64,000 nt of DNA, taken from positions 2,852,001 to 2,916,000 of the forward strand of contig NZ_CP101824.1 in the NCBI RefSeq assembly GCF_024498195.1. The letters run 5' to 3'. Below, in pieces: positions 1 to 64,000 of the stretch. Within the stretch, counting starts at the first letter, position 1, and each line of letters begins with the position of its first letter. The stretch is from Halovivax cerinus. Its GTDB lineage: Archaea > Halobacteriota > Halobacteria > Halobacteriales > Natrialbaceae. The notes beneath the pieces are model-generated. The model was not told where the DNA came from and searched no databases. It saw only the letters and a list, made by a program, of their open reading frames with translations. Both the position numbers and the translations under genes were made by a program.

Positions 1-66
1 AAGGAATACCTGCTCCCGCTGATCGAAGACGAGGTTGAGTACGAGATCGTGGAGCGCGAAGAGTAG
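1..66 (+). CDS. C-terminal end of an unidentified protein (partial)
   Basis: The window opens inside a reading frame that ends at TAG 64-66 and gives 21 acidic residues (ending IVEREE). This composition is typical of a haloarchaeal protein terminus. The remainder lies outside the window and the visible part has no recognisable motif, so no function is proposed. Confidence 0.6.
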   Translation, partial: KEYLLPLIEDEVEYEIVEREE

Positions 67-105
67 TCACCTGCTGGGGGATGCTAGCTGTTCGTCTCGC
101 GGTGC

Positions 106-796
106 GTGATCCGCCCGGAGGACGACGTGCGGCTGGCCCAGCGCACCCCTCCTCGTCGAAGCCACGGTCGCCGGCCCGGGACAGCGAGGACACGAGTCCG
201 ATTCCGGACGACATCGACGTGCAGAACGAGGTCTCTCCACCGCAGCACTATCGACACCTACGACGAGAGCCGGCCCAGTGACACCTAGGTGCCCGAGCCG
301 GTCCGGGACCGTGATCTCCTCGTCGGGCCACTCGCTCGACGCGTCGATCCAGCGCGCGATGGAGGATCGCATGGGCGACTCGTTCAGTGACGTCCGGATT
401 CACACCGGGCCGACGGCTGCGAAGGTGTGTGAGGACATCAACGCTCGGGCGTTCACGGTCGGGAATCACATCGCGTTCAATTCTGGGGAGTTCGATCCGG
501 AAAGTGCGGAGGGCCAGCATCTTCTGGCGCACGAGTTGGCACACGTCAGGCAACAGCCGGGCGGCGCGAACGGAGTGAGGGCCGCCGGAGGACCGAGCGG
601 GAGGAACGCAGTGACGACACGCGAGACAGGCGGCGTGTTGTCGATGATGCCGCAGGAAGGTATCGAGTTGGAGATCGACCCCGATCCGCAACTCGAACGC
701 GAGGCCGAGGAGACCGCCCAGCGGGTGATGGAGGGCGGTACGGAAACCGAATTCCGGGTGGGAACGTGTCTGAAAATGACTTCCGAGTCGATGTAG
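106..796 (+). pseudogene. Decayed DUF4157 (HEXXH metallopeptidase-like) gene
   Basis: The intact part, from GTG 278, carries the DUF4157 core: SLDASIQRAMEDRMG, then FSDVRIHTGPTA, then ARAFTVGNHIAFNSGEF, then the zinc-peptidase-like HELAH in LLAHELAHVRQQ. The upstream part appears to be in another frame. In the frame that begins near 106, YDESRPSDT is followed by TAG at 286-288 and then VPEPVRD. From 311 the family sequence continues as VISSSGHSLD one frame over. Removing one C at 309-310 would join VPEPVRD to VISSSG. The gene therefore seems to carry a nonsense codon and a one-base insertion, and it ends early after an acidic stretch. DUF4157 proteins are often linked to extracellular contractile injection systems or toxins. 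No such partners are visible here. It may still be expressed as a short protein from GTG 278. Confidence 0.6.
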
Positions 797-867
797 CGTA
801 CGACGCGGTCGTGACGAACGACGGTGAGTTAGAACGGGTGGACGGTCACGCCGTCGAGTCGGACTGA
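766..867 (+). other. Possible 33-residue ORF overlapping the DUF4157 remnant
   Basis: A GTG at 766 opens a 33-codon frame (MSENDFRVDVAYDAVV...) that ends at TGA 865-867. Its composition is acidic, as in haloarchaeal proteins, unlike the arginine-rich shadow frames nearby. It may be a very small gene or the out-of-frame C-terminus of the broken DUF4157 gene. No function is recognised. Confidence 0.25.
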
Positions 868-998
868 TACGCGGGTTCACGATAGAGATACGTCGGTCGG
901 ACCAGCTCGTGCGATGACGGTACGCTCGATTTCACACGCCCGCCGACACCGTCCGGTCTCATGGCAATCGTTATGTTCCAGTGACGTGAATCCCCTGT

Positions 999-1184
999 AT
1001 GGACGACTGGAGCCTCCGCGACGACGTCGGAATTCTCGTCGTGCTGGGGATGACGCTCGGGGCGGCCCAATCGGTCGACGGCACCGCCCCGTCGCTCGCG
1101 ATACTCGTCGTCGGCGCCGGTATCGCCGGCCTCTGGATCGGGAAGTTCTTCCTCGAAGGCTATACGGACGCGATCACCGACTGA
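999..1184 (+). CDS. Small hydrophobic membrane protein
   Basis: This 61-residue protein starts with MDDWSLRDD, followed by two hydrophobic stretches (about residues 11-23 and 31-48) that could form a membrane hairpin, and ends in a short acidic tail (YTDAITD). It is a single-gene unit, with the nearest coding signal over 130 bases upstream. It resembles the many short haloarchaeal membrane proteins of unknown role. I do not recognise a named family. Confidence 0.6.
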   Translation: MDDWSLRDDVGILVVLGMTLGAAQSVDGTAPSLAILVVGAGIAGLWIGKFFLEGYTDAITD

Positions 1185-1220
1185 GGCGACACTCCTGACC
1201 GGTTAGCGGCCGTCCAGTTC

Positions 1221-1321
1221 CCGAAACCGCGTCGCGACCACCGACTCCCTCGTCACGATCACCGAACCCGCGTCGCGACCACCGAATCCGCGTCACGATC
1301 ACCGAATTCCTCGTCACGACC
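1221..1321. repeat. About 20-bp degenerate tandem repeat, 5 copies
   Basis: Five units of 20-21 bases, each starting CCGAA or CCGAC and ending in CACGATCA or GCGACCA, run head to tail at 1221, 1241, 1262, 1282 and 1302. They fill the gap between the small membrane gene and the end of the convergent M23 peptidase gene. No spacers and no coding role are seen. Confidence 0.75.
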
Positions 1322-1422
1322 GTTTTCGATATCCTGTCATGGATAGCGGTCCGTGTTCGGCCCTGGAGACGTCGGGACGGCGTCGGTCTGTACAACAGAG
1401 GATGCGGCGCGACAGTGGCTCG

Positions 1423-3111
1423 TCACGCGATCCCGCGAGCCGTGGACACAGCATCGCGAAACACACGTCGGCGGCCGTACTCCCAGACGCCGACGTACAG
1501 CAGGGTGCCGAGCAGGAACAGCGCGCCGCCGAGCACGAACGCGGTCGTGCCCGGCAGCAGATTCCCGGCGGCGACGGTACCGACGACCGCCCCGGCGAGC
1601 ACAACACCCGCCACCGAGCTGATCGACGGGACCCGGCCGTCACCGTCGTCTACCACCCATCGTCCGAGCAGGTACGCGAGCGCCAGCCCGGTGATCGCCG
1701 CGAGGCCGAGCGCGACCGTCGAGACGGACGATCCGACGATCCCGCCGAGGAGGACGACGTACCCGCCGATGGCGAGCCCGGCGGCCACGCGTCCGAGCGC
1801 GACGACGCGACCGACGCCCGGGACGGACGGTGTACTCGCGCCGTCGTCCGTTCGGTGCGCTGCACCATCCTGTCGGTCCGCTACTTCCACTCCCTCCTCC
1901 GGTTCGTCGGCGTCAGCGGTCGGCGCGTGCGTCACGCGCTGGCCGACGTGGACGTACTGGCTTCGCCCGGTTTCCGGCGTGTCTCCGTCGCCCGCACTAA
2001 CCGTGACATCGCCGTCACGCTCCCCGTCACCACCGTCACCGACCGCGTTCAGACCGCTCCCGTCCCCGTTCAGTCCGCTCTCGCCTCGCCATCCCGCAGC
2101 GCTGGGATCGTCCCAGCCCGCGTCCGCGGCTACGTCGACGCTCGGCGATTCACTGACGACGTCGTCGAAGCGGATCGGAAGCCCGGTGGCGAACTCGAAC
2201 GTCGGGTGGTCCTGGAGCTGGAAGTGCAGGTGGGGTTCGGAGGAGTTCCCGGAGTGGCCACAGCGACCGACCGGCTGTCCACGCTCGACGCGGTCGCCGG
2301 GCGCCACCGAGAGACTCCCCGGGACCAGATGGGCGAGACAACTGTACTCCCCCTCGGCGTGGCTAATCGTGACGGTGTTCCCGGTGACGCTTCGCTTGAA
2401 CGGGTGGGAGTAGCCGCCGCCCCGGCCGAGTTCCGGATCGCCGTCGCGGACGGTCACGACGACACCGTCTGCCGGTGCGAGGACGGGTTCGTCGTAGCAG
2501 TAGTAGTTTGCCACGCACTCGTCTGTGCCAGCCGGCCGGGTCCGTCCCTCCTCGTCGGTGATCACGAAGTCGTACGCGTAGCGCTGCGTCGCCGGGAACC
2601 ACGAGTGTGACCACTCCTTGATCGGGCTGCCGTTGACCACCGTCCACGACCCGTCGACGGGAAGCCTGTAGTCGACCTCCTGATCGAAGGTCTCCGGACC
2701 CGGAAGCGATCCCCGATGTCTGGCGATCGCGACGACGCTCCCGAGCAGCTGCGAGATGTCCTGTCTGGCCATCGGGGGATTTACCACAGACAGGACGACG
2801 CCGAACAGGAAAGCGAGCTGGGCGACCGTTCCCATCTCCATCTCGATCCAGTCGCGCGGTTCCGGCGCCGCCGATTCGTCGTCGAGGCCGACGACGTCCT
2901 TGCCCAGTCCGACCAGGATGGCGGCGAGCGGCCACAGCCAGAACAGAAACAGGAGTTTCAGCAGTGACAGTACCTCGAGCCCCGGGACGACGTCGCCGAC
3001 GAATCCGACGACGCCCAGCATCCCGAGGCTGAACGGACTCACGGAACCGATCCGATCGCGGAGGCGTGACACCACCGATGTCGTCTCGGAGGCGGATGCG
3101 GGTTCGGTCAC
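1423..3111 (-). CDS. Membrane-anchored M23 (LytM-type) peptidase-like protein
   Basis: This 562-residue protein (GTG start at 3111) has hydrophobic segments near residues 28-70 and 95-115. A beta-rich M23/LytM domain follows at about residues 150-320. The domain shows VLAPADGVVVTVRDG, NTVTISHAEGEYSCLAHL, RVERGQPVGRCGHSG and the HxH ligand motif in EPHLHFQLQD. The usual first-ligand HxxxD region reads QRYAYDF, so the first histidine is not evident and activity is uncertain. An acidic, glycine-rich linker leads to about four C-terminal transmembrane helices. Haloarchaea lack murein, so the substrate is unknown and may be a surface protein or pseudomurein-like material. It is monocistronic and convergent with the small gene at 999. 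Confidence 0.8.
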   Translation of the reverse strand: MTEPASASETTSVVSRLRDRIGSVSPFSLGMLGVVGFVGDVVPGLEVLSLLKLLFLFWLWPLAAILVGLGKDVVGLDDESAAPEPRDWIEMEMGTVAQLAFLFGVVLSVVNPPMARQDISQLLGSVVAIARHRGSLPGPETFDQEVDYRLPVDGSWTVVNGSPIKEWSHSWFPATQRYAYDFVITDEEGRTRPAGTDECVANYYCYDEPVLAPADGVVVTVRDGDPELGRGGGYSHPFKRSVTGNTVTISHAEGEYSCLAHLVPGSLSVAPGDRVERGQPVGRCGHSGNSSEPHLHFQLQDHPTFEFATGLPIRFDDVVSESPSVDVAADAGWDDPSAAGWRGESGLNGDGSGLNAVGDGGDGERDGDVTVSAGDGDTPETGRSQYVHVGQRVTHAPTADADEPEEGVEVADRQDGAAHRTDDGASTPSVPGVGRVVALGRVAAGLAIGGYVVLLGGIVGSSVSTVALGLAAITGLALAYLLGRWVVDDGDGRVPSISSVAGVVLAGAVVGTVAAGNLLPGTTAFVLGGALFLLGTLLYVGVWEYGRRRVFRDAVSTARGIA

Positions 3112-3246
3112 TAGGTGGGTCCAGGACGGTTGGGGTACTAACGTTTCTGTGAACTACACTTCACACGGGTAGCCCGCACACCGCGGTCCGGTTCGATCGC
3201 GTGCCCGATGCGAGGGTTCAATGTGGTCCGGGGCTTCCGCGATCGT

Positions 3247-4164
3247 ATGAGCGACGACCGGGAGCGAACGCCGGAGACGGACGCGTTCGCGCTGCTCGGC
3301 CACGAGATCAGACTCGACGTGCTGCGAGCCTTCTTCGAGCGCTACGAGCCGATCGATCCCGACTCCCGCGACGAGGTACGAGCGGACCGAACCCTGTCGT
3401 ACGCCGAACTGATGTCCGCGACGGGGGTCGAAGACAGCGGCAAGTTCAACTACCACCTGGAGAAGCTTCGCGGCGCCTACGTGGAGAAGGTCGATGGCGG
3501 CTACGTGCCGACGGCGAGCGCCATCGGGCTCTACGAGGCGGTCCTGGCGAACCGGCCGACCGAGTCGATCGCGGTCGACGTGGAGATCGACGAGCGCTGT
3601 CCCTACTGCGAGACGGACCTGGGGTGGCGCTACGAGCAGGAGTACCTCACCGTCGAGTGCCCCGCCTGCGACGAGTTCTGGGGACTAACGTATCGATTTC
3701 CGAAGAACGGGGTGGCCGTTCGTGCGGGGACCGACTGCTTCGGGGCGCTCTACGACCGGATGATGTACCACGTCGGACTGGCCGCGACGGGGCAGTGTCC
3801 GTCGTGTGCCGGAGTAGTGCGATCGACGATCCCACGCGAGCGCCTCGACGGCGAGTCGACGCCGACGGTGGAATTGACCTGCGAGACGTGTTCGTGGCTC
3901 GCGACGGTCGACGTCGTCAGCGCGCTCCAGTTCGACCCGCTCGTGACGAACGCACTCCTGGAGATCGGGGTTCCGATCGAGCGGTCGACCGGTATGCGCG
4001 AGACGGAGGACGTGCTTCCGACCGTGATCGGCCGGCCCGATTCCGACGATTCCAGTCGGGTCACGATCGTCGTCTCGTGCCACGACTCTACTGCTGAGAT
4101 AGTGGTCGACGACGAGTTCGACGTCCACGACGTCAGCGTCAGTGAGCGGGCTCGACAGGCCTAA
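3247..4164 (+). CDS. Winged-helix regulator with two zinc-ribbon motifs
   Basis: This is a 305-residue protein counted from ATG 3247. A longer in-frame start at 3208 adds 13 unconserved residues. The N-terminus holds an ArsR-like winged helix (FALLGHEIRLDVLRAFFE, then LSYAELMSATGVEDSGKFNYHLEKLRG), typical of haloarchaeal regulators whose recognition helix ends in a YHLEKL segment. Two CxxC pairs follow (CPYCETDLGW with CPACDEFWG, and CPSCAG with CETCSW), suggesting zinc-ribbon folds for metal or partner binding. It is transcribed divergently from the M23 peptidase gene, which is a plausible target. The regulated pathway cannot be told from sequence. Confidence 0.8.
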   Translation: MSDDRERTPETDAFALLGHEIRLDVLRAFFERYEPIDPDSRDEVRADRTLSYAELMSATGVEDSGKFNYHLEKLRGAYVEKVDGGYVPTASAIGLYEAVLANRPTESIAVDVEIDERCPYCETDLGWRYEQEYLTVECPACDEFWGLTYRFPKNGVAVRAGTDCFGALYDRMMYHVGLAATGQCPSCAGVVRSTIPRERLDGESTPTVELTCETCSWLATVDVVSALQFDPLVTNALLEIGVPIERSTGMRETEDVLPTVIGRPDSDDSSRVTIVVSCHDSTAEIVVDDEFDVHDVSVSERARQA

Positions 4165-4398
4165 GGAGAGTCACGCCGAGTGACGACTGGCTACGCGAAT
4201 CGTATCACAAACCGCCTCTCGAAATTACGGACGATGGGATCGGCAGTTGGCGAACCGATCGGGCCGTGACCCGATAGGATTCGTGCCGACGGTCGACTGA
4301 TCGCCCTCGATACCGTTCGGACCGTACCGATACTTGAATTTTCTCCCGAACGTGTTCTTTCGCAAACACTTTATCGCGGATCGATATTGGTGGAGGTG

Positions 4399-4764
4399 AT
4401 GTCACAACACAACTCCATCTACGACAGTATCGGCGGGTCGGAGACCGTCGAGGCCGTCGTCTCCGACTTCTACGACTTGGTCTTCGACGATCCGGTGCTC
4501 GAACCGTACTTCGAGGGAACCGATCGCGGGGCCCTGTTCGCCCACCAGGTGCAGTTCGTGAGCGCCGTCGCCGGCGGTCCCGCCTCGTACGAGGGTGACG
4601 ACATGGAACGAGCCCACGAGAGGTTGGGGATCACCGAGGAGGCGTTCGACAGGGTCACGACGTATCTCGCCGACGCCCTTCGACAGAACGACGTCGACGA
4701 GGCGGCCGTCGATTCGATACTCGACCACGTAGCGGCGTTCGAACCCGAGATCGTCGATCACTGA
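4399..4764 (+). CDS. Group I truncated haemoglobin
   Basis: This 121-residue haem protein starts with MSQHNSIYDSIGG, a typical group I truncated-globin opening. FYDLVFDDPVLEPYF carries the B-helix Phe-Tyr pair that lines the distal pocket, AHQVQFVSAVAGGP is the E-helix region, and MERAHERLGIT supplies the proximal F8 histidine. ATG 4399 is preceded by GGAGGTG, a good Shine-Dalgarno sequence, so I prefer it to the GTG at 4387. The family binds O2 or NO and often takes part in NO detoxification or oxygen handling. It is a single-gene unit with an AT-rich promoter (TTTATCG) just upstream. Confidence 0.9.
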   Translation: MSQHNSIYDSIGGSETVEAVVSDFYDLVFDDPVLEPYFEGTDRGALFAHQVQFVSAVAGGPASYEGDDMERAHERLGITEEAFDRVTTYLADALRQNDVDEAAVDSILDHVAAFEPEIVDH

Positions 4765-5060
4765 GCGGCACCCCCGTCCGCCCCGGTGCAGAATCCGTTC
4801 GACTGGACGCAATCCGGTGTCGTGCTGTCTCGACCAGTTAGGTGATCGAGGTCGAAACCGATGCCGATATCGGTACCGACGCGGCGGGAAATTCATTCCC
4901 CGTCGACAGGTCGGCAGCGACCGTCGTTTGGCGCGGTCCCGGATTCGGGGGTGTAACCGTTGGCTCGGGTCACGCAGCCGGTACGTAGCGAACCCGCTCG
5001 TCTAGTGCGCAGTCCGTCGAACCGAAAAGTCGATAGCGCACCCCCCAGACAGGGTCTGGT

Positions 5061-5288
5061 ATGACACGACGCAGACGGATGGACTACGCGCGCTGGGCGA
5101 AAGGCGGATTCCTCCTGGGCCTCTCCCTGCTCGTCTTCGGTGCGGGGGGCGAAGCGATCGGTCACGCCCTCGTTGGTGCGCTCCCCGCGTGGGAGGACAC
5201 ACTCTTCACCGCATCCGAGGCCGTCGGTATCGTCGTCGGCCTCGTCTCACCGTTTCTCTTCGGCGTCGCGCTCCCGTTGACCGAGTGA
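5061..5288 (+). CDS. Small two-helix membrane protein
   Basis: This 75-residue protein has a basic N-terminus (MTRRRRMDYARWAKGG) followed by two hydrophobic segments (about residues 16-40 and 50-72). They are separated by an amphipathic loop, ALPAWEDTLFTASE. This is a common haloarchaeal small membrane protein architecture (I believe a DUF-class family). It stands alone, with about 290 non-coding bases before it. No catalytic residues are apparent. Confidence 0.7.
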   Translation: MTRRRRMDYARWAKGGFLLGLSLLVFGAGGEAIGHALVGALPAWEDTLFTASEAVGIVVGLVSPFLFGVALPLTE

Positions 5289-5525
5289 TCAACATTCGGT
5301 TCGACGTGCCTTCGATGGCGGTCCCGGCGACCAGACGAACGTCGCGGATACATCGGAGACGACACGATCGCTGCCTCGACTGCCGCTCTATCCGCACCCA
5401 GTACGAGCGGCCACTTCTCCTGGGTCGGTCGACCATCGCCACGTCGGCGCACCCATCGCTCGAACCAGTGGGTGCGGTCGTAAACAGAACGACTAAGTGG
5501 CATACAATGAAACACCGTCGGCGAG

Positions 5526-6419
5526 ATGAGACTGTTCAGCCGCCTGAAGACCGGATTCGGCATGGCACGGCGCAGCGGTCGCGTCCTCCGCGCACACCCG
5601 AAGTTGCTCGCCTTCCCGCTACTCGGAGGCCTGTCGGGTATCGCGTTCGTTGTCACGCTGTTCGGGAGCCTCTATGCCACTGGGCCGCTCTTCGAATCGC
5701 CGGGGCCGGCCCTCTACGGGGCGCTGTTCGTCGCGTACCTCGTGGAGACCTTCGTCGCTTCGTTCTTCACGGCGGCGCTGGTCGCGGCGACGCGGACCGC
5801 GTTCCGTGGCGAAGAGCCGTCGATCCGAGACGCCATCGCCACCGCGTGGCGACACAAGTGGCCGCTTCTCGCGTGGTCGCTCGTCGCGGCGATCGTCGGC
5901 GTGATCATCCGGGCGATCGAGGGCCAGGACAACCTCGTCGCGCAGTTGCTCGCCGGCCTCTTCGCGGTCGCGTGGGGCGTTATGACGTACTTCGTCGTAC
6001 CCGTGATCGTCTTCCGGAATCCATCGGTGAGCGAGATGTTTACGGAGAGTGCACGGACGTTCAAGGACACATGGGGCGAGTCCATCGGCGCGATGGGGGC
6101 CATCGATATCGTGTCGTTCCTGCTCGCGCTGGCCGGCGCCGGGGTGGGCGTCGTCACCTTCCTGCTCGTCGGCGGCCTGGGGACGGCCGGGCTCGTCGCG
6201 ACTGCGATCGTGGGCGGTTCCGCCGTCCTCCTCGGACTCCTGATCGGCAAGTCACTCTCCGGCATCGCGAAGACGGCGCTGTACGTTTACGCCACCGAGG
6301 ACACCGCACCGGAGTACTTCGAGGACATGGACTTCGGCCGCCTCGGCGGCGACGACGCGACGTCCTCCGGCGGCGGTCTCACCGGCACCCTCGGCGGGTC
6401 CGGGCGGGGGCGGATATAA
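5526..6419 (+). CDS. DUF6159-like polytopic membrane protein
   Basis: This 297-residue protein starts MRLFSRLKTGFGMARRSGRVLRAHPKLL.., matching the N-terminal signature of DUF6159 membrane proteins: an amphipathic basic helix, then FPLLGGLSGIAF. Roughly six transmembrane segments follow, and the motif YFVVPVIVFRNPSV lies in the middle. The tail (LGGDDATSSGGGLTGTLGG) is glycine-rich and probably cytoplasmic. Function is unknown for the family. A TAAGTGGCA-like AT-rich element lies about 30 bases before the start. It forms a single-gene transcription unit on the + strand. Confidence 0.75.
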   Translation: MRLFSRLKTGFGMARRSGRVLRAHPKLLAFPLLGGLSGIAFVVTLFGSLYATGPLFESPGPALYGALFVAYLVETFVASFFTAALVAATRTAFRGEEPSIRDAIATAWRHKWPLLAWSLVAAIVGVIIRAIEGQDNLVAQLLAGLFAVAWGVMTYFVVPVIVFRNPSVSEMFTESARTFKDTWGESIGAMGAIDIVSFLLALAGAGVGVVTFLLVGGLGTAGLVATAIVGGSAVLLGLLIGKSLSGIAKTALYVYATEDTAPEYFEDMDFGRLGGDDATSSGGGLTGTLGGSGRGRI

Positions 6420-6594
6420 CCGAGCGGTCGACAGTCGCGTCGTGGTGTGGACGCCTGCGGGAGCGAATTGTCGGTGTAGATGCCCGGGGATGCGTGCCGG
6501 TCTCGTCGTGGCCGTGAGCCGTTCCATCTCTCACTCGTCGTCTTGGGTGGCTTTCACCCACAGGCCGCAGGCGATTGCTCCGTCGGCGTGAACG

Positions 6595-7218
6595 GTGATC
6601 GTGACGATCCTCGAGATCCTCCCACTGGTAGTCGTCATGATCTCCGGGCCGCAGATCGTGAGCGCGGTCTTCTTGGCGACGAGCGAGCGATGGCGAGCGA
6701 ACTCGATCGCGTTCGTCGCCGGGGCGGCGGTCTCCGTTCCGCTCGTCGTGTCCGCCGCGTACGCCCTCGACGTGGGCGTCGTCGGCCGGGGATCGCCCTC
6801 GACGGCGCGGATCGCCATCGTACTCGCTGCACTCGTCCTGGCGATGGTCCACACGTATCGCACCCGGGACCGTGCCGAGCCGCCGCGGTGGATGGGGGCT
6901 CTCCAGTCGTCCTCCCCGGGATTCTCCTTTCGGCTGGGCTTTCTCCTGATCGGGTTCTTTCCGACCGATCTTCTCACGTCGCTCGCGGTGGGTTCGTACC
7001 TCTCGGGGCGCGACGCACCGCTCTGGCACGCCGCGCCGTTCGTCATCGCGACACTCGCGGTCCTTTCGATCCCCGTGCTCACGCTCTTGGCCGGCGGTGA
7101 TCGAGCCGAGCGTGCGCTCCCCTCGGTTCGCGATCGGCTCGTAGCCAACGGGTGGCTCGTCTCCGAGGTGGTGCTCGGATTCTTCGTGATCATGACCCTC
7201 TCGAACCTGCACGGGTGA
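6595..7218 (+). CDS. GAP/Sap-family multi-spanning membrane protein
   Basis: This 207-residue protein starts with GTG (MIVTILEILPLVVVMISGP). It has six hydrophobic segments, and the first helix carries the small-residue pattern typical of LysE/GAP-like exporters. The central FRLGFLLIGFFPTDLLTSLAVGSYL resembles the GAP (sulfolipid-1-addressing-like) family. The likely role is export or membrane handling of a small molecule or lipid, but the substrate is unknown. It lies in a run of same-strand membrane-protein genes with gaps of 150-200 bases, so it is probably not part of a tight operon. Confidence 0.65.
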   Translation: MIVTILEILPLVVVMISGPQIVSAVFLATSERWRANSIAFVAGAAVSVPLVVSAAYALDVGVVGRGSPSTARIAIVLAALVLAMVHTYRTRDRAEPPRWMGALQSSSPGFSFRLGFLLIGFFPTDLLTSLAVGSYLSGRDAPLWHAAPFVIATLAVLSIPVLTLLAGGDRAERALPSVRDRLVANGWLVSEVVLGFFVIMTLSNLHG

Positions 7219-7417
7219 CGCCGGTCGTTTGCCGCGTCGAGTCGAGCGTCGACGCGGTCAGGCCCATCGTCGCCCGCCATACTCTTTTACCGTCTACACG
7301 AACACGACCTCAATGAACGGGTTTCGGCCGTCTATCGCGAACCGTCGCGGCGTCGGCGTGAACTATTCAGGTGCCGACGCGAAGCACCGCCGTGCCGATG
7401 GAGGGGACTGATCACGC

Positions 7418-8431
7418 GTGCGTCTCGACAGGGGATTCCTCCTCGCGCTCGCGCTCGTCTTCGTCGTGTTGACGGTACTCGTCGTGGTGCCGTTTCTCCA
7501 GTACGTCCTCGGGGCGGTGCTACTCGCGTACGCACTCTACCCCGTCCAGCGGCGCCTCGAACGTCGGGTATCGTCTGCGACCGCCGCGCTCACGCTCGTG
7601 TCGGTGACGATCGTCGGGCTCGTCGCCCCGTTCGTGGTCGTCCTCTCGACGATCGCGGCCGACGCCGGTCGAGTCGTCGAAGACCTCGACGCGGAGTCGA
7701 TCCGGCTCGACACCCTCGAGACGCGTCTCGAGGCGGTCACCGGTCGCGAGATCGCTCTCGACGGCTCACTGGTCGGCTCCAGCCAGGACCTGGCGATGAC
7801 CACGATCGAACGGTCGACGGCCGCGTTCAGCTCGCTCGCGACCTTCCTCATCGGTATCGTGCTCGCGCTCTTTTTGTTGTACTACCTCCTGAAGGATGCC
7901 GACGTACTCGTGGACTGGCTCTACCGCACGGTGCCGCTCCCGGATGCGGTCCAGCGCGACCTGTACGACGAATTCTCGGACCTCCTGTGGGCGGTACTCT
8001 TCGGTCACGTCTTCGTCGGCGTCGTCCAGGGAGTGGTCGCGGGGATCGGTTTCTACGCCGTTGGCATCCCGAACGCGGCGTTCTGGACGGTCGTCATGAT
8101 CGTCTTCGCGATGGTGCCCCTCATCGGGACGATCCCCATCTGGGGCGGCGCCGTGATCTACCTCCTCCTGCTCGAACAACCAGTCTTCGCGGCCGCGCTG
8201 TTCGTCTACAGCGTCGTCGTGGTCGGCGTCACGGACGACTACCTACGGCCGTTCGCCGTCGACCGGTACGCCGAACTCAACCCGGCGGTAATTCTCCTCG
8301 GCATCCTCGGCGGAGCGGCTGCGTTCGGCATCATGGGACTGTTCTACGGCCCGGTCGTCGTCGGGGGGCTGAAAGCGATCCTGGAAGTCATCGGCGACCA
8401 CTGGGATCACCTGGACGACGCCGCCGGCTGA
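7418..8431 (+). CDS. AI-2E family transporter (UPF0118)
   Basis: This 337-residue protein (GTG start) has the topology of the AI-2E family: two N-terminal helices (FLLALALVFVVLTVLVVVPF..), an extracytoplasmic helical domain rich in acidic residues (about 80-140), and then a cluster of helices. Family landmarks are LFLLYYLLKDADVLVDWL, FGHVFVGVVQGVVAGIGFYAVGIPNA, IPIWGGAVIYLLL and DDYLRPFAVDRYAELNP with FYGPVVVGGLKAI near the end. Members are proposed to export signals, or to act as Na+(Li+)/H+ antiporters in halophiles. It is convergent with gltB, with only 42 bases between the stop codons. Confidence 0.88.
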   Translation: MRLDRGFLLALALVFVVLTVLVVVPFLQYVLGAVLLAYALYPVQRRLERRVSSATAALTLVSVTIVGLVAPFVVVLSTIAADAGRVVEDLDAESIRLDTLETRLEAVTGREIALDGSLVGSSQDLAMTTIERSTAAFSSLATFLIGIVLALFLLYYLLKDADVLVDWLYRTVPLPDAVQRDLYDEFSDLLWAVLFGHVFVGVVQGVVAGIGFYAVGIPNAAFWTVVMIVFAMVPLIGTIPIWGGAVIYLLLLEQPVFAAALFVYSVVVVGVTDDYLRPFAVDRYAELNPAVILLGILGGAAAFGIMGLFYGPVVVGGLKAILEVIGDHWDHLDDAAG

Positions 8432-8473
8432 GTGACACGTACCGACGGACCCTGTTCGGCCCGTCGAACGTCC

Positions 8474-11400
8474 CTAATCGTCGCTCACGATCCTATCGAC
8501 ACGTGGGTTCGGGCGCGTCGGATCCGGACGCCGCGGCAGGTCGGTCCGGACGTCGGCCCGACCGTCCTCGGCGACGGCTTCCTGGTAGGCGTCGGGCATG
8601 ACGACGACGAAGTCGTCACAGACCGCGGGCCACTCCGAGAGCAGGGCAGACGCTCGTTCGGAGTCGGTGTAGGCCACGTGGTTCTCGAGCAGGCGGTGGA
8701 GGATCGCTTCGTCTCGGTCCGACGGGGCGTCGTCGACCGATACCGAATCGGCGGTGATCCTCGCGCTGCGTTCGCCCGTCGGGTCGTAGACGTACGCGAC
8801 GCCGCCGGACATGCCGGCGCCGAAGTTGCGTCCGATCTCCCCCAGGACCGCGACGACGCCACCGGTCATGTACTCACAGCCGTGATCACCGACGCCCTCG
8901 ACGACCGCCTTCGCTCCCGAGTTTCTGACCGCGAAGCGCTCGCCGGCGACGCCTTCGACGTAACACTCGCCGTCGGTGGCACCGTAGAGCGCGACGTTGC
9001 CGATCGCGACCGTCTCGGCCGGGTCGTAGCGGACGGCGTTCGGCGCATCGACGGTGACGAGCCCGCCAGAGAGACCTTTTCCCACGTAGTCGTTGGCGAC
9101 GCCGGTGAGGTGTAACGCGACGCCGCTCGCGAGGAACGCACCGAAGCTCTGGCCCGCCGTCCCGTCGAGGGACACCGAGATCGTCTCGGCGGGAAGGCCA
9201 GCCTCGCCGTACCGACTCGCCACGCGGTTCGAGAGCATCGTTCCGACCGCGCGGTCGACGTTTCCGATACAGGTCGAGACGGACACCGAGTCTCCGTCGG
9301 TCAGAGCCGGCTCGGCCCACTCGATCAGTTCACGATCGAAGTGATCGGCGAGGTCGTGATCCTGCTCGCGACGCTTCGTTCGCACGGTACCGTCCGGTTC
9401 GGCGAGCATCGCCGAGAGGTCGACGGGGGGAACCTGACCCCCGGTCTCCCCGCCGGTATCGCGCCCGCCACGGCCGCCGTTGGAGTCTTGCCGGAGGCAC
9501 TCGACGCGACCGACCATCTCTTCGACGGTCTCGAATCCGAGCGCCGCCATGTGTTCGCGTAGTTCGCCGGCGACGAAGGTCAGGTAATTGACGACGTGGG
9601 CTGGTTCGCCGGGGAAGCGTTCACGAAGGTCGCCTCGCTGTGTCGCGATCCCGACGGGACAGGTGTTCTCGTGACACTGTCGAGCCATCACGCACCCCTC
9701 CGAGACGAGCGACGCGGTGCCGAAGACGTACTCTTCGGCGCCCAGCAAGGCGGCGACGGCGACGTCGCGCCCCGTCTTCAACCCTCCGTCGACCGAGACG
9801 CGGATACGATCTCGGAGACCGGTCTCACACAGCAGCTGATTCGCCTCCGCGAGGCCGAGCTCCCACGGTCGACCGGCGTGTTTGATCGACGTCCGTGGAG
9901 AGGCGCCCGTGCCACCCGAGTGACCGGAGATGTGTACCACGTCCGCGTTGGCCTTGGCGACGCCCGCCGCGATCGTCCCGATCCCGGCCTCGCTGACCAG
10001 CTTCACGTTGACGTCTGCGTCCTCGTTGGCCGCTTTGAGGTCGTAAATGAGTTGTTTCAGGTCCTCGATGGAGTAGATGTCGTGCAGCGGCGGTGGCGAG
10101 ATGAGTCCGACGCCCGGCGTCGACTTGCGGATGCGGGCGATCTCCTCGCCGACCTTCGATCCGGGAAGGTGACCACCCTCACCGGGCTTCGAGCCCTGCG
10201 CCATCTTTATCTGGAGTTCGTCCGCAGCGGCGAGGTACGTCGACGTGACCCCGAACCGAGCGGATGCGATCTGTTTTACGGAACACTCCCGTTCGGTTCC
10301 GAACCGTTCGGGCGGTTCGCCGCCCTCTCCGGTGTTCGCCTTGGCTCCGATGCGGTTGGTGGCGATCGCGTTGTTCTCGTGTGCTTCGGGAGACAGGCTG
10401 CCCAGCGACATCGCCGCGGTCGAGAACCGCGTCACGATGTCTGCGATCGGCTCGACGTCCGAGATCGGTATCGGCTCACGATCGGAGTCGAACGCGAGCA
10501 GACCGCGGAGGGTCTGGAGTTGCTCGCTCTGATCGTTTATCGTGTCGGCGAACTCCAGGTAGCGATCGAAGTCGCCCGTCCGAACGGCGTCTTGCAACGC
10601 GCCGACCGTCTCCGGGTTCCACTGGTGGTGGACGCCGTTCGATCGGTTCGTGAACTCACCCGTCCGCTCGATCGACGCGTCGGACCCTGTGTACCCGGCC
10701 CGGTGTCTCGCGAGCTGGTCGGCCTCGAGTTCCGCGAGTCCGATGCCGCCGATCGACGTCTCGGTCCCTGTGAAGTACTCGTCGACGACGTCGTCTGCGA
10801 GCCCGACGGCCTCGAAGATCTGGGCTCCCCGGTAGCTCTCGACCGTGGAGATGCCCATCTTCGCCATCGTCTTCGAGAGGCCATCTTCCAGCGCGCCGAC
10901 GTACGCGTCGATCGCTGCGTCGGCGTCGGCACCGTCCGGTCCGCTGGTGATGTCGCGGATGGTGTCGTACGCGAGCGTTGGGCAGATGGCACCGGCACCG
11001 TAGCCGATCAGCGTGGCCGCCTGATGTACCGTCCGGGGATCCCCCGATTCGACGATCACGCCCGCTCGCGTACGAAGTCCCTCTCTGACGAGGTGCTGGT
11101 GGACGGCGCTGACCGCGAGGAGACTCGGAATCGCCGTCCGATCTGGCCCGACCGCACGGTCCGAGAGGATCACCAGTTCGTGTCCGTCCTCGATAGCGTC
11201 GGCGACGCGCCGTCGGAGTCGATCCACGGCGGCTTCCAGGCGCTCGCCACCGTCAGTCGCCTGCAACCCGGTACTGGCCTGGTCGCTGCTGGCCACCGAA
11301 CCGTACTCGGCTGGCGACTCGTCGGCGGGTTCCGCGTCATCGACCGGAAACGTCGTGTCGACCGTGGTCACGCCGAGCCCGTCACCTCCGGGGGTTCGAA

Positions 11401-13141
11401 CTCGTTCGAGTTCGTCTTCAGTGAGAATGGGGGAGTCGAGGACGAGTTGTCGGGCGTGTTCCGGTGACTCCCCGAGCAGGTTGCGCTGACGGCCGAGGCG
11501 ACACTCGAGGCTGGTGACGAGGTCCTCCCGGACGTAGTCGAGCGGCGGGTTGGTCACCTGGGCGAACAGCTGACGGAAGTACGACGGGAGCGGGCGGTTC
11601 ACCGACGCGAGGACGGACAGGGGCGTGTCGTCGCCCATCGAGCCGACGGGATCCATCCCGGTGCGGGCCATCGGTTCGACGAGCGTCTCGAGTTCGTCGT
11701 GCGTGTAGCCGAACGCCGCCTGGCGGGCACGGAGGTCCGACGGCGGACTCGTCGAGGGCGGGCCTTCCGTCTCGTCGGTCTTACCGTCGCCGAGTCGGCG
11801 CTGTTCGTTCGCGACCCACCGGCCGTAGCGATCGTCGACGAGGTCGTCGAAGACCTCGTCGTCCGTCCGCACTCGGCCGGATTCCGGATCGACGACGAGC
11901 AACTCGCCGGGTTCCAGTCGGCCGCGTTCGACGATGGCGTCGGGTTCGAGTTCGATGGCGCCGGTCTCGCTCGCCATGAGTACCCGGCCGTCGGTCGTCA
12001 CCTCGTACCGGCAGGGTCTGAGCCCGTTCCTGTCGAGCAGCGTGGCGATTCGCCTGCCGTCGGTCGCCGCGACCAGCGCGGGTCCGTCCCAGGGTTCGAC
12101 GAGCGACGCGTGATAGTCGTACCACTCACGACGGTCGTCGGCCATGGTTTCGTCTTTTCGCCAGGCTTCAGGAATCAGCAGCCGAAGACAGTGCGGGAGT
12201 GACCGACCCCCCGCGAGGAGGAGGTCTATCACCTCGTCGAGGCAGGCGGTATCCGACTGGTCCTCGTCCGCCACGATCGGCCGGATCGCCTCGATATCTG
12301 GGAGGTCGTCGCTCGCGAGGTCCGCTTCGCGGGCCCGCATCCAGTTGACGTTCCCTCGCAGCGTGTTGAACTCGCCGTTGTGGATCGTCCGCCGGTGCGG
12401 GTGGGCGAGGTGCCAGGCCCCGAGCGTGTTCGTCGAGAAGCGCTCGTGAACCATCGCGAACGTCGATTCTACCCGATCGTCGGTGAGGTCGGGGTAGTAC
12501 GACGACAGTTGCCTCCCGGTCAACAACCCCTTGTAGACGACCGTCTCCCGGTCGAGTGAACACACGTACGTGTCGTCCGTTCCGGGCGCGTCCAGCGCCG
12601 AAATCTCCGACTCGAGTGCGCGTCGGGCGACGTACAGCTGTCGATCGAACGCATCTGGATCCGCACCGTCGAGTTCGGCTGCCGGGACGACGAAGCACTG
12701 GTAGACTGCGGGTTCCGATTCGCGTGCAGTTTCGCCGAGGCCCCGGTCGTCGGTCGGAACGCGACGCCACGTCGTCGTCTCCAGGTCGTACCTCGAAAGG
12801 ACGGTTTCGACCAGTTCGACGATCCGTGCTCGGGCCGATTCGTCCGTCGGGAGGAAGATCGTTCCCGCCGCGTAGATATCCGGAAGCGACACCTCGAGGA
12901 CGTCTCGGAAGAATCGATCGGGCGTTTGGAGGAGTATTCCGGCCCCATCGCCAGTGTTCGCCTCGGCGCCGGTCGTGCCGCGGTGTTCGAGCCGTTCGAG
13001 CAGCGAGAGACCGTCGTCGACGATCTGGTGACTCCCGTCCGATTCCAGGTCGGCCACGATGCCGACTCCACAACTCCCTCGTTCGTCGCCGGGGGCGAGC
13101 CCCGTGGCGTGCGGTGGCGTGTTCGCTTCGTGCCGGCTCAT
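8474..13141 (-). CDS. gltB: Glutamate synthase large subunit, ferredoxin-type
   Basis: This 1,555-residue enzyme transfers the amide nitrogen of glutamine to 2-oxoglutarate. The N-terminal glutamine amidotransferase domain begins at Cys24 in GSCGVGIVADL. This cysteine becomes the nucleophile after propeptide removal. The central and synthase domains carry AQGSKPGEGGHLPGSKV, SPPPLHDIYSIEDLKQL and HISGHSGGTGASPRTS (FMN site). A 3Fe-4S cluster motif, CHENTCPVGIATQ, lies near residues 1150-1170, followed by the C-terminal GxGxG beta-helix (GGVVAVLGEIGRNFGAGMSGG). ATG 13141 is chosen over 13156 because a CTTATCC-type box lies about 25 bases upstream. No gltD neighbour is present, consistent with ferredoxin as donor. 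Confidence 0.95.
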   Translation of the reverse strand: MSRHEANTPPHATGLAPGDERGSCGVGIVADLESDGSHQIVDDGLSLLERLEHRGTTGAEANTGDGAGILLQTPDRFFRDVLEVSLPDIYAAGTIFLPTDESARARIVELVETVLSRYDLETTTWRRVPTDDRGLGETARESEPAVYQCFVVPAAELDGADPDAFDRQLYVARRALESEISALDAPGTDDTYVCSLDRETVVYKGLLTGRQLSSYYPDLTDDRVESTFAMVHERFSTNTLGAWHLAHPHRRTIHNGEFNTLRGNVNWMRAREADLASDDLPDIEAIRPIVADEDQSDTACLDEVIDLLLAGGRSLPHCLRLLIPEAWRKDETMADDRREWYDYHASLVEPWDGPALVAATDGRRIATLLDRNGLRPCRYEVTTDGRVLMASETGAIELEPDAIVERGRLEPGELLVVDPESGRVRTDDEVFDDLVDDRYGRWVANEQRRLGDGKTDETEGPPSTSPPSDLRARQAAFGYTHDELETLVEPMARTGMDPVGSMGDDTPLSVLASVNRPLPSYFRQLFAQVTNPPLDYVREDLVTSLECRLGRQRNLLGESPEHARQLVLDSPILTEDELERVRTPGGDGLGVTTVDTTFPVDDAEPADESPAEYGSVASSDQASTGLQATDGGERLEAAVDRLRRRVADAIEDGHELVILSDRAVGPDRTAIPSLLAVSAVHQHLVREGLRTRAGVIVESGDPRTVHQAATLIGYGAGAICPTLAYDTIRDITSGPDGADADAAIDAYVGALEDGLSKTMAKMGISTVESYRGAQIFEAVGLADDVVDEYFTGTETSIGGIGLAELEADQLARHRAGYTGSDASIERTGEFTNRSNGVHHQWNPETVGALQDAVRTGDFDRYLEFADTINDQSEQLQTLRGLLAFDSDREPIPISDVEPIADIVTRFSTAAMSLGSLSPEAHENNAIATNRIGAKANTGEGGEPPERFGTERECSVKQIASARFGVTSTYLAAADELQIKMAQGSKPGEGGHLPGSKVGEEIARIRKSTPGVGLISPPPLHDIYSIEDLKQLIYDLKAANEDADVNVKLVSEAGIGTIAAGVAKANADVVHISGHSGGTGASPRTSIKHAGRPWELGLAEANQLLCETGLRDRIRVSVDGGLKTGRDVAVAALLGAEEYVFGTASLVSEGCVMARQCHENTCPVGIATQRGDLRERFPGEPAHVVNYLTFVAGELREHMAALGFETVEEMVGRVECLRQDSNGGRGGRDTGGETGGQVPPVDLSAMLAEPDGTVRTKRREQDHDLADHFDRELIEWAEPALTDGDSVSVSTCIGNVDRAVGTMLSNRVASRYGEAGLPAETISVSLDGTAGQSFGAFLASGVALHLTGVANDYVGKGLSGGLVTVDAPNAVRYDPAETVAIGNVALYGATDGECYVEGVAGERFAVRNSGAKAVVEGVGDHGCEYMTGGVVAVLGEIGRNFGAGMSGGVAYVYDPTGERSARITADSVSVDDAPSDRDEAILHRLLENHVAYTDSERASALLSEWPAVCDDFVVVMPDAYQEAVAEDGRADVRTDLPRRPDPTRPNPRVDRIVSDD

Positions 13142-13156
13142 ACGACAGGTGTTCAC

Positions 13157-13230
13157 ACGATCGGATAAGAGGATACGCTATAATGATTATATGTTGTATT
13201 ATGACCTATTATCAAATATAAGGTCAGGTA
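13157..13230. promoter_or_regulatory. AT-rich divergent promoter region, gltB and FNT gene
   Basis: A sharply AT-rich stretch (GCTATAATGATTATATG and CAAATATAAGG) lies between the divergent gltB and FNT-family genes. On the - strand a TCTTATCC element sits about 25 bases before gltB ATG 13141. On the + strand ATATAAGG at 13215-13222 can serve the channel gene. The pairing of a nitrogen-assimilation gene with a nitrite/formate-type channel suggests shared nitrogen-related control, which is inference. Confidence 0.5.
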
Positions 13231-13310
13231 CGGGTCGTCGATGGTCCCGGGAAACCGACTAGACGAGGACGTTCGCAAAACGGGTGGGGGAGAACGGAAG
13301 GTTTGCATGC

Positions 13311-14204
13311 GTGGCCCCCGTAGGCCACCACGACGATCTCGTGACCGATCGTGACGACGGTACGTCGGCGGTGTCGACTGCAGGACCGACCGACGAGACC
13401 GACCTGTCGACGCCGACGGCGTCGGCCGCCGATCAGCGTCCGACGCGAGACGTTCTGTCTTCGTTGATCGACAGCGGCGTTCACGAGATGAACCGTGAAC
13501 GGTCGGGACTGCTCCTCTCGGGATTCTCCGCCGGACTCGACATCGGATTCGGTCCGTTGCTGATGGCCGTCGTCTTGACCCTCTCGACGGGTGGCTTTGG
13601 CGATCTTCTCACGGAGGTGCTCGTCGCGAGTGCCTACGCCGTCGGATTCATCTTCGTCATCATCGGTCGATCGGAGCTGTTCACGGAACACACGACGCTC
13701 GCCGTGATCCCCGTCCTCGACGGACAAGCGACGGTCGGCCAGCTCACCCGCCTCTGGGGACTCGTGTACGTCGGAAACGTGATCGGTGGCGCGCTATTTA
13801 CCGTCCTCGCGGTCCAGTTGATGCCAGGTCTCGGCGTCGTCTCGACGGACGCGTTCGCCGAGATCTCCTACAAACTCGTCACGCACGACGTGTACTGGCT
13901 TTTCGTGGCCGGGATCTTCGCGGGGTGGCTGATGGGACTGCTCGCCTGGCTCATCACGGCTGCACAGGACACCACCAGCCGACTCCTCCTCATCTGGATC
14001 GTGACGGCTACGATCGGTCTCCTGCACCTCCCTCACTCGATCGCCGGCAACGTCGAAGTGCTGTTCGGGTTGCTCGTCACGAATGCCGTTACGGTCGGCG
14101 ACTATCTCGTCTTCCTCGTACTCGCGACCGTCGGAAACGCGCTCGGCGGCGGTGTGTTCGTCGCGTCGTTGAAGTACGGCCACGTCGTCCGCGGCGGGAC
14201 CTGA
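13311..14204 (+). CDS. Formate/nitrite transporter (FNT) family channel
   Basis: The protein is about 297 residues from GTG 13311, and an earlier GTG at 13284 is also open. After a 60-residue hydrophilic, Asp/Thr-rich N-terminus come six transmembrane helices with FNT landmarks: LLSGFSAGLDIGFGPLL, GRSELFTEHTTLAVIPVL, LVYVGNVIGGALFTVLA, and LLHLPHSIAGNVEVL, which holds the central histidine region. FNT proteins form pentameric channels for formate, nitrite, hydrosulfide or related anions. The substrate cannot be assigned. It diverges from gltB, so nitrite is a reasonable guess, although the variant motifs are also found in uncharacterised haloarchaeal FNT homologues. Confidence 0.8.
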   Translation: MAPVGHHDDLVTDRDDGTSAVSTAGPTDETDLSTPTASAADQRPTRDVLSSLIDSGVHEMNRERSGLLLSGFSAGLDIGFGPLLMAVVLTLSTGGFGDLLTEVLVASAYAVGFIFVIIGRSELFTEHTTLAVIPVLDGQATVGQLTRLWGLVYVGNVIGGALFTVLAVQLMPGLGVVSTDAFAEISYKLVTHDVYWLFVAGIFAGWLMGLLAWLITAAQDTTSRLLLIWIVTATIGLLHLPHSIAGNVEVLFGLLVTNAVTVGDYLVFLVLATVGNALGGGVFVASLKYGHVVRGGT

Positions 14205-14281
14205 CGGCCAGTGGACACGCTGTGAATCGATCGGCAAAATCGCACACACTATTAAGTATGTGACGTTCAGTGTGGTATCCT

Positions 14282-14830
14282 ATGGCAACGAACGAAGTTA
14301 CCCTGGAAAGCAGGGTCGCAGGATTCACGGCCAGCGGAAAACTACACACACTTTCGGTCTGGTTCATACTCGCTCTCAGGCTCATGATGGGACTGGCGTT
14401 CCTCCAGAGCGGCGTCGACAAGGTCCTCGCGTCGGACCCCTTCAGTGCCGGTGGCTACCTCGCGAGTCGCCAGGCTGGACCGGCGGCCGACCTGTTCACC
14501 TCGATGGCCGAGGTCGGCTGGTTCGTCGAGTTCGTCAACGTGGCCGTTCCGTGGGGAGAGGTCCTCATCGGTCTGGGACTGCTCGTCGGCGCACTTACCC
14601 GGCTCGCGGCGTTCTGGGGCGCGTTCATGATGCTCACGTTCTACCTCGGCAACTGGGAGGTCTCACACGGCTACATCAACGGCGACTTCGCGTACATGCT
14701 CGTGTTCCTCTCGGTCGCCGCGTTCGGTGCGGGCCGAATCTTCGGACTCGATCGGTACCTGGAGTCCCTCCAGGTCGGCGGGCAGGAACTCGTCGAACGG
14801 TATCCGTGGATGCGGTACATCCTCGGGTGA
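14282..14830 (+). CDS. DoxX family membrane protein, copy 1
   Basis: This 182-residue protein starts from ATG 14282 (MATNEVTLESRVAGFTASGK). An ACTATTAAG box about 30 bases upstream supports that start. It has four transmembrane helices with DoxX features: ILALRLMMGLAFLQSGVDKVL, then a GGYLASRQAGPAADLF loop, then VAVPWGEVLIGLGLLVGALTRLAAFWGAFMM and a C-terminal FGAGRIFGLDRYLE. DoxX-type proteins appear in thiosulfate:quinone oxidoreductase and in oxidative-stress membrane complexes, but most haloarchaeal members are uncharacterised. A close paralogue lies at 15388, probably from tandem duplication. Confidence 0.85.
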   Translation: MATNEVTLESRVAGFTASGKLHTLSVWFILALRLMMGLAFLQSGVDKVLASDPFSAGGYLASRQAGPAADLFTSMAEVGWFVEFVNVAVPWGEVLIGLGLLVGALTRLAAFWGAFMMLTFYLGNWEVSHGYINGDFAYMLVFLSVAAFGAGRIFGLDRYLESLQVGGQELVERYPWMRYILG

Positions 14831-15344
14831 GTCGGCGGCACGAACGGTGCCTCTCGACGTCCGTCGGACGGCAATCTCGGTTTCTCGTCGCCGTTCAGTA
14901 GTGTAGACACACGGTTGCGTGTTCGACGGCCGGGCGGTTCGCGCTGCCCATGGTCACACCACGCAGGCACGTGAATCGAGGTGATCGACGTCTCCGGACG
15001 GTGTCCATCCGTCACGGCGTCATCGGCGGTTCGACGGCGTCGTCAGTAGCGAGCGAGCCATTCGCCGCCCTATCGGCCTGGTGAACCGTCGCGTCCTGAC
15101 CGTACGCACGACAATTGACCACCCCGATCGACGGCCGACCGGTGTCCCAGTCGTGTGGACGATTTTTCGGACCGGTCGATCGGAGAGACGGACGCGACAC
15201 CGTCGAGGCCGACGAGTTCCGGCCGGTGACTGTCCCAGTGATGTCGACGTCTTCGCTTCGCTCGCCCGTATCGATCGGTGCACTGGACGGCGTGTCGCTC
15301 CGGGAGTGCACATCGTCCGCACCGGGAGGGACGAGGATGGCCGG
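14831..15344. other. Gene-free stretch between the two DoxX genes
   Basis: About 510 bases lie between the stop of the first DoxX gene and the promoter of the second. Only short arginine/serine-rich frames are open, on both strands. I saw no zinc-finger, membrane or RNA signature, no convincing repeat and no decayed DoxX copy. Confidence 0.5.
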
Positions 15345-15387
15345 ACGGGACAATACAATTAAGTTCCACTAGTTTCTATATTAATTT
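15345..15387 (+). promoter_or_regulatory. Promoter of the second DoxX gene
   Basis: Two AT elements, ACAATTAAG (about 15355) and TATATTAAT (about 15376), lie in the 33 bases before ATG 15388, in sharp contrast to the GC-rich flanks. The ATTAAG element matches the one before the first DoxX gene in both sequence and distance from its ATG, so the duplication probably included the promoter. Confidence 0.5.
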
Positions 15388-15933
15388 ATGTACGATAAGA
15401 CTACGCGTATAGAGAGTAGTGTCGGCGGTTTCACCGCGGTTTGTGAACTGCATGGCCACGCTACCTGGTTCATCCTGGCGCTCAGGCTGTTGATGGGTGC
15501 CACGTTCGTCGAGGCCGGCCTGTCGAAAGTGTTCGCCGGCGACTTTACTGCGAGAGGATATCTCGCGGGGAGAGAGGCCGGACCGGCGGCGGACCTGTTC
15601 GTCTCGGCGAGTCAGGTCGACTGGTTCGTCGCCTTCGTCGACGTCGCCGTTCCATGGGGAGAACTCTTCGTCGGCCTGGGACTGCTCGTCGGTGCCCTCA
15701 CGCGATTGGCCGCGTTCTGGGGCACGATCATGACTCTCCTGTACTACCTGGGAAACTGGGACGCCGGACACGGGTACGCCACCAGCGACCTGTTGTACGC
15801 GCTCGTGTTCCTCTCGCTCGCCGCGTTCGGGGCCGGTCGGATCGCCGGCCTCGATCGGTACGTCGAGCGGTACCGCGTCGACGGCCGGCCGCTGGTCGAA
15901 CGATATCCGCGGGTACGGTACCTGCTGGGGTGA
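15388..15933 (+). CDS. DoxX family membrane protein, copy 2
   Basis: This 181-residue paralogue of the protein at 14282 has the same four-helix plan. Near-identical blocks are WFILALRLLMG, GYLAGREAGPAADLF, VAVPWGELFVGLGLLVGALTRLAAFWG and FGAGRIAGLDRYVE...YPRVRYLLG. Similarity covers the full length, so both copies appear functional. The N-terminus (MYDKTTRIESSVGGFTAVCELHG) is the most divergent part and carries a cysteine absent from copy 1. The long intergenic gap and separate promoter suggest independent regulation rather than one operon. Confidence 0.85.
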   Translation: MYDKTTRIESSVGGFTAVCELHGHATWFILALRLLMGATFVEAGLSKVFAGDFTARGYLAGREAGPAADLFVSASQVDWFVAFVDVAVPWGELFVGLGLLVGALTRLAAFWGTIMTLLYYLGNWDAGHGYATSDLLYALVFLSLAAFGAGRIAGLDRYVERYRVDGRPLVERYPRVRYLLG

Positions 15934-16039
15934 TCGAACTGCTCTGGGTCGTCCGTCTCTCGTCCCGGGCTGACAGTCGCCAGCAGTGAGCAGTCCGACC
16001 GGGATTTAAGCCGTCGCCCGTGGGCAGAAGAAGACGCCC

Positions 16040-16465
16040 ATGCCTGTCCAGAACCTCGCCAGAAGCACGGTGGTTACGGCAGAAGCGGACGAACCGGTAT
16101 CGAAGATTGCGAGCCGCATGGACGACGAGCACGTCGGGAGCGTCGTCGTCACGGACGGGGACGAACCGGTCGGTATCGTCACCGACCGCGACCTGGCGAC
16201 GCGCGTCCTCGGTAACGGCTCGAACCCGGACGACACGACGGCTGCTGACGTCATGTCCGAGGACCTCACCACAGTCACGGACTCGGACGGCTTCTACACG
16301 GCCGCCGAGCGGATGGCGGAAAACGGGGTCAGACGGCTGCCCGTAACCGATGCGGACGGGAACTTGGAGGGGATCATCACCGCCGACGATTTCACGGAAC
16401 TCCTCGCAGACGAACAGGCGCAACTGTCCTCGATCATCCAGGCACAGCGTCCGGCGTACGAGTAG
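16040..16465 (+). CDS. Tandem CBS-domain protein
   Basis: This 141-residue cytoplasmic protein is made almost entirely of two CBS domains (about residues 6-60 and 70-130), a Bateman module. Landmarks are VSKIASRMDDEHVGSVVVTD with PVGIVTDRDLATRVL in the first and AAERMAENGVRRLPVTDADGNLEGIITADDF in the second. Such stand-alone modules bind adenine nucleotides or SAM and act as energy-state sensors for unknown partners. The last residues (SSIIQAQRPAYE) form a short tail. It is a single-gene unit, and its neighbours give no clue to the partner. Confidence 0.9.
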   Translation: MPVQNLARSTVVTAEADEPVSKIASRMDDEHVGSVVVTDGDEPVGIVTDRDLATRVLGNGSNPDDTTAADVMSEDLTTVTDSDGFYTAAERMAENGVRRLPVTDADGNLEGIITADDFTELLADEQAQLSSIIQAQRPAYE

Positions 16466-17003
16466 GCCGAGTTCGTCTTCGTCTCCGGGTCGACGGTTCA
16501 TCGGCGACGGACGGATCCGTCCGACTGAAATCCGTCGAATCCCCGGGTGAAATCCGTCGAATTCCCGAGAGGTGATCGGGTCGTGACTCGCGAACTCACG
16601 CGCCGCCGTTCTGACCCAGCGACCCGTCGGCCGTACAGTCTCGCCTGGTCAGAAGGCGGTCTGAACAACGTGGCCGGGACCGTGACCGATCGGATCGCTT
16701 CGTCCTGCGTATCCGCCGGTGACCCGGTCGACTCCGCGTCGGTCGGTAGCCGGTCCGTACGTGTCTGCGCGTTCGGCCGTCCTCGGCGGCCGCGTTCCAA
16801 CCGCAGTGTCTCCTGAATCGAATCGATTCTGTGGCCCGAGCGCGCGCCCGAAGACGATGGCGAGGCTCTCGAATCGGCCGTCGAAGCCGGACGATCGCTG
16901 CGACCGGTCGATCGCGGTCGGTGCCGATACGATACTGCTTACGGCGGCTACCGGCGCGTGTAGCCTCTCAATAGTAATAGAAGCGAGTGAGTTGGCTGTG
17001 TCT
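16466..17003. other. Gene-free stretch before glmS
   Basis: About 540 bases lack a convincing gene. A 22-base direct repeat (TGAAATCCGTCGAAT followed by CCCG) occurs twice near 16528-16571. An AT-rich TAGTAATAG element at about 16971-16979 precedes the small ORF and glmS, and is the likely promoter. Confidence 0.5.
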
Positions 17004-17096
17004 ATGAGCGACGTATCACAGCACGGTCGATCACACCGCGGACTGGCGGGCTCACGTGACGAGACCGACGGCGCAGGGCCGGAGGGGTCGACCTGA
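17004..17096 (+). CDS. Candidate 30-residue leader ORF coupled to glmS
   Basis: ATG 17004 opens 30 codons (MSDVSQHGRSHRGLAG...) that stop at TGA 17094-17096. The stop shares one base with glmS ATG 17096 in a TGATG arrangement typical of translational coupling. The ATG lies about 25 bases after a TAGTAATAG promoter element, so a leaderless transcript would start here. It may be a regulatory leader peptide or an accidental frame. The peptide itself is unrecognised. Confidence 0.3.
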   Translation: MSDVSQHGRSHRGLAGSRDETDGAGPEGST

Positions 17097-18946
17097 TGTG
17101 CGGAATCGTCGGCCACGTCGGCACGGGCGACGCACTCGAACCGCTTCTCACCGGACTGCAGAACCTCGAGTACCGCGGCTACGATTCGGCGGGTATCGCG
17201 ATCCAGAACGGATCCGGGATCGACGTCGCCAAGCGGTCGGGCACGGTCGACGACCTCCTCGCTGCGATCGACCGGTCACGTCTCGAGGGTCACCTCGGTA
17301 TCGGTCACACGCGGTGGAGCACGCACGGCCCACCGACTGACGAGAACGCACATCCTCACACCGATACCACCGCGGACGTGGCCGTCGTCCACAACGGAAT
17401 CATCGAGAACTACGCGTCGCTCAAGACGGACCTCGAGGCGGCGGGCCACGAGTTCTCGAGCGACACCGACACGGAGGTCGTCCCGCACCTGATACAGCAC
17501 TACCTCGATCGGGGTGACGACATGGCGACGGCGTTCAGGCGCTCGATCGACGAACTCGCCGGGAGCTACGCGGTCGCGGCTATGCGAGACGGCGAGCACT
17601 CGCTCTACGCTGCTCGTAACGGATCACCGCTCGTCGTCGGCATCGCCAAAGACGGCTACTACCTCGCGAGTGACGTTCCAGCGTTCCTCGAGTACACCGA
17701 CGACGTGATCTACCTCGAAGACGGTGACGTCGTCGAGCTCGGTCCGGATGGGTGTTCGATCACCGATGCGACCGGAGAGGCGGTTCGTCGCCGTCGTGAG
17801 CGCGTCGAGTGGGACCCGGAGGAGACGGGAAAGGGGGAGTTCGATCACTACATGTTAAAGGAGATCACCGAACAACCGACGTCGATCGCCCAGGCGACGG
17901 AGGGTCGATACGACTCGCGAACCGGTGCCGTCTCGTTCGAAACCGTCCCGGATGGGACGTTCTCCGACGTCGATCGGGTCGTCCTGGTCGCCTGCGGAAC
18001 GTCCTATCACGCCGCTCGATACGGTGAGATCAGTCTTCGACGAGCCGGCATCGACGCGGTGGCGCTGCTGGCGAACGAGTACGGGGTCGCCGCCCCGCCA
18101 GTCGACGAGCGGACGCTCGTCGTCGCCGTGACACAGAGCGGCGAGACGGCGGACACGCTCGATGCGCTTCGCCGGGCCGGGGAGAGTGACGCGACCACGC
18201 TCGCCGTCACGAACGTGATCGGGTCCAGCGCGGCACGCGACGCCGATCATCGCCTGTTTATCCGTGCAGGGCCGGAAATCGGCGTCGCCGCCACGAAGAC
18301 GTTCTCGTCGCAGGCGATTCTGTTGACGATGCTCGCACGCCGAATCGCGGACGAAACGGCCGGCACACGATCGCCTCCCGCGAAGGCCGACGTGGCCGAG
18401 GCCCGTTCGTCATCCGTCGCGGACCGCTGGTCGGATCTCGACCGATTGCCGTCGCTCGTGGCGGACCTCCTCGAGACGTCGTCGGCCGAGTCGATCGCTC
18501 GACGGTACCGAGACGATCGAGCGTACTTCTTCATCGGACGTGGGCTCGGCTATCCGGTGGCACTCGAGGGGGCACTCAAGTTCAAGGAGATCACGTACGA
18601 GCACGCCGAAGGGTTCGCGGCCGGTGAACTCAAACACGGCCCGCTCGCGCTGGTGACGCCGGAGACGCCGGTGGTTACCGTCTTCACCGGGACGGAGGAC
18701 GCCCAGACGCTGAAGAACGCCGAGGAGGCGGCAACTCGCGGAGCGCCGATCGTCGCCGTCTGTCCGGATGGCCATCCAGCACTCGACGTCGCCGACGCGC
18801 ACCTTCGAATTCCGGACGTCGACCCGACCCTGTCGGGGATTCTCGCGACGGTGCAACTCCAGTTACTCTCCTACCACGCGGCGTCGTTGCTCGAACGAGC
18901 GATCGACAAGCCCCGTAACTTGGCGAAGAGCGTCACTGTAGAGTAG
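17096..18946 (+). CDS. glmS: Glutamine-fructose-6-phosphate aminotransferase
   Basis: This 616-residue enzyme makes glucosamine-6-phosphate, the first step toward UDP-GlcNAc. It starts MCGIVGHVG, so Cys2 is the N-terminal nucleophile of the class II amidotransferase domain, followed by LQNLEYRGYDSAGIA and IGHTRWSTHG. Two SIS isomerase domains follow: VACGTSYHAARYG with AVTQSGETADTLDALR, and FFIGRGLGYPVALEGALKFKEITYEHAEGF. The protein ends in the conserved DKPRNLAKSVTVE. Its length matches the family. The product feeds the nucleotide-sugar operon at 42.7-46.9 kb. It overlaps a possible leader ORF by one base. Confidence 0.96.
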   Translation: MCGIVGHVGTGDALEPLLTGLQNLEYRGYDSAGIAIQNGSGIDVAKRSGTVDDLLAAIDRSRLEGHLGIGHTRWSTHGPPTDENAHPHTDTTADVAVVHNGIIENYASLKTDLEAAGHEFSSDTDTEVVPHLIQHYLDRGDDMATAFRRSIDELAGSYAVAAMRDGEHSLYAARNGSPLVVGIAKDGYYLASDVPAFLEYTDDVIYLEDGDVVELGPDGCSITDATGEAVRRRRERVEWDPEETGKGEFDHYMLKEITEQPTSIAQATEGRYDSRTGAVSFETVPDGTFSDVDRVVLVACGTSYHAARYGEISLRRAGIDAVALLANEYGVAAPPVDERTLVVAVTQSGETADTLDALRRAGESDATTLAVTNVIGSSAARDADHRLFIRAGPEIGVAATKTFSSQAILLTMLARRIADETAGTRSPPAKADVAEARSSSVADRWSDLDRLPSLVADLLETSSAESIARRYRDDRAYFFIGRGLGYPVALEGALKFKEITYEHAEGFAAGELKHGPLALVTPETPVVTVFTGTEDAQTLKNAEEAATRGAPIVAVCPDGHPALDVADAHLRIPDVDPTLSGILATVQLQLLSYHAASLLERAIDKPRNLAKSVTVE

Positions 18947-19154
18947 ACCGGACCCTCGTCGTGACGATAGCGTCCGAATAGGTGGGATTAACGAGACGAT
19001 ACCGGTCGTAAATATTCCCATTATCGAAAGCAGGAGGCCGGTTTGTCTCTCCTCAGGTCGGCTACGGCCGAACCGAATCCGGTGGGGGATCGCGGCTGAA
19101 TCGTACCCGGTACGACCTCCATAATAAATAGGGTCCTGTCGCTACCGATCCCCT

Positions 19155-19361
19155 ATGGCACCCGAATACGACGCCAGATGGACCCCGCTCGAAGAGGACC
19201 GTCAAACGGCCGCCCCGAACTGCGTCTCGTGCGGAAATCGCGTCACCAGACAGTTCGCCCGGGTGTTCGGCGACAACCGCGACGTCGTCCACGCGTGCCC
19301 CGAGTGTTCGACCTATCGAGAGATGAAAACGTCGGACTTCATCCCCGAAGCACACAGGTAG
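19155..19361 (+). CDS. Small zinc-ribbon protein (DUF7563-like), copy 1
   Basis: This 68-residue protein has two CxxC pairs, CVSCGNRV and CPECSTY, separated by RQFARVFGDNRDVVHA, so it probably folds as a single zinc ribbon. An ATAATAAATA box at 19121-19130 lies about 25 bases before ATG 19155, indicating a leaderless mRNA. The same architecture occurs in the protein at 51326, which shares QFARVFGDN, DVVH and TYREM. I believe it corresponds to a haloarchaea-specific family (DUF7563). Its role is unknown, but nucleic-acid or protein binding is likely. Confidence 0.8.
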   Translation: MAPEYDARWTPLEEDRQTAAPNCVSCGNRVTRQFARVFGDNRDVVHACPECSTYREMKTSDFIPEAHR

Positions 19362-19526
19362 ACGGCTGACGTCCGATAGACGCCACGGTGGTCTGTCGAA
19401 CCGACGCGATTCAGGCCCACTGTCCTCGGTTTCGGCTCTCCCGTCGACCCGGTCACTGCGGACGGCCGTCGGACCACACGTCTCAGGCTCCGGCACGTCG
19501 GTACCCGATCGCGGTCGCCCCGGTCG

Positions 19527-20545
19527 TCACCGCGTGCCCCGGTCGAACGCCCGCTCGTATCCCTCGACGAGTCGATCGACGCCGAGTGTGGCGCGCGTGA
19601 TCGTGTGATGGGTTTCGAGTCGCGGGTTGAACTTCGCCTTGTACCGATTGATGCTCGGTACGCCCGCGCCGACCAGGTCGTACCGCTCCGATCCGTCGTC
19701 GATCCCGTCCGCGATGATCTGCCAGTCGAGCAGATCGTTGACAGGCACGTCCGTCGCCTCGAGCTTCACGCCGCCTTGCCAGCGAAACAGCGTGTCTTCG
19801 GACGCGAGGACCAGGATTCCACCGCGAAATTCTCCGTCGACGCGACAGACGTAGGGGCGAACGCTCCCCGCCGGGAGCGCGTCGTAGAGCGCTCTGACGT
19901 ACGATGCGTCGAGGTGGAATGGACGACCCTGACTCTCGTATCTGGCGGTGACCTGGTCGATTATCGGTTCGATCGCCTCCCGTCCCGCCACGTCGACCGC
20001 GACGGCATCCGGAGTCGACTGAACGTTTCGGCGGGCGTCTCCGCTGAAACGCTCCAGGACGGCCTCCTTCGACGCATCGAGATCCACGACGTACGTGTAC
20101 CCGACGGTCACGTCGAACTCGTTCCAGGTGAACGGTCGGAGATCGGCGATCCCCGCCGTCGTCACCTTCCAGTAGACCGGGCCACAGCGTTCTTCGAGCC
20201 GATCGAGACAGCGCTCGACGAACGCCTGGACTCGCCTGTCCGATTTCCGTCGCTTGAGGTGGTCCATCGAGTGGAGCGTCGGCCCGAGGTAGACGGACCA
20301 GGAGTGTGGCGGTGGGGAGAAGACGGCCGAAAACGGCCCTTTCGTCAGTTCGAACGCCGGGAAGATCCCGACCGGCTCCTGTCCTTTGAACCCGGCAGCG
20401 CGTGGACGGTCGTCCCCGTCTCGGCCGCCTGCAGCGCGAGCGCCTCCGCCCGGAAGAGCGGATTGGACCGCGGCGCGCGCTCGACCAGTCGATTCCACTC
20501 GTCGGCCTCGGTTTCGACGTCGTACCAGTCGATATCGACGCTCAT
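19527..20545 (-). pseudogene. FemX/GNAT-like peptidyl or acyl transferase, frameshifted
   Basis: The gene starts at ATG 20545 (MSVDIDWYDVETEADEWNRL..) and overlaps the upstream phosphodiesterase stop as ATGA. The frame runs to ..TGTTVHALPG and would then stop downstream. From about 20393 the family sequence continues in another frame as FKGQEPVGIFPAFEL.., through PVYWKVTTAG, VDLDASKEAVLERFSGDARRNV and the final NRYKAKFNPRLETHH. The whole sequence resembles the FemAB/GNAT-fold (Acetyltransf_6) proteins of surface-polysaccharide loci. The two halves are joined by restoring one G to the GGG run (CCC on the + strand at 20391-20393). This is either a real one-base deletion, a phase-variable tract or a sequencing error. 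Confidence 0.7.
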
Positions 20546-22161
20546 AGGTACCCGAGATCGGAGAGGCGGTCCTCGACGGCTCGGTCGTCGGTGCGTGTCG
20601 TCGGACCGGGATCGTACGCCGGATAGGTGGCCGTCTCTGTCTCGTCGACGATCGGGAGTGGGGCGCCGTCCATGGTTTCGTCTATCGGGACGCCGAAGAG
20701 CGCACAGATCGTCGGCGCGACGTCGAAGAGGTGAGCGTCGGGGATCGATCCGCTCGCGAACGCGTCCCCGGTCGCCGAGACGATGCCCGTTCGTTCGTGG
20801 TTCCACGGTTCGATCGGCTCTCCATAGGGCTCGCCGGCGACGCGAGCGACGATCGCCGTGTCGAAGTCACGCGGCACGGTCACGACGTCGGGGCCGTTCT
20901 CGACGTGCGGACCCGCGAAGAAGTCCTCCCGGGGACCGACACGCTCGAACACGTCGTCACCGGTCGGCGTCGTCAGACCGTCCAGTACGTCCACGACCTC
21001 CGCTCGGACGCGCTCGTAGTCGTCGGGGGGAACGCGTCCGTTCGGTTCTCGGCCCTCGACGTTGAGCCTGACACCGAGTTCGCTCTTCGAGCGGACGTAC
21101 GCGATCGAGTTCGGGAAGTCGACTTGCTCGCTGCCGGCCCTGACGAGGTCTCCGGGGACGTGCCGGCCGATCGGTTCGGCGAGACCGACCCGATCCAGCG
21201 CGCCCGCGACGCGCTGGGTCGTGATCCCGACCCTGGCGGCGAGTTCGACCGCCCGTTCGAGCGGACCCGGATCGTGCTCGCCCGCGTCCTCTCCCTCGAG
21301 GAAGTCGTTCTCGAAGGCGCGAGACCACGTCGGCATGCCCTCGCCGCCCTGGCGCGTCTCCAGGACACCGCGGGTGCGCAGGATATCGTTCACGCGTACC
21401 TCGACGTCGCGGACTGGACCCATCCCGTGATCGCTGACGAGGAGCACGGCCTCCGGAGTGTACTCGTCGAGCGTCCGCTCGAGTTCGCGGTCGACAGCCC
21501 GGTAGACGGCTGCCACGGCGTCCTCGTCGTCGGGGCGTTCGTGGAACACGGAGTCGGTCAGCTGGAACTGTACGAACGCGAACGCCGGGTCGAACCGGTC
21601 GAGGAGGTATCGAAACGCCCCACCACGTCGGCGAATCGTCCGCTCGTAGGCCGCGATTCCGTCGACGTCGTCCCAGCTCTGTGGATAGATGTGATAGGGT
21701 CCGATCGCCTCCTCGACATCCGCGAGCAGGCCGTCCGGGTGACAGTGGGGGTCCTCGGGTGCGGTAAGCCCCGGGATCAGCGCCCCGTCGAACGGGCGAG
21801 CCGGGTGGGTCACCGGCACGTTGACCACGACGCTGGTGTGCCCGTGTTCCGAGAGCAGTTCCCAGACGGGACGCGTACGGACGTGCGTCGCGTTGACGAC
21901 GTCCCAGTCGTAGCCGTCGAAGGTGAGGAAGTCGAAGACGCCGTGCTTTCCGGGGTTGGTGCCGGTGTACAGCGATGGCCACGCGCTCGCGGTCCACGGC
22001 GGTATCTGCGACTCGAGCGGCCCGTCGGGGCCCGTCCTGACCAGTCGATCGATCGTCGGTGTCGTTCCCGTGTCCAACTGTGCCTCGAGAATCGGGTGAC
22101 AGCACCCGTCCAGGCCGACCAGCAGGAGGTCGGGCCCGGACGTCTCCGCGGATCCCTCCAT
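20542..22161 (-). CDS. Alkaline-phosphatase-superfamily phosphodiesterase 1
   Basis: This 539-residue protein belongs to the type I phosphodiesterase/nucleotide pyrophosphatase branch. It has LLLVGLDGCCHPIL (first metal Asp), PPWTASAWPSLYTGTNPGKHGVFDF (nucleophile region), VVVNVPVTHPA and LVSDHGMGPV (metal Asp-His), plus a late metal-site histidine after GIVSATGDAFA. No signal peptide is seen, so it is probably cytoplasmic. Homologues are common in haloarchaeal exopolysaccharide and glycosylation clusters, where they may trim activated sugars or lipid-linked intermediates. A TAACAAA box lies 24 bases before ATG 22161. It is translationally coupled to the FemX-like gene. Confidence 0.85.
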   Translation of the reverse strand: MEGSAETSGPDLLLVGLDGCCHPILEAQLDTGTTPTIDRLVRTGPDGPLESQIPPWTASAWPSLYTGTNPGKHGVFDFLTFDGYDWDVVNATHVRTRPVWELLSEHGHTSVVVNVPVTHPARPFDGALIPGLTAPEDPHCHPDGLLADVEEAIGPYHIYPQSWDDVDGIAAYERTIRRRGGAFRYLLDRFDPAFAFVQFQLTDSVFHERPDDEDAVAAVYRAVDRELERTLDEYTPEAVLLVSDHGMGPVRDVEVRVNDILRTRGVLETRQGGEGMPTWSRAFENDFLEGEDAGEHDPGPLERAVELAARVGITTQRVAGALDRVGLAEPIGRHVPGDLVRAGSEQVDFPNSIAYVRSKSELGVRLNVEGREPNGRVPPDDYERVRAEVVDVLDGLTTPTGDDVFERVGPREDFFAGPHVENGPDVVTVPRDFDTAIVARVAGEPYGEPIEPWNHERTGIVSATGDAFASGSIPDAHLFDVAPTICALFGVPIDETMDGAPLPIVDETETATYPAYDPGPTTRTDDRAVEDRLSDLGYL

Positions 22162-22185
22162 GGGCGGCTGTTCGCGCTCTGTCGC

Positions 22186-22192
22186 TTTGTTA
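22186..22192 (-). promoter_or_regulatory. TAACAAA box of the 22161 phosphodiesterase operon
   Basis: TTTGTTA on the + strand, i.e. TAACAAA on the gene's strand, preceded by GA. It ends 24 bases before ATG 22161, which is correct spacing for a TATA element of a leaderless transcript. It is one of at least nine copies in this region. Confidence 0.55.
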
Positions 22193-22383
22193 TCGCGTCT
22201 GTTCAGCGCGTACGTTCGCGTTTCACGAGGAGTCTGCGTCCGTGATGGGTCGGCGTGCCCGACGTACGGCGGTCGTACACTGGGCTCGACCGGTGTAGCG
22301 AACGGATGCTAATGTCCCGGTCCGCCGTCGGTCGGCGCGATGGAACCTGGCAACGTCGACCCTCGGTGCGACCGTGGTCACCG

Positions 22384-23631
22384 ATGACCGATCGCTCGAT
22401 GGACGCTGTCGACCCGATCGCCCGGTCACCGGAGATCGAGGGCTCGATGGACGCGGCCGATCGGGACGACCGGTCGCCTGGGATCGATCGCCCGACCCAT
22501 CGGTCGAACCGACGTCCGGCCGACATCTTCGACTTCGTCGAACGATACGTGGACGACTACTGGCTCTACGGGTCCGGAAAGGTGGCGCTCCGGGACGTCG
22601 TGGCCGCGATGCTGCCGTCGCAGTCGGACCGGGCGGTTTGCCGTCGGCGGAGATTCGGGAGGGAGGAACCGTCAGACCGGCGGTGGAACGTCCTCCTTCC
22701 GGCGTACGTCCCGGACGCGGTCCCGGAACCGCTCCGGGAACTCGGCGTCGAGCCCCGGTACTACGTGATCAGCCCAGAGCTGAAACCGTCCGTCGCCGAC
22801 GTGCGTCGCCGTGTCGACGGCGACACGATCGCCATAGTTACCATCGACTACTTCGGGTTCCCCCAGCCGGCACGCGAGCGGGTCGCGAGCGTCGCCCGCG
22901 AGTACGATTGCTATCTCGTCGACGACAACGCGCACGCGACCCTGAGCGTCTCCGATGGTCACCTCCTCGGCACACGAGGCGACGCGGGCGTCACCAGCCT
23001 CTGGAAGACGTTTCCCGTGCCGAACGGCGCGATCTGTTACGTCCGGAACGAGGCGTTGCGCGGGCGGTTCGAACAGTCCGACTGTTCTGGCGTCAGGGGG
23101 ACGCTCACCGGCGCGGACGCCCGGTTCGTCTTCACACGCGCGATCAGACGGGCACTGGACCGTCGGCCGGGCCTCTCACGACGGTTCGCGTCGGTCGAAG
23201 AACGGTTCTACGGCGCCGGCGTGGCGCCGCCTGCGGCGCGCTACGAAGCCGCCAAGCGACCCTGTTCGAAACTGACCGCGGTCGTCTGTGCGCGAACCGA
23301 TCCGATCGCCGTCCGCGACCGTCGCCGTCAGACGTATCGCGCGTGGCTCGACGCGTGTGCACGTTCGACCGGTGTTCGACCGCTCTTTGGAGACCTTCCG
23401 GAGGGTATCTGTCCGCAGTGCGCGCCGGTGGAGGCCGATCGACCGGGTCGAGTCCGGAACCGACTGACGGCGGCCGGTATCGACGTCCACACCTGGCCGC
23501 GGCTCCCGACTCTCGTGAGGGAGACCCCGACCTACGCGACGGCGCAGTATCTCGCAGATCACGTCCTCGCGCTCCCCGTCGATCGTCGGGTCCAACCGGA
23601 GCAGGTCGCCTCGGTCGGCGCATCTCTGTGA
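22384..23631 (+). CDS. DegT/DnrJ-type PLP aminotransferase-like protein
   Basis: The protein is about 415 residues from ATG 22384, and the true start is uncertain because the first 50 codons are a repetitive, poorly conserved stretch. The fold type I core includes YGSGKVALRDVVAAML, TIAIVTIDYFGFPQPARE, YLVDDNAHATLS (PLP-anchoring Asp) and TSLWKTFPVPNGAICYV, whose Lys fits the PLP-binding lysine. It ends with HTWPRLPTLV and VLALPVDRRVQPEQV, typical of sugar aminotransferase-like proteins. An arginine-rich insert (about residues 80-100) is unusual. The likely role is amino-sugar formation for the surface glycan made by neighbouring genes. Confidence 0.75.
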   Translation: MTDRSMDAVDPIARSPEIEGSMDAADRDDRSPGIDRPTHRSNRRPADIFDFVERYVDDYWLYGSGKVALRDVVAAMLPSQSDRAVCRRRRFGREEPSDRRWNVLLPAYVPDAVPEPLRELGVEPRYYVISPELKPSVADVRRRVDGDTIAIVTIDYFGFPQPARERVASVAREYDCYLVDDNAHATLSVSDGHLLGTRGDAGVTSLWKTFPVPNGAICYVRNEALRGRFEQSDCSGVRGTLTGADARFVFTRAIRRALDRRPGLSRRFASVEERFYGAGVAPPAARYEAAKRPCSKLTAVVCARTDPIAVRDRRRQTYRAWLDACARSTGVRPLFGDLPEGICPQCAPVEADRPGRVRNRLTAAGIDVHTWPRLPTLVRETPTYATAQYLADHVLALPVDRRVQPEQVASVGASL

Positions 23632-23682
23632 AAGCGGTCGTCCATCACCTCCGCCCGGCATCGACCTCGCAGGCACCTCCGG

Positions 23683-23858
23683 CGTCTGCGTCCGCCAGTT
23701 CCTGGGCGTCTGCGTCCACCGACTCGTCGGGCGTCTGCGTCTCCCAACCCCTCCAGCAATTACGTCCACCAGTTCCACGGGTGTCTACGTCTCCCAGCTC
23801 CGCCGGCAATTACGTTCAACAGGTCCGACCGGGTACCTGCGTCTCTCAGTTCGGCCGG
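23683..23858. repeat. About 25-bp degenerate tandem repeat, 7 copies
   Basis: Units of 24-26 bases contain GTCTGCGTC or ATTACGTC, then a variable CCACCAGTTCC-like segment ending in GGG. They fill the gap between the convergent ends of the DegT-like and helicase genes. Alternate units swap GTCTGCG for AATTACG, giving a higher-order pattern. No spacers or coding function are seen. Confidence 0.7.
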
Positions 23859-23882
23859 CGCGTTCACCGACCCTCCTGGTGA

Positions 23883-25829
23883 CTACTCCGTCGGTTCGTC
23901 GCGCTCGACGGTTCGCTCCCGAACGGAGACACCCTTCCGACCGAGGTGCTGGAGTTGTTTTCGGGCGAAGTCTTCCTCCCGCGACCCGCGCGTCGCGAGG
24001 ACGTAGACGAGCGCTCCGCCGGCGGGGCGCATCGTCCGGCCGGCTCGCTGGGTCCCCTGGCGGCGGGAGCCGCCGAGCCCCGAGGCGATGATGGCCAGGT
24101 CGGCCGTGGGGAGGTCTAGCCCCTCGTCGCCGACGCGGGAGACGAGGAGTCGCTGGCGCTCACCGCTTCGGAACTCCGAGAGTAACCGCTCGCGCTCGTG
24201 GTGGGGCGTCTCGCCGCTGAGGAAGGGTATCGAAAGTGCATCGGAGAGGTCACGGCCCTGATCGAGGTAGTCGACGAAGATCAGGGCCTGCCCGTCGGGA
24301 TGAGCGGCCAGCAGGTAGCGGACCTCGTCGACCTTCGCGGCGTTCTCGGCGGCGATCCGGTACTTCTCACGTCCCTCGGCCGCGGCGTACGCGTTGCCCG
24401 CCTCCTCGTCCCAGGGGACGTACCTGATCTCGAGTTCGGGTTCGGCGACGAACCCCGCGTCGAACAGCGCGTCCCAGTCGGTCCCGATCGGCGGCCCGAC
24501 GAGGGTGAATATCTCCGCCTGTCGGTCGTCTTCGCGGATGGGCGAGGCGGAGAGGCCGAGTCGGTACCGCGACTGGAGGTGCGTCGCCCGCCGATAGACG
24601 TCGCTCGGCACGTGGTGGACCTCGTCGAAGATAGTCAGCCCCCACTCGCGTTCGTCGAAGAGGCTGCGGTGTCGATCCATCCCGGCGATCTGGTAGGTCG
24701 CGATCGTAACCGGCCGGACGACCTTCTGCCCGCCGTGATACTGGCCGATCTGGGACGGATCGAGCGTCGTGTTCGTGACGATCGCATCGGCCCACTGCCG
24801 GGCGAGGTCACGACTCGGGACGAGGACGAGCGTCTCCCCGCCGACGCGGGCCATCGCCCCCAGCGCGGCGACGGTCTTGCCGCTGCCGGGCGGTCCCACG
24901 AGTACGCCGGCGCCCTGATCGTCGAACCGTTCCACCCAGGTCCGCTGATAGTCGCGCAGGGAGACGGTGAGGTCCACGTCCAGCGGATCGCCACCCTCGA
25001 GGTCGCGGTCGTCCTGGACGGGGTAGCCCGCCTCGTAGAGTTCGCGCTTGAGGGCGGCCTCCGCACCCTCGCGAACCCAGTCTTCGGTGTCCGAGATCGG
25101 CGCGTGGACGTGTGCGTCGTCTAGCACCTGGCGTGCGACGTTGCCCATGATCTCGGGCGATTGGGCCTCTAGGACGGTGTACCCGTCCGAGTGCGTCCTG
25201 AGCCGAAACTGCCTCGCGCGGTCCCACTGGCTCTCGATCCAGTCTTCGAGCTCGTCGTTGCGCTCGCCGAGTGCTTGCCGGATCGTCCGACGCAGGCCCG
25301 CCAGGTCGTCGTGGGGTGCCTGCCAGACGTCTTCGGGACGGACGACGTACCGGTAGCCGCCGTCGCCAGTCGTTTCCTTCAGGTGTGCGAACTGCGAGAG
25401 CTGCGCTCGCGTGAACTGTTCCGGCTGGTCCACGACGATCTCTCGGCGTTTCGGGAAGACGACGACGCGTTCGCGGGCGCTCAGGTCCTCGAGTTCGCTC
25501 GGGTACCAGACGACCGGGTCGGCGTCGACCGGGAGCCGTTCGATCGAGCCCACCGATTCGAGGCGGTCGAGCGCCTCGGTGGCCGCTTCGTGCGTCGTGT
25601 CCAGCGCGTTCGCCACCGCCCCAGCGGTGACGACCGGTCGCCCTTCCGCCTGGCACACGTCGTGAAAGGTGGCGAGCGAGAACGAGTCATTCGCCGGCTC
25701 CTCACCCGTCTCGTCCGGATCCGGCGTCTGTTCGACGGCCGGTATCGCCCGGTCGTCTTCGTCGCGCTCCCCTCGCGCCCCCGATTCCCTGGCGGCTCGC
25801 TCATCCGTCCCCGCAGCGTCGTCGGTCAC
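23883..25829 (-). CDS. XPB/Ssl2-like superfamily 2 DNA helicase
   Basis: This 648-residue protein starts from GTG 25829, since residues encoded further upstream run into a microsatellite and look non-coding. An N-terminal winged-helix region (TFHDVCQAEGRPVVTAGAVANALDTTHEA) and a damage-recognition-like domain precede the helicase core: Walker A GPPGSGKT, motif II DEVHH, motif III LGLSASPIRED, motif IV/V LIFVDYLDQGRDL and VGDEGLDLP, and motif VI QGTQRAGRTMRP. Archaeal XPB-type helicases act in nucleotide-excision repair or transcription. The small gene at 26031 is transcribed divergently from it. The ribosome-binding site is not obvious. Confidence 0.88.
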   Translation of the reverse strand: MTDDAAGTDERAARESGARGERDEDDRAIPAVEQTPDPDETGEEPANDSFSLATFHDVCQAEGRPVVTAGAVANALDTTHEAATEALDRLESVGSIERLPVDADPVVWYPSELEDLSARERVVVFPKRREIVVDQPEQFTRAQLSQFAHLKETTGDGGYRYVVRPEDVWQAPHDDLAGLRRTIRQALGERNDELEDWIESQWDRARQFRLRTHSDGYTVLEAQSPEIMGNVARQVLDDAHVHAPISDTEDWVREGAEAALKRELYEAGYPVQDDRDLEGGDPLDVDLTVSLRDYQRTWVERFDDQGAGVLVGPPGSGKTVAALGAMARVGGETLVLVPSRDLARQWADAIVTNTTLDPSQIGQYHGGQKVVRPVTIATYQIAGMDRHRSLFDEREWGLTIFDEVHHVPSDVYRRATHLQSRYRLGLSASPIREDDRQAEIFTLVGPPIGTDWDALFDAGFVAEPELEIRYVPWDEEAGNAYAAAEGREKYRIAAENAAKVDEVRYLLAAHPDGQALIFVDYLDQGRDLSDALSIPFLSGETPHHERERLLSEFRSGERQRLLVSRVGDEGLDLPTADLAIIASGLGGSRRQGTQRAGRTMRPAGGALVYVLATRGSREEDFARKQLQHLGRKGVSVRERTVERDEPTE

Positions 25830-25902
25830 GCTCTCGCCTATAGCGGTCGCCGCTAAACCCGTTTCGGCTGCGCGACTGGCGACGAAGCGGTTCGGCCACC
25901 CC

Positions 25903-25970
25903 GCTCTCTCACTCACACACTCTCTCTTTCTCTCTTTCTCACTCACACACACACACACTCTCTCTCTCTC
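25903..25970. repeat. CT/CA microsatellite in the helicase 5' region
   Basis: About 68 bases are made almost wholly of CT, TTTCT and CA repeats, including a run of about seven CA units followed by about six CT units. The stretch lies between the helicase GTG (25829) and the divergent small gene (26031). It is a strong composition outlier in this GC-rich genome, and the polypurine/polypyrimidine and alternating tracts could adopt non-B structures or vary in length. Confidence 0.85.
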
Positions 25971-26030
25971 GAACCTATCGCCGTCCCGATCGGGGGAACG
26001 GCTATGCGTTTTCGGTCCGTACCGTCGTGT

Positions 26031-26207
26031 ATGTATCGGGCAATCCTCCCCGAAGGCCAGATCGTCTGTGATCGGTTCGAACACTCGGACGAAGGAATCG
26101 AACTGTACGACGAGGACGACGAGTTCGTCGCGTTCGTTCCGTACTCGACGCTGAACGCGTTGATCGACGAGGAGGCGTACGGATCGGACGAACGCTCGAT
26201 CATGTAA
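26031..26207 (+). CDS. Small acidic protein of unknown function
   Basis: This 58-residue protein starts from ATG 26031 (MYRAILPEGQIVCDRFEHSDEG...). It is strongly acidic (LYDEDDEFVAF) and ends DERSIM, with no membrane segment. This looks like a conserved short haloarchaeal protein rather than a shadow frame, because its composition is acidic and a start precedes the conserved-looking core. Its promoter would lie within or next to the microsatellite. No function is recognised. Confidence 0.65.
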   Translation: MYRAILPEGQIVCDRFEHSDEGIELYDEDDEFVAFVPYSTLNALIDEEAYGSDERSIM

Positions 26208-26343
26208 TCGGCTCGGACCACCCAGCCGCCGTCCGTCGCCTACCGAATGGCCAGCGGCGTCGAGCACGGTGACGCCTGCCGTGAATTTCGTCGGGGTCGA
26301 TCCGCAAAACCGGGGTCGACACCCCGTTAACGCCGTCGCATCC

Positions 26344-27297
26344 TCAGGCGGTCACGGATTCGTCGATCGCGTCGAGCTGTTCTCGGTAGCGGTTTCTGAC
26401 GGTAACGACCGTCGTCTGGGCCGTCTCGGCGACCGCGCGCTGCGGGATCGTCTCGTCGCACAGGAGCCCGGCGGCGTAGATCGCGGCGGCGGCGAATCCC
26501 GTCGGCGACTTCCCCGAGTGGAGTCCGAGTTCGGTCGTCTCGTCGATGATGTCGATGGCCGTCGTCTCGACGTCGCTACTCACGTCGAGTTCCGAGCAGA
26601 ACCGTGGAACGAACTGCCTGGGGTTCGTCGGCTCTAAGTTGATGTCGAGTTCGTCGGCGATGTACCGGTACGTACGCCCGATCTCGCGCTGTTCGACCCG
26701 GGAGACCGCGGTCACCTCTTCGAGACTCCGTGGAATGTTGCTCTTTCGACAGGACATGTACAGCGCGCTGGTCGCGACACCCTCGATCGATCGGCCGCGG
26801 ATCAGGTCCCGATCCAGCGCCTGTCTGTAGATGACGCTGGCCGTCTCTTTGACCGGATTCGGGACGCCGAGAGCGCTCACCATGCGGTCGATCTCCGAGA
26901 GCGCGTACTTCAGGTTGCGCTCGCCCGCGTTCTTCGTTCGGATGCGCTCCTGCCAGACCCGCAGTCGGTGAAGCTGACCGTGTTTTCCGGCGTCCATCGA
27001 GTGCCCGTTCGCGTCGCGGTTGCGCCAGTCGATGGTCGTCGTCAGTCCCCGGTCGTGCATCGATTGCGTCAGCGGGGCGCCCACCCGTGACAGCTCTTCG
27101 TGTTCTCTGGCGTCGAACGCACGCCACTCGGGACCGTAATCGATGGGATCCTCGCTCAGGACGAGTCCGCACTCCTCGCAGACTAACTCACGCCGATCCG
27201 GATCGTGGATGACCGTCTCGGTCTCGCAGTCCGGACACCGACCGTCGCCGACGGTGGTCTCTTCACGGACGTTCTTTGTGGTGACGGACCGTGTCAT
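26344..27297 (-). CDS. tfb: Transcription initiation factor TFB
   Basis: This 317-residue archaeal TFIIB homologue recruits RNA polymerase to TBP-bound promoters. It has an N-terminal zinc ribbon (CPDCETE ... CEECGLV), a B-reader/linker region (YGPEWRAFDAREHEELSRVGAPLT and IDWRNRDANG), then two cyclin-like repeats: LKYALSEIDRMVSALGVP..SVIYRQALDR with RSIEGVATSALYMSCRK, and VETTAIDIIDETTELGLHSGKSPTGFAAAAIYAAGLL. I chose ATG 27297 rather than 27321. Haloarchaea carry several TFBs with different promoter preferences. This one sits inside the glycan region. Confidence 0.95.
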   Translation of the reverse strand: MTRSVTTKNVREETTVGDGRCPDCETETVIHDPDRRELVCEECGLVLSEDPIDYGPEWRAFDAREHEELSRVGAPLTQSMHDRGLTTTIDWRNRDANGHSMDAGKHGQLHRLRVWQERIRTKNAGERNLKYALSEIDRMVSALGVPNPVKETASVIYRQALDRDLIRGRSIEGVATSALYMSCRKSNIPRSLEEVTAVSRVEQREIGRTYRYIADELDINLEPTNPRQFVPRFCSELDVSSDVETTAIDIIDETTELGLHSGKSPTGFAAAAIYAAGLLCDETIPQRAVAETAQTTVVTVRNRYREQLDAIDESVTA

Positions 27298-28170
27298 CAG
27301 TGGATTGGCAGACTCAGGCACGCACCGTAAGGGCTTGCCATGGTTTCAGGAGAAATACGCTCTTACTCGCGTCCCTCTCGGCGCCGAGCCGGTTTGCGTT
27401 CTCGTCCGTCGCATCGCACACGAACGGTCACCGTTCACGTCGTGTGTCCGCGTGAGAATCACACCCCGAACGCGAAGGCGGTTGTCTCGTCGGCTCCGAG
27501 AGCGGCCTTACGTCGCATGCGTGATACTGTCCTCCGAAACCACAGGCGATGCGTCCGAACGGCCCTGCGGTATAACGACGAGCGTACAAGCGTCGCCACG
27601 GTGCAACCGGCTGATCGCCGATCGACGACCCCATTCGATACCCGGCCTGGTATCGGTTACGAGCGGTGTCCGATGCCCGATTCGTGTTTGGGACGCGTCG
27701 CGTCGGTCCGAAGCGTGTCGTCGAACTGCGAGTACCGGCGGGCGGCGAGCCGGACATCGATTGCGGAGACGTCGGACGCGGACGCGTCGCCGTTCGGCCG
27801 TCCTCGGAGCGGTCGAAACCGCCACATAGCGGGCGACCGATCGTCGGTTTCGGGTCGCCTGTCTCGGCGTAACCGGTCGTTGTCACGGTTCCCATCGGGT
27901 CACGCTTTTGTCGGTCCGACTGTTCTGTCTGCGGTAATGGACCGCGAGGCTCGTCTGTGGCTTCGAGATCGGACCGGTCGAGGGTGGTGTCTTCCGGCGC
28001 CTTCGAACAATTCCGTCGATGCGAGACGGACGGTACACTGGTCCCTCTCACCGACTGCCGCGAGACGTAGTGTACCGTCGACGCGGACTGGTGGATCGAC
28101 GGAACGCCACCGTTCGTCGCCGCCCGATCGTGTACGAATACCCTGTAAATCCGGTAGCAGACGTTTGCAA
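27298..28170. other. Longest gene-free stretch of the central region
   Basis: About 870 bases upstream of the 28171 inverted repeat contain no frame with acidic composition, motif or membrane pattern. Frames of up to about 337 codons open here, but they are Arg/Ser/Thr-rich and look like shadows of high-GC DNA. No tRNA or obvious repeat was recognised. Confidence 0.5.
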
Positions 28171-28208
28171 ACGGTGAAAAACGTGGGGGTGTTTAAGAGT
28201 TTCACCGT
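28171..28208. promoter_or_regulatory. Inverted repeat flanking a TATA-like element
   Basis: A perfect 9-base inverted repeat, ACGGTGAAA at 28171-28179 and TTTCACCGT at 28200-28208, encloses TTTAAGA (28192-28198), a good haloarchaeal TATA element. A repressor bound to the arms would cover the promoter. The next gene on the + strand starts at 28353. Confidence 0.6.
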
Positions 28209-28352
28209 GGGGTTACCAGTTGGTGTGTCATACGTGAATCCGATCGGTAGCCAGAGGGTATCGACGAGGAGCGACAGCGTCCCCACTCGTCAGCAGACAC
28301 AGTCGTCAGTATCGGTCGAATACGACCGCCATCGAGACGAGGGTCGGAGGTA

Positions 28353-28949
28353 ATGTCGTCCGTCGATACATCCCTGCCGGAAGAAATTACGTCGGTCACC
28401 GACGATTCGAGCGCCGACGGTCTCTCGAAGGACGTCATCTTCGAACTGCTCAAGAACCGGCGTCGCCGGGAGGTGCTTTCGTACCTCCTCGACTGTGAGG
28501 GGACCGTCACGCTCTCAGAACTGGCCGAACAGATCGCCGCCTGGGAGAACGACACGACCGTCGACCAGCTCAACTCGGACCAGCGAAAGCGCGTCTACGT
28601 CGCCCTCTACCAGACGCACTTGCCGAAGATGGACGACGCTGGCATCATCGAGTACGACCAGGATCGCGGCTTGATCGACCTGTCCGACAACGCGGACTTA
28701 CTGGTGATGTACCTCGATACGGAGACACACACGCACGACCGATGGGACCGGTGGTACGCCGCGTTGAGCCTCGCCGGACTGCTCGTCTTGCTGGCTGGCG
28801 TCGGCGGAGTACCGGTCGTCGGCGCGATACCGCTCTCGATTCTCTCGGTGCTGGTCGTTGGCGCCGTCTGCTGTCTCTCGGCAGTCCACGTCGTCGTCAA
28901 CAAACGGATCCAGCGCCACGTCGACGGTAAGCTCTCCCGGATCGAGTGA
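28353..28949 (+). CDS. DUF7344-type winged-helix membrane protein 1
   Basis: This 198-residue protein has an N-terminal winged-helix domain: FELLKNRRRREVLSYLLDCEG, then LSELAEQIAAWEN, then KRVYVALYQTHLPKMDDAGIIEYD. The last block contains the YQTHLPKM signature also seen in the proteins at 47329 and 51891. Two transmembrane helices follow (about 133-175). I assign it to the haloarchaeal DUF7344 group, probably membrane-associated transcription regulators. It lies downstream of an inverted repeat with an internal TATA-like element, so it may be autoregulated. A role in controlling the surrounding surface genes is inference. Confidence 0.75.
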   Translation: MSSVDTSLPEEITSVTDDSSADGLSKDVIFELLKNRRRREVLSYLLDCEGTVTLSELAEQIAAWENDTTVDQLNSDQRKRVYVALYQTHLPKMDDAGIIEYDQDRGLIDLSDNADLLVMYLDTETHTHDRWDRWYAALSLAGLLVLLAGVGGVPVVGAIPLSILSVLVVGAVCCLSAVHVVVNKRIQRHVDGKLSRIE

Positions 28950-29107
28950 CCGTCCAGTCGCCGTTCTATCGTCGTTCCCGGTACCCGTGTGACGGTTCGT
29001 CGGTTGGAGGCGGACACCGGCTACGCGCGCAGCGGTCCGGTATCTTCGTCCTGCTGACCGATCTCCGTCAGCCTGCCCTCCGACCGGTCTCGATCCGCCG
29101 TGTCCTC

Positions 29108-29289
29108 GTGTCTCGCAGACAGTTTCCTCCGCCGTGTCTCGCAGACTGGTCCCGCCGCCGTGTCTCGCAGACTGGTCCCGCCGCCGTGTCTCACAGACCA
29201 TCGTTTGCGCGGTGACCCGCAGATAGCGTTCGCCGACGTGTCTCACAGGCAGTCTTCGTCGACGTGTCGTCTCGATCGACGCCGCCACC
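29108..29289. repeat. 26-bp tandem repeat, about 7 copies
   Basis: Strictly 26-base periodic units start with GTG at 29108, 29134, 29160, 29186, 29212, 29238 and 29264. The consensus is GTGTCTCGCAGACTGGTCCC plus GCCGCC. The second and third copies are identical and the outer ones are increasingly diverged, as expected of unequal slippage from a centre. It lies in a 740-base gap without genes, and the remainder of that gap (28950-29107 and 29290-29691) shows nothing else I can name. Confidence 0.85.
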
Positions 29290-29691
29290 CTGTGTGCTCG
29301 ACGCGCCTCGATGACGAGCCATCACCTTCTTCCGTCCGATCGATCGGTCGGGGATACGCGTCGGCGTTCGGTTTCGGGTCCGTCACCGGAACCGGGTGTC
29401 CCGGATTCGACGTCCGGGCATGGAGCCGTCTTCGCCCTTCCTGCGGGAGACTTTAGGGGACCGACCTCGTAGAGACGGTTGGCTCCCGTCGATATCGACC
29501 AGTACCGGTACAGTTCGCGTGCCAGCTTGCTGTTCCCGGCGCGGGAGCCGATTTCTCTCCCGTGTAACGGCTGGAAGCGACGCACTCGGTTCGTCTCGGT
29601 TCCGTCGCAGTACCGGTACAGCCGACAGCCTGTACTACCTCACGGACCGGCTGGCGACCCACAACGCCGGATCGAGGTGGTCGAGAGCGTG

Positions 29692-31530
29692 TCAGTCGAA
29701 GCGAGCGGGATCGACCGGTTCACCGTCGATCGAGAGGGTGCGAACGTCGGTCCGACCGTCGTAGGGGGAGACGTCGAGCGAGGTAACCTCGCCGGTGACC
29801 TCCCAGACGGTGCGAGCGTCCTCGGACCCCGAGAGCCACCACTCGGCCCAGTCGTCGCCGTACGCCTCGCCCTCGGTGAGCCATCTGGCGTGGTCTGCGG
29901 CCGGTTCGATCTCGCCGTCGACATCGATCCGGTACCGACACTGTCCGGCGAGTTCTAGCGTGTGTTCTCGATCCGGTACGTACGCCGCACGATCGAGTTC
30001 CTCCCCGTTCACCGCGAGCGTGCGGACCGCCGTCTCGCCGGCGTAGTCCGTCAGTTCGAGCGAGGTGATCTCGCCGGTAAACTCCCAGGCGGTGCGGGCG
30101 TCCGCGGACCCCGAGAGCCACCACTCGGCCCAGTCGTCGCCGTACGCTTCACCCTCGGTGAGCCATCGCGCGTGGTCTGCGGCCGGTTCGATCTCGCCGT
30201 CGACTTCGACCCGGTATCGACACTGCCCGGCGATCTCCAGCGTGTTCCGGGCGGGTCGATCGTCGAATCGCGACGGGTCGACCGATTCGCCGTCGATCGT
30301 GATCGATCTGACGTCGGTCGCACCGTCGTAGGGCGAGACGTCGAGTGAGGTGATCTCGCCGGTGTAGTGCCAGGTCGTGCGGGCGTCCTCGGACCCCGAG
30401 AGCCACCACTCGGCCCAGTCGTCGCCGTACGCCTCGCCGCGAGAGAGGTAGCGACGGCTTGCGGACGCCGGAACGATCTCGCCGTCGACCTCGAGTCGGT
30501 AGCCGAACTGGCCGGCCAGTTCGATCGTGTGGTCGTACGCAGCGGTGATGGTGTTCGACCCGGCGAAGACCTCGTCGACCGACGTCGGACACCCCTCCGG
30601 GACGCGGTCGGTCGCGTTCGTCCCGTTTCCGCCGCCGTCTACGTACCGCACGTCGGCGCCTGGGTGATGGCGTTTTTCTCCACGCCACTGCGTTCCCTCG
30701 ACGTAGATCTCGCAGCGACCGCCGTCGCGACCGATATCCATCGCGTACGGGTAGTCTCCGGCGACGAAGTCCGAATCGTAGACCTCGACGCGACCGTCGT
30801 GTTCGTCAGTGTTCCAGACCCACAGCGGTCGCCCGTCGCGTCCGGCCGGCGTGTTCACCGCGACGCAATTGTCGACGACGCCCCGGGACAGCCGGAACCC
30901 GGCGACCCAGTTGTCCTTCGCGTAGCAATTTCTGAATCGGACCGTCCCGCGTCGCCCGTTGGCGTTCGATCCGGGTGCCGACGCGTAGAACGCGTTGTCG
31001 TGGGCCCCCTCGACGTAGATCCGATCGAAGTCGATGTGGCCGGCGTGCTCCGGCGAGACCCAGATGCCGAACTGCGGGTGACGTCGGTCGCCGATTCCGG
31101 CTTCGACGCCGTCGCCCATGTAGACGTTCTCGATCCGCGAGGTGCCCCCGCCGGTGTCGGCCACTCCCAGGGCCCTACCGCGATGACCGAATTCGCCCCT
31201 GAAGGCGACGTTTCGGATCGTCCAGTTCGTCCCGTCGGCGACGATCGTCGCCGCGGCGCCTGCTGCGCGCTGATCGAAGATCACGTTCTCGAACGTTTCG
31301 CCGTCGTCGAGACGGACGACTCTGCGTTCGCCCGGGTCCAGGGTGACGACGTCGGAATCGTCGCTCGCCGCCGACCCCTGTCCAGCGAGTCCCGCGGTCG
31401 CCGCAGCCGCAGCCGCGAGCTTCAGGTAGCCCCGTCGGTGCAGTAATCCCGTCTTATCCGAATGCTGGCGGGATGTCTCCGTGGTAACCGTTGATTGTCT
31501 CTCGTCCCGTTCCGGTAGATCGCGTGCCAT
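29692..31530 (-). CDS. Tat-exported beta-helix protein with three C-terminal repeats
   Basis: The protein is about 612 residues from ATG 31530. Starts at 31560 and 31566 are possible and lie closer to the TATA element at 31579-31592. A twin-arginine signal (LLHRRGYLKLAAAAAATAGLAG) indicates export by Tat. The mature part begins with a right-handed beta-helix domain (about 65-310) with TNWTIRNVAFRG, RIENVYMGDGVE and WVSPEHAGHIDFDRI. Three tandem repeats of about 95 residues follow, each with EVDGEI, GEAYGDDWAEWWLSGS and TGEITSL. It heads a family of three adjacent paralogues and is the only one with these repeats. The likely role is binding or processing surface polysaccharide. Confidence 0.8.
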   Translation of the reverse strand: MARDLPERDERQSTVTTETSRQHSDKTGLLHRRGYLKLAAAAAATAGLAGQGSAASDDSDVVTLDPGERRVVRLDDGETFENVIFDQRAAGAAATIVADGTNWTIRNVAFRGEFGHRGRALGVADTGGGTSRIENVYMGDGVEAGIGDRRHPQFGIWVSPEHAGHIDFDRIYVEGAHDNAFYASAPGSNANGRRGTVRFRNCYAKDNWVAGFRLSRGVVDNCVAVNTPAGRDGRPLWVWNTDEHDGRVEVYDSDFVAGDYPYAMDIGRDGGRCEIYVEGTQWRGEKRHHPGADVRYVDGGGNGTNATDRVPEGCPTSVDEVFAGSNTITAAYDHTIELAGQFGYRLEVDGEIVPASASRRYLSRGEAYGDDWAEWWLSGSEDARTTWHYTGEITSLDVSPYDGATDVRSITIDGESVDPSRFDDRPARNTLEIAGQCRYRVEVDGEIEPAADHARWLTEGEAYGDDWAEWWLSGSADARTAWEFTGEITSLELTDYAGETAVRTLAVNGEELDRAAYVPDREHTLELAGQCRYRIDVDGEIEPAADHARWLTEGEAYGDDWAEWWLSGSEDARTVWEVTGEVTSLDVSPYDGRTDVRTLSIDGEPVDPARFD

Positions 31531-31793
31531 GCGTTGTGGACGAGTCCGGGGAACGGCCATAAGCATTCTGGAACCAGTATAATTAAATTTTCGATACAGT
31601 ATTCGTCTCTAACGCTGGGTTCGGGGACCCAACGAGGAACTGCTCGGAAGCATATAGTGTCCCGGTAGTGTGAGTCTCTCCGGAGATGACTCGTAACGCG
31701 ATTGTACCTGACTTTCGACGGCGAGTCTGCGTCGACGTGGTGCGGTAACTGGTCGGTGTGAAGAAGAGTGCCAGGTGGAGTCGGGCGTCCCTA

Positions 31794-32786
31794 TCAGAAC
31801 ACCCAGCAGGTGAACGGACTGCAGCTCCCGGACCCATCAGACGGCGTGTCGGGTTCAGTCGCGTCGGCGCCCGACGCCGCTTCCTCGGCGCTCGTCGGAC
31901 ACCCATCGGGGACTCGTGATCCGTCCGGTTCGCCATCGCTCCCGTCGATCGAGATGGTCGATCCGCTTCGTCGCTGCAATCCGCCGTGGAAGTCGGTGTC
32001 GAACCGGACGTTCGTCGCCTCGACGTGCGTCTGTCCGCCGTTCGCGCCGGCTGCGATGGCGTAGTGACGCCCGTTCACGTCGAGGTCACAGTCTCGGATC
32101 TCGACCGGTCCGGGCGCCCACGCCCAGATTCCACGGCCGTCTTTGTGTCGGTCGTCGTTCAACGCGACGCAGTTCTCGACCCGTCCCTTCGCGAGACGGT
32201 AGTGAGCGACCCAGGAGTTCGCCGAGTAACAGTTCTTCAACGCGACCGTTCCCGCGCCTTTCGGAGCGGAACAGTAGAAGGAGTTGTCGCCCATCTCCTG
32301 GACGTTCACCCGATCGATCTCGAGGTGGCCGGCGTGTTCGGGTGCGACCCAGAGGCCGAGGCCGTGTCGGTGCCCCGCGCTCGCACCATCACCGAGGTAG
32401 ACGTTCTCGACCACTGAGGTACCGTCGCCGGGTTCGGTGACACCCATGATTCCGGTCGGTGGTGAGTCCATCCGGCCCTCGAAGCCGACGTTTCGGATCG
32501 TCGTGTTCGACGCGTGGGCGTCGACCGTCGCCGACGCTCCCGACGCGGTGACGTCGATCAGGGTATTCTCGAGTGCCTCCCCAGCATTCAGACTGACGAC
32601 ACGGTGCTCGCCCGCATCGACGGTAATCGTCTCGTACTCCGTCGCGCTGACGAGTCCCGCTGCGCCGACGCCGACCGCTGTTGCGCTGCCGAGCCCGGCC
32701 AGTTGCAGGTATCGTCGCCGTCCCATCGATTCGGTTCCAGAACCGATCCGTGTCGATCGATCGTCTTCGATCCGTTCGCGTGCCAT
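31794..32786 (-). CDS. Tat-exported beta-helix protein, paralogue 2
   Basis: This 330-residue protein starts from ATG 32786, 26 bases after a TATTATAAA element, which fits a leaderless transcript. The Tat signal is MGRRRYLQLAGLGSATAVG. The beta-helix domain matches the neighbours, with TTIRNVGFEGR, VVENVYLGDGASAG, WVAPEHAGHLEIDRVNVQEMGDNSFYCSAP and WVAHYRLAKGRVENC. It ends in a Ser/Asp/Pro-rich tail with two cysteines (GSCSPFTCWVF) instead of the repeats of paralogue 1. It is presumably a secreted, cell-surface protein. No catalytic residue pattern is obvious, so pectate-lyase-like activity is only a possibility. Confidence 0.8.
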   Translation of the reverse strand: MARERIEDDRSTRIGSGTESMGRRRYLQLAGLGSATAVGVGAAGLVSATEYETITVDAGEHRVVSLNAGEALENTLIDVTASGASATVDAHASNTTIRNVGFEGRMDSPPTGIMGVTEPGDGTSVVENVYLGDGASAGHRHGLGLWVAPEHAGHLEIDRVNVQEMGDNSFYCSAPKGAGTVALKNCYSANSWVAHYRLAKGRVENCVALNDDRHKDGRGIWAWAPGPVEIRDCDLDVNGRHYAIAAGANGGQTHVEATNVRFDTDFHGGLQRRSGSTISIDGSDGEPDGSRVPDGCPTSAEEAASGADATEPDTPSDGSGSCSPFTCWVF

Positions 32787-33091
32787 GTCCGGTAACACGA
32801 GGATACTATTATAAATCTTACCCTGTCTAACGAGTATAATTTGATGAATGTAGTATAAATATGGGTGTTGCTACGTGTATGTAGTGAGAATATCCATAGT
32901 ACTATTCGATCGGCCGTCGGTCCACTCGTCCGGCGTGTGGTCGAAGTAACGACCTATTACCGGCGTGGACGGGCCAACGCAGTTCCCTCACGAAGACGAG
33001 TACCGACCGAGTCGGTGACGACGACTGCCATCGGTACGGGTGTCCACCCGTCGGTCGGCGATCGGGACGGACGGATCGCTGGACGAACCGG
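32787..33091. other. AT-rich promoter region and short gap
   Basis: The first 120 bases (to about 32910) are markedly AT-rich and hold the TATA element of paralogue 2 (TATTATAAA near 32808). Further AT boxes (GTATAATTTG, GTATAAATATG) lie on either strand. The rest, to 33091, is ordinary GC-rich sequence without a gene. Confidence 0.5.
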
Positions 33092-34012
33092 TTATCGGCC
33101 GCGCGCCGCCTCGGCCGGCGACTCGGGGCACGAGTCCGGACAGACGTCTTCGGGTTCGCGGTCGGCTTCGTCGACGATGTCGATCGTTCCACCGTCGACC
33201 TCGTTGAGACCGCCGTGGTACTCGGTCGAGAAGGCCGTGTCCGAGACCTCGACGGTCGATCCGGATCCGTTCGCACCGGATTCGATAGCGTAGTGTCTGC
33301 CGTTCATCGCCAGGTTACACCCGCGGACCTCGACGGCTCCAGGCGACCACGCCCAGACGCCGCGGCCGTCCTTGTGTTCGCCGGTGTTGACCGCGGTGCA
33401 GTTTTCGACCGTTCCGTCCGCCAGTCGAAAGTGAGAAACCCAGGAGTTCGCGGAGTAACTGTTTCGGATGTCCACGGTACCGCCGCCTTTGGTTCCGGGG
33501 GCGGAGCAGTAGAACGAGTTGTCACCCATCTCCTGGACGTTGACGCCGTCGATGTCGATGTGGCCGGTGTGATCGGGCGCGACCCAGACACCGAGCCCGA
33601 TTCGGTGTCCCTGACTGGCGCCGTCGCCGAGGTAGACGTGTTCGATTGTGGATGTGTTTCCGCCCGTGTCCGCGACGCCGAAGACGGCTTCTTTTCGATC
33701 GACGCGACCCTCGACGCCCACGTTTCTGATCGTCCAGTCGGTGCCCATCGCGCTGATGGTCACGTGGGTGTCGGGAGCCGTACAGTCGTAGACGACGTTC
33801 TCTAACGTCTCTCCGTCGCCGACGGAGACCGTCTTACGCTCCCCCTGTTCGAGCGTAATCGTCTCGTACTCGGCCGAGTCCGCACCGGCTGTGCCCGCGA
33901 CGCCGGTCGCTGCGACTCCAGCAGCCGCGGCGACGGAACTGACGAAACTGCGGCGAGTAAATCGCGGGTTATCGTGGTCGGTGGTCGAACCGGTGTGGGG
34001 GTAATCGGTCAT
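33092..34012 (-). CDS. Tat-exported beta-helix protein, paralogue 3
   Basis: This 306-residue protein has the Tat signal FTRRSFVSSVAAAAGVAATG. The beta-helix domain is close to paralogue 2: EYETITLEQGERKTVSVGDGE, TDWTIRNVGVEGR, IEHVYLGDGASQG, WVAPDHTGHIDIDGVNVQEMGDNSFYCSAP and KDGRGVWAWSPGAVEVRGC. A short acidic tail contains CPDSCPESP. An ATACATAAAC element about 25 bases before ATG 34012 indicates a leaderless mRNA. Each paralogue has its own promoter, so the three genes are co-oriented but not one operon. They probably arose by local duplication. Confidence 0.8.
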   Translation of the reverse strand: MTDYPHTGSTTDHDNPRFTRRSFVSSVAAAAGVAATGVAGTAGADSAEYETITLEQGERKTVSVGDGETLENVVYDCTAPDTHVTISAMGTDWTIRNVGVEGRVDRKEAVFGVADTGGNTSTIEHVYLGDGASQGHRIGLGVWVAPDHTGHIDIDGVNVQEMGDNSFYCSAPGTKGGGTVDIRNSYSANSWVSHFRLADGTVENCTAVNTGEHKDGRGVWAWSPGAVEVRGCNLAMNGRHYAIESGANGSGSTVEVSDTAFSTEYHGGLNEVDGGTIDIVDEADREPEDVCPDSCPESPAEAARGR

Positions 34013-34353
34013 ACACTCCCGTAACAGGACGTTTAATACATAAACTTTTCCGTGTAACTAATGTCCGATCCGGTGAGTGTCCGTCGCGAGAGGTACTCAC
34101 GTGCGACGGTGTTTCGTGACGGCCGGTTGGTTTCCCGTGGTTCGTCGGATTCGGAACGTGAACTCGACGCTGGCGACGTGATATCGAACCTGTCGAGTAC
34201 CCATCGACACCGATCGCGTTCCCCTGTCGGAACGACGATCAGAGAGGCGGTACGAATCCGAGACCTGGAGTGATATCGAACCGGATGGGCGACGGATGGA
34301 ATCGGTCTGCGGCGTGGCGGTGGAACAGGCGGAGATCGAATCCCGGCTGGCGA
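34013..34353. other. Intergenic region after the membrane protein gene
   Basis: About 340 bases lie between the start of the third beta-helix gene and the end of the 36165 membrane gene. The first 30 bases hold the TATA element for the beta-helix gene. No other motif, repeat or gene is recognised. A 70-codon frame at 34061 looks like chance. Confidence 0.45.
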
Positions 34354-36165
34354 TCACCGATATCGGTCACTGCCGCTTCCAACTTCGTAGAGGACGAACT
34401 CGCCGTTCGAGACGTACCGGGCGGACCCGTCGTAGGACTCCAGGTCTTCCAGTGCGGCCGGGTCGTAGTTGAGTCCCCGGTAGAGTCCGTGCTCGCGGAC
34501 CGTGTCGAATTCGCTCACCGCGAGGAAGTACGGGTCTTCGTCCGCGTAGGCGTACTGGTAATCGCCAGCGTTGAACTCCGCCGCGTCGACGACACCCGTA
34601 CCCGGCCCGACGATACCCGCCTGAGCTGGGCTCATCGACTCGACGCCGTAGATGGCGTGGTTGAACCGGTACGTGGTGTAGCCGTACCCCGCGTAGGGCT
34701 GGTCGTCGGGTCCGTTCGTGATGGCGGTCTCGTACCCGTGGTAGGTCTCCTCGGAGACGTGCTGTGTCGGGCTGTATATGAACGGCGAGGCGAAGACCGT
34801 CGCCAGCGCGAGCACGAGACACGCGCCGAGCACGATGGCGACGAGGGCGTTCGGCACGGCCGCTGGCGCGTACCGGCTGGTCCAGCCGACGAGCCCCGTC
34901 AGGGCGATCGCGCCCACGATCGTCAGGACCACCGCGATGAACCCGACCTGCCTGAACGCCATGGTCGACGTTCCCAGGAAGTAGACGGCGACCATCGCTC
35001 CCAGCGGGAGCAGGGCGGCCCCGAGGTACGTTACGGTCGTTCGAGCCTCCGGGGCGGACCGGCTCCGCCCGATCCAGACGATGAGTACGTAACAGCCGGC
35101 GAACAGTCCGATCAGGCTGGTGACGAGAAAGAGTTTGGCGAACAGTTCCGGGACACTCCCGCCGATCTCGGCGAGAGAGGCACTCCGCTGACCGACCGCC
35201 TCCTCCCCGCCGACGTCCGCGCGAACGAGTCCGTACGCCAGTCCCAGGACCCCCTCGCGAAACCGCTCGTTCGCCAGGACCCAGACACCGAAAGCGCCGG
35301 CGAGGGCGGCAGTGTGGCCGTACGTCGTCGGGTGTTCCAGGATCGGGTGGGCCTCGTTCGAGCGGCGGCGGACGAGATACTGCACCCCCGTGATGCTCGC
35401 CAGCACGACGACCGCGCTGGCCATCTGCTGTGGGTGAATCAGCAGCAGGGTGAACCCGGTAAGGGCGATGAGCGCGCTGTAGGGCGACCCGACCAGGGGC
35501 AGGCGAACCGGCGGTCGACGGTAGAGGTAGGCGAAGACGGCGAAGAGGAAGACCGGCACGAAGAACAGGGCGTTCGTGTTGCTGTGTGCGCCCATGTGCG
35601 TCGCGACGTTGTTCACCGGGAGGACGAACCAGGCACAGACGGCGGCGATGCCGGCGGCGAGCGGGCGGTCTGTGACCGCGTAGACGATCAGCGGGACGAA
35701 CAGGACGAAGGGGACGAAGAGCACGACGACCGCGAGCATGAGCGCCCGCGGAACGTCGAACCCGCCCGCGACCGACAGGGCGGTGGCGACGCCGTGCAAT
35801 CCAGGATACAGGAGTTCGTGGGGCGCCAACGTTCCGGCGTGGAAGTCCCGCACCCAGCCAAGGTGGGTGAGACCGTCACCCATGCCGATGAAGAAGTACC
35901 CGCGGACGAGCGGCAGACTCACGATCGTGGTGACGACGAACCCCCCTAATCCGATACCGATCGCCTGGTGGAGTCCGCGCATAGAAAGCGCCATCGTCAC
36001 CGCGATCACGAGCGCGAGTCCGAACAGTATCCAGGTCGACGTGGGCGTTCCCGCGTAGATCGACGGTTCGTATCCGGTGGCTGGATTCGACCGAGCGATC
36101 AGTATCGCGGCGGCCAGTGCGACGAACCCGACGGTCAATACGGTGTTGGCGTGGAACTTACGCAT
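34354..36165 (-). CDS. Polytopic membrane protein of the surface-glycan locus
   Basis: This 603-residue protein starts from ATG 36165 (MRKFHANTVLTVGFVAL). Codons upstream encode an Arg/Pro-rich stretch that looks non-coding. About 12-13 transmembrane helices are seen. A conserved-looking GDGLTHLGWVRDFHAG loop follows the fourth or fifth helix, and a soluble C-terminal domain (about 490-603) carries YHGYETAITNGPDD and YGYTTYRFNHAIYGVE. The plan, with many helices and an early charged Asp/His loop, recalls GT-C glycosyltransferases or polysaccharide polymerases, but I cannot assign a family. It stands between surface-protein and glycan genes. A TAACAAA box lies 300 bases upstream. Confidence 0.75.
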   Translation of the reverse strand: MRKFHANTVLTVGFVALAAAILIARSNPATGYEPSIYAGTPTSTWILFGLALVIAVTMALSMRGLHQAIGIGLGGFVVTTIVSLPLVRGYFFIGMGDGLTHLGWVRDFHAGTLAPHELLYPGLHGVATALSVAGGFDVPRALMLAVVVLFVPFVLFVPLIVYAVTDRPLAAGIAAVCAWFVLPVNNVATHMGAHSNTNALFFVPVFLFAVFAYLYRRPPVRLPLVGSPYSALIALTGFTLLLIHPQQMASAVVVLASITGVQYLVRRRSNEAHPILEHPTTYGHTAALAGAFGVWVLANERFREGVLGLAYGLVRADVGGEEAVGQRSASLAEIGGSVPELFAKLFLVTSLIGLFAGCYVLIVWIGRSRSAPEARTTVTYLGAALLPLGAMVAVYFLGTSTMAFRQVGFIAVVLTIVGAIALTGLVGWTSRYAPAAVPNALVAIVLGACLVLALATVFASPFIYSPTQHVSEETYHGYETAITNGPDDQPYAGYGYTTYRFNHAIYGVESMSPAQAGIVGPGTGVVDAAEFNAGDYQYAYADEDPYFLAVSEFDTVREHGLYRGLNYDPAALEDLESYDGSARYVSNGEFVLYEVGSGSDRYR

Positions 36166-36436
36166 CTGTTGCCCCTCGTGACGGCCATCGTCCGTCGTCG
36201 TCTCGTCTCGTCGGACCCGACGGGGCGCTCGTACCGGTCCAGGTGGGTGTGAACGTCGACCGACCGCACGCACCACCATCGTCCGACGGATTGATCCAGT
36301 GGCTCGACGGACGCCTCGATCTCGTGTCACTGGGGCGGCGTCCGAGACGCCGTCCACCGACTCCGGGGGAGACGCCGTCTCTCCCGGTTCGTTCGCCGCG
36401 GCGGGCGGCACGCGGCTGATGGGCGACGAGACACAT
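36158..36436 (-). other. Possible leaderless upstream ORF of the membrane protein
   Basis: ATG 36436 lies 27 bases after a TAACAAA box (36464-36470). The 92-codon frame runs to TAA 36158-36160 and overlaps the 36165 start by 8 bases. The composition is Arg/Ser/Pro-rich, so it is weak as a protein. It could instead be a long 5' leader. Confidence 0.2.
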
Positions 36437-36463
36437 TCGTCTCGGTGCAAGCGTGGTCGGTCG

Positions 36464-36470
36464 TTTGTTA
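36464..36470 (-). promoter_or_regulatory. TAACAAA box upstream of the 36165 membrane gene
   Basis: TTTGTTA on the + strand, followed by TC as in the 22186 copy. The next ATG on the - strand (36436) is 27 bases away. The membrane-protein start at 36165 is about 300 bases away, so transcription would carry a long leader. Confidence 0.45.
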
Positions 36471-36634
36471 TCCCCAGACTAGCCGATCGTACGGTCGTCG
36501 ATCGCCACTGGCCGAGGCCGCCGGTTGCCGGTGGCCCGTCGCCTCCCGGCCAGCATCGATCTGGCTGTCACCGTTGACTGCGGGTACTTTTGGCGAATCC
36601 GGTGGTGTCCGTGGGTGGAGATACCGAGGACACG

Positions 36635-37942
36635 ATGTCAGAAATACGTATCGACGAGGTGCGAGTCGACGGGTCTGAGCTCGAGTGTATCGTCAGCGCG
36701 ACCGGCGATCTCGATCGGTTCGTCGCCCGGGAGTCGTTCCGGGTCTCGTACGACAGATCCATCGAGGGGGTTCCGCGCGCGATACTGGTGATCCCCGCGC
36801 TGGCCCAGCTCTGTCCGGTCGCCTGGGCCAGGGGTGGTGACGTTGCGGCACCGGTGGTCGACGAGCGGTTCGCCAGGTCACTCAGGGACGTCCGCGACGC
36901 GCTGCTCGACATGCACGACTTCATGGTGGGTGGGTCACTCCGCGCACCACGTACCGACCCGCCGGATCCGCCGGCCACTGACGAGAGCGGCCTCCTCTTT
37001 ACTGGTGGTGTCGACTCGACTGCGTCGTACGTCCGCCATCGGGGGGAGTCGCCGACGCTCGTGAGCGTTCGTGGGTGGACGATAACGCCGGATCCGTCGG
37101 ACGACAGGAAATGGGAGACGATGCGTGAGCGCGTCTCGGCGTTCGCCGATCCGCGCGGGCTGGAGACGGCGTTCGTCGAGTCGAACATGCTCCGCTTCCT
37201 CGATCACCCGATGTTGCTCGCTCACTACAAGCGCTACGTGGACGGCGCCTGGTACAGCTCGGTCGGACACGGTCTGGGACTTACGGGGCTGTGTGCGCCG
37301 CTCGCGTACGCGAGCGGGATGAATCACCTCTACGTCGCCGCCACCCACTGGGAGGGGATCGATCTCGCGTGGGGCTCCCGTCCAGACGTCGACGACAACG
37401 TCCGCTGGCGCGGGACGCAGTGTCACCACGACGGGTACGAACTGACGCGTCAGGAGCGCATCGATCTCCTCGCAGAGTACGCGGCGGATTCGTCCCACGA
37501 CCTCACTCTGCAGACGTGTAACGAACGCCTCTCCGGGAACTGCGGCCGGTGCGAGAAGTGCTACCGGACGGCCATCGGCCTGCGACTGGCCGGTCTCGAT
37601 CCGAACGAGCACGGCTACGCCTTCGCCGACGACGACTATCGGATCGTCCGGGAGGCGTTCGAGCAGGATCGCTGGGTGCTCGGTCTCGACGAGCGACACA
37701 TGTGGGAGGACATACGGAACCGGACACGTGAGACGCGCCCTCGATCGGCCCCGGAGCGCGACTTCTTCGACTGGCTCGACGCCGTCGACCTGGACGATCT
37801 CGTCGACGCGTCGAGTCCACCGCTCTCACACCGCGCCCTCCGGGCGGGCGCCCGAACGCTCCCGACGGGCGCGTACAGGCGTCTGTATCCGGTCTGGAAG
37901 GAAGTATCAGTCGTCGGACGGCGGCTCGTGGATTCGTCCTGA
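36635..37942 (+). CDS. PP-loop ATP pyrophosphatase with QueC-like zinc site
   Basis: This 435-residue protein starts from ATG 36635 (MSEIRIDEVRVDGSELEC). It carries a PP-loop, LLFTGGVDSTASYVRH, at about residues 120-135, the ATP-binding SGGxDS motif of N-type pyrophosphatases. Near residues 300-318 a cysteine cluster, CNERLSGNCGRCEKCYRT, resembles the zinc site of QueC-like 7-cyano-7-deazaguanine synthases. A GHGLGLTGLCAPLAYASG segment and a C-terminal extension of about 110 residues are extra. Its place between a membrane protein and a phosphodiesterase in a glycan locus suggests an amidation or adenylation step on a sugar or surface precursor rather than tRNA base synthesis. This is inference. 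Confidence 0.8.
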   Translation: MSEIRIDEVRVDGSELECIVSATGDLDRFVARESFRVSYDRSIEGVPRAILVIPALAQLCPVAWARGGDVAAPVVDERFARSLRDVRDALLDMHDFMVGGSLRAPRTDPPDPPATDESGLLFTGGVDSTASYVRHRGESPTLVSVRGWTITPDPSDDRKWETMRERVSAFADPRGLETAFVESNMLRFLDHPMLLAHYKRYVDGAWYSSVGHGLGLTGLCAPLAYASGMNHLYVAATHWEGIDLAWGSRPDVDDNVRWRGTQCHHDGYELTRQERIDLLAEYAADSSHDLTLQTCNERLSGNCGRCEKCYRTAIGLRLAGLDPNEHGYAFADDDYRIVREAFEQDRWVLGLDERHMWEDIRNRTRETRPRSAPERDFFDWLDAVDLDDLVDASSPPLSHRALRAGARTLPTGAYRRLYPVWKEVSVVGRRLVDSS

Positions 37943-37987
37943 GCAGTCGTCTCGGCACCGCCGTCTCGCGCAGTCGCAGAATCGGCG

Positions 37988-39580
37988 CTACTCCATGTAC
38001 CCGAGACCCCTGAGTCGGGTCTCGACGTCGGAGAAATCGTCGTCGACGGAACCGTCGGTCTCGGGTGCGGAGACGTCGTGTCGACGGACTTTGGTGCTCG
38101 CCGGCTGCGAGCCTCGATCGAACGCGTCGAAGAGGACGCGCCCGTCGGCGCTCGCCGGGACCGGTTCGTCGAGAGCGTGGAGGATCGTCGGTGCGACGTC
38201 GACCACGCGAGCGCCGCGAAGCGTCGCGCCTGCGTCCATCGCCTCGCCACGGCACAACATGATCCCGGTGCTCTCGTGACTGGCCACAGTGGAACCCGTC
38301 TCGCCGAAGGGTTCGTCGGTGATGGCGTTACGCGTCTCGTATCCGGAGCGTCCGTTCACCACGAGATCGGGAGCGCTATCGTCCGTCGGGAAGAGTTCAT
38401 CGCCGTCGAACACGCGGAGTATCGGTTCCTCCGAGTCGGGGTCGGTCACGGACTCGAAGAGGTCGGTCAGGTCCGACTTGAGCGCGGGGACAGCTCGCGG
38501 TTCGACCGTTCCGTGCGCGAACCGGTCGGTGTCGTTGACGTACACGTTTCCGGCGTCGTGCACGAACGCCGTCGTGTGCGCGTAGTCGACGTCGTAGAGG
38601 GCGTGATCCCCGGGGATCGACTCGGCGACCGAGTCGACGAGTCCTCTGGGGAGCGCTGTCGCCAGTCGTTGCTCAGAGATGCCGACCGTCTCGAGCATGG
38701 ATGTCACCCGATCTCTGGTGATACCGAGCCTGGAGAGGGCCCCTCTCGTACCCTCGTCTTCCCGTCTGGTGAGGTAGCCTGCCTCCTCGAGGAAGTGATT
38801 CACGTAGACGAGCGATGCTATCTCGCCGAAGCCGTGGTCCGACACGACGTAGAGGTCGGCGCCACACTCGTCTACGTACTCCATCACACCGCCCAGAACC
38901 TCGTCGAGCTCCCGGTAGTGCGCTCTGAGCCGCTCTTCGTCCCAGACGAGGTGTTGAAATCGATCCGGTGCGGTGAAGACGAAGAAGCAAAGGCGCCAGT
39001 CCGGGGTTCGATCCAGCAGCAGGTCGAGCGCCGCGCGTCGATCGTCCAGCACGTCGCCGACGGCTGCCTCGAACGCGTCGAGGTCGTCCGCGTACGACGG
39101 ATAGTCGAGGCTGATCCGATACGACGGGATCTCCGCTGCGATCTCTTCGGCGAGTTCGGGCGGGTGCGTGAACGTGGCGTCGGTCGACGGGGTCATCATC
39201 CCGGAGACGATGGAGCCGTCGATCTCGTCCGGTGGGTACGTCAGGGGGACGTTCCCGACGATGGCGGGCGAGAGCTGGTGCCAGAGTGACGGTTGTCTGA
39301 CGTCCTGGCTGGTGTACATGCGGTGCGTGTACTCCGGAGAGAGCTTCTGGAAGCCATATATTCCGTGTTTGTCCGGCCACACGCCGGTCGCGATCGAGGG
39401 CCACGCGAGCGGCGTCGTCGGTGGTCGCGTACTCTCGAGTGGGCCGGCCGCCCCTTCGGCCCGAAGGCGGGCGAAGTTCGGGAGCGTACCGTCGTCGGTC
39501 CACCGATCGATAAACCGCCATGGGACGCCGTCGAGACCGAGAACGAACGCTCGTCCGGTCCCTGCTGTCGAGCCTGACAT
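37988..39580 (-). CDS. Alkaline-phosphatase-superfamily phosphodiesterase 2
   Basis: This 530-residue paralogue of the 22161 protein has AFVLGLDGVPWRFI, RPPTTPLAWPSIATGVWPDKHGIYGF (nucleophile region), IVGNVPLTYPPDE and LYVVSDHGFGEI (metal Asp-His). It ends ETRLRGLGYME, matching the DRLSDLGYL ending of the first, which marks the same subfamily. No signal peptide is seen, so it is probably cytoplasmic. It is convergent with the PP-loop gene (45 bases between stops). A TAACAAA box lies 56 bases before ATG 39580. The likely role is hydrolysis of a phosphodiester in glycan precursor metabolism. Confidence 0.85.
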   Translation of the reverse strand: MSGSTAGTGRAFVLGLDGVPWRFIDRWTDDGTLPNFARLRAEGAAGPLESTRPPTTPLAWPSIATGVWPDKHGIYGFQKLSPEYTHRMYTSQDVRQPSLWHQLSPAIVGNVPLTYPPDEIDGSIVSGMMTPSTDATFTHPPELAEEIAAEIPSYRISLDYPSYADDLDAFEAAVGDVLDDRRAALDLLLDRTPDWRLCFFVFTAPDRFQHLVWDEERLRAHYRELDEVLGGVMEYVDECGADLYVVSDHGFGEIASLVYVNHFLEEAGYLTRREDEGTRGALSRLGITRDRVTSMLETVGISEQRLATALPRGLVDSVAESIPGDHALYDVDYAHTTAFVHDAGNVYVNDTDRFAHGTVEPRAVPALKSDLTDLFESVTDPDSEEPILRVFDGDELFPTDDSAPDLVVNGRSGYETRNAITDEPFGETGSTVASHESTGIMLCRGEAMDAGATLRGARVVDVAPTILHALDEPVPASADGRVLFDAFDRGSQPASTKVRRHDVSAPETDGSVDDDFSDVETRLRGLGYME

Positions 39581-39919
39581 GTGATCTCTCGAGGTGCACC
39601 TGCACCTGCTACCGGCCGAGTTGGTATCGCGGCGGTTTTGTTAAGGGGGCGCTGTGATGTCGGACGTCCGTGGAGTCTGTTCGACAGGACGGACCGCCAG
39701 GTCGACTGGTTCGCGATCGATCGACTGGACCCGCCCGCCGGCCGTCGGAATCGGAGTGATCCGCGTCTCGTCGGGTCGCCGTGTTCCGGGCATCGACTCA
39801 CCCGTCGTTCGTGACGGTTTCCGGCCCCGTTTGCCTCGCATACGCTTCACACGCCAGTCATAACAAACCGCTTCCCCCGCGGTCTGTTGGTATGTCCGTC
39901 TATCCAGAGGCGATGGACC
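39581..39919. promoter_or_regulatory. Divergent promoter region with two facing TAACAAA boxes
   Basis: About 340 bases separate the divergent phosphodiesterase and deacetylase genes. TTTGTTA lies at 39637-39643 (for the - gene) and TAACAAA at 39861-39867 (for the + gene), so both directions use the same box. Between them no gene or repeat is recognised. From the second box, an ATG at 39892 (24 bases away) opens an 11-codon frame ending TAG 39925-39927. Confidence 0.5.
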
Positions 39920-40870
39920 GTGGGTAGCATCGTCATCTCTATCGACGCGGAACTCGGCTGGGGTTTTCACGACCTCCGTCGCGTCCCGGCGGGACGCGTC
40001 GAGAACGCTCGCTGGGGCTGGGAGTCGACGCACGAGCTGTTGGACCGATACGACGTGCCAGCCACCTGGGCCGTGGTCGGTCACCTGCTCCTGGAGGAGT
40101 GCGACGGCCGGCACCTGGATCACCCGACGCCGCCCGGCTGGTTCGAGCGGGAGCGGACGGTCTGGGCCGACCGTCCGGATCTCAGATTCGCACCCGACCT
40201 CGTCGACCGGATCGTCGACTCGTCGGTCGAGCACGAACTGGCCGCACACTCGTTCTCACACGTCCTGTTCGGCGACGACGAAACGACGCCGGCGATCGCC
40301 CGGGCGGAGTGTCGCCGCTCGAAGGCCGTCGCAGCGGAGTGGGGGCTCGATTTCGACTCGTTCGTCTTTCCCCGAAACGACGTCGGCCATCGAGACGCCC
40401 TCGCCGAAACCGGGTTCTCCGTCTACCGCGGCCGCACGTCGCTTCCGGAGGGTGCCTCGAGCGTCCTCTCGACGCTCGCACGGGACGAATCCCTACTCGT
40501 CGAACCGCAACTCGACCGTCACGGACTCGTCGACGTTCCGGCATCCGTCTTCCTCTTCGGTTTCGAGGGAGCGATCAGGCGCGCTGCACAGCGTATCTGG
40601 AGCGATCCGATGGTCGAACTCGCACGACGAGGGATCGATCAGGCCGCCGCCAGCGATGGGCTGTTCCACCTCTGGTTGCACCCGAACAATCTCACGACGC
40701 CCGCCGACGTCGACCGACTCGAGCGTGTCCTCGAACACGTCACTCACCGACGAGCAGACGGCCAGCTCAGGGTCGAGACGATGCGAACGGTCGGCGAGCG
40801 TGTTCGGTCTGCGCACTCGCCCGTCGTGGACGGCGATCAGACCCGTTCGCGGTCGGTCCAGCGACTGTGA
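39920..40870 (+). CDS. Polysaccharide deacetylase family protein
   Basis: This 316-residue protein starts at GTG 39920 (MGSIVISIDAELGWGFHDL). The opening SIDAE holds the catalytic and metal-site Asp of NodB-type deacetylases. HLLLEECDGRHLDHPTPPGW, LAAHSFSHVLFGDDETTP (metal histidines in HSFSH) and FVFPRNDVGHRDALAETGF follow, and a late FHLWLHPNNLTTP carries the final active-site histidine. It probably removes N-acetyl groups from a polysaccharide precursor. The start is open to doubt. ATG 39892 sits at ideal distance from the TAACAAA box, and deleting one G of 39922-39924 would fuse MSVYPEAMDRG to the domain. Confidence 0.8.
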   Translation: MGSIVISIDAELGWGFHDLRRVPAGRVENARWGWESTHELLDRYDVPATWAVVGHLLLEECDGRHLDHPTPPGWFERERTVWADRPDLRFAPDLVDRIVDSSVEHELAAHSFSHVLFGDDETTPAIARAECRRSKAVAAEWGLDFDSFVFPRNDVGHRDALAETGFSVYRGRTSLPEGASSVLSTLARDESLLVEPQLDRHGLVDVPASVFLFGFEGAIRRAAQRIWSDPMVELARRGIDQAAASDGLFHLWLHPNNLTTPADVDRLERVLEHVTHRRADGQLRVETMRTVGERVRSAHSPVVDGDQTRSRSVQRL

Positions 40871-40949
40871 CGACGGTCGGTGTACGCCGACTGGCTTCGG
40901 TTCGCCGACTCGCTGGACCCGATTCGCCGACTCGTTCGCGTCGGTTCGC
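40871..40949. repeat. Short imperfect repeat between convergent genes
   Basis: The 79-base gap between the convergent deacetylase and glycosyltransferase genes contains three or four imperfect copies of a TTCGCCGACTCG-like unit (from about 40898 to 40955). This is another small intergenic repeat at a convergent junction. Confidence 0.4.
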
Positions 40950-41924
40950 TCACTCGTGTCGCATGTCGGCGGTCACCGCGTTCCGATCCGACGGAGACTC
41001 GCGGGTTCCGAGGGCCCGCAGATATACCTCGTAGACCGCGTCCGTCGTCCGATCGAGGCTCAGTGACTGGACCGCCCGACGTCCGTTCGAGCGCCGGTCG
41101 GACCGCAGGACCTCCTCGAGGCCGTTCGAAAGCGCCCGATCTGACTCGGCGACGACGGCGGGTTCGACGTCGGCGAGCCGGCTGGGGACGTCACCGACCG
41201 GCGTCGAGACGACCGGCAGTTCGCACGCCATTGCCTCCTTCACCGCGTTTGGCGACCCTTCGCTCCGCGACGTGAGCAAGAGCGCGTCCGCCGCGGCCAT
41301 GTACGTCGGCATTCGGTCGTGCGGGACTCCCGAGATCGTTCGAAGCCGGACCGGTTCCCGAAACCGATCCCCGACCGTCTCGACGATGCGTTCGGCCCGA
41401 GGGTAGTTCTTCACCGATCTGGACGGTGCGTACGGAAAGAGGACGTCGTACCCCGGTTCGGTCCAGCCCACCGCCGACCGCGCTTCGTCGCGATCGCGAG
41501 GCGCGAACGTCGACAGGTCGATTCCGTCGGGGACGACGTGCGCGTCGACGTCGAGCTCGCGGGCCATCGTGGACGACATGACGATAACCTCCTCACAGTG
41601 GCGTGCACACACGCGACTGAGCGGCGCGATCGATCCGTTGAGGTCTGAACCCCACAGCGAGAGGACTACCGGAACCCGACGCTGGCACAGTGCTGCAGGA
41701 GCGACCAGTCCGTAGTGGGCGTGAACGAGATCGTACGACGGATCGAGTGTATTCCTGACGTGGGTCAGGAACCGGAGGTAGTCGACCGGCGACCGACCGC
41801 CCGTCGACGTCGGGTCGCCGGGGACGGCCAGGACGGTCGTCTCGACGCCGCGGTCCGAAAGTGCCTCGATCTGCTGCGTCATGAAGGGCGCCTCCTCGTT
41901 CGTCGTGAGCGTCAACACCCGCAT
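40950..41924 (-). CDS. GT4-family glycosyltransferase
   Basis: This 324-residue protein starts from ATG 41924 (MRVLTLTTNEEAPFMTQQIEAL), 27 bases after a TAACAAA box. Longer in-frame starts (41963, 42029) are unlikely because they lie on the far side of the box. It has the GT-B two-domain plan: an N-terminal donor-side domain with LVHAHYGLVAPAAL and LSLWGSDLNG, and a C-terminal domain with HVVPDGIDLSTFAP, then DALLLTSRSEGSPNAVKEAMACELPVVSTPVGDVP, which contains the E-x7-E nucleotide-sugar binding motif. It adds a sugar to the growing glycan. The acceptor is unknown. Confidence 0.88.
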   Translation of the reverse strand: MRVLTLTTNEEAPFMTQQIEALSDRGVETTVLAVPGDPTSTGGRSPVDYLRFLTHVRNTLDPSYDLVHAHYGLVAPAALCQRRVPVVLSLWGSDLNGSIAPLSRVCARHCEEVIVMSSTMARELDVDAHVVPDGIDLSTFAPRDRDEARSAVGWTEPGYDVLFPYAPSRSVKNYPRAERIVETVGDRFREPVRLRTISGVPHDRMPTYMAAADALLLTSRSEGSPNAVKEAMACELPVVSTPVGDVPSRLADVEPAVVAESDRALSNGLEEVLRSDRRSNGRRAVQSLSLDRTTDAVYEVYLRALGTRESPSDRNAVTADMRHE

Positions 41925-41951
41925 CGGCGAGCGACGACGCATCGTTGCGGC

Positions 41952-41958
41952 TTTGTTA
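41952..41958 (-). promoter_or_regulatory. TAACAAA box of the glycosyltransferase gene
   Basis: TTTGTTA on the + strand, 27 bases before ATG 41924 on the - strand. The flanking GC after the box (TAACAAAGCC) is shared with the copies at 22186 and 47002. Confidence 0.55.
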
Positions 41959-42155
41959 GCCATTCCGTGCACACGTCGTATCCACGTCGAACAGCGGCCT
42001 TGGCCGGCGTGGTTGTCGGGAAGGCGCAACCGGTGAGTGGGCGGATGCGGTCGCGGTGGAGGGGTTTCCGTCAGTGGTCACCGGTCGTAATCATTCGATG
42101 ATAACGCGAGAAACCTTTAACGTGTCGTTCGGTGAAGCGGTGATAGTCAGATCGC

Positions 42156-42410
42156 ATGACACTCGTTGAGTACATCGCCGACCTGCTCGCGACGTCCCGA
42201 CGATCGCCCTCGGCGCCGGAGCGGCGGGAGTCGTCCCGCGTCGTCGGGCCCGTCTCAGAACCCAGAACGGCGCGATCCGGTGGGCCGGACGACGATCCGG
42301 AGTCGACGATCGTCTACGAGTGTCGGCGCTGCGGGACGACGGTTTCCTCCGAAACCTCCGCGTGTCCACGCTGTGAGCGGGGTACGATAGCCGCCTATCC
42401 GGTCTCCTGA
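42156..42410 (+). CDS. Small zinc-ribbon protein
   Basis: This 84-residue protein has an N-terminal amphipathic segment (MTLVEYIADLLATS), a flexible Ser/Arg/Pro-rich linker, and a C-terminal zinc ribbon with paired cysteines: YECRRCGTTV and ACPRCERG. A CTTTAAC element about 40 bases before ATG 42156 could be its promoter. The layout resembles short haloarchaeal zinc-ribbon proteins found singly in many genomes. A role in nucleic-acid or protein binding is likely but unproven. Confidence 0.7.
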   Translation: MTLVEYIADLLATSRRSPSAPERRESSRVVGPVSEPRTARSGGPDDDPESTIVYECRRCGTTVSSETSACPRCERGTIAAYPVS

Positions 42411-42725
42411 CGCGGAGATCGGGATCTCGGTCAGAATTCGTCCCTCGTCACGGCGCCATGGTGAGCAGTCGGAGTCCGACGCCGAGCGTGCGTATCGGCG
42501 GTGTCGAGCGCAACGGGGAGGACGTGGCTGGGAGCCCGGATTTGGCTGTGCCACGATCGAACGTGATCACACGCGGGTCTCGAAGTAAGTCGTCGTCGAC
42601 CACGAGATTTCGGCCCCATTCCGTCGCGCGACATCGGACAGTGGTCGTCACCCGACCCCTCTCGTCGTCTCGTGACGACCGATCGTCGTCAGGTCTCAGG
42701 TGATGGTCGATCGCGCATTCTCCGT
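42411..42725. other. Gene-free gap beside the nucleotide-sugar operon
   Basis: About 315 bases lie between the convergent zinc-ribbon gene and the end of the dehydrogenase gene. Open frames are short and Arg/Ser-rich on both strands. I see no repeat, RNA or conserved motif. Confidence 0.45.
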
Positions 42726-44126
42726 TCATCGTGCGTCGAGGCGCGCACGAAGCGAGTGACGATTCGTCCCCTCGCGGGAGCCGTCACCGAGGGTCAGCAC
42801 GTGGTGGTGGGTCCCCTCCAGGTCGAGCGCGTTGCGTCCGTCGAGGACGACGAGCGGATCGACCGCCTCCCAGTCGATCGTCCTGAAGGCCGTGTGCGGG
42901 GTCACGACGACGATCGCGTCGAGATCGGCGTCGGGGAGACCCGCCATCGGCAGTGGCGAGATACCGAGGTCGTCCGGGTCGACGAGCGGATCGGTCGCGA
43001 CGACGGATGCGCCGCGGGCCCGCAGTCGATCCACGACGTCGAGCGCAGGCGCGTGTCGAAGCTCCGGAATCCCCGGACGGTACGTCAACCCGAGGACGGC
43101 GACGGTCGCGTTCTCGAGGTCTGTGCCGACGGCGTCGAGTTCTCTGCCGAGTCGGTCGACGACGACGGCCGGCATTCGGTCGTTGACCCGCCTCGCGGTC
43201 GCCGTCAGCGGGGTGTCGACGTCGATCTGGCCCATCAGGAAGTGTGGATAGTTCGGGATACAGTGGCCGCCGACGCCCGGGCCAGGATCGTGAATGTCAC
43301 AGACCGGCAGCTGGTTCGCGGTCTCGATCGCCTCGAGGACGGAGATTTCGAGATCGTCACTGGTCCGGGCGAGCTCGTTCGCGAGCGCGATGTTGACGTC
43401 GCGGTAGATTCCCTCGAAGACCTTGACGGCTTCCGCGGTCGTGGCGTCGGCAACCGTCGTCACGCCAGCGGCGTTCACGGGTTCGTACAGTGTCGACGCG
43501 GCGCGGGTACTCGCCGCATCGATGCCCCCGACGACCTTGGGGTACTGACCGCGGATGTCTCGGAGCGCCGTGCCGGACGACGTTCGTTCCGGACACACGG
43601 CGACGCCGAACGAGCCGCGATCGAGTCCGGTCGCTGATTCGAGCGTCGGGGTCACGACGTCCCTGGCGGTTCGCGGCGGGACCGTCGATTCGAGGACGAC
43701 CAGGTCGCCCGGGTCGAGTCCGGCCGCGATATCCTCGAGGACTGCCTCGACGGTCGAGAGATCCGGTTCGTGATCGTCACCCACCAGCGTCGGGACGATG
43801 ACGACGTGTACGGTCGCGTTCGCGGCGGCCGCCGGCCCGTCGGTGGTGGCCGACAGTCGACCCGCGTCGACCTGGTCCGTGACGAGTGGATCCAATCCGG
43901 GTTCGTCGACGTGTGCGTCGCCAGCGGACACGCTCGCGACCACCTCCGGATCGACGTCGACACCGGTGACGCGCACTCCGGTATCGGCGAAGACCGCGGC
44001 GAGCGGGAGCCCCATCTTGCCGAGTCCGTAGACTGCGAGCGGTATCGCTCCGCCGGTGAGCGCCTCCCGTTCCACCCGGTTCGAGACGCCGCTGTCGTAG
44101 AGGCGGTGGCACGCGGCGTCGGTCAC
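42726..44126 (-). CDS. Nucleotide-sugar 6-dehydrogenase (UDP-GlcNAc/ManNAc type)
   Basis: This 466-residue NAD-dependent enzyme oxidises C6 of a UDP-HexNAc to the uronic acid. The NAD fold is VYGLGKMGLPLAAVFA, and VVLESTVPPRTARDVVTPTLE, EAVKVFEGIYRDVNIALANEL and catalytic Cys in GVGGHCIPNYPHFL follow. The C-terminal domain has VLGLTYRPGIPELRHAPALDVV. It matches the WecC/WbpA class. GTG 44126 overlaps the preceding gene's TGA as GTGA, showing translational coupling. Last gene of a four-gene operon, it would provide the uronic acid for a diacetamido sugar. Confidence 0.88.
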   Translation of the reverse strand: MTDAACHRLYDSGVSNRVEREALTGGAIPLAVYGLGKMGLPLAAVFADTGVRVTGVDVDPEVVASVSAGDAHVDEPGLDPLVTDQVDAGRLSATTDGPAAAANATVHVVIVPTLVGDDHEPDLSTVEAVLEDIAAGLDPGDLVVLESTVPPRTARDVVTPTLESATGLDRGSFGVAVCPERTSSGTALRDIRGQYPKVVGGIDAASTRAASTLYEPVNAAGVTTVADATTAEAVKVFEGIYRDVNIALANELARTSDDLEISVLEAIETANQLPVCDIHDPGPGVGGHCIPNYPHFLMGQIDVDTPLTATARRVNDRMPAVVVDRLGRELDAVGTDLENATVAVLGLTYRPGIPELRHAPALDVVDRLRARGASVVATDPLVDPDDLGISPLPMAGLPDADLDAIVVVTPHTAFRTIDWEAVDPLVVLDGRNALDLEGTHHHVLTLGDGSREGTNRHSLRARLDAR

Positions 44127-45136
44127 TTCGGACTCACCTCGATGTCCGTCTCTCCCGACACGAGTCGGTCGATCTCGCGAACCGTCTCGAGGGCGCGGAG
44201 ACCGTCGGCCGCCGTCACCGCCGGTTCGATGCCCGTCGTGACCGCGGACACGAAGGACTCGAGTTCCACGCGGAGTGGTTCGCGATTTTTCACCTCCGGC
44301 CGCTCGATGACGCTCTCGTGGCGGTACCGACGGCCGCCGTTTCCGGAGACGAACTCGGGGAACGAGTCACGATAGAGCAGGACTGACTGGTCGAGGTAAT
44401 CGATCTCGACCAGACACTCCGCCGCCGTGATCGTCAGCCGCCGCACCTTTCGCTGGCTCACACGACTCGCCGTAACCGTGGCGACGACGTCGTCGTACTC
44501 GAGCGTCGCCGTCGCGTGCTGTCCGTCGGCGGTACCCGTCGCCGCCGTCACCGTCGGATCACCGCCGACGAGCGACTGGACGACGTCGACGTCGTGTATC
44601 ATGAGGTCGAGCGTCACCCGGTCGGTGGCGGTTCGGTCGATCGGCGGTCCGAGTCGCTTGGCCTCGACGGCGATGACGTCAAGGTCTTCGACGAGCGACG
44701 CTGCGGTCTCGACGGCGGGATTGAACCGTTCGACGTGACCGACCTGGAGGACGAGTCCCCGGTCTTCGGCGAGCGCCGCGAGGTCCCGGCCCCTGTCCAT
44801 CCGGGTGGTGAGCGGTTTCTCGACGAGCACGTGGACGTCGGCTTCGAGACAGCGCTCGACCGTCTCGTAGTGGGCGGCAGTCGGTACGGCGACGGACACG
44901 AGGTCGCAGGTCGACAGGAGGGCCTCGACCGATCGAACCGTCGTGCCGTACTCGTCGGCGACTCGGTTCGCGAGCTCCGTATCGAGGTCGGCGATACCCG
45001 CGAGTTCGACACCTCTGGACTCGCTGTAGACGCGAACGTGATTCTCGCCCATCGCGCCGACGCCGATGACGCCGGCGCGCGGGGGTACGGGGGCGGTCTG
45101 CCTCGTCTTGGTGGTAGCGTGAACGGTGTCTGTCAT
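44123..45136 (-). CDS. Gfo/Idh/MocA oxidoreductase (WbpB-like 3-dehydrogenase)
   Basis: This 337-residue protein starts from ATG 45136 (MTDTVHATTKTR). The longer open frame to 45445 is an Arg/Ser/Thr-rich shadow. The Rossmann fold AGVIGVGAMGENHVRVYSE is followed by VSVAVPTAAHYETVERCLEA, then VLVEKPLT (signature EKP), QVGHVERFNPAV and DLMIHDVDVVQSLVGGDP, with the Asp-x-x-His catalytic region. Members oxidise sugar hydroxyls. Between a WbpE-like aminotransferase and a 6-dehydrogenase, the likely reaction is C3 oxidation of a UDP-GlcNAc uronic acid to the 3-keto sugar. Confidence 0.85.
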   Translation of the reverse strand: MTDTVHATTKTRQTAPVPPRAGVIGVGAMGENHVRVYSESRGVELAGIADLDTELANRVADEYGTTVRSVEALLSTCDLVSVAVPTAAHYETVERCLEADVHVLVEKPLTTRMDRGRDLAALAEDRGLVLQVGHVERFNPAVETAASLVEDLDVIAVEAKRLGPPIDRTATDRVTLDLMIHDVDVVQSLVGGDPTVTAATGTADGQHATATLEYDDVVATVTASRVSQRKVRRLTITAAECLVEIDYLDQSVLLYRDSFPEFVSGNGGRRYRHESVIERPEVKNREPLRVELESFVSAVTTGIEPAVTAADGLRALETVREIDRLVSGETDIEVSPK

Positions 45137-45212
45137 GGTCTGGTGAGTGGTCCGGGCGGGCGTTTCTGACGGTTCGTCGTCACGGCGACGACACCGGCGT
45201 CGGGACGGTCGA

Positions 45213-46319
45213 TCATCGGTCCTCGAAGTGTGCCGAGACAGCGGAGACGACGGCTCGACGATCGGTTTCGTCGAGCGACGGGTGGACCGGTAGCGAGAGG
45301 ACGCTCGCGGCCGCCCGCTCAGTCTCCGGGAACGACCGCGCGGCCGTGTGAACGGATTCGTACGCGGGCTGGCGGTGGATCGGTCTGTCGTAGTAGATTC
45401 CGGCGCCGATGCCGTGGTCGGAGAGCGTTTCGGCGAGTGCGTCACGGTTCTCCGCGCGAATCGTGTACTGATGGTAGACGTGTCGATACCCCGGCGGTTC
45501 GACCGGTCGATCGATCGGGAGGTGTGTCAGGTGATCGTCGTAGTAGCGTGCGTGCTCCCGCCTGGCGCGATTGAACGCGGGCAGTCGATCGAGTTGTCGC
45601 CGCCCGATCGCCGCAGCGATCGACGTCAATCGGAAGTTGTGTCCGAGTTCGACGTGGCCGTACGTGCGTTCTCCCGTCGGCCGCCCGTGGTTGACGAACC
45701 GTGCGACGCGCTCTGCGATCTCGTCCGAGTCGGTCGTAACCATTCCCCCCTCTCCCGTGGTCATGTTCTTCGTCGGGTAGAACGAGAAGCAGGCGGCGTC
45801 GCCGAGTGACCCGACGCGGTCGCCGTCGATCTCGGCGCCGTGGGCCTGACAGGCATCTTCTACGACGAACAGGTCGTGTTCGTCCGCGATGGCGACGAGC
45901 TCGTCCATTGGCGCGGGGCACCCGTACAGGTGAACGGGTACGAGACCGACTACATCGTCGCGCGCTTCGCAGCACTCCCTGACCGCGTCCGGATCGATCG
46001 CGTACGTCTCCGGATCCACGTCGGCGAACACGGGTTGACCGCCGGCCAGCCGGATCGCGTTCGCACTGGCGACGAACGAGAAGGGACTGGTGACGACCGT
46101 CTTCCCCGGTTCGACGTCGAAGGCGGTGAGGGTCGCGTGCAGGGCGGTCGTTCCGTTCGTCGTCGCGACGGCGTGATCGGTCCCGCAGTACTCGGCGAAC
46201 TCGGATTCGAACAGCCGTACTTCCGGTCCATCGGCGAGTTCGCCACGTTCTGCGAGCGCTTCGATTCGATCGAGGGCGGCGGGTCCGACGTCGGGGTCCG
46301 CGAGTGGAATGTCTGCCAT
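45213..46319 (-). CDS. DegT/DnrJ/EryC1 sugar aminotransferase (WbpE-like)
   Basis: This 368-residue PLP enzyme has EFAEYCGTDHAVATTNGTTALHATL, VTSPFSFVASANAI, GLVPVHLYGCPAPMDEL, LFVVEDACQAHGAE (PLP-binding Asp) and SFYPTKNMTTGEGGMV, whose Lys forms the Schiff base. The order matches sugar 3-aminotransferases of the DegT family. It would turn the 3-keto sugar made by the Gfo/Idh enzyme into the 3-amino sugar. It starts 7 bases after the acetyltransferase stop. A 76-base gap separates it from the oxidoreductase start. Length and motifs are complete. Confidence 0.9.
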   Translation of the reverse strand: MADIPLADPDVGPAALDRIEALAERGELADGPEVRLFESEFAEYCGTDHAVATTNGTTALHATLTAFDVEPGKTVVTSPFSFVASANAIRLAGGQPVFADVDPETYAIDPDAVRECCEARDDVVGLVPVHLYGCPAPMDELVAIADEHDLFVVEDACQAHGAEIDGDRVGSLGDAACFSFYPTKNMTTGEGGMVTTDSDEIAERVARFVNHGRPTGERTYGHVELGHNFRLTSIAAAIGRRQLDRLPAFNRARREHARYYDDHLTHLPIDRPVEPPGYRHVYHQYTIRAENRDALAETLSDHGIGAGIYYDRPIHRQPAYESVHTAARSFPETERAAASVLSLPVHPSLDETDRRAVVSAVSAHFEDR

Positions 46320-46326
46320 CGGTAGG

Positions 46327-46902
46327 TCACTCGATCTGGTTCGGTCGGTCGAGCGGTTCCGGGAGCGGTTCGGTTCGAGCGGGTGCGCCGAGCGCCAGCG
46401 TCTCGGCCGGGACGTCGTCGGTCACGACCGATCCAGCCGCGACGAACGCGCCGTCCCCGATCGTCACGCCGGGAAGGATCGTCGCGTTCGCGCCGATCGA
46501 GGCGCCGTCCTCGACAGTCGGTCCCTGGAGGTCGGCCTCCCGGCGGATCGGGTACTCGTCGTTCGTCAGCACAGCCCCGGGTCCGACGAAGACGTTCGAT
46601 CCGATCCGCGTGTCACTCGGGACGTAGACGGCCGACTGGATACTCACGCCGGAACCGATGTCGGTTCGTCCGTCGATGGTCGTTCGGGTGCCGACCAGCA
46701 CGTCGTCGCCGATGGTGGTTCGTTCGCGCACGAGCACGTGGTGGCCCGTCGTGAATCTGTCACCGATCGTGACGTCGTCGTAGATAATTGCGCCTCGACG
46801 AATCGTCGCGTCGTCGCCGATCGTCGGCGGCCGACCGCGTTCGGTTCCGATCGCTGCGTCGTCGTGTATGTGGCAGTTTCGACCGTAGGGTGCGTTGGTC
46901 AC
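46327..46902 (-). CDS. Left-handed beta-helix N-acetyltransferase (WbpD-like)
   Basis: This 191-residue protein (GTG start 46902) is made of hexapeptide repeats, for example [51 protein letters not shown] and [24 protein letters not shown]. It ends with [25 protein letters not shown] and [12 protein letters not shown], the classic end of trimeric sugar acetyltransferases. It would N-acetylate the 3-amino group made by the aminotransferase. It is the first gene of the four-gene operon, with a TAACAAA box at 47002. A 14-codon frame from ATG 46943 ends across this GTG start. Confidence 0.88.
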
Positions 46903-47328
46903 GTTCGATCACCGCGTACCGATTGGTGGCTTGGTCTTCGCATGTTGATACTCGACTGCACGATCCGGTTGCAATCAACCCACACCTCCGGCCATCGAGG
47001 CTTTGTTATCCATCACTTGCGGGAAACGTAGCCCCGATCTACGAGGGACAGCCCGAGCGAATGCCGCGATAGTGTACCGGCTGTCGACGGCGGACGACGA
47101 TACCGACTGGTGCACGACGCAGCCGATCGGCGCCCCGCACGGTCGGTGTCTTTCTCCCTGACGACCGGTCTGTCCCGATCTGACGTCCGTCACGGTCTCT
47201 GACCGGTACAATCGGCTTTCGCAGGGGTAGCCGGGAGATAGTAAAACCCACGTCCGCCGTCTCGACGTCCGTGAGATATCCGATTACAGCCGCCACAGCC
47301 GAATCGGAAGCTTCGACGGAGGGCCCGG
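46903..47328. promoter_or_regulatory. Divergent region, glycan operon and DUF7344 gene
   Basis: About 425 bases hold the TAACAAA box (TTTGTTA on the + strand, 47002-47008) for the - strand operon and a GATAGTAAAAC element (about 47237) for the DUF7344 gene at 47329. From the box, an ATG at 46943 starts a 14-codon frame ending TGA 46899-46901, overlapping the GTG 46902 start. No other gene is seen. Confidence 0.5.
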
Positions 47329-47859
47329 ATGAGTGACGACGGACTCGGGAAGGCAACGCTCTTCGACGTGTTCAGCAACGCTCGGCGACGGATGGCCGTC
47401 AGGTATCTCATCGACGTCGAGGGGACGTGTGACCTCACGCCGCTCGTCGAACAGGTAGCCGCGTGGGAAAATGGTGTTGGACTCGACGACGTTACGCGTG
47501 CGCAACGACGACGCGTCTACATCTCCCTCTACCAGACGCACCTCCCGATGCTCGCGGACCACGGCGTGATCGACTGGGATCCCGAAACCCACCGGATCAC
47601 GCTGCGCCACGACGGTCGAACCTTCGCGCCGTACCTGGAGCAGGCGGGAGGAGCCCGTTCCTGGGGGTTGGTGTACGCCGGTGCGGCGGTCGGTGGCGCC
47701 GCGGGTGTGTCCCTGGCCGTCCTGTCCGTCGGACCCGTCACCACGGCGATCGCGCCGACCATCGCAGCGATAACCTGCCTCGCCGTCCTCGTCGTCGTCG
47801 CAGTACAGGTTCTGTCCAGGCGAACCGGCGGACTTCCGTCGGTCGGCGCCGACGAGTGA
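47329..47859 (+). CDS. DUF7344-type winged-helix membrane protein 2
   Basis: This 176-residue protein is a paralogue of the one at 28353. The winged helix is FDVFSNARRRMAVRYLIDVEGTCDLTPLVEQVAAWENGV with RRRVYISLYQTHLPMLADHGVIDWDPE (signature YQTHLPML). Two transmembrane helices follow (about 110-160), and the tail is basic and then acidic. It stands divergently from the nucleotide-sugar operon and next to the DUF1616 gene, a position suiting a local regulator of glycan genes, though no DNA-binding target can be shown here. No frameshift or truncation is seen. Confidence 0.75.
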   Translation: MSDDGLGKATLFDVFSNARRRMAVRYLIDVEGTCDLTPLVEQVAAWENGVGLDDVTRAQRRRVYISLYQTHLPMLADHGVIDWDPETHRITLRHDGRTFAPYLEQAGGARSWGLVYAGAAVGGAAGVSLAVLSVGPVTTAIAPTIAAITCLAVLVVVAVQVLSRRTGGLPSVGADE

Positions 47860-48623
47860 CGATCGCCGCCGTTCGTCGACACATTCTGGCACGTCAGGCA
47901 CACCGTCTCGTCGATCTCCGACTGGACACGGCGCCGACACTGGTCATCTCGATATCGGTCGCTTCTGGGCGACTGACCCCCCTTCTCGCAGTGGAGAGCG
48001 TGTCGAACGAGTCCGGACTGTCCAGTCGATGATGGCCGCTACGGTCGCAGTGTGACCAGCCGTTCGAAGACGGTGGAGTACCGTCGGGTCGAACCGACCG
48101 TCCAGACGGGACGGTTTCTCCACGACGATGACTGGTGATGCGAAACGAAGGAACGACGAAAGCGGATTGACTCGAAAGTGATCGGTCGTGGCCTGAGTGT
48201 GCATTCCATCGATCGAGATCGGCCGTGGCCTGTCGTCCTCAGATGGATTCTGGTAGGTCTCTGTGTTCCCCTACACCGCGGTGACAGGCTGGCTACGTCA
48301 CGGACGATCAGCTCGGTCGCCCCACTCGTTGATCGTCCACCCTGCGGTGCTCTGCGTCCGGGCCTGGACGATCTGCGGTGGCCGCGTGCGCGATCGGAGA
48401 CGAAGATGGCTTCGTCCGTCCACATCTCGTCGGCGGCGGACGGTATCGTCGGCAGGGTAGCTCCGCAGGCGGTACGAAGCCGTAGGATAGTTTGAGCCGA
48501 TCCTTCGATCCGGTGCCGGGTCTGCCAGGTGAGACGACGGCATGTATCCGGGTCCGGTGATACCTCGTTCGAGGTACATTCGATGTGGCCGGGACGTCGC
48601 GGTGGAACCGCGATCTCGGACCG
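47860..48623. other. Gene-free stretch between convergent genes
   Basis: About 760 bases lie between the DUF7344 stop and the convergent DUF1616 stop. Open frames are short and Arg-rich on both strands, with no motif. A near-repeat (ATCGGTCGTGGCCTG and ATCGGCCGTGGCCTG, about 48181 and 48217) is the only internal structure noticed. Confidence 0.5.
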
Positions 48624-49652
48624 TCAGCCGTCCACGACGATGGTATCGTCGTCGTCCGGATCGTCCGTCACGTGCGTGTGGAAGTACACGTAGTCGTCGG
48701 CGTTTTGGATGGTCGGGTCGGCGGGGACGTCGGCCTCGTCGGATTCGTACACGAGCGCGACGACGCGAACGGTTTCGTCCAACCCGACGATGGGCGTGAC
48801 GCTCGCGGGCGTTCGGTCCCGTTCTCCCGAATCGAGGTCGTAGTGCATTCGCGTCACCTCGACGCTCTCTCCGACGGTCCCGTCCGTCACCGGTCGTTGC
48901 TGAACGACGACGGTGTACCGCTTCGAGGTCCCCTCTCGATTCGTCACCTCGATCGAGACCGGGATTTCGGTCTCCGGTTCGACGGCTTCCGGGACCGCGC
49001 CGATCGCACGGTCGCCGTCTTCGGTTTCGCCGTAGAGGGCGACCTCGCTGTAGGAGCTACCGGTCGTCGGCGAGACTATCGCGTACGCGAACACGCCGCC
49101 AGCGAGGCCGATTGCGGCGACGAGAACCACGGTCGACATCGCGGTCCGTCGGTCGGCCGGTGTGTCGGTCAGGTGCCCCAGCCACCGTCTCGGCCGGATA
49201 GCGAAGCGGTCCGCCGCCGGCTGGCGAAGCCGCCGCCACGTTCCGAGCAGCACCGCCACTACGGTCAGGGACGTCACCGTCGTTCCGATGCTCGCCGCCG
49301 TGAGGGGAACGGAGACGAGACCGAGTGCGACTACGACGACCGGCAGTACGGTGATCGAAAGGCCGACCGCGAGGGCGAATCGTTCCGCAATCGAAATTCC
49401 TCTGAGTCGACCCTCGCCGCGGCGCTCCTCACTCGACGGGATCGAGACGGTCGGAAAGAGGACCGCGCTTATCGAGTACCCCGGGACGAAGAGCAATAGC
49501 GCGACAGCGGCCAGTGGTCGTAGCGTGCTACTGGATGGAACCGACGTCACGACGTGCCAGCACCCGACGGCGAGACCGAGACAGATCGCCAGGTCGACGG
49601 GCAATCGCCGGGTATCGCCGACGTCGGCCGGCGTTTCCGTCGGCAGACTCAT
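48624..49652 (-). CDS. DUF1616 membrane protein
   Basis: This 342-residue protein fits DUF1616, found in haloarchaeal and methanogen glycosylation and exopolysaccharide loci. The N-terminal helices contain LGLAVGCWHVV and PLAAVALLLFVPGYSISAVLFP, matching the family's FPGY-type motif. ISIAERFALAVGLSITVLPVVVVALGL and two or three more helices follow. The external C-terminal domain (about 205-330) is beta-rich and acidic, ending DDDDTIVVDG. Its role may be polysaccharide assembly at the membrane. ATG 49652 overlaps the stop of a 27-codon upstream frame (ATGA). A TAACAAA box lies about 115 bases upstream. Confidence 0.8.
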   Translation of the reverse strand: MSLPTETPADVGDTRRLPVDLAICLGLAVGCWHVVTSVPSSSTLRPLAAVALLLFVPGYSISAVLFPTVSIPSSEERRGEGRLRGISIAERFALAVGLSITVLPVVVVALGLVSVPLTAASIGTTVTSLTVVAVLLGTWRRLRQPAADRFAIRPRRWLGHLTDTPADRRTAMSTVVLVAAIGLAGGVFAYAIVSPTTGSSYSEVALYGETEDGDRAIGAVPEAVEPETEIPVSIEVTNREGTSKRYTVVVQQRPVTDGTVGESVEVTRMHYDLDSGERDRTPASVTPIVGLDETVRVVALVYESDEADVPADPTIQNADDYVYFHTHVTDDPDDDDTIVVDG

Positions 49653-49732
49653 CTCACTCCCCCGCCATCATCGGGCCCGGACCTCCGGTGTGCCGGTGGC
49701 GTCCGGTTTTTACAGGACGTCCTCGATGTCAT
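49649..49732 (-). other. Possible leaderless upstream ORF of the DUF1616 gene
   Basis: ATG 49732 lies 33 bases after a TAACAAA box (49766-49772). Its 27 codons (MTSRTSCKNRTPPAHRRSG...) end at TGA 49649-49651, which overlaps DUF1616 ATG 49652 in an ATGA arrangement. The composition is Arg/Pro-rich, so a coupling or leader role is more likely than a functional protein. Confidence 0.3.
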
Positions 49733-49765
49733 AGCGACCACAGCGCGGAGACGTCTTTCACCGGG

Positions 49766-49772
49766 TTTGTTA
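49766..49772 (-). promoter_or_regulatory. TAACAAA box of the DUF1616 gene
   Basis: TTTGTTA on the + strand; on the gene strand CATAACAAACC, similar to the copy at 39861. It lies about 33 bases before the leader ATG and 113 bases before the DUF1616 ATG. Confidence 0.5.
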
Positions 49773-49911
49773 TGTGATTGGTACGGGATCCGGCCGTGAC
49801 TGAGCGAAGCCTGGCCACGCCCACGCCGCGTCACACCGTGGCCGATCGGAGTCCCACTCCGACTGAGCTCTCCGGCTGTGACCGGTCGGCGGGACGGCCA
49901 TCGTATCGACC

Positions 49912-50187
49912 CTAGAACTCGACGTACCGTGATTCCCACTCCTGGCGCTCCTGGATCGCCTCGAGTCCCGTCCCGCTGATCGTGTAGTAGTTCGTCCGCC
50001 GGTCGAGTTGCCCCTTCTCGACGAGTCCCCTGTTGACCAGCGTGTCCAGATTGGGGTACAGCCGCCCGTGGTTGATCTCCTCGTCGTAGTACTGCTCGAC
50101 TTCGGTTTTGACGGCCTGCCCCGACGGCCGATCGGCACCCGCGATGACGTACAGGAGGTCGCGCTGAAATCCGGTCAGATCGTGCAT
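49912..50187 (-). CDS. PadR-family transcriptional regulator
   Basis: This 91-residue protein is a compact PadR winged helix: LTGFQRDLLYVIAGADRPSGQAVKTEVEQYYDEEINHGRLYPNLDTLVNRGLVEKG, then RRTNYYTISGTGLEAIQER. The INHGRLYPNLDTL segment matches the recognition helix region of haloarchaeal PadR proteins. It lacks the long C-terminal dimerisation helices of bacterial PadR. A TAACAAA box (50223-50229) lies 35 bases before its ATG, so it may belong to the same regulon. Neighbours include other small HTH proteins and the DUF1616 gene. Confidence 0.88.
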   Translation of the reverse strand: MHDLTGFQRDLLYVIAGADRPSGQAVKTEVEQYYDEEINHGRLYPNLDTLVNRGLVEKGQLDRRTNYYTISGTGLEAIQERQEWESRYVEF

Positions 50188-50222
50188 TGCTCACTCTCGC
50201 TGACGGTGTGATCGATCGGATA

Positions 50223-50229
50223 TTTGTTA
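50223..50229 (-). promoter_or_regulatory. TAACAAA box of the PadR gene
   Basis: TTTGTTA on the + strand (GATAACAAATA on the gene strand), 35 bases before ATG 50187. It shares the GA prefix with the copies at 22186, 36464 and 47002. Confidence 0.5.
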
Positions 50230-50280
50230 TCCACGGCATACATCCCGAGACGCACTCAGATCTCCGTCGACCCACGGCCC

Positions 50281-50338
50281 GGTGTGAACGATACCGGGTC
50301 ACCCGGTCCGGTGTGAACGATACCGGGGCACCCAGCCC
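50281..50338. repeat. 29-bp direct repeat, 2 copies
   Basis: Two 29-base units start GGTGTGAACGATACCGGG at 50281 and 50310, with a decayed third (AATGCGATACCG). They lie between the PadR promoter and the end of the next regulator gene. No coding role is seen. Confidence 0.7.
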
Positions 50339-50467
50339 GGAATGCGATACCGTACCCAGATCCGTTCAGCGTGACACCACCCCGTCCTAACGGCGACGTT
50401 CGGATCGTGCTCCCCCGGGTGAGCTATCGTCGCCCGTCGTCCCAAAAAGTCGATCTCTTCGTGCCCG

Positions 50468-50815
50468 CTAGCTGGGCTGTTCGACGATCTCGACGCGGAT
50501 TCCGTCCTGATCGAACCGTACGTCGAGGCCCTCAACCAGCGATCGGTAGGCGGTCGTGTGTGAGCCCCCGCGTTCGAACCTGATGCACTCCTCGACGAGG
50601 TCGTTTTCGAGGAGATCGTTGATCCTTCGGTACACAGTCGCCGAGGAACAGTCCGTTCGGTCCGTCAGTTCCTTGGCGGTTTTGGGCCCGTCCTGGGTGG
50701 CGTAGAGGATCGTCCGCGAGCACTGATTGCCGAGGACGTCCAGGTGTTCCGCTGCGTCCTCGGCTCTGTGGGTCGTCCGTGGCGCTCGCTCCGAGGTGGT
50801 CGACTCACTCGACAT
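50468..50815 (-). CDS. Winged-helix transcriptional regulator
   Basis: This 115-residue protein has HLDVLGNQCSRTILYATQDGPKTAKELTDRTDCSSATVYRRINDLLENDLVEECIRFERGGSH, a classic ArsR/TrmB-like winged helix with recognition helix SSATVYRRINDL. The C-terminal tail (EGLDVRFDQDGIRVEIVE) is a beta-hairpin typical of haloarchaeal helix-turn-helix proteins. No cysteine metal site or ligand domain is visible, so the signal it senses is unknown. An AT-rich region (50900-51000) upstream probably holds the promoter. A general role near the surface-glycan genes is inferred from location only. Confidence 0.8.
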   Translation of the reverse strand: MSSESTTSERAPRTTHRAEDAAEHLDVLGNQCSRTILYATQDGPKTAKELTDRTDCSSATVYRRINDLLENDLVEECIRFERGGSHTTAYRSLVEGLDVRFDQDGIRVEIVEQPS

Positions 50816-51325
50816 CGGCCGGGCACCCCGTTGTCCGTCCGTCTCGTTTCGGCGCCACCGGAGGCGCGAACTGGCCGTGACCGACGTTCCCGTGTCGTTG
50901 ACGATCCATCTACCATCCGTTATGGAAACCGATGTATTTGATAACTGACGACGTTACAGAGGGAAATATAATACTTCGTCGTGGTAATTTGCGATTTCGC
51001 CACGGTATCGGGCCCCTTCTGCTGTCCGTCGGGTTTGAACCGGCACGGGTGCGAGTGAAGTGGGACAGATCCGTGTGAATCGTTCGATACCGTCACCCTC
51101 ACTGCTGTTCCATCGGCCGCGAGGAATCGGCCAACTGACGGTTCTGTCGACGGACAACCCGACGTTAATTCGTGCGTACGTGGTCGACGACTGGTAAACG
51201 GACTGGCGAATTTAATCACGTGCCGTCTCCTCCGTTGGGTACGCCCGACCCCGGGACACCGCCGACGTGTACCGGCGACGTCGGGATCGATCGTCGGCCG
51301 TCCACCCGCCGACGAAGGTGATCAC
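50816..51325. other. Regulatory gap between divergent small genes
   Basis: About 510 bases lie between the divergent HTH gene (50815) and the zinc-ribbon gene (51326). AT-rich blocks (TATTTGATAAC near 50935 and GAAATATAATAC near 50963, GAATTTAATCAC near 51208) are likely promoters for one or both. No protein frame, RNA motif or long repeat was recognised. Confidence 0.45.
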
Positions 51326-51523
51326 ATGGATTCACGAGAACAGAACTGGACGCCGATGGAATCGTCAGCAACGGGAACACACTGTCGAAAGTGTGGAACG
51401 CACGTCACACAGCAGTTCGCTCGCGTGTTCGGCGACAATGGGGACGTCGTTCACGGCTGTCCGTCGTGTACGACCTACAGAGAGATGCAATCGGGTAGTC
51501 ACCTTCCCGGTGAGCGGAGCTGA
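51326..51523 (+). CDS. Small zinc-ribbon protein (DUF7563-like), copy 2
   Basis: This 65-residue protein has CxxC pairs CRKCGTHV and CPSCTTY around QQFARVFGDNGDVVHG, closely matching the 19155 protein and sharing TYREM after the second pair. Both probably form a zinc ribbon. ATG 51326 is a clear start with an acidic/polar N-terminus (MDSREQNWTPMESS). It lies next to a DUF7344 regulator. The two families therefore co-occur within this surface-glycan neighbourhood. The function is unknown. Confidence 0.78.
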   Translation: MDSREQNWTPMESSATGTHCRKCGTHVTQQFARVFGDNGDVVHGCPSCTTYREMQSGSHLPGERS

Positions 51524-51890
51524 GCGGACGCATCGTCGAGCGTGGCCGGATCGACGTTCGCTACAGCTGATCGTGCGCTGCGTCGCCCGCTTCACGTCGC
51601 GACGGCGATTTTCCTTCCGTGAGGAACCACTCTGGGTGGATCGTCCGTCGGTGCCGTTCCGCAGACCGGTCCGCCTTCTCCCCGAGCTCCTCGACCGGAC
51701 TCCGCTACTCGACTGTCCTCCGGATGATAGTGTACGCGCCACTCGTCCCCCGAACCCAATCGTTCTCCGGCATACCTATAACAAATAGCACACGATTCAC
51801 TACGTTAAAGGGACCGTTGCACGTACTGACCCACACTGATGTGTACAGATAGAGGGAGAGATTCGATCTGTAGCCCCCCACGGAGACAGT
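51524..51890. promoter_or_regulatory. Gap with a TAACAAA box before a DUF7344 gene
   Basis: This region of about 370 bases holds TAACAAA at 51779-51785 (TATAACAAATAG), the only + strand copy besides 39861. It lies 105 bases before ATG 51891, and a second AT element (TACGTTAAAG) follows about 20 bases later, so which box starts transcription is unclear. No gene is seen. Confidence 0.45.
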
Positions 51891-52427
51891 ATGTCGAGCC
51901 GAACTGACGCGACCGGTGAGTTAGCTGAAAGTGACGTGTTTCACATCCTCGGCAACGACCGACGGCGGGAGATCGTCTCCCTCCTCGCGGCCGCGAACGG
52001 CCCCATCGACGTCTCGGACGTCGCCCGACGGGTGGCGTCCCGGGAGCACGACGACTCCGATACCGTGCCCAACAACCTCTATAAGAGCGTCTACGTCTCG
52101 TTACAGCAAACGCATCTGCCGCAACTGGAAGCCGAGCGGATCATCGTCTACGATTCGGACGCGAAGACGATCCAGCAGGGCGCCCAGTTCGATCACGTCT
52201 GTGAGTACATCGACGGAGCGACGGACGGGAACCGACTGTTCAGGCACGCGACGGGAGTGATCGCGACGATCGGGATCGCACTCAGCGGCGCGAGCGGTTT
52301 CGGCCTGGCGGTTACAGCGGTGATCCCACCGGCTCACTGGGCCGTCATGTCGCTACTCGCCATCGCGCTGTGGAGTCTCTCGTGGACGCGCCTCCGCGAG
52401 CGATTGGACCCGAACCTCGCGCGCTGA
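51891..52427 (+). CDS. DUF7344-type winged-helix membrane protein 3
   Basis: This 178-residue protein belongs to the same group as those at 28353 and 47329: FHILGNDRRREIVSLLAAANGPIDVSDVARRVASREH, then YKSVYVSLQQTHLPQLEAERIIVYDSD. The signature is LQQTHLPQL, slightly changed from YQTHLPKM. Two transmembrane helices follow (about residues 120-165). It ends 13 bases from the convergent HTH membrane protein gene. It is most likely a regulator, but no partner or ligand is evident. Confidence 0.75.
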   Translation: MSSRTDATGELAESDVFHILGNDRRREIVSLLAAANGPIDVSDVARRVASREHDDSDTVPNNLYKSVYVSLQQTHLPQLEAERIIVYDSDAKTIQQGAQFDHVCEYIDGATDGNRLFRHATGVIATIGIALSGASGFGLAVTAVIPPAHWAVMSLLAIALWSLSWTRLRERLDPNLAR

Positions 52428-52440
52428 CCGGATCGGACGC

Positions 52441-52866
52441 TTACGAGTCGTCCCCGGATCGTGGGTTCGACCGGGAGGCAGCGGGTTCCGACCCTGGTTT
52501 ACAGATCAAGTTCTCCCGCCCGAGTCGTAACTTCGTGATCTCCCCGTCGGCTTCGAGCTCCGCTAACAACCGGCTCACTTTCGCTTTCGACCAGTCGACC
52601 GAGTCGACGATTTCGGCCTGTTTGATGCGACCGCCGTTCTCGGACAGCATCGAGAGTACCCGTTCCCGGTCCGTCACGGGCGTATCCGGTTCGTCACGTC
52701 TCCTCGGCACGTTCGATCGCCGACCCCGTCGACGTCGAACGAGCAGGCCGATGGTCCCAAGGACTCCGACAGTGAGCACGATTGCCACCACGGTGAAGCC
52801 GGTGTCTCCCGCCAGGAGGGGAACGTGTTCGATACCCGTCGAAACTGACGGCTCACTCGGTTCCAT
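52441..52866 (-). CDS. Single-span membrane protein with C-terminal winged helix
   Basis: This 141-residue protein starts from ATG 52866. It has a transmembrane helix (TGFTVVAIVLTVGVLGTIGLLV, about residues 22-45), then a basic stretch RRRRGRR, then a winged helix: RERVLSMLSENGGRIKQAEIVDSVDWSKAKVSRLLAELEADGEITKLRLGRENLI. This is the common haloarchaeal DUF7343-like arrangement, in which a membrane anchor carries a MarR/TrmB-type DNA-binding domain. It is convergent with the DUF7344 gene. The earlier in-frame codons (to 53049) are Arg/Pro-rich and judged non-coding. Confidence 0.8.
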   Translation of the reverse strand: MEPSEPSVSTGIEHVPLLAGDTGFTVVAIVLTVGVLGTIGLLVRRRRGRRSNVPRRRDEPDTPVTDRERVLSMLSENGGRIKQAEIVDSVDWSKAKVSRLLAELEADGEITKLRLGRENLICKPGSEPAASRSNPRSGDDS

Positions 52867-53139
52867 ACGCGACACCTCGACGGGTGGATTCGCCCTGGGT
52901 CGGTTCGGTCGATCGAACGCAGGACCGCTTTCGAGAGGCGACGGACGGTCCGATCCGCGCCAGGTGGACCGTCGATCGCCGATCACACCATACGTCTTTT
53001 TCTCGCGGTTCTCGGGGATCCCGTCTGATACACCTCGTACCGTGAGCACTGCCCGATTCGGCTTCGTCGATGGAGTATCTGATCTCGGCGGGCTCTACGG
53101 CTCTCGAGGCACGCCGGGACGACCCACAGCAGACCCCGT

Positions 53140-53511
53140 TCATACACCGGGGACGCCGACGGCGTCGAAGCCGGTGACGCCCAGAACCGCCAGCACGTAG
53201 AGGACGACGAGGACCGAGATCCACGCGAGCAGCGTGATGGCCGCGGCCTGGATCCAGCCGCCCGGATACCGCCAGTTGACGATTGCGAGGTACGAGAGCA
53301 ACACGAGGGCGGGACCGAGCAGCGGTATCCAGCCGAGGAAGAGTCCGACGACACCCCAGACGATCGCGCCGATGAGCGCCGTCACGATGGCGTAGGTGTA
53401 ATCTTCGACGTCGACGACGACCTTTGCTCCGAGATAGATCCCGAGCGCCCCGATCAGTAGGCTAACGAGGAACACGACGAGGGAGTCGACAGCCAGTACG
53501 GATCCAGTCAT
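53140..53511 (-). CDS. Four-helix membrane protein
   Basis: This 123-residue protein starts from ATG 53511 (MTGSVLAVDSLVVFLVSLLIGALGIYLGAKVV). It has four hydrophobic segments: about 8-30, 42-62, 65-80 and 95-118. Between the second and third helices it reads WIPLLGPALVLLSYLAIVNWRYPGGWIQA, a motif recurring in haloarchaeal small membrane proteins. A GATAACTAAC element about 30 bases upstream (53538-53548) suits a leaderless promoter. Function unknown, probably a structural or stress-related membrane protein. Confidence 0.7.
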   Translation of the reverse strand: MTGSVLAVDSLVVFLVSLLIGALGIYLGAKVVVDVEDYTYAIVTALIGAIVWGVVGLFLGWIPLLGPALVLLSYLAIVNWRYPGGWIQAAAITLLAWISVLVVLYVLAVLGVTGFDAVGVPGV

Positions 53512-53851
53512 ACGTAGCACGCAGGGTGCGGGCGGCGTTAGTTATCGATCACGTACACAGGAACGGTTTCTCCCTCACCTTTAGTTGGTGTATCAGAATA
53601 CCGTCTGCATAGAACACTGTCCAGGCAAAACGGAGATACCATGGACGCACGACCGAGGAGTCGACCAGCGAAAGCGAATTCGAACGACCGACAGTGGTAC
53701 GATTGGCTTGCCGACATCGTCGCCGCCGAGCGACACCCGCCGGGGTGAGCGTTCGTCCGGAACAGATCGCCCACGAGACGCAGCGATCTTCGCCGATCGA
53801 CGGGAGGTGCCTTCAGAAGGTACTTTGGTTCGCGACCGAGAGGTTCGGGCA
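53512..53851. other. Intergenic region before the amidohydrolase gene
   Basis: About 340 bases. CTTTAGTTGG (about 53579) and GTACTTTGG (about 53820) are candidate promoter elements, the second about 30 bases before ATG 53852. The open frame running through the region lacks coding character. Confidence 0.4.
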
Positions 53852-55225
53852 ATGACTGTCGATCTCGTCGTACGAAACGGGCGGCTGCTCACCCCGGAAG
53901 GGATCGTTCCCGGAGCGGGAGTGGCGATCGACGACGGCACAATCGTCGCCACCGGGCGACCCACTGCGCTTCCGACGGCCACGCGAACGCTCGACGTGGA
54001 CGGCGCCGTCGTCGCCCCCGGCGTGATCGACTGCCACATTCACAATCGCGAACCGGGACTCGAGTACAAAGAAGACTGGGAGAGTGCCACCCGCGCGGCG
54101 GCCGCAGGCGGCGTGACAACCGTCGTCGGGATGCCGAACACGGACCCGATCGTGGACCGACCGGCCCACTTGGAGCGAAAGTTCGAGACGGGCGAGACGG
54201 GGTCACTCGTCGACTTTCAGAGTTACGCCGTCGTCACGTCGGAGAATCTAGACCGGATCGATGCCCTCGCCGAGGCAGGCGCACTCGGCTTCAAGATCTT
54301 TCTCGGATCGACGGTCGGCGACGTGCCGGCGCCGACGGACGGAGAGATCCTCGCGGCGATGAATCGGATCCGCGAGACCGGGAAGCGACTCGGCTTTCAC
54401 GAAGAGAACGGCGAGATAATCGATCACTACGAGTCGGCCTACCGGAACGAGGGCAAGAACGAACCGATCCACCACGCCCGGTCCCGTCCTGTCGTCGCGG
54501 AGCGAGAAGCTATCGAACGGATGATCACGTTCGCCGAGGAGACCGATGTCTCGATTCACATGTTCCACGTGTCGTCGGGATCGGGCGCGGAAGCGGTCGC
54601 TCGCGGTCGTGAGCGCGGAGTTGACGTCACCGCGGAGACGACGCCGCACTACCTCTGGTTCACCGAAGACGTGCTTCGCGAGAAGGGAAACGTCGCCCGC
54701 GTTCAGCCTCCGATCCGCGACGCTGCGGAACGCGAGCGCCTCTGGCGGGCGTTCGGTGATGGAGCGATCGACTGCATCGCGACCGATCACGCCCCGCATA
54801 CGGACGGGGAGAAACTCGTCGACGATCCGTTCGGAAACACCTGGGACGCCATCTCCGGGTTCGTCGGTCTCGAAACGGAGGTTCCCGCGATGCTTTCGTT
54901 CGTCGACCAGGGACGCCTCTCGCTCACCGACTGGATCTACCACCACTCGACGCGCCCGGCACAGGTCTGGGGACTGTACCCACAGAAAGGGTCGTTGCAG
55001 ATTGGAACCGACGCGGACCTCACGATCGTCGATCCAGACGAGGAGTGGACGCTAGCGGATCGATCGACGCTTCACTCGAAAGGAACCGTGACCCCGTTCG
55101 AGGGCGAAACGTTCGTCGGGCGGGCCGTCACGACGATCGTCCGCGGAGAAATCGTGTACGAGGACGGCACCGTCACCGGGGAGCCCGGCTTCGGAACGCG
55201 CGTCGACGTCGACACGGAGACGTGA
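53852..55225 (+). CDS. pyrC: Dihydroorotase-like cyclic amidohydrolase
   Basis: This 457-residue protein starts from ATG 53852 (MTVDLVVRNGRLLTPEG). The metal site starts DCHIHNREPGLEYKEDW, with HxH and the REPG of dihydroorotases. GGVTTVVGMPNTDP follows, then GFKIFLGSTVGD, HMFHVSSG, TAETTPHYLWF and IATDHAPH with the final Asp. A Lys in GFKIFLG could be the carboxylated bridge, as in allantoinases and hydantoinases, so the substrate is not certain. It converges on pyrD, supporting pyrimidine synthesis. If it is a dihydroorotase, it closes the ring of carbamoyl-aspartate. Confidence 0.7.
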   Translation: MTVDLVVRNGRLLTPEGIVPGAGVAIDDGTIVATGRPTALPTATRTLDVDGAVVAPGVIDCHIHNREPGLEYKEDWESATRAAAAGGVTTVVGMPNTDPIVDRPAHLERKFETGETGSLVDFQSYAVVTSENLDRIDALAEAGALGFKIFLGSTVGDVPAPTDGEILAAMNRIRETGKRLGFHEENGEIIDHYESAYRNEGKNEPIHHARSRPVVAEREAIERMITFAEETDVSIHMFHVSSGSGAEAVARGRERGVDVTAETTPHYLWFTEDVLREKGNVARVQPPIRDAAERERLWRAFGDGAIDCIATDHAPHTDGEKLVDDPFGNTWDAISGFVGLETEVPAMLSFVDQGRLSLTDWIYHHSTRPAQVWGLYPQKGSLQIGTDADLTIVDPDEEWTLADRSTLHSKGTVTPFEGETFVGRAVTTIVRGEIVYEDGTVTGEPGFGTRVDVDTET

Positions 55226-55257
55226 GCCGGGCGAGATCTCGAGATCCGATCGAAGTC

Positions 55258-55402
55258 ACGTGATCCGATCGGCGTTTCGTGCCCCGATCGGAATCAGGTG
55301 ATCCGATTGGTGTTTCGTGACTCGTTCGGAACCAGGTGATCCGATTGGTGTTTCGTGACGCGTTCGGAACCAGGTGATCCGACCGGACTCTCGTGACGCG
55401 AC
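55258..55402. repeat. 38-bp tandem repeat, nearly 4 copies
   Basis: Units of 38 bases start at 55258, 55296, 55334 and 55372 (the last cut short). The consensus is AGGTGATCCGATTGGTGTTT then CGTGACGCGTTCGGAACC. They fill the space between the convergent ends of the amidohydrolase and pyrD, with a decayed half-unit at 55240. No spacer, ORF or motif is apparent. Confidence 0.85.
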
Positions 55403-55443
55403 GCCGCTGTCGAGACGTTCGAGCAGGGTTTGCTGGTGGTCGC

Positions 55444-56505
55444 TCAGTCCAGATCGGCGCCGACCGCCTCCGAGACGGTGTCGAAGCCGTCCTCGTGGAG
55501 TCGTTCGACGAGCCCGCGGTTTATCTCGCGAGCGGTCGACGGCCCGTTGTAGACGAAGCCGGTGTAGAGCTGGACGAGCGAGGCACCGGCTCGGATCTTC
55601 TGGTACGCGCTCTCGGCCGAGTCCACACCGCCGACACCCACGATTGGCAGGTCGGTGTACCCCGCAATCGTCTTGATCACGCCCGTCGATCGGGATTCGA
55701 GGGGTTTCCCGCTCAGGCCACCCCACTCGTCCGTCGTCGAGCGCAGCCCCTCGCGGCTCGTGGTGGTGTTCGTCGCGACGATCCCGTCCAGATCGTACGC
55801 TTCGACGATGTCGACGAGTTCGTACAGCGAGTCGGTCGGCGAGTCGGGGCCGATCTTCACGAGTAGCGGGGCGTCGTCTTCGTTCGCCGCCTGGAGCGTC
55901 TCGAAGATCGTTCGGAGGTGGTCCGGGTCGTCCTCGTCGAACTCGTCGGGCGTGTTCGGACAGGAGACGTTGACGACGAAGTACTCGCCGTACGGGGACA
56001 GTTCCTCGAAGACCCGCAGGTAGTCCTCGATAGCTTCGTCCGCGTCGGAGTCGTTCATCTTCCCCACGTTGACGCCGATCGGTCCGCCGGCCTCGCGGTT
56101 CGTTTCGAGGCGGTCGCGGACGCGGTCGACGCCGTCGCCGTTGAAGCCCATCCGGTTGACGAGCGCGCGATCTTTGGGGAGGCGAAAGAGCCGCGGACGC
56201 GGGTTTCCCGCTTGCGGTTCTGGGGTGACCGTCCCGACCTCGACGAATCCGAATCCGAGGGCGTCGAGCGCCGGAAAGACGCGCGCGTTCTTGTCGAAGC
56301 CGGCGGCCACGCCGACCGGATTATCGAAGGTCGTATCGAAGCACTCGACCTCGAGAGCCGGGTGCCGGTAGGTGTACCGGGTCGAAAGCGCTCGTCGAGC
56401 GGCGCCGACCGACTGGACCGCACGGAGTCCGGCCGTCACGTACTCGTGAGCGGTTTCTGCAGGGAGTCTGAAGAACAGCGGTCGGAGCCACGAGTACGCG
56501 TCCAT
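55444..56505 (-). CDS. pyrD: Quinone-type dihydroorotate dehydrogenase
   Basis: This 353-residue flavoenzyme makes orotate in pyrimidine synthesis. The membrane-associating N-terminal helix (DAYSWLRPLFFRLPAETAHEY) indicates class 2. FDNPVGVAAGFDKNARVFPAL, EVGTVTPEPQAGNPRPRLFRLP, ALVNRMGFNGDG, VNVSCPNTPDEF (catalytic base region), LLVKIGPDS, GIVATNTTTSREGL and IVGVGGVDSAESAYQKIRAGASLVQLYTGF (FMN phosphate site) follow. Length is typical. It is convergent with a dihydroorotase-like gene, and a 39-bp minisatellite starts only 30 bases upstream of its start codon, so the promoter is probably disturbed or lies within the repeat. Confidence 0.93.
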   Translation of the reverse strand: MDAYSWLRPLFFRLPAETAHEYVTAGLRAVQSVGAARRALSTRYTYRHPALEVECFDTTFDNPVGVAAGFDKNARVFPALDALGFGFVEVGTVTPEPQAGNPRPRLFRLPKDRALVNRMGFNGDGVDRVRDRLETNREAGGPIGVNVGKMNDSDADEAIEDYLRVFEELSPYGEYFVVNVSCPNTPDEFDEDDPDHLRTIFETLQAANEDDAPLLVKIGPDSPTDSLYELVDIVEAYDLDGIVATNTTTSREGLRSTTDEWGGLSGKPLESRSTGVIKTIAGYTDLPIVGVGGVDSAESAYQKIRAGASLVQLYTGFVYNGPSTAREINRGLVERLHEDGFDTVSEAVGADLD

Positions 56506-57080
56506 CGTGCGTCAGTGACTCGCTCGGATACGTAAGTGACTCGGGTCGGCCCGACACAGGATGGGACGAGAGTAGTGACTCGGGTCGGCCTGACACAGGA
56601 TGGGACGAGAGAAGTGACTCGGATCGGCCCGACACAGGATGGGACGAGAGAAGTGACTCGGATCGGCCCGACACAGGATGGGACGAGAGAAGTGACTCGG
56701 ATCGGCCCGACACAGGATGGGACGAGAGAAGTGACTCGGATCGGCCCGACACAGGATGGGACGAGAGAAGTGACTCGGATCGGCCCGACACAGGATGGGA
56801 CGAGAGAAGTGACTCGGATCGGCCCGACACCGGACTGTTCGAGGGCGACCCTCTCCACACCCGATTCGCCGATCGATTCGCGGTCCCGCACAGGATTCGA
56901 CGTCGGACGGAGGCGACCCCGTTACGATCCGACTCATGGGTACACAATTGGATGCTTTTCTCTCACATTAGTTGTCAATATCTGTGTTTACGCCACGGTG
57001 ATGGGTCGATGGTGGCACGATCGGACCGTGGTGGGCCCAAACGGGAACATTGAAGGCCGTACGACCGAAATCTCCGGAAA
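56506..57080. other. Gap holding a 39-bp minisatellite, pyrD and Mrp operon promoters
   Basis: This 575-base gap between the divergent pyrD and Mrp operon starts is mainly a tandem repeat (56535-56832). The remaining right side contains AT-rich segments (CACAATTGGATGC near 56943 and CACATTAGTTG near 56965) likely to drive mrpE. Frames open along the repeat are products of its 39-base period. Confidence 0.5.
56535..56832. repeat. 39-bp tandem repeat, 7.6 copies
   Basis: Units begin AGTGACTCGGATCGGCCCGA at 56535, 56574, 56613, 56652, 56691, 56730 and 56769, with a partial copy at 56808. The copies from 56613 to 56769 look identical over most of their length, so expansion is recent. The period is divisible by three, which keeps several frames open on both strands and makes spurious ORFs of 140-208 codons. 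No spacers occur. Confidence 0.9.
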
Positions 57081-58145
57081 ATGACCGACACAGCCGGAGG
57101 TGAGACGGCCGGTGACGTTCTCGTTCTCGTTACCGAGTCGTCCACGCTCGAGGAGACCGTCGAGTACGCGGCGCGGTCGGTCCGGGAGCTCGCCGCCGAG
57201 ACCGACAGTCGGCTCTCGCTCACGATCGGAGCCCCGATCGTCGAGGCTGCTCCGGGAGCGGAGACGGCCGATTTCGACGCGCTCCTCGAGACGGCGGCGT
57301 CCGTCGCCGACCGGGAGACTGAACTGACCGACCCACAGGGGTCCGTGGACGTCCGGACCGAACGGATCTACCAGTATCGCTATCCGTTCGACCCCTACGA
57401 GTACGCCGACGCGATTCGGTCATACGCGACCGATCACGGCGTCGAGACGGTCGTGGTCGATCCCGCTCACTCACGGCCCGGTGTCAGGCCGATGACCGGA
57501 TCCCTCGCAGACCAGTTGGATTCGATGGCCGATATCGAGGTCGTGGTCGCGCCCGTCGAGCGGACGAGTCGTCGTCCCTCGCCCGTCACCCGTGGCGGAC
57601 TGGCCCAGTTTCTGTCCGTGTTCGGCATCTCGTTCGGCTTCTACCTCCTCGTCGGCGGGTTCGCTGACGTCCCGTTCGATCTCGCGACAGGTGTCGTCTC
57701 CGCCACCCTCGTCGCCGGAGTGCTCTCTCGCGTCACGTTCGAGCGGACGCCGAGTCCCGCCAGGATGGCCACGACTTCGATCCGCTGGCTGGCGTACGTC
57801 CCGTACCTCGGCTACAAGATCCTCGTCGCGAACGTCCAGATCGCCTACGTCGTCTTGCACCCGTCGCTTCCGATCGACCCCTCGGTGGAGCGGTTCGAAC
57901 CCGGCGTCTGGGGTGGCCTCCCGATCGCGACGCTCGCGAACAGCATCACACTCACGCCGGGCACGTTGACGGTCGACGTCGAGGATCGGCAGTTCGTCGT
58001 TCACTCGCTCACCACCGGCGCCCGCGAGGACCTGCTCGAGGGCAGTCTGGAGCGGGCGGTCAGGTTCGTCTTCTTCGGTCGGAGCTCGCTCCCGTACCCG
58101 TCTCCGCGCGAGCGAGCGGCGGAGTCGGAGGGTGATTCGACGTGA
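57081..58145 (+). CDS. mrpE: Mrp antiporter subunit E with N-terminal Usp-like domain
   Basis: This 354-residue protein is longer than most MrpE proteins. Residues 1-170 resemble a universal-stress-protein fold (VLVLVTESSTLEETVEYAARSVRELAAE, and VETVVVDPAHSRPG). The MrpE part follows: three hydrophobic stretches (LSVFGISFGFYLLVGGFADV onward), KILVANVQIAYVVLHPSLPID and LANSITLTPGTLTVDVEDRQFVVHSL. MrpE stabilises the antiporter complex. First gene of the Mrp operon, it overlaps the next start as GTGA. The Usp-like domain is a fusion seen in other haloarchaea, where it may sense nucleotides. Confidence 0.85.
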   Translation: MTDTAGGETAGDVLVLVTESSTLEETVEYAARSVRELAAETDSRLSLTIGAPIVEAAPGAETADFDALLETAASVADRETELTDPQGSVDVRTERIYQYRYPFDPYEYADAIRSYATDHGVETVVVDPAHSRPGVRPMTGSLADQLDSMADIEVVVAPVERTSRRPSPVTRGGLAQFLSVFGISFGFYLLVGGFADVPFDLATGVVSATLVAGVLSRVTFERTPSPARMATTSIRWLAYVPYLGYKILVANVQIAYVVLHPSLPIDPSVERFEPGVWGGLPIATLANSITLTPGTLTVDVEDRQFVVHSLTTGAREDLLEGSLERAVRFVFFGRSSLPYPSPRERAAESEGDST

Positions 58146-58423
58146 TCCAGGGGCCGGTTTCGACGGTGCTGGTCGCAGGAGCCCTCGGATTCGTGACGAT
58201 CTCCATCGCCCTGCTCGGGCGTGTGCTCGTCGGTCCGACGATGCAGGATCGGGTCATCGCCCTCAACGTCGTCGGCTCGAACGTCGTCGTGGTCATCGCA
58301 CTGCTTGCGGCCGCGATGGATCGTCCGGCGTTCCTCGACGTGGCGCTCGTCTACGCACTGTTGAACTTCCTGATGAGCATCGCCATCTCGAAGTTCACCG
58401 TCGAACGAGGAGGGGTTCTGTGA
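58142..58423 (+). CDS. mrpF: Mrp antiporter subunit F
   Basis: This 93-residue protein (GTG start) overlaps mrpE by 4 bases. It has three transmembrane helices: GALGFVTISIALLGRVLVGPTMQDRVIALNVVGSNVVVVIALLAA and FLDVALVYALLNFLMSIAISKF. GPTMQDRVIALN is the MrpF signature. It is required for Na+/H+ exchange in the multi-subunit complex. It overlaps mrpG by one base. Confidence 0.9.
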   Translation: MIQGPVSTVLVAGALGFVTISIALLGRVLVGPTMQDRVIALNVVGSNVVVVIALLAAAMDRPAFLDVALVYALLNFLMSIAISKFTVERGGVL

Positions 58424-58728
58424 TGGTGGGATCGGTACTGGTCGCCGCGTTCGTTGCCGGCGGCCTGTTCTTCGCGTTCGTCTCCGCGGTCGGGCTCTAC
58501 CGCCTGCCGGATCTGTACACGCGGGCCCACGCGGCGTCGAAGAGCGATACCCTCGGAGCGGTTCTCTCGCTGACCGCGGTCGCCGTCGCGTTCGGTGTCG
58601 ACGTCGCGACGCTCAAAGTGGCGATGCTCGCTATCTTCATGTTGATAACCTCGCCGACGGCCGCACACGCCATCGCCCGTGCCGCACACGAACAGGACAT
58701 CGAACCCTGGACACGAGGTGAGAACTGA
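58423..58728 (+). CDS. mrpG: Mrp antiporter subunit G
   Basis: This 101-residue protein starts from ATG 58423 (TGATG junction with mrpF). Three transmembrane helices include FFAFVSAVGLYRLPDLYTRAHAASKSDTLGAVLSL, the MrpG signature (RLPDxYTRxHAASKxDTLG), and KVAMLAIFMLITSPTAAHAIARAA. The longer frame opening at 58132 is a shadow of mrpF. It is part of the translationally coupled operon and ends one base into the next start (TGATG). Confidence 0.92.
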   Translation: MVGSVLVAAFVAGGLFFAFVSAVGLYRLPDLYTRAHAASKSDTLGAVLSLTAVAVAFGVDVATLKVAMLAIFMLITSPTAAHAIARAAHEQDIEPWTRGEN

Positions 58729-59267
58729 TGATCACGTGGCTCGAAGCCGGGTTGCTCGTCTTCATCGTCCTCTCGGCGGTGATGACGGCGATCCTGCGCG
58801 ACGTACTTGCCGCCATCATCGTGTTCGGAGCCTACAGCCTCGGCATGGCGGTGCTCTGGATCGTGTTGCAGGCGCCCGACGTCGGACTGACCGAAGCGGC
58901 CGTCGGCGCGGGAATCATGACGGTGTTGCTTCTCGTCTCTATCGCCCGGACGACGAGACTGACCGGGATCGAACTGCGTCCCGTCGACGTGAACTGGGCC
59001 GTCGCCGGACTCTGTGGTCTGTTCGTCCTGGCGCTCCTCGCGACCGTCCCGGAACTCCCCGAGATCGGGCAGGCAGCCGGAAATCCGGTGTTCGGCGACA
59101 TCTACCACCACTACGTCACCATGGCGTACGAACAGACACACGTCGAGAACGTGGTGACGGCGATCCTCGTGGCCTACCGCGGATTCGACACGCTCGGCGA
59201 GGCGACGGTCGTCTTCACGGCTGGCGTCGCCGTACTCACCGTCCTCAGACGGGAGGTGGACGAATGA
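58728..59267 (+). CDS. Mrp subunit, DUF4040/MrpA-C plus MrpB-like part
   Basis: This 179-residue protein starts with MITWLEAGLLVFIVLSAVMTAILRDVLAAIIVFGAYSLGMAVLWIVLQAPDVGLTEAAVGAGIMTVLLLVSI, matching the DUF4040 domain found at the C-terminal part of MrpA. A second part (about 100-179) with YRGFDTLGEATVVFTAGVAVLTVLRR matches the N-terminal MrpB/MbhE-type segment. In haloarchaea this combination is one protein, replacing the large MrpA tail. It overlaps mrpB as ATGA. Six hydrophobic segments are seen. Confidence 0.85.
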   Translation: MITWLEAGLLVFIVLSAVMTAILRDVLAAIIVFGAYSLGMAVLWIVLQAPDVGLTEAAVGAGIMTVLLLVSIARTTRLTGIELRPVDVNWAVAGLCGLFVLALLATVPELPEIGQAAGNPVFGDIYHHYVTMAYEQTHVENVVTAILVAYRGFDTLGEATVVFTAGVAVLTVLRREVDE

Positions 59268-59953
59268 GCGACCGCAGAACGTACGTCGAGAGCCCGATCA
59301 TCATGGCGACGGTCAGACTCGTCGCCCCGTTCGTGCTGACCTACGGACTCTTCATCACGCTCCACGGAGCGAGCTCACCCGGCGGTGGGTTCCAGGGCGG
59401 CGTCATCGTGGCCTCGGTGATCGTCATGCTCTCGTTCGCCTACGGGATCGACGCCACGTGGGAGTGGCTCGACAAACGCGTCCTGGTCGGGATCACGACG
59501 GGTGGTATCGCTGTCTTCGCCGCGCTCGCACTCGGTCCCATACTCGCCGAACCGGGGGCGGACTTCCTCGAACTCGGCGCCTTGCCACTCATCCCAAATC
59601 CGTGGAAGTACGGCATCGAACTCGTCGAGGTGGGCATCGCGATGACCGTCGCCGGCGTCGTCATCGTGCTGTTCTTCCAGCTCGCACGCGGAGCGATGCC
59701 GCCCGGCGGCTCACCGTACGCGATGCCGTCAGCGGGGCCAACCGGGGAGGAACGTCGTGGGGACTCAAACACGACCGAACGGACGGCATCCGGCACGACC
59801 GAACGGACGGCATCCGGCACGACCGAACGGACGGCATCCGGCACGACCGAACGGACGGCATCCGGCCCGGATGCGGTCGACGACGGCTCGCCGGAGCCGA
59901 GGACGGGTGCATCGAACAGTGGATCGACTGACGGTCGAGGTGATCGACGATGA
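59264..59953 (+). CDS. mrpB: Mrp antiporter subunit B with C-terminal repeat tail
   Basis: This 229-residue protein starts from ATG 59264. Four helices carry MrpB features: PIIMATVRLVAPFVLTYGLFITLHGASSPGGGFQGGVIVASVIVMLSFAYG, WEWLDKRVLVGITTGG and KYGIELVEVGIAMTVAGVVIVLFFQLARG. The C-terminal tail (from about 150) is long and hydrophilic, with four 8-residue repeats (TTERTASG) encoded by identical 24-bp units at 59770-59865. This tail is not part of the normal subunit. The last four bases overlap mrpC. Confidence 0.9.
   Translation: MSDRRTYVESPIIMATVRLVAPFVLTYGLFITLHGASSPGGGFQGGVIVASVIVMLSFAYGIDATWEWLDKRVLVGITTGGIAVFAALALGPILAEPGADFLELGALPLIPNPWKYGIELVEVGIAMTVAGVVIVLFFQLARGAMPPGGSPYAMPSAGPTGEERRGDSNTTERTASGTTERTASGTTERTASGTTERTASGPDAVDDGSPEPRTGASNSGSTDGRGDRR
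59770..59865 (+). repeat. 24-bp in-frame coding repeat in mrpB, 4 copies
   Basis: Four essentially identical units of 24 bases (CACGACCGAACGGACGGC plus ATCCGG) encode TTERTASG four times in the MrpB C-terminal tail. The period is a multiple of three, so copy-number change would lengthen or shorten the tail by eight residues without a frameshift. Confidence 0.9.
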
Positions 59954-60309
59954 TGGAACTTTTATCAACTCACTACAATTACATCGTCTTCGCGATACTG
60001 CTCGGCGTCGGACTGTACGTGATCATCGACGACGAGAATCTGGTGAAGAAGGTCATCGGTCTCAACATCTTCCAGACGGGTATCTTCCTGTTCTTCATCA
60101 CGATCTCGGTTCGGGACGGGGGCGTTCCCGCGGTCGGGACGGGCTCGGAATCGGCGTACGTCAACCCGCTCCCGCACGTTCTGATCCTGACTGCCATCGT
60201 CGTCGGAGTGAGTCTGACGGCGCTCGCGCTCGCGCTCGTCGTCCGGATCCACGAAGAGTACGGGACGATCCGCGAGGACGTCGTCGCGGAGGTGTTAGCG
60301 GATGAGTGA
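59950..60309 (+). CDS. mrpC: Mrp antiporter subunit C (NuoK-like)
   Basis: This 119-residue protein (ATG 59950) has three helices of the NuoK/MrpC fold: YIVFAILLGVGLYVIIDDENLVKKVIGLNIFQTGIFLFFITISV and NPLPHVLILTAIVVGVSLTALALALVVRIHEEYGT. VKKVIGLNI is the MrpC signature and LPHVLILTAIVVGVS closes the family pattern. It works with MrpD in ion translocation. It overlaps mrpB by 4 bases and mrpD by 8 bases. Confidence 0.93.
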   Translation: MMELLSTHYNYIVFAILLGVGLYVIIDDENLVKKVIGLNIFQTGIFLFFITISVRDGGVPAVGTGSESAYVNPLPHVLILTAIVVGVSLTALALALVVRIHEEYGTIREDVVAEVLADE

Positions 60310-61861
60310 CCTGACGCTGCTGCCGGTCCTACTGGTGGTCGGTCCGCTCGTCACGGCGGCGCTGATGCTCGCGCTGGGACAGGTGATCGACGGTGCCGGG
60401 CGGGCACTGTCCCTCATCGCCACAGTCGCGAACGCGGCAATCGCGTCCGTACTCGCCTGGGAGACGCTCGTGAGAGGTGCGTCGATTCGGACCGAGATCG
60501 CCGGCTTCCCGGCGGGCGAAGGTGGGATCGAGCTCTTCGTCGACGGCATCTCGGCGGCGCTGGTCGTGTTGATCGCCCTGGTCGGACTCGGGGTTCTCGT
60601 CGCGAGTCTCGACCACAGGCGCCCAGACAGCTTCTACGCGCTGTACGTACTCCTGATAGCCGGTCTCTCGGGGATGGCGGTGACCAACGACCTGTTCAAC
60701 CTGTACGTCTTCCTCGAGATCAGTGGGTTGGCGACCTACGCGTTGATCGCGAGCGACGGGTCGGGGCGCTCCGCCGTCGCCGCACTCAAGTACCTTCTCG
60801 TCGGGACGGTCGGTGCCTCACTGTACCTGCTCGGCGTCGGATACGCCTTCGTCACGACGGGATACCTGAACGTGGTCCAGCTCCAGGAGGCGTTTTCCGC
60901 TGTCGGGTACGAGGACCCGCTCGTCCGGACAGCCTTCGCGCTGATCGCGGCCGGCCTGGCGATCAAGGTCGCCCTCTTCCCGGTCCACACCTGGCAGCCG
61001 GACGCGTATACGGAGGCACCAGACCGGGTCACGGCCGTCGTGGCTGCCCTCGTCTCGACGACGGCCGCCTACGCACTCCTGCGCGTCTCACTCGACGTGT
61101 TCACGCCGGCGTTCTTCGCCGCCAATCCGTGGATCGTCACGCTCCTGCTCGCGATCGCAGGTGCCAGTGTCGTCGCCGGGAGCGTCCTCGCCGTGTTACA
61201 GCGGGAGGTCAAGCGGATGCTCGCGTACTCCTCCGTCTCGCAGTTCGGGCTGGTCGTGCTGGGTATCTACCTGCTGAACGAGACGGCGCTCGTCGGATCT
61301 GTGATCCACCTGCTCGGTCACGCAGTCATAAAGGCTGGACTCTTCCTCGGCGTCGCCGCATTCGCCACCGCGTACGGCGTCTCGACGGTCGACGAGTACG
61401 ACGGACTCGCCGACAGGGCTCCCTACGCGAGCGCTGCGGTCGCCGTCCTCGCCCTGGCACTCGTCGGCGTCCCGCCGACGGTCGGTTTCGTCGGCAAGTT
61501 CTACATCGCCGTCGGTGCGTTCGAGGCCGAAGCGTGGGCGCTGCTCGCGATCATCGTCGCGAGTACCATCCTCACGCTCGGGTACGTGATGCGACTGCTC
61601 GAACGGATGTACTTCGCCGACCCGCCCGACCCGGCGCCGACCGCACCGCCGCCGGTAGCGGGCCAGAACGGCGACATCTCGACCGACGGCGGCGAGACGA
61701 CCGACGCACCATCTCGTGAGCCGACAGTGCGAGGCACCGGGACGATCGCTCGGCCGCTGCTCGCCGTCGTCGTCGGTGCGGCGGTCGCCGCCGTCGGTCT
61801 CGGCCTCCTCGGCGGTGTCCTGGAGACGGCGTTCGAAAGCGCCGTGGAGGTGCTCGTCTGA
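60302..61861 (+). CDS. mrpD: Mrp antiporter subunit D (NuoN/M-like)
   Basis: This 519-residue protein has about 14 helices of the proton-conducting antiporter family. It carries NLYVFLEISGLATYALIA (TM5 Glu) and KVALFPVHTWQPDAYTEAPDRVTAVVAALVSTTAAYALLRV with the key Lys and His. REVKRMLAYSSVSQFGLVVLG is the Lys/Ser-Gln motif of TM10, and GHAVIKAGLFLGVAAF follows. A loop of about 60 residues near 445 (DPAPTAPPPVAGQNGD) is hydrophilic and divergent. It forms the ion-pumping channel with MrpA and MrpC. Confidence 0.93.
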   Translation: MSDLTLLPVLLVVGPLVTAALMLALGQVIDGAGRALSLIATVANAAIASVLAWETLVRGASIRTEIAGFPAGEGGIELFVDGISAALVVLIALVGLGVLVASLDHRRPDSFYALYVLLIAGLSGMAVTNDLFNLYVFLEISGLATYALIASDGSGRSAVAALKYLLVGTVGASLYLLGVGYAFVTTGYLNVVQLQEAFSAVGYEDPLVRTAFALIAAGLAIKVALFPVHTWQPDAYTEAPDRVTAVVAALVSTTAAYALLRVSLDVFTPAFFAANPWIVTLLLAIAGASVVAGSVLAVLQREVKRMLAYSSVSQFGLVVLGIYLLNETALVGSVIHLLGHAVIKAGLFLGVAAFATAYGVSTVDEYDGLADRAPYASAAVAVLALALVGVPPTVGFVGKFYIAVGAFEAEAWALLAIIVASTILTLGYVMRLLERMYFADPPDPAPTAPPPVAGQNGDISTDGGETTDAPSREPTVRGTGTIARPLLAVVVGAAVAAVGLGLLGGVLETAFESAVEVLV

Positions 61862-63600
61862 TGGTCGGCGAACTGCGGCCCCTGCTCGCGGTCGCGATTC
61901 CGGCGATCGCGATCCCGCTCATCCTCGCGTTCGGTCGCCGACCGAACCTCCGGGAGGGCTGGACCCTCGCCGCGGCGTTCGCCACGTTCGCGACCGTGGC
62001 CAGCATGGTCCCCGACGCGCTCTCCGGCACGACCCTCGAGACGGATCTCGGGACCTTCCTCTCGACTGGGATCGGCGAGTCCATCGCGTTCTCGCTCCGG
62101 GCCGACCGTCTGGGAGTCCTCTTCGCGCTGCTCGCTTCCTTCCTCTGGATCGCGACGAGTTTCTACTCCATCGGCTACATGCGCGGGCTCGACGAGCACG
62201 ACCAGACGCGATTCTTCGCGGCGTTCGCCGCCAGCATCGCGTCGGCGATGGGGGTCGCGTTCGGGGCGAACCTCGTCACGCTGTTCGTCTTCTACGAGGT
62301 CCTCTCGATTGCGACGTACCCGCTCGTGGCTCACGACGAGTCCGAGGAGGCGATCTGGGCCGGCCGCAAGTACCTGCTGTACACGCTGGGTGGCGGCGTC
62401 GCCGTCCTCGCCGGGACGGTGCTGATCTACGCGATGACCGGGACGACGACGTTCGAGACTGGCGGCATCGCCGCACTCGGAAACGCGGATCCGCTGTACG
62501 CTCGCGCCGCCTTCGGCCTGCTCGTCGGCGGGTTCGGTGTCAAGGCCGCGCTCATGCCGCTTCACTCCTGGTTGCCCGACGCGATGGTCGCGCCGACGCC
62601 GGTCTCGGCGCTCCTGCACGCGGTCGCGGTCGTCAAGAGCGGCGTGTTCGGTATCGCCCGGGTCGTCCTCGACGTCTACGGTCCAGGTGCCGTCCAGGAC
62701 CTGGGCGTTGGGATCCCCCTCGCCGCCGTCGCGGCGGTCACGCTACTCACCGCCAGCGTCATCGCGCTGAAGCAAGACAATCTGAAGCGACGGCTCGCGT
62801 ACTCGACGGTGTCGCAGTTGTCCTACATCGTCCTGGGATTGGGACTCGCGAGTCCGGCCGCTCTCGTCGGTGCCTTGCTGCACATCCCCGCCCACGCGTT
62901 CATGAAGATCACGCTGTTCTTCTGTGCCGGCGCCATCCACGTCGAGACCCACACCGACGACATCAGCGACATGGCCGGCATCGGTAAACGGATGCCACTG
63001 ACAATGTCGGCGTTCGCCGTCGCCGCGGCGGGAATGGCCGGTATGCCGCTACTGGCAGGTTTCGTGAGTAAGTGGTACCTGCTGGTCGGCGCCGTCGACC
63101 TGAACCTGGCGATCTTCGCGGTCGTCTTGCTTGTCTCTGGCGTCTTGAACGTCGCGTACTACTGGCCGATCGTCTACCAGGCGTTCTTCGAGGACGAGAC
63201 GAATCCGGATCCAAAACCGTTGCTAGAGTACCCGCCAGGCGGGCGCGCGGCCACTGATGCCGGCGCCGATGCGGACGTACCGCTCACGAACGGCGGCGTG
63301 CCGACCGGGGCCGCTGTGGCAGCACAGTCGACCGCCGATCCCGACACGGGTGACGGCCACTACGACGAGCACACCGACGAACGTAATGGTGACAGCCCGG
63401 ACGCGTCGGAGCACGAGTCACGTCCCACCGATTCGCGCTGGGAACGTCGGACCTGGCGCACCGAGAGTACGTGGTTCATGCTCGGACCGATCGTCCTCGC
63501 GGCGGTCGGTGCGGTGGTCCTCGGACTCGTTCCCGATCACGTGGTCTTTCTCGACCTGATCGAACGCGTCGTCGAAACCGCGACGGAGGTGTCCAACTGA
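61861..63600 (+). CDS. Mrp antiporter large subunit (MrpA-N/NuoL-like)
   Basis: This 579-residue protein overlaps mrpD by one base and is an additional proton-translocating subunit. The key motifs are TLFVFYEVLSIATYPLVAHDE, KAALMPLHSWLPDAMVAPTPVSALLHAVAVVKSGVFGIARV, KQDNLKRRLAYSTVSQLSYIVLG and HAFMKITLFFCAGAIHVET. A hydrophilic loop (about 455-535) is full of Asp, Gly, Thr and Arg and marks a haloarchaeal insertion. The Lys and His residues for proton transfer are present. The MrpA C-terminal domain sits separately at 58728. Confidence 0.88.
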   Translation: MVGELRPLLAVAIPAIAIPLILAFGRRPNLREGWTLAAAFATFATVASMVPDALSGTTLETDLGTFLSTGIGESIAFSLRADRLGVLFALLASFLWIATSFYSIGYMRGLDEHDQTRFFAAFAASIASAMGVAFGANLVTLFVFYEVLSIATYPLVAHDESEEAIWAGRKYLLYTLGGGVAVLAGTVLIYAMTGTTTFETGGIAALGNADPLYARAAFGLLVGGFGVKAALMPLHSWLPDAMVAPTPVSALLHAVAVVKSGVFGIARVVLDVYGPGAVQDLGVGIPLAAVAAVTLLTASVIALKQDNLKRRLAYSTVSQLSYIVLGLGLASPAALVGALLHIPAHAFMKITLFFCAGAIHVETHTDDISDMAGIGKRMPLTMSAFAVAAAGMAGMPLLAGFVSKWYLLVGAVDLNLAIFAVVLLVSGVLNVAYYWPIVYQAFFEDETNPDPKPLLEYPPGGRAATDAGADADVPLTNGGVPTGAAVAAQSTADPDTGDGHYDEHTDERNGDSPDASEHESRPTDSRWERRTWRTESTWFMLGPIVLAAVGAVVLGLVPDHVVFLDLIERVVETATEVSN

Positions 63601-64000
63601 TGGCGATAGATCCATACGTCGTTCCGCCGGTACTGCTCGTCGCTGTCGCACTGCTCGCGTACGCCGTGCGCCCGCGATCGATCCATCCCGCCGGACTCGT
63701 CGTGACGGCGCTCGCCCTGGCGTACGCCGGATTCGTCCCGTCGGATTACGAACTGACGGGAACGCTCTTCGGCGGCGACGCAGTCGCCTTCGCCGGGTTC
63801 GACGTGGTGTTCGTCTCCGTCGACCCGTTCAGCCGGCTGATGGGCACGATATTCGCGTTCATCGGCTTCGTCGCGGTCCTGTACTCGTGGTCGACCGACG
63901 CGTCGCCCAGCCAGACTGCCTACGCCGTCTCGTACGTCGCGTCGAGTCTGCTGGCGGTCTACGCCGGCGACTGGCTCCTCCTGCTGTTCGCCTGGGAGCT
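63600..64000 (+). CDS. Third D/A-like Mrp subunit (partial, cut by window end)
   Basis: Only the first 133 codons are in the window, starting from ATG 63600 (TGATG overlap). It begins with hydrophobic helices (MAIDPYVVPPVLLVAVALLAYA) and DPFSRLMGTIFAFIGFVAVLYSW, followed by YAGDWLLLLFAWE, the TM5 Glu motif of MrpD/NuoM-type subunits. It fits a third D-like subunit, as several haloarchaeal Mrp operons have. The rest lies beyond the window. Confidence 0.8.
   Translation, partial: MAIDPYVVPPVLLVAVALLAYAVRPRSIHPAGLVVTALALAYAGFVPSDYELTGTLFGGDAVAFAGFDVVFVSVDPFSRLMGTIFAFIGFVAVLYSWSTDASPSQTAYAVSYVASSLLAVYAGDWLLLLFAWE

Follow-up and report, generated by a model that had tools for sequence, protein, structure and literature searches.

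Predicted Tat-exported beta-helix proteins and a Trp-rich haloarchaeal module beside a glycan locus of Halovivax cerinus

The closest described counterparts of the genes considered here come from alginate and exopolysaccharide (EPS) systems. AlgG is encoded in the alginate cluster, and AlgE carries 1-4 substrate-binding R-modules; both are mannuronan C5-epimerases, and DPHD is their catalytic motif (PMC4444821). WceF, a glycosidase with a beta-helix, is encoded in the cluster for its own EPS (PMC7949094). Even in Haloarcula hispanica, the exopolysaccharide synthesis pathway has been described as unknown (PMC9943897).

Here we describe three neighbouring minus-strand ORFs of Halovivax cerinus, referred to as P1, P2 and P3, in a window of 64,000 nucleotides (the whole stretch of DNA that was analysed, to which the positions in Table 1 refer). 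Their location by a glycan locus and their partnership with a membrane protein are well supported. A literature search that lay mostly outside subscription papers found no description of haloarchaeal beta-helix proteins of this type, of the module carried by P1, or of DUF6541, the family name given to a homologue of the partner membrane protein on a Halomontanus plasmid.

Table 1. Features of the P1-P3 region and the adjacent glycan locus
Feature	Positions	Strand	Remarks
TFB	26344-27321	(-)	a TFB/HTH pair is also found with copies of the locus on plasmids
HTH protein	28353-28949	(+)	pairs with TFB
P1: predicted Tat signal, right-handed beta-helix core and 3 C-terminal modules	29692..31530	(-)	612 aa from ATG 31530; ORF, RRGYLKL
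P1 module 3, 90 aa	29695..29964	(-)	modelled alone
P1 module 2, 94 aa	29965..30246	(-)	groups with H. asiaticus module 1
P1 module 1, 95 aa	30247..30531	(-)	extra copy relative to the H. asiaticus protein, which has two modules
P1 beta-helix core, aa 60-316	30583..31353	(-)	conservation and Foldseek
P1 predicted twin-arginine signal region	31369..31530	(-)	RR at aa 32-33, with an Ala-rich stretch; approximate cleavage site judged by eye
P1 TATA-like box TTTAATTATA	31578..31587	(-)	57 nt before ATG 31530
P2: predicted Tat signal and beta-helix core, without module	31794..32786	(-)	ORF 31794-32798, ATG 32786
P2 TATA-like box TTTATA	32810..32815	(-)	29 nt before ATG
P3: predicted Tat signal and beta-helix core, without module	33092..34012	(-)	of P1-P3, closest to the membrane protein
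P3 TATA-like box TTTATG	34039..34044	(-)	32 nt before ATG
Partner membrane protein, 698-aa frame, about 11 hydrophobic spans	34354..36450	(-)	adjoins P3
Conserved neighbour without Pfam match	36590..37942	(+)	
Type I phosphodiesterase (PF01663)	37988..39580	(-)	relative also beside the genome's second beta-helix cluster
Polysaccharide deacetylase (PF01522)	39887..40867	(+)	
GT4-type glycosyltransferase	40950..42029	(-)	
UDP-sugar dehydrogenase, MocA oxidoreductase, DegT aminotransferase, hexapeptide acyltransferase	42726..46908	(-)	

Export signals and predicted beta-helix core of P1-P3

A sequence-only reading of this DNA had claimed three adjacent beta-helix paralogues with Tat signals, and the minus-strand ORFs, RR motifs and core identities agree with it. 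Between the cores, identity is 42% for P1/P2, 42% for P1/P3 and 58% for P2/P3, with E values from 1e-57 to 1e-104. Each N-terminus has a twin-arginine motif (RRGYLKL in P1, RRRYLQ in P2, RRSFVS in P3) followed by a hydrophobic or Ala-rich stretch, and inspection of the three N-termini found no lipobox. The signal motif thus supports the prediction that P1-P3 are Tat-exported proteins; in the structure model, the signal region of P1 is of low confidence. The full ORF of P1 spans 29692-31566 and holds a second, upstream ATG at 31566. The likely start is ATG 31530, because the MAR start of P2 matched it and the TATA box places the transcription start downstream of 31566. Since a TATA-like box precedes each gene, separate promoters are plausible, and the short distances before P2 and P3 imply almost leaderless transcripts. 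P2 ends in a short Ser/Pro/Asp linker followed by SCSPFTCWVF.

The motifs quoted earlier as common to all three proteins (DNSFYCSAP, WVAPEHAGH and ENVYLGDG) are exact in P2 and occur as close variants in P1 (DNAFYASAP, WVSPEHAGH, ENVYMGDG) and P3 (WVAPDHTGH, EHVYLGDG). The model of the whole P1 protein has a pLDDT of 84, with about 95 in the core and mostly 80-93 in the modules. Its Foldseek search returned a PL3 pectate lyase at probability 1.00 and E about 0.01, and none of the matches of the core reached E <= 0.001. Among the matches listed, the neighbours are mainly right-handed beta-helix polysaccharide proteins, including fucoidan lyase, PL6, chondroitinase B, alginate epimerase/lyase, WceF and phage depolymerases/tailspikes. 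The model and these neighbours point to a probable beta-helix fold, and several homologues carry the NCBI name 'right-handed parallel beta-helix repeat-containing protein'.

Profile searches placed P1-P3 in no carbohydrate-active Pfam family above cut-off, and PF13229 (Beta_helix) scored 17.2 bits for P1, 12.9 bits for P2 and gave no match for P3, against a cut-off of 25.9. Other Pfam and NCBIfam matches below cut-off (HCBP_related, Yop-YscD_cpl, TLV_coat, plastocyanin and others) fall on scattered short stretches and were taken as chance. A PHROG match with E 1e-4 over 23 residues was set aside as not interpretable, with no stretch passing alone. Against PDB sequences, the core profile found nothing credible (a ribosomal protein, E 0.084).

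The core forms a conserved family in which certain Arg, Glu and Tyr residues are invariant. Among 59 representatives sharing <80% identity, R106, E134, Y182 and R234 are invariant (59/59), R213 is kept in 58/59, and E81, N82, D86 and N107 likewise vary once; N179 and W237 are further near-invariant residues. Because several of the conserved residues recur at about one helical turn (21-31 residues), it is plausible that they line a groove. Some of the invariant residues could be structural. A reading that we regard as rather unlikely is that the P1-P3 family consists of non-catalytic glycan-binding or scaffold proteins that tie the exported polymer to the cell, with the modules adding avidity. 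The missing match to a catalytic family fits it, and so do tailspike-like folds, which can be lectin-like, and the presence of up to six core paralogues per genome with varying module content, as in a surface repertoire; WceF, moreover, auto-agglutinates with its EPS (PMC7949094). However, Arg, Glu and Tyr that stay invariant in members with as little as 26% identity to P1 exceed what a scaffold needs.

A C-terminal module common in haloarchaea

The three tandem modules of about 95 residues that had been noticed on P1 are indeed present, and GEAYGDDWAEWWLSGS is identical across them. Relative to module 1, identity is 59% for module 2 and 74% for module 3. That only P1 carries modules holds for this cluster and fails for the genome, in which two paralogues at 263-267 kb have four and two. 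In genus members, copy number varies from one to three, and it is zero in P2 and P3. In the module tree, modules 2 and 3 of P1 group by position with modules 1 and 2 of the H. asiaticus protein, which makes module 1 of P1 the additional copy. An origin of all three modules in H. cerinus alone was rejected, as the tree leaves only module 1 as extra.

AlphaFold2 gave a confident model of module 3 alone (pLDDT 94, pTM 0.85), with about six strands and short helices. Foldseek of this model returned nothing at E < 0.5 (best E 2.4 in PDB and 0.69 among the viral models of BFVD). The P1 modules had no match above cut-off in Pfam or NCBIfam and none at E < 0.1 among PDB sequences, where the module profile likewise gave nothing credible (a pilus protein at E 0.12, a BNR protein at E 0.38). 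In these searches, no carbohydrate-binding module (CBM) family or fold was matched, and the earlier remark that the module could not be placed in a known fold stands for Pfam, NCBIfam, PDB sequences and Foldseek of PDB and BFVD.

The homologue search shows that the P1 modules belong to a widespread haloarchaeal family. A profile of the P1 modules picks up related modules elsewhere in Natrialbaceae and gives weak matches to proteins with YEF(T/S)VSG...GGxDSYxFSGE repeats, whose module regions also lack any Pfam or NCBIfam model above cut-off. A generic profile, built solely from the form without the GEAYGDDWAEWWLSGS signature (that is, non-WW), was then run on WW-type modules. It recovered 13/13 of them at 29.5-46 bits, against 9.0 bits for the best of 650 shuffles, and these shuffled controls reject a likeness from composition alone. 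In a search of 4000 proteins, the same profile found each P1 module at E 1e-7 to 1e-8 and the whole of P1 at E 1.5e-26. As the generic-form profile recovers all WW-type modules while shuffles fall far below, the two forms make one family, and by profile evidence the P1 modules are assigned to the Trp-rich (WW-type) branch of an unnamed, common haloarchaeal module. This branch is best represented in Natrialbaceae and has a mean of 4.6 Trp per module, against 0.7 in the generic form.

With a 34-sequence profile, the module was found in 209/294 haloarchaeal genomes and 65/78 genera. It occurs in 29/247 genomes sampled phylum-wide, and among the matches listed all are in the window's own order. 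The module is nearly always C-terminal and sits on Tat-type exported proteins: an RR motif is present in 90/93 module proteins with an intact N-terminus vs 29/108 neighbouring genes. Its fusion partners are several beta-helix types, GH16, subtilase S8 and a thioredoxin-like protein. Because a protease and a thioredoxin-like protein also carry it, the module is not by itself evidence for action on polysaccharides.

Two roles of the module are worth weighing. Its Trp richness in the WW-type branch might form a sugar-binding surface, and a general role in keeping proteins at the surface is almost as probable. The latter reading makes the module a retention, anchoring or folding-stability domain of Tat-exported haloarchaeal proteins, apart from glycan chemistry, and we hold it to be a genuine, if minority, possibility. 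It covers the module alone and is compatible with beta-helices that still act on glycan. The range of fusion partners, the haloarchaeal spread with the window's order alone among the phylum-wide matches listed, and the exported nature of nearly all carriers speak for a retention domain; yet P2 and P3 are presumably exported without it, about 29% of the sampled haloarchaeal genomes have no match, and the Trp content of the WW-type branch suggests a surface specialised for binding. In either case, a name for the module would provide annotation for part of many haloarchaeal secreted proteins that are now 'hypothetical'.

The glycan locus, its membrane protein and the proposed function

The glycan region in which P1-P3 had been placed is borne out by the glycosyltransferase, deacetylase and sugar genes nearby. 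The dehydrogenase, MocA, DegT and hexapeptide-acyltransferase genes constitute what we take to be a WbpA/B/E/D-like set for diamino-uronic acids.

Thirty genomes of Natrialbaceae, from 20 genera, contain 92 strong core matches. Of these, 76 lie <=10 kb from a homologue of the membrane protein, where about 0.9 would be expected by random placement, and 16 lie >10 kb away. The pairing is found in 28/29 genomes that have a close homologue; the sole genome that lacks the membrane protein (G240) shows only a distant core match. Among more distant membrane-protein homologues, 17/22 lie <=10 kb from a beta-helix core or from a protein that bears modules. The loci also hold genes for flippase, deacetylase, phosphodiesterase and amino-uronate sugars, and many of the sampled genomes have two paralogous loci. 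For example, the second cluster of H. cerinus (263-268 kb) contains three further paralogues of the core along with a flippase, a phosphodiesterase, a deacetylase and a paralogue of the membrane protein. In Halomontanus rarus and Haloterrigena alkaliphila, copies of the locus on plasmids have kept TFB, the HTH gene, module-bearing beta-helix genes, the flippase and the membrane protein. The pairing is also present in the culturable Haloferax mediterranei, where a membrane-protein homologue and a flippase-type gene lie by the same four sugar genes, together with a Tat-type protein that joins another beta-helix type to four modules. In the laboratory strain ATCC 33500 of this species, the four-module protein is WP_004060911.1 and the membrane-protein homologue is WP_004060909.1. 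The locus link is much stronger than the sequence-only reading had it, by the membrane-protein pairing, the paralogous loci and the plasmid copies in other genera.

It is conceivable that this association is passive, with cell-surface genes collected in a variable island, where P1-P3 would degrade external polysaccharide for nutrition. Many beta-helix proteins are secreted degraders resembling pectate lyase, and PL-like beta-helices with a WW-module do occur outside glycan loci (for example, proteins L136 and L137). We nevertheless consider this quite improbable: the specific pairing with one membrane-protein family repeats in two paralogous loci, in 19 genera and on plasmids, and no sugar transporter or catabolic gene was recognised beside P1-P3.

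Our preferred explanation, to which we give an even chance, is that P1-P3 tailor the surface or exopolysaccharide of the adjacent locus outside the cell, with the modules as probable glycan-binding add-ons. In this scheme, cytoplasmic enzymes would make a repeat unit containing an amino-uronic acid, which the flippase and the DUF6541-like membrane protein would translocate and assemble. Tat would export the folded beta-helix proteins, and these may bind the anionic chain in a groove of invariant Arg, Glu and Tyr. They would then tailor the chain, epimerisation or cleavage being more likely than hydrolysis. The Trp-rich C-terminal modules, as an independent accessory domain, would probably hold the enzyme on the glycan or the cell surface. 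Action on a polysaccharide outside the cell had been suggested before; the export signal and the locus link favour it, and lyase or binding activity is, like catalysis, the type of chemistry, glycan binding and the role of the membrane protein, what we infer.

A more ambitious version is doubtful: the module would be a new carbohydrate-binding fold family, and the core a group of undescribed archaeal tailoring enzymes (epimerase/lyase) that form, with the DUF6541-like protein and the flippase, a conserved EPS assembly-and-tailoring system. As archaeal exopolysaccharide synthesis is poorly known, the beta-helix/membrane-protein pairing offers a testable gene set for assembly and extracellular tailoring.

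Comparison with AlgG, AlgE and WceF

Within haloarchaea, the P1 modules are, by profile, members of the generic YEFTVSG-type module, from which the WW-type differs by GEAYGDDWAEWWLSGS and about 4-5 Trp per module. Proteins of PF13229 have the predicted fold of P1-P3, but P1-P3 score below the Pfam cut-off.

AlgG is a beta-helix enzyme whose gene lies in the cluster for synthesis and export of its polymer, as would hold for P1-P3 in our preferred reading. It differs in size and in its DPHD motif, and there is no detectable sequence relationship. As DPHD is absent from the translations of P1-P3, these are by sequence not AlgG/AlgE epimerases. The architecture of P1 resembles that of AlgE in that an exported right-handed beta-helix precedes tandem C-terminal modules, the number of which varies; AlgE and P1-P3 also have in common several paralogues per cluster and, probably, the context of a uronic-acid polymer. 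Unlike P1, with its Tat-type signal, AlgE uses type I secretion, and again no sequence relationship is detectable. The modules differ as well: AlgE R-modules are calcium-binding RTX beta-rolls with Gly/Asp-rich nonapeptides, whereas the P1 modules are predicted to have about six strands and short helices, and reading their sequences by eye revealed no RTX nonapeptides.

WceF of Pantoea and tailspike-like EPS depolymerases share with P1-P3 a beta-helix encoded in an EPS synthesis cluster, and they are among the Foldseek neighbours; WceF acts on the matrix of its own cell. It is, however, a trimer of larger subunits, with low TM-scores and no sequence match to P1-P3. By these comparisons, P1-P3 are organised like AlgG/AlgE or WceF, yet appear to stand outside those families.

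Module variants

In the first of the three Tat-signal beta-helix paralogues (P1), the central stretch of the C-terminal modules is identical in all three as protein and nearly so as DNA, whereas the edges diverge, as would be expected under either strong constraint or gene conversion. A paralogue in the second beta-helix cluster of the same genome (L026) carries two very divergent modules (LVAFVTEPDASYASHEFYADG...), followed by two of the Trp-rich, WW-type branch. The module also has a free-standing form, in which short frames of about 107-210 aa bear one partial module alone; similar lone partial matches occur in the sampled haloarchaeal genomes G029, G032, G020 and G004, and the H. cerinus frame has no obvious export signal.

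Genes around the beta-helix locus

The genes for transcription initiation factor IIB (TFB) and an HTH protein adjoin the beta-helix genes both in the window and in the plasmid-borne locus copies of other genera, and TFB is possibly a dedicated basal factor for this locus. A second type I phosphodiesterase gene (PF01663) is located roughly 7 kb past the P1 end and is not part of the locus core. The four sugar genes, accompanied by a GT4 gene, are presumably a WbpA/B/E/D-like set.

Coordinates of locus genes and module-bearing features
Feature	Source	Position
Second type I phosphodiesterase (PF01663)	window	20545-22308
TFB + HTH protein	window	26344-28949
TFB + HTH protein, plasmid copy	L171	15932-18221
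TFB + HTH protein, plasmid copy	L173	4538-6831
P1 modules	window	29695-30531
GT4	window	40950-42029
UDP-sugar dehydrogenase, MocA, DegT, hexapeptide acyltransferase	window	42726-46908
Free-standing partial module match	G000:C1	1160755-1160952
Paralogue with extra modules	L026 (own genome, 263-265 kb)	1453-3699
WP_004060911.1	L174 (Haloferax mediterranei)	15972-18635

The Haloferax mediterranei counterpart

In Haloferax mediterranei, the same four sugar genes are found close to a homologue of the DUF6541-like membrane protein. This homologue and a flippase-type gene neighbor WP_004060911.1, which is annotated as hypothetical and combines a Tat signal, a PL-like beta-helix and four modules, making it a tractable test case.
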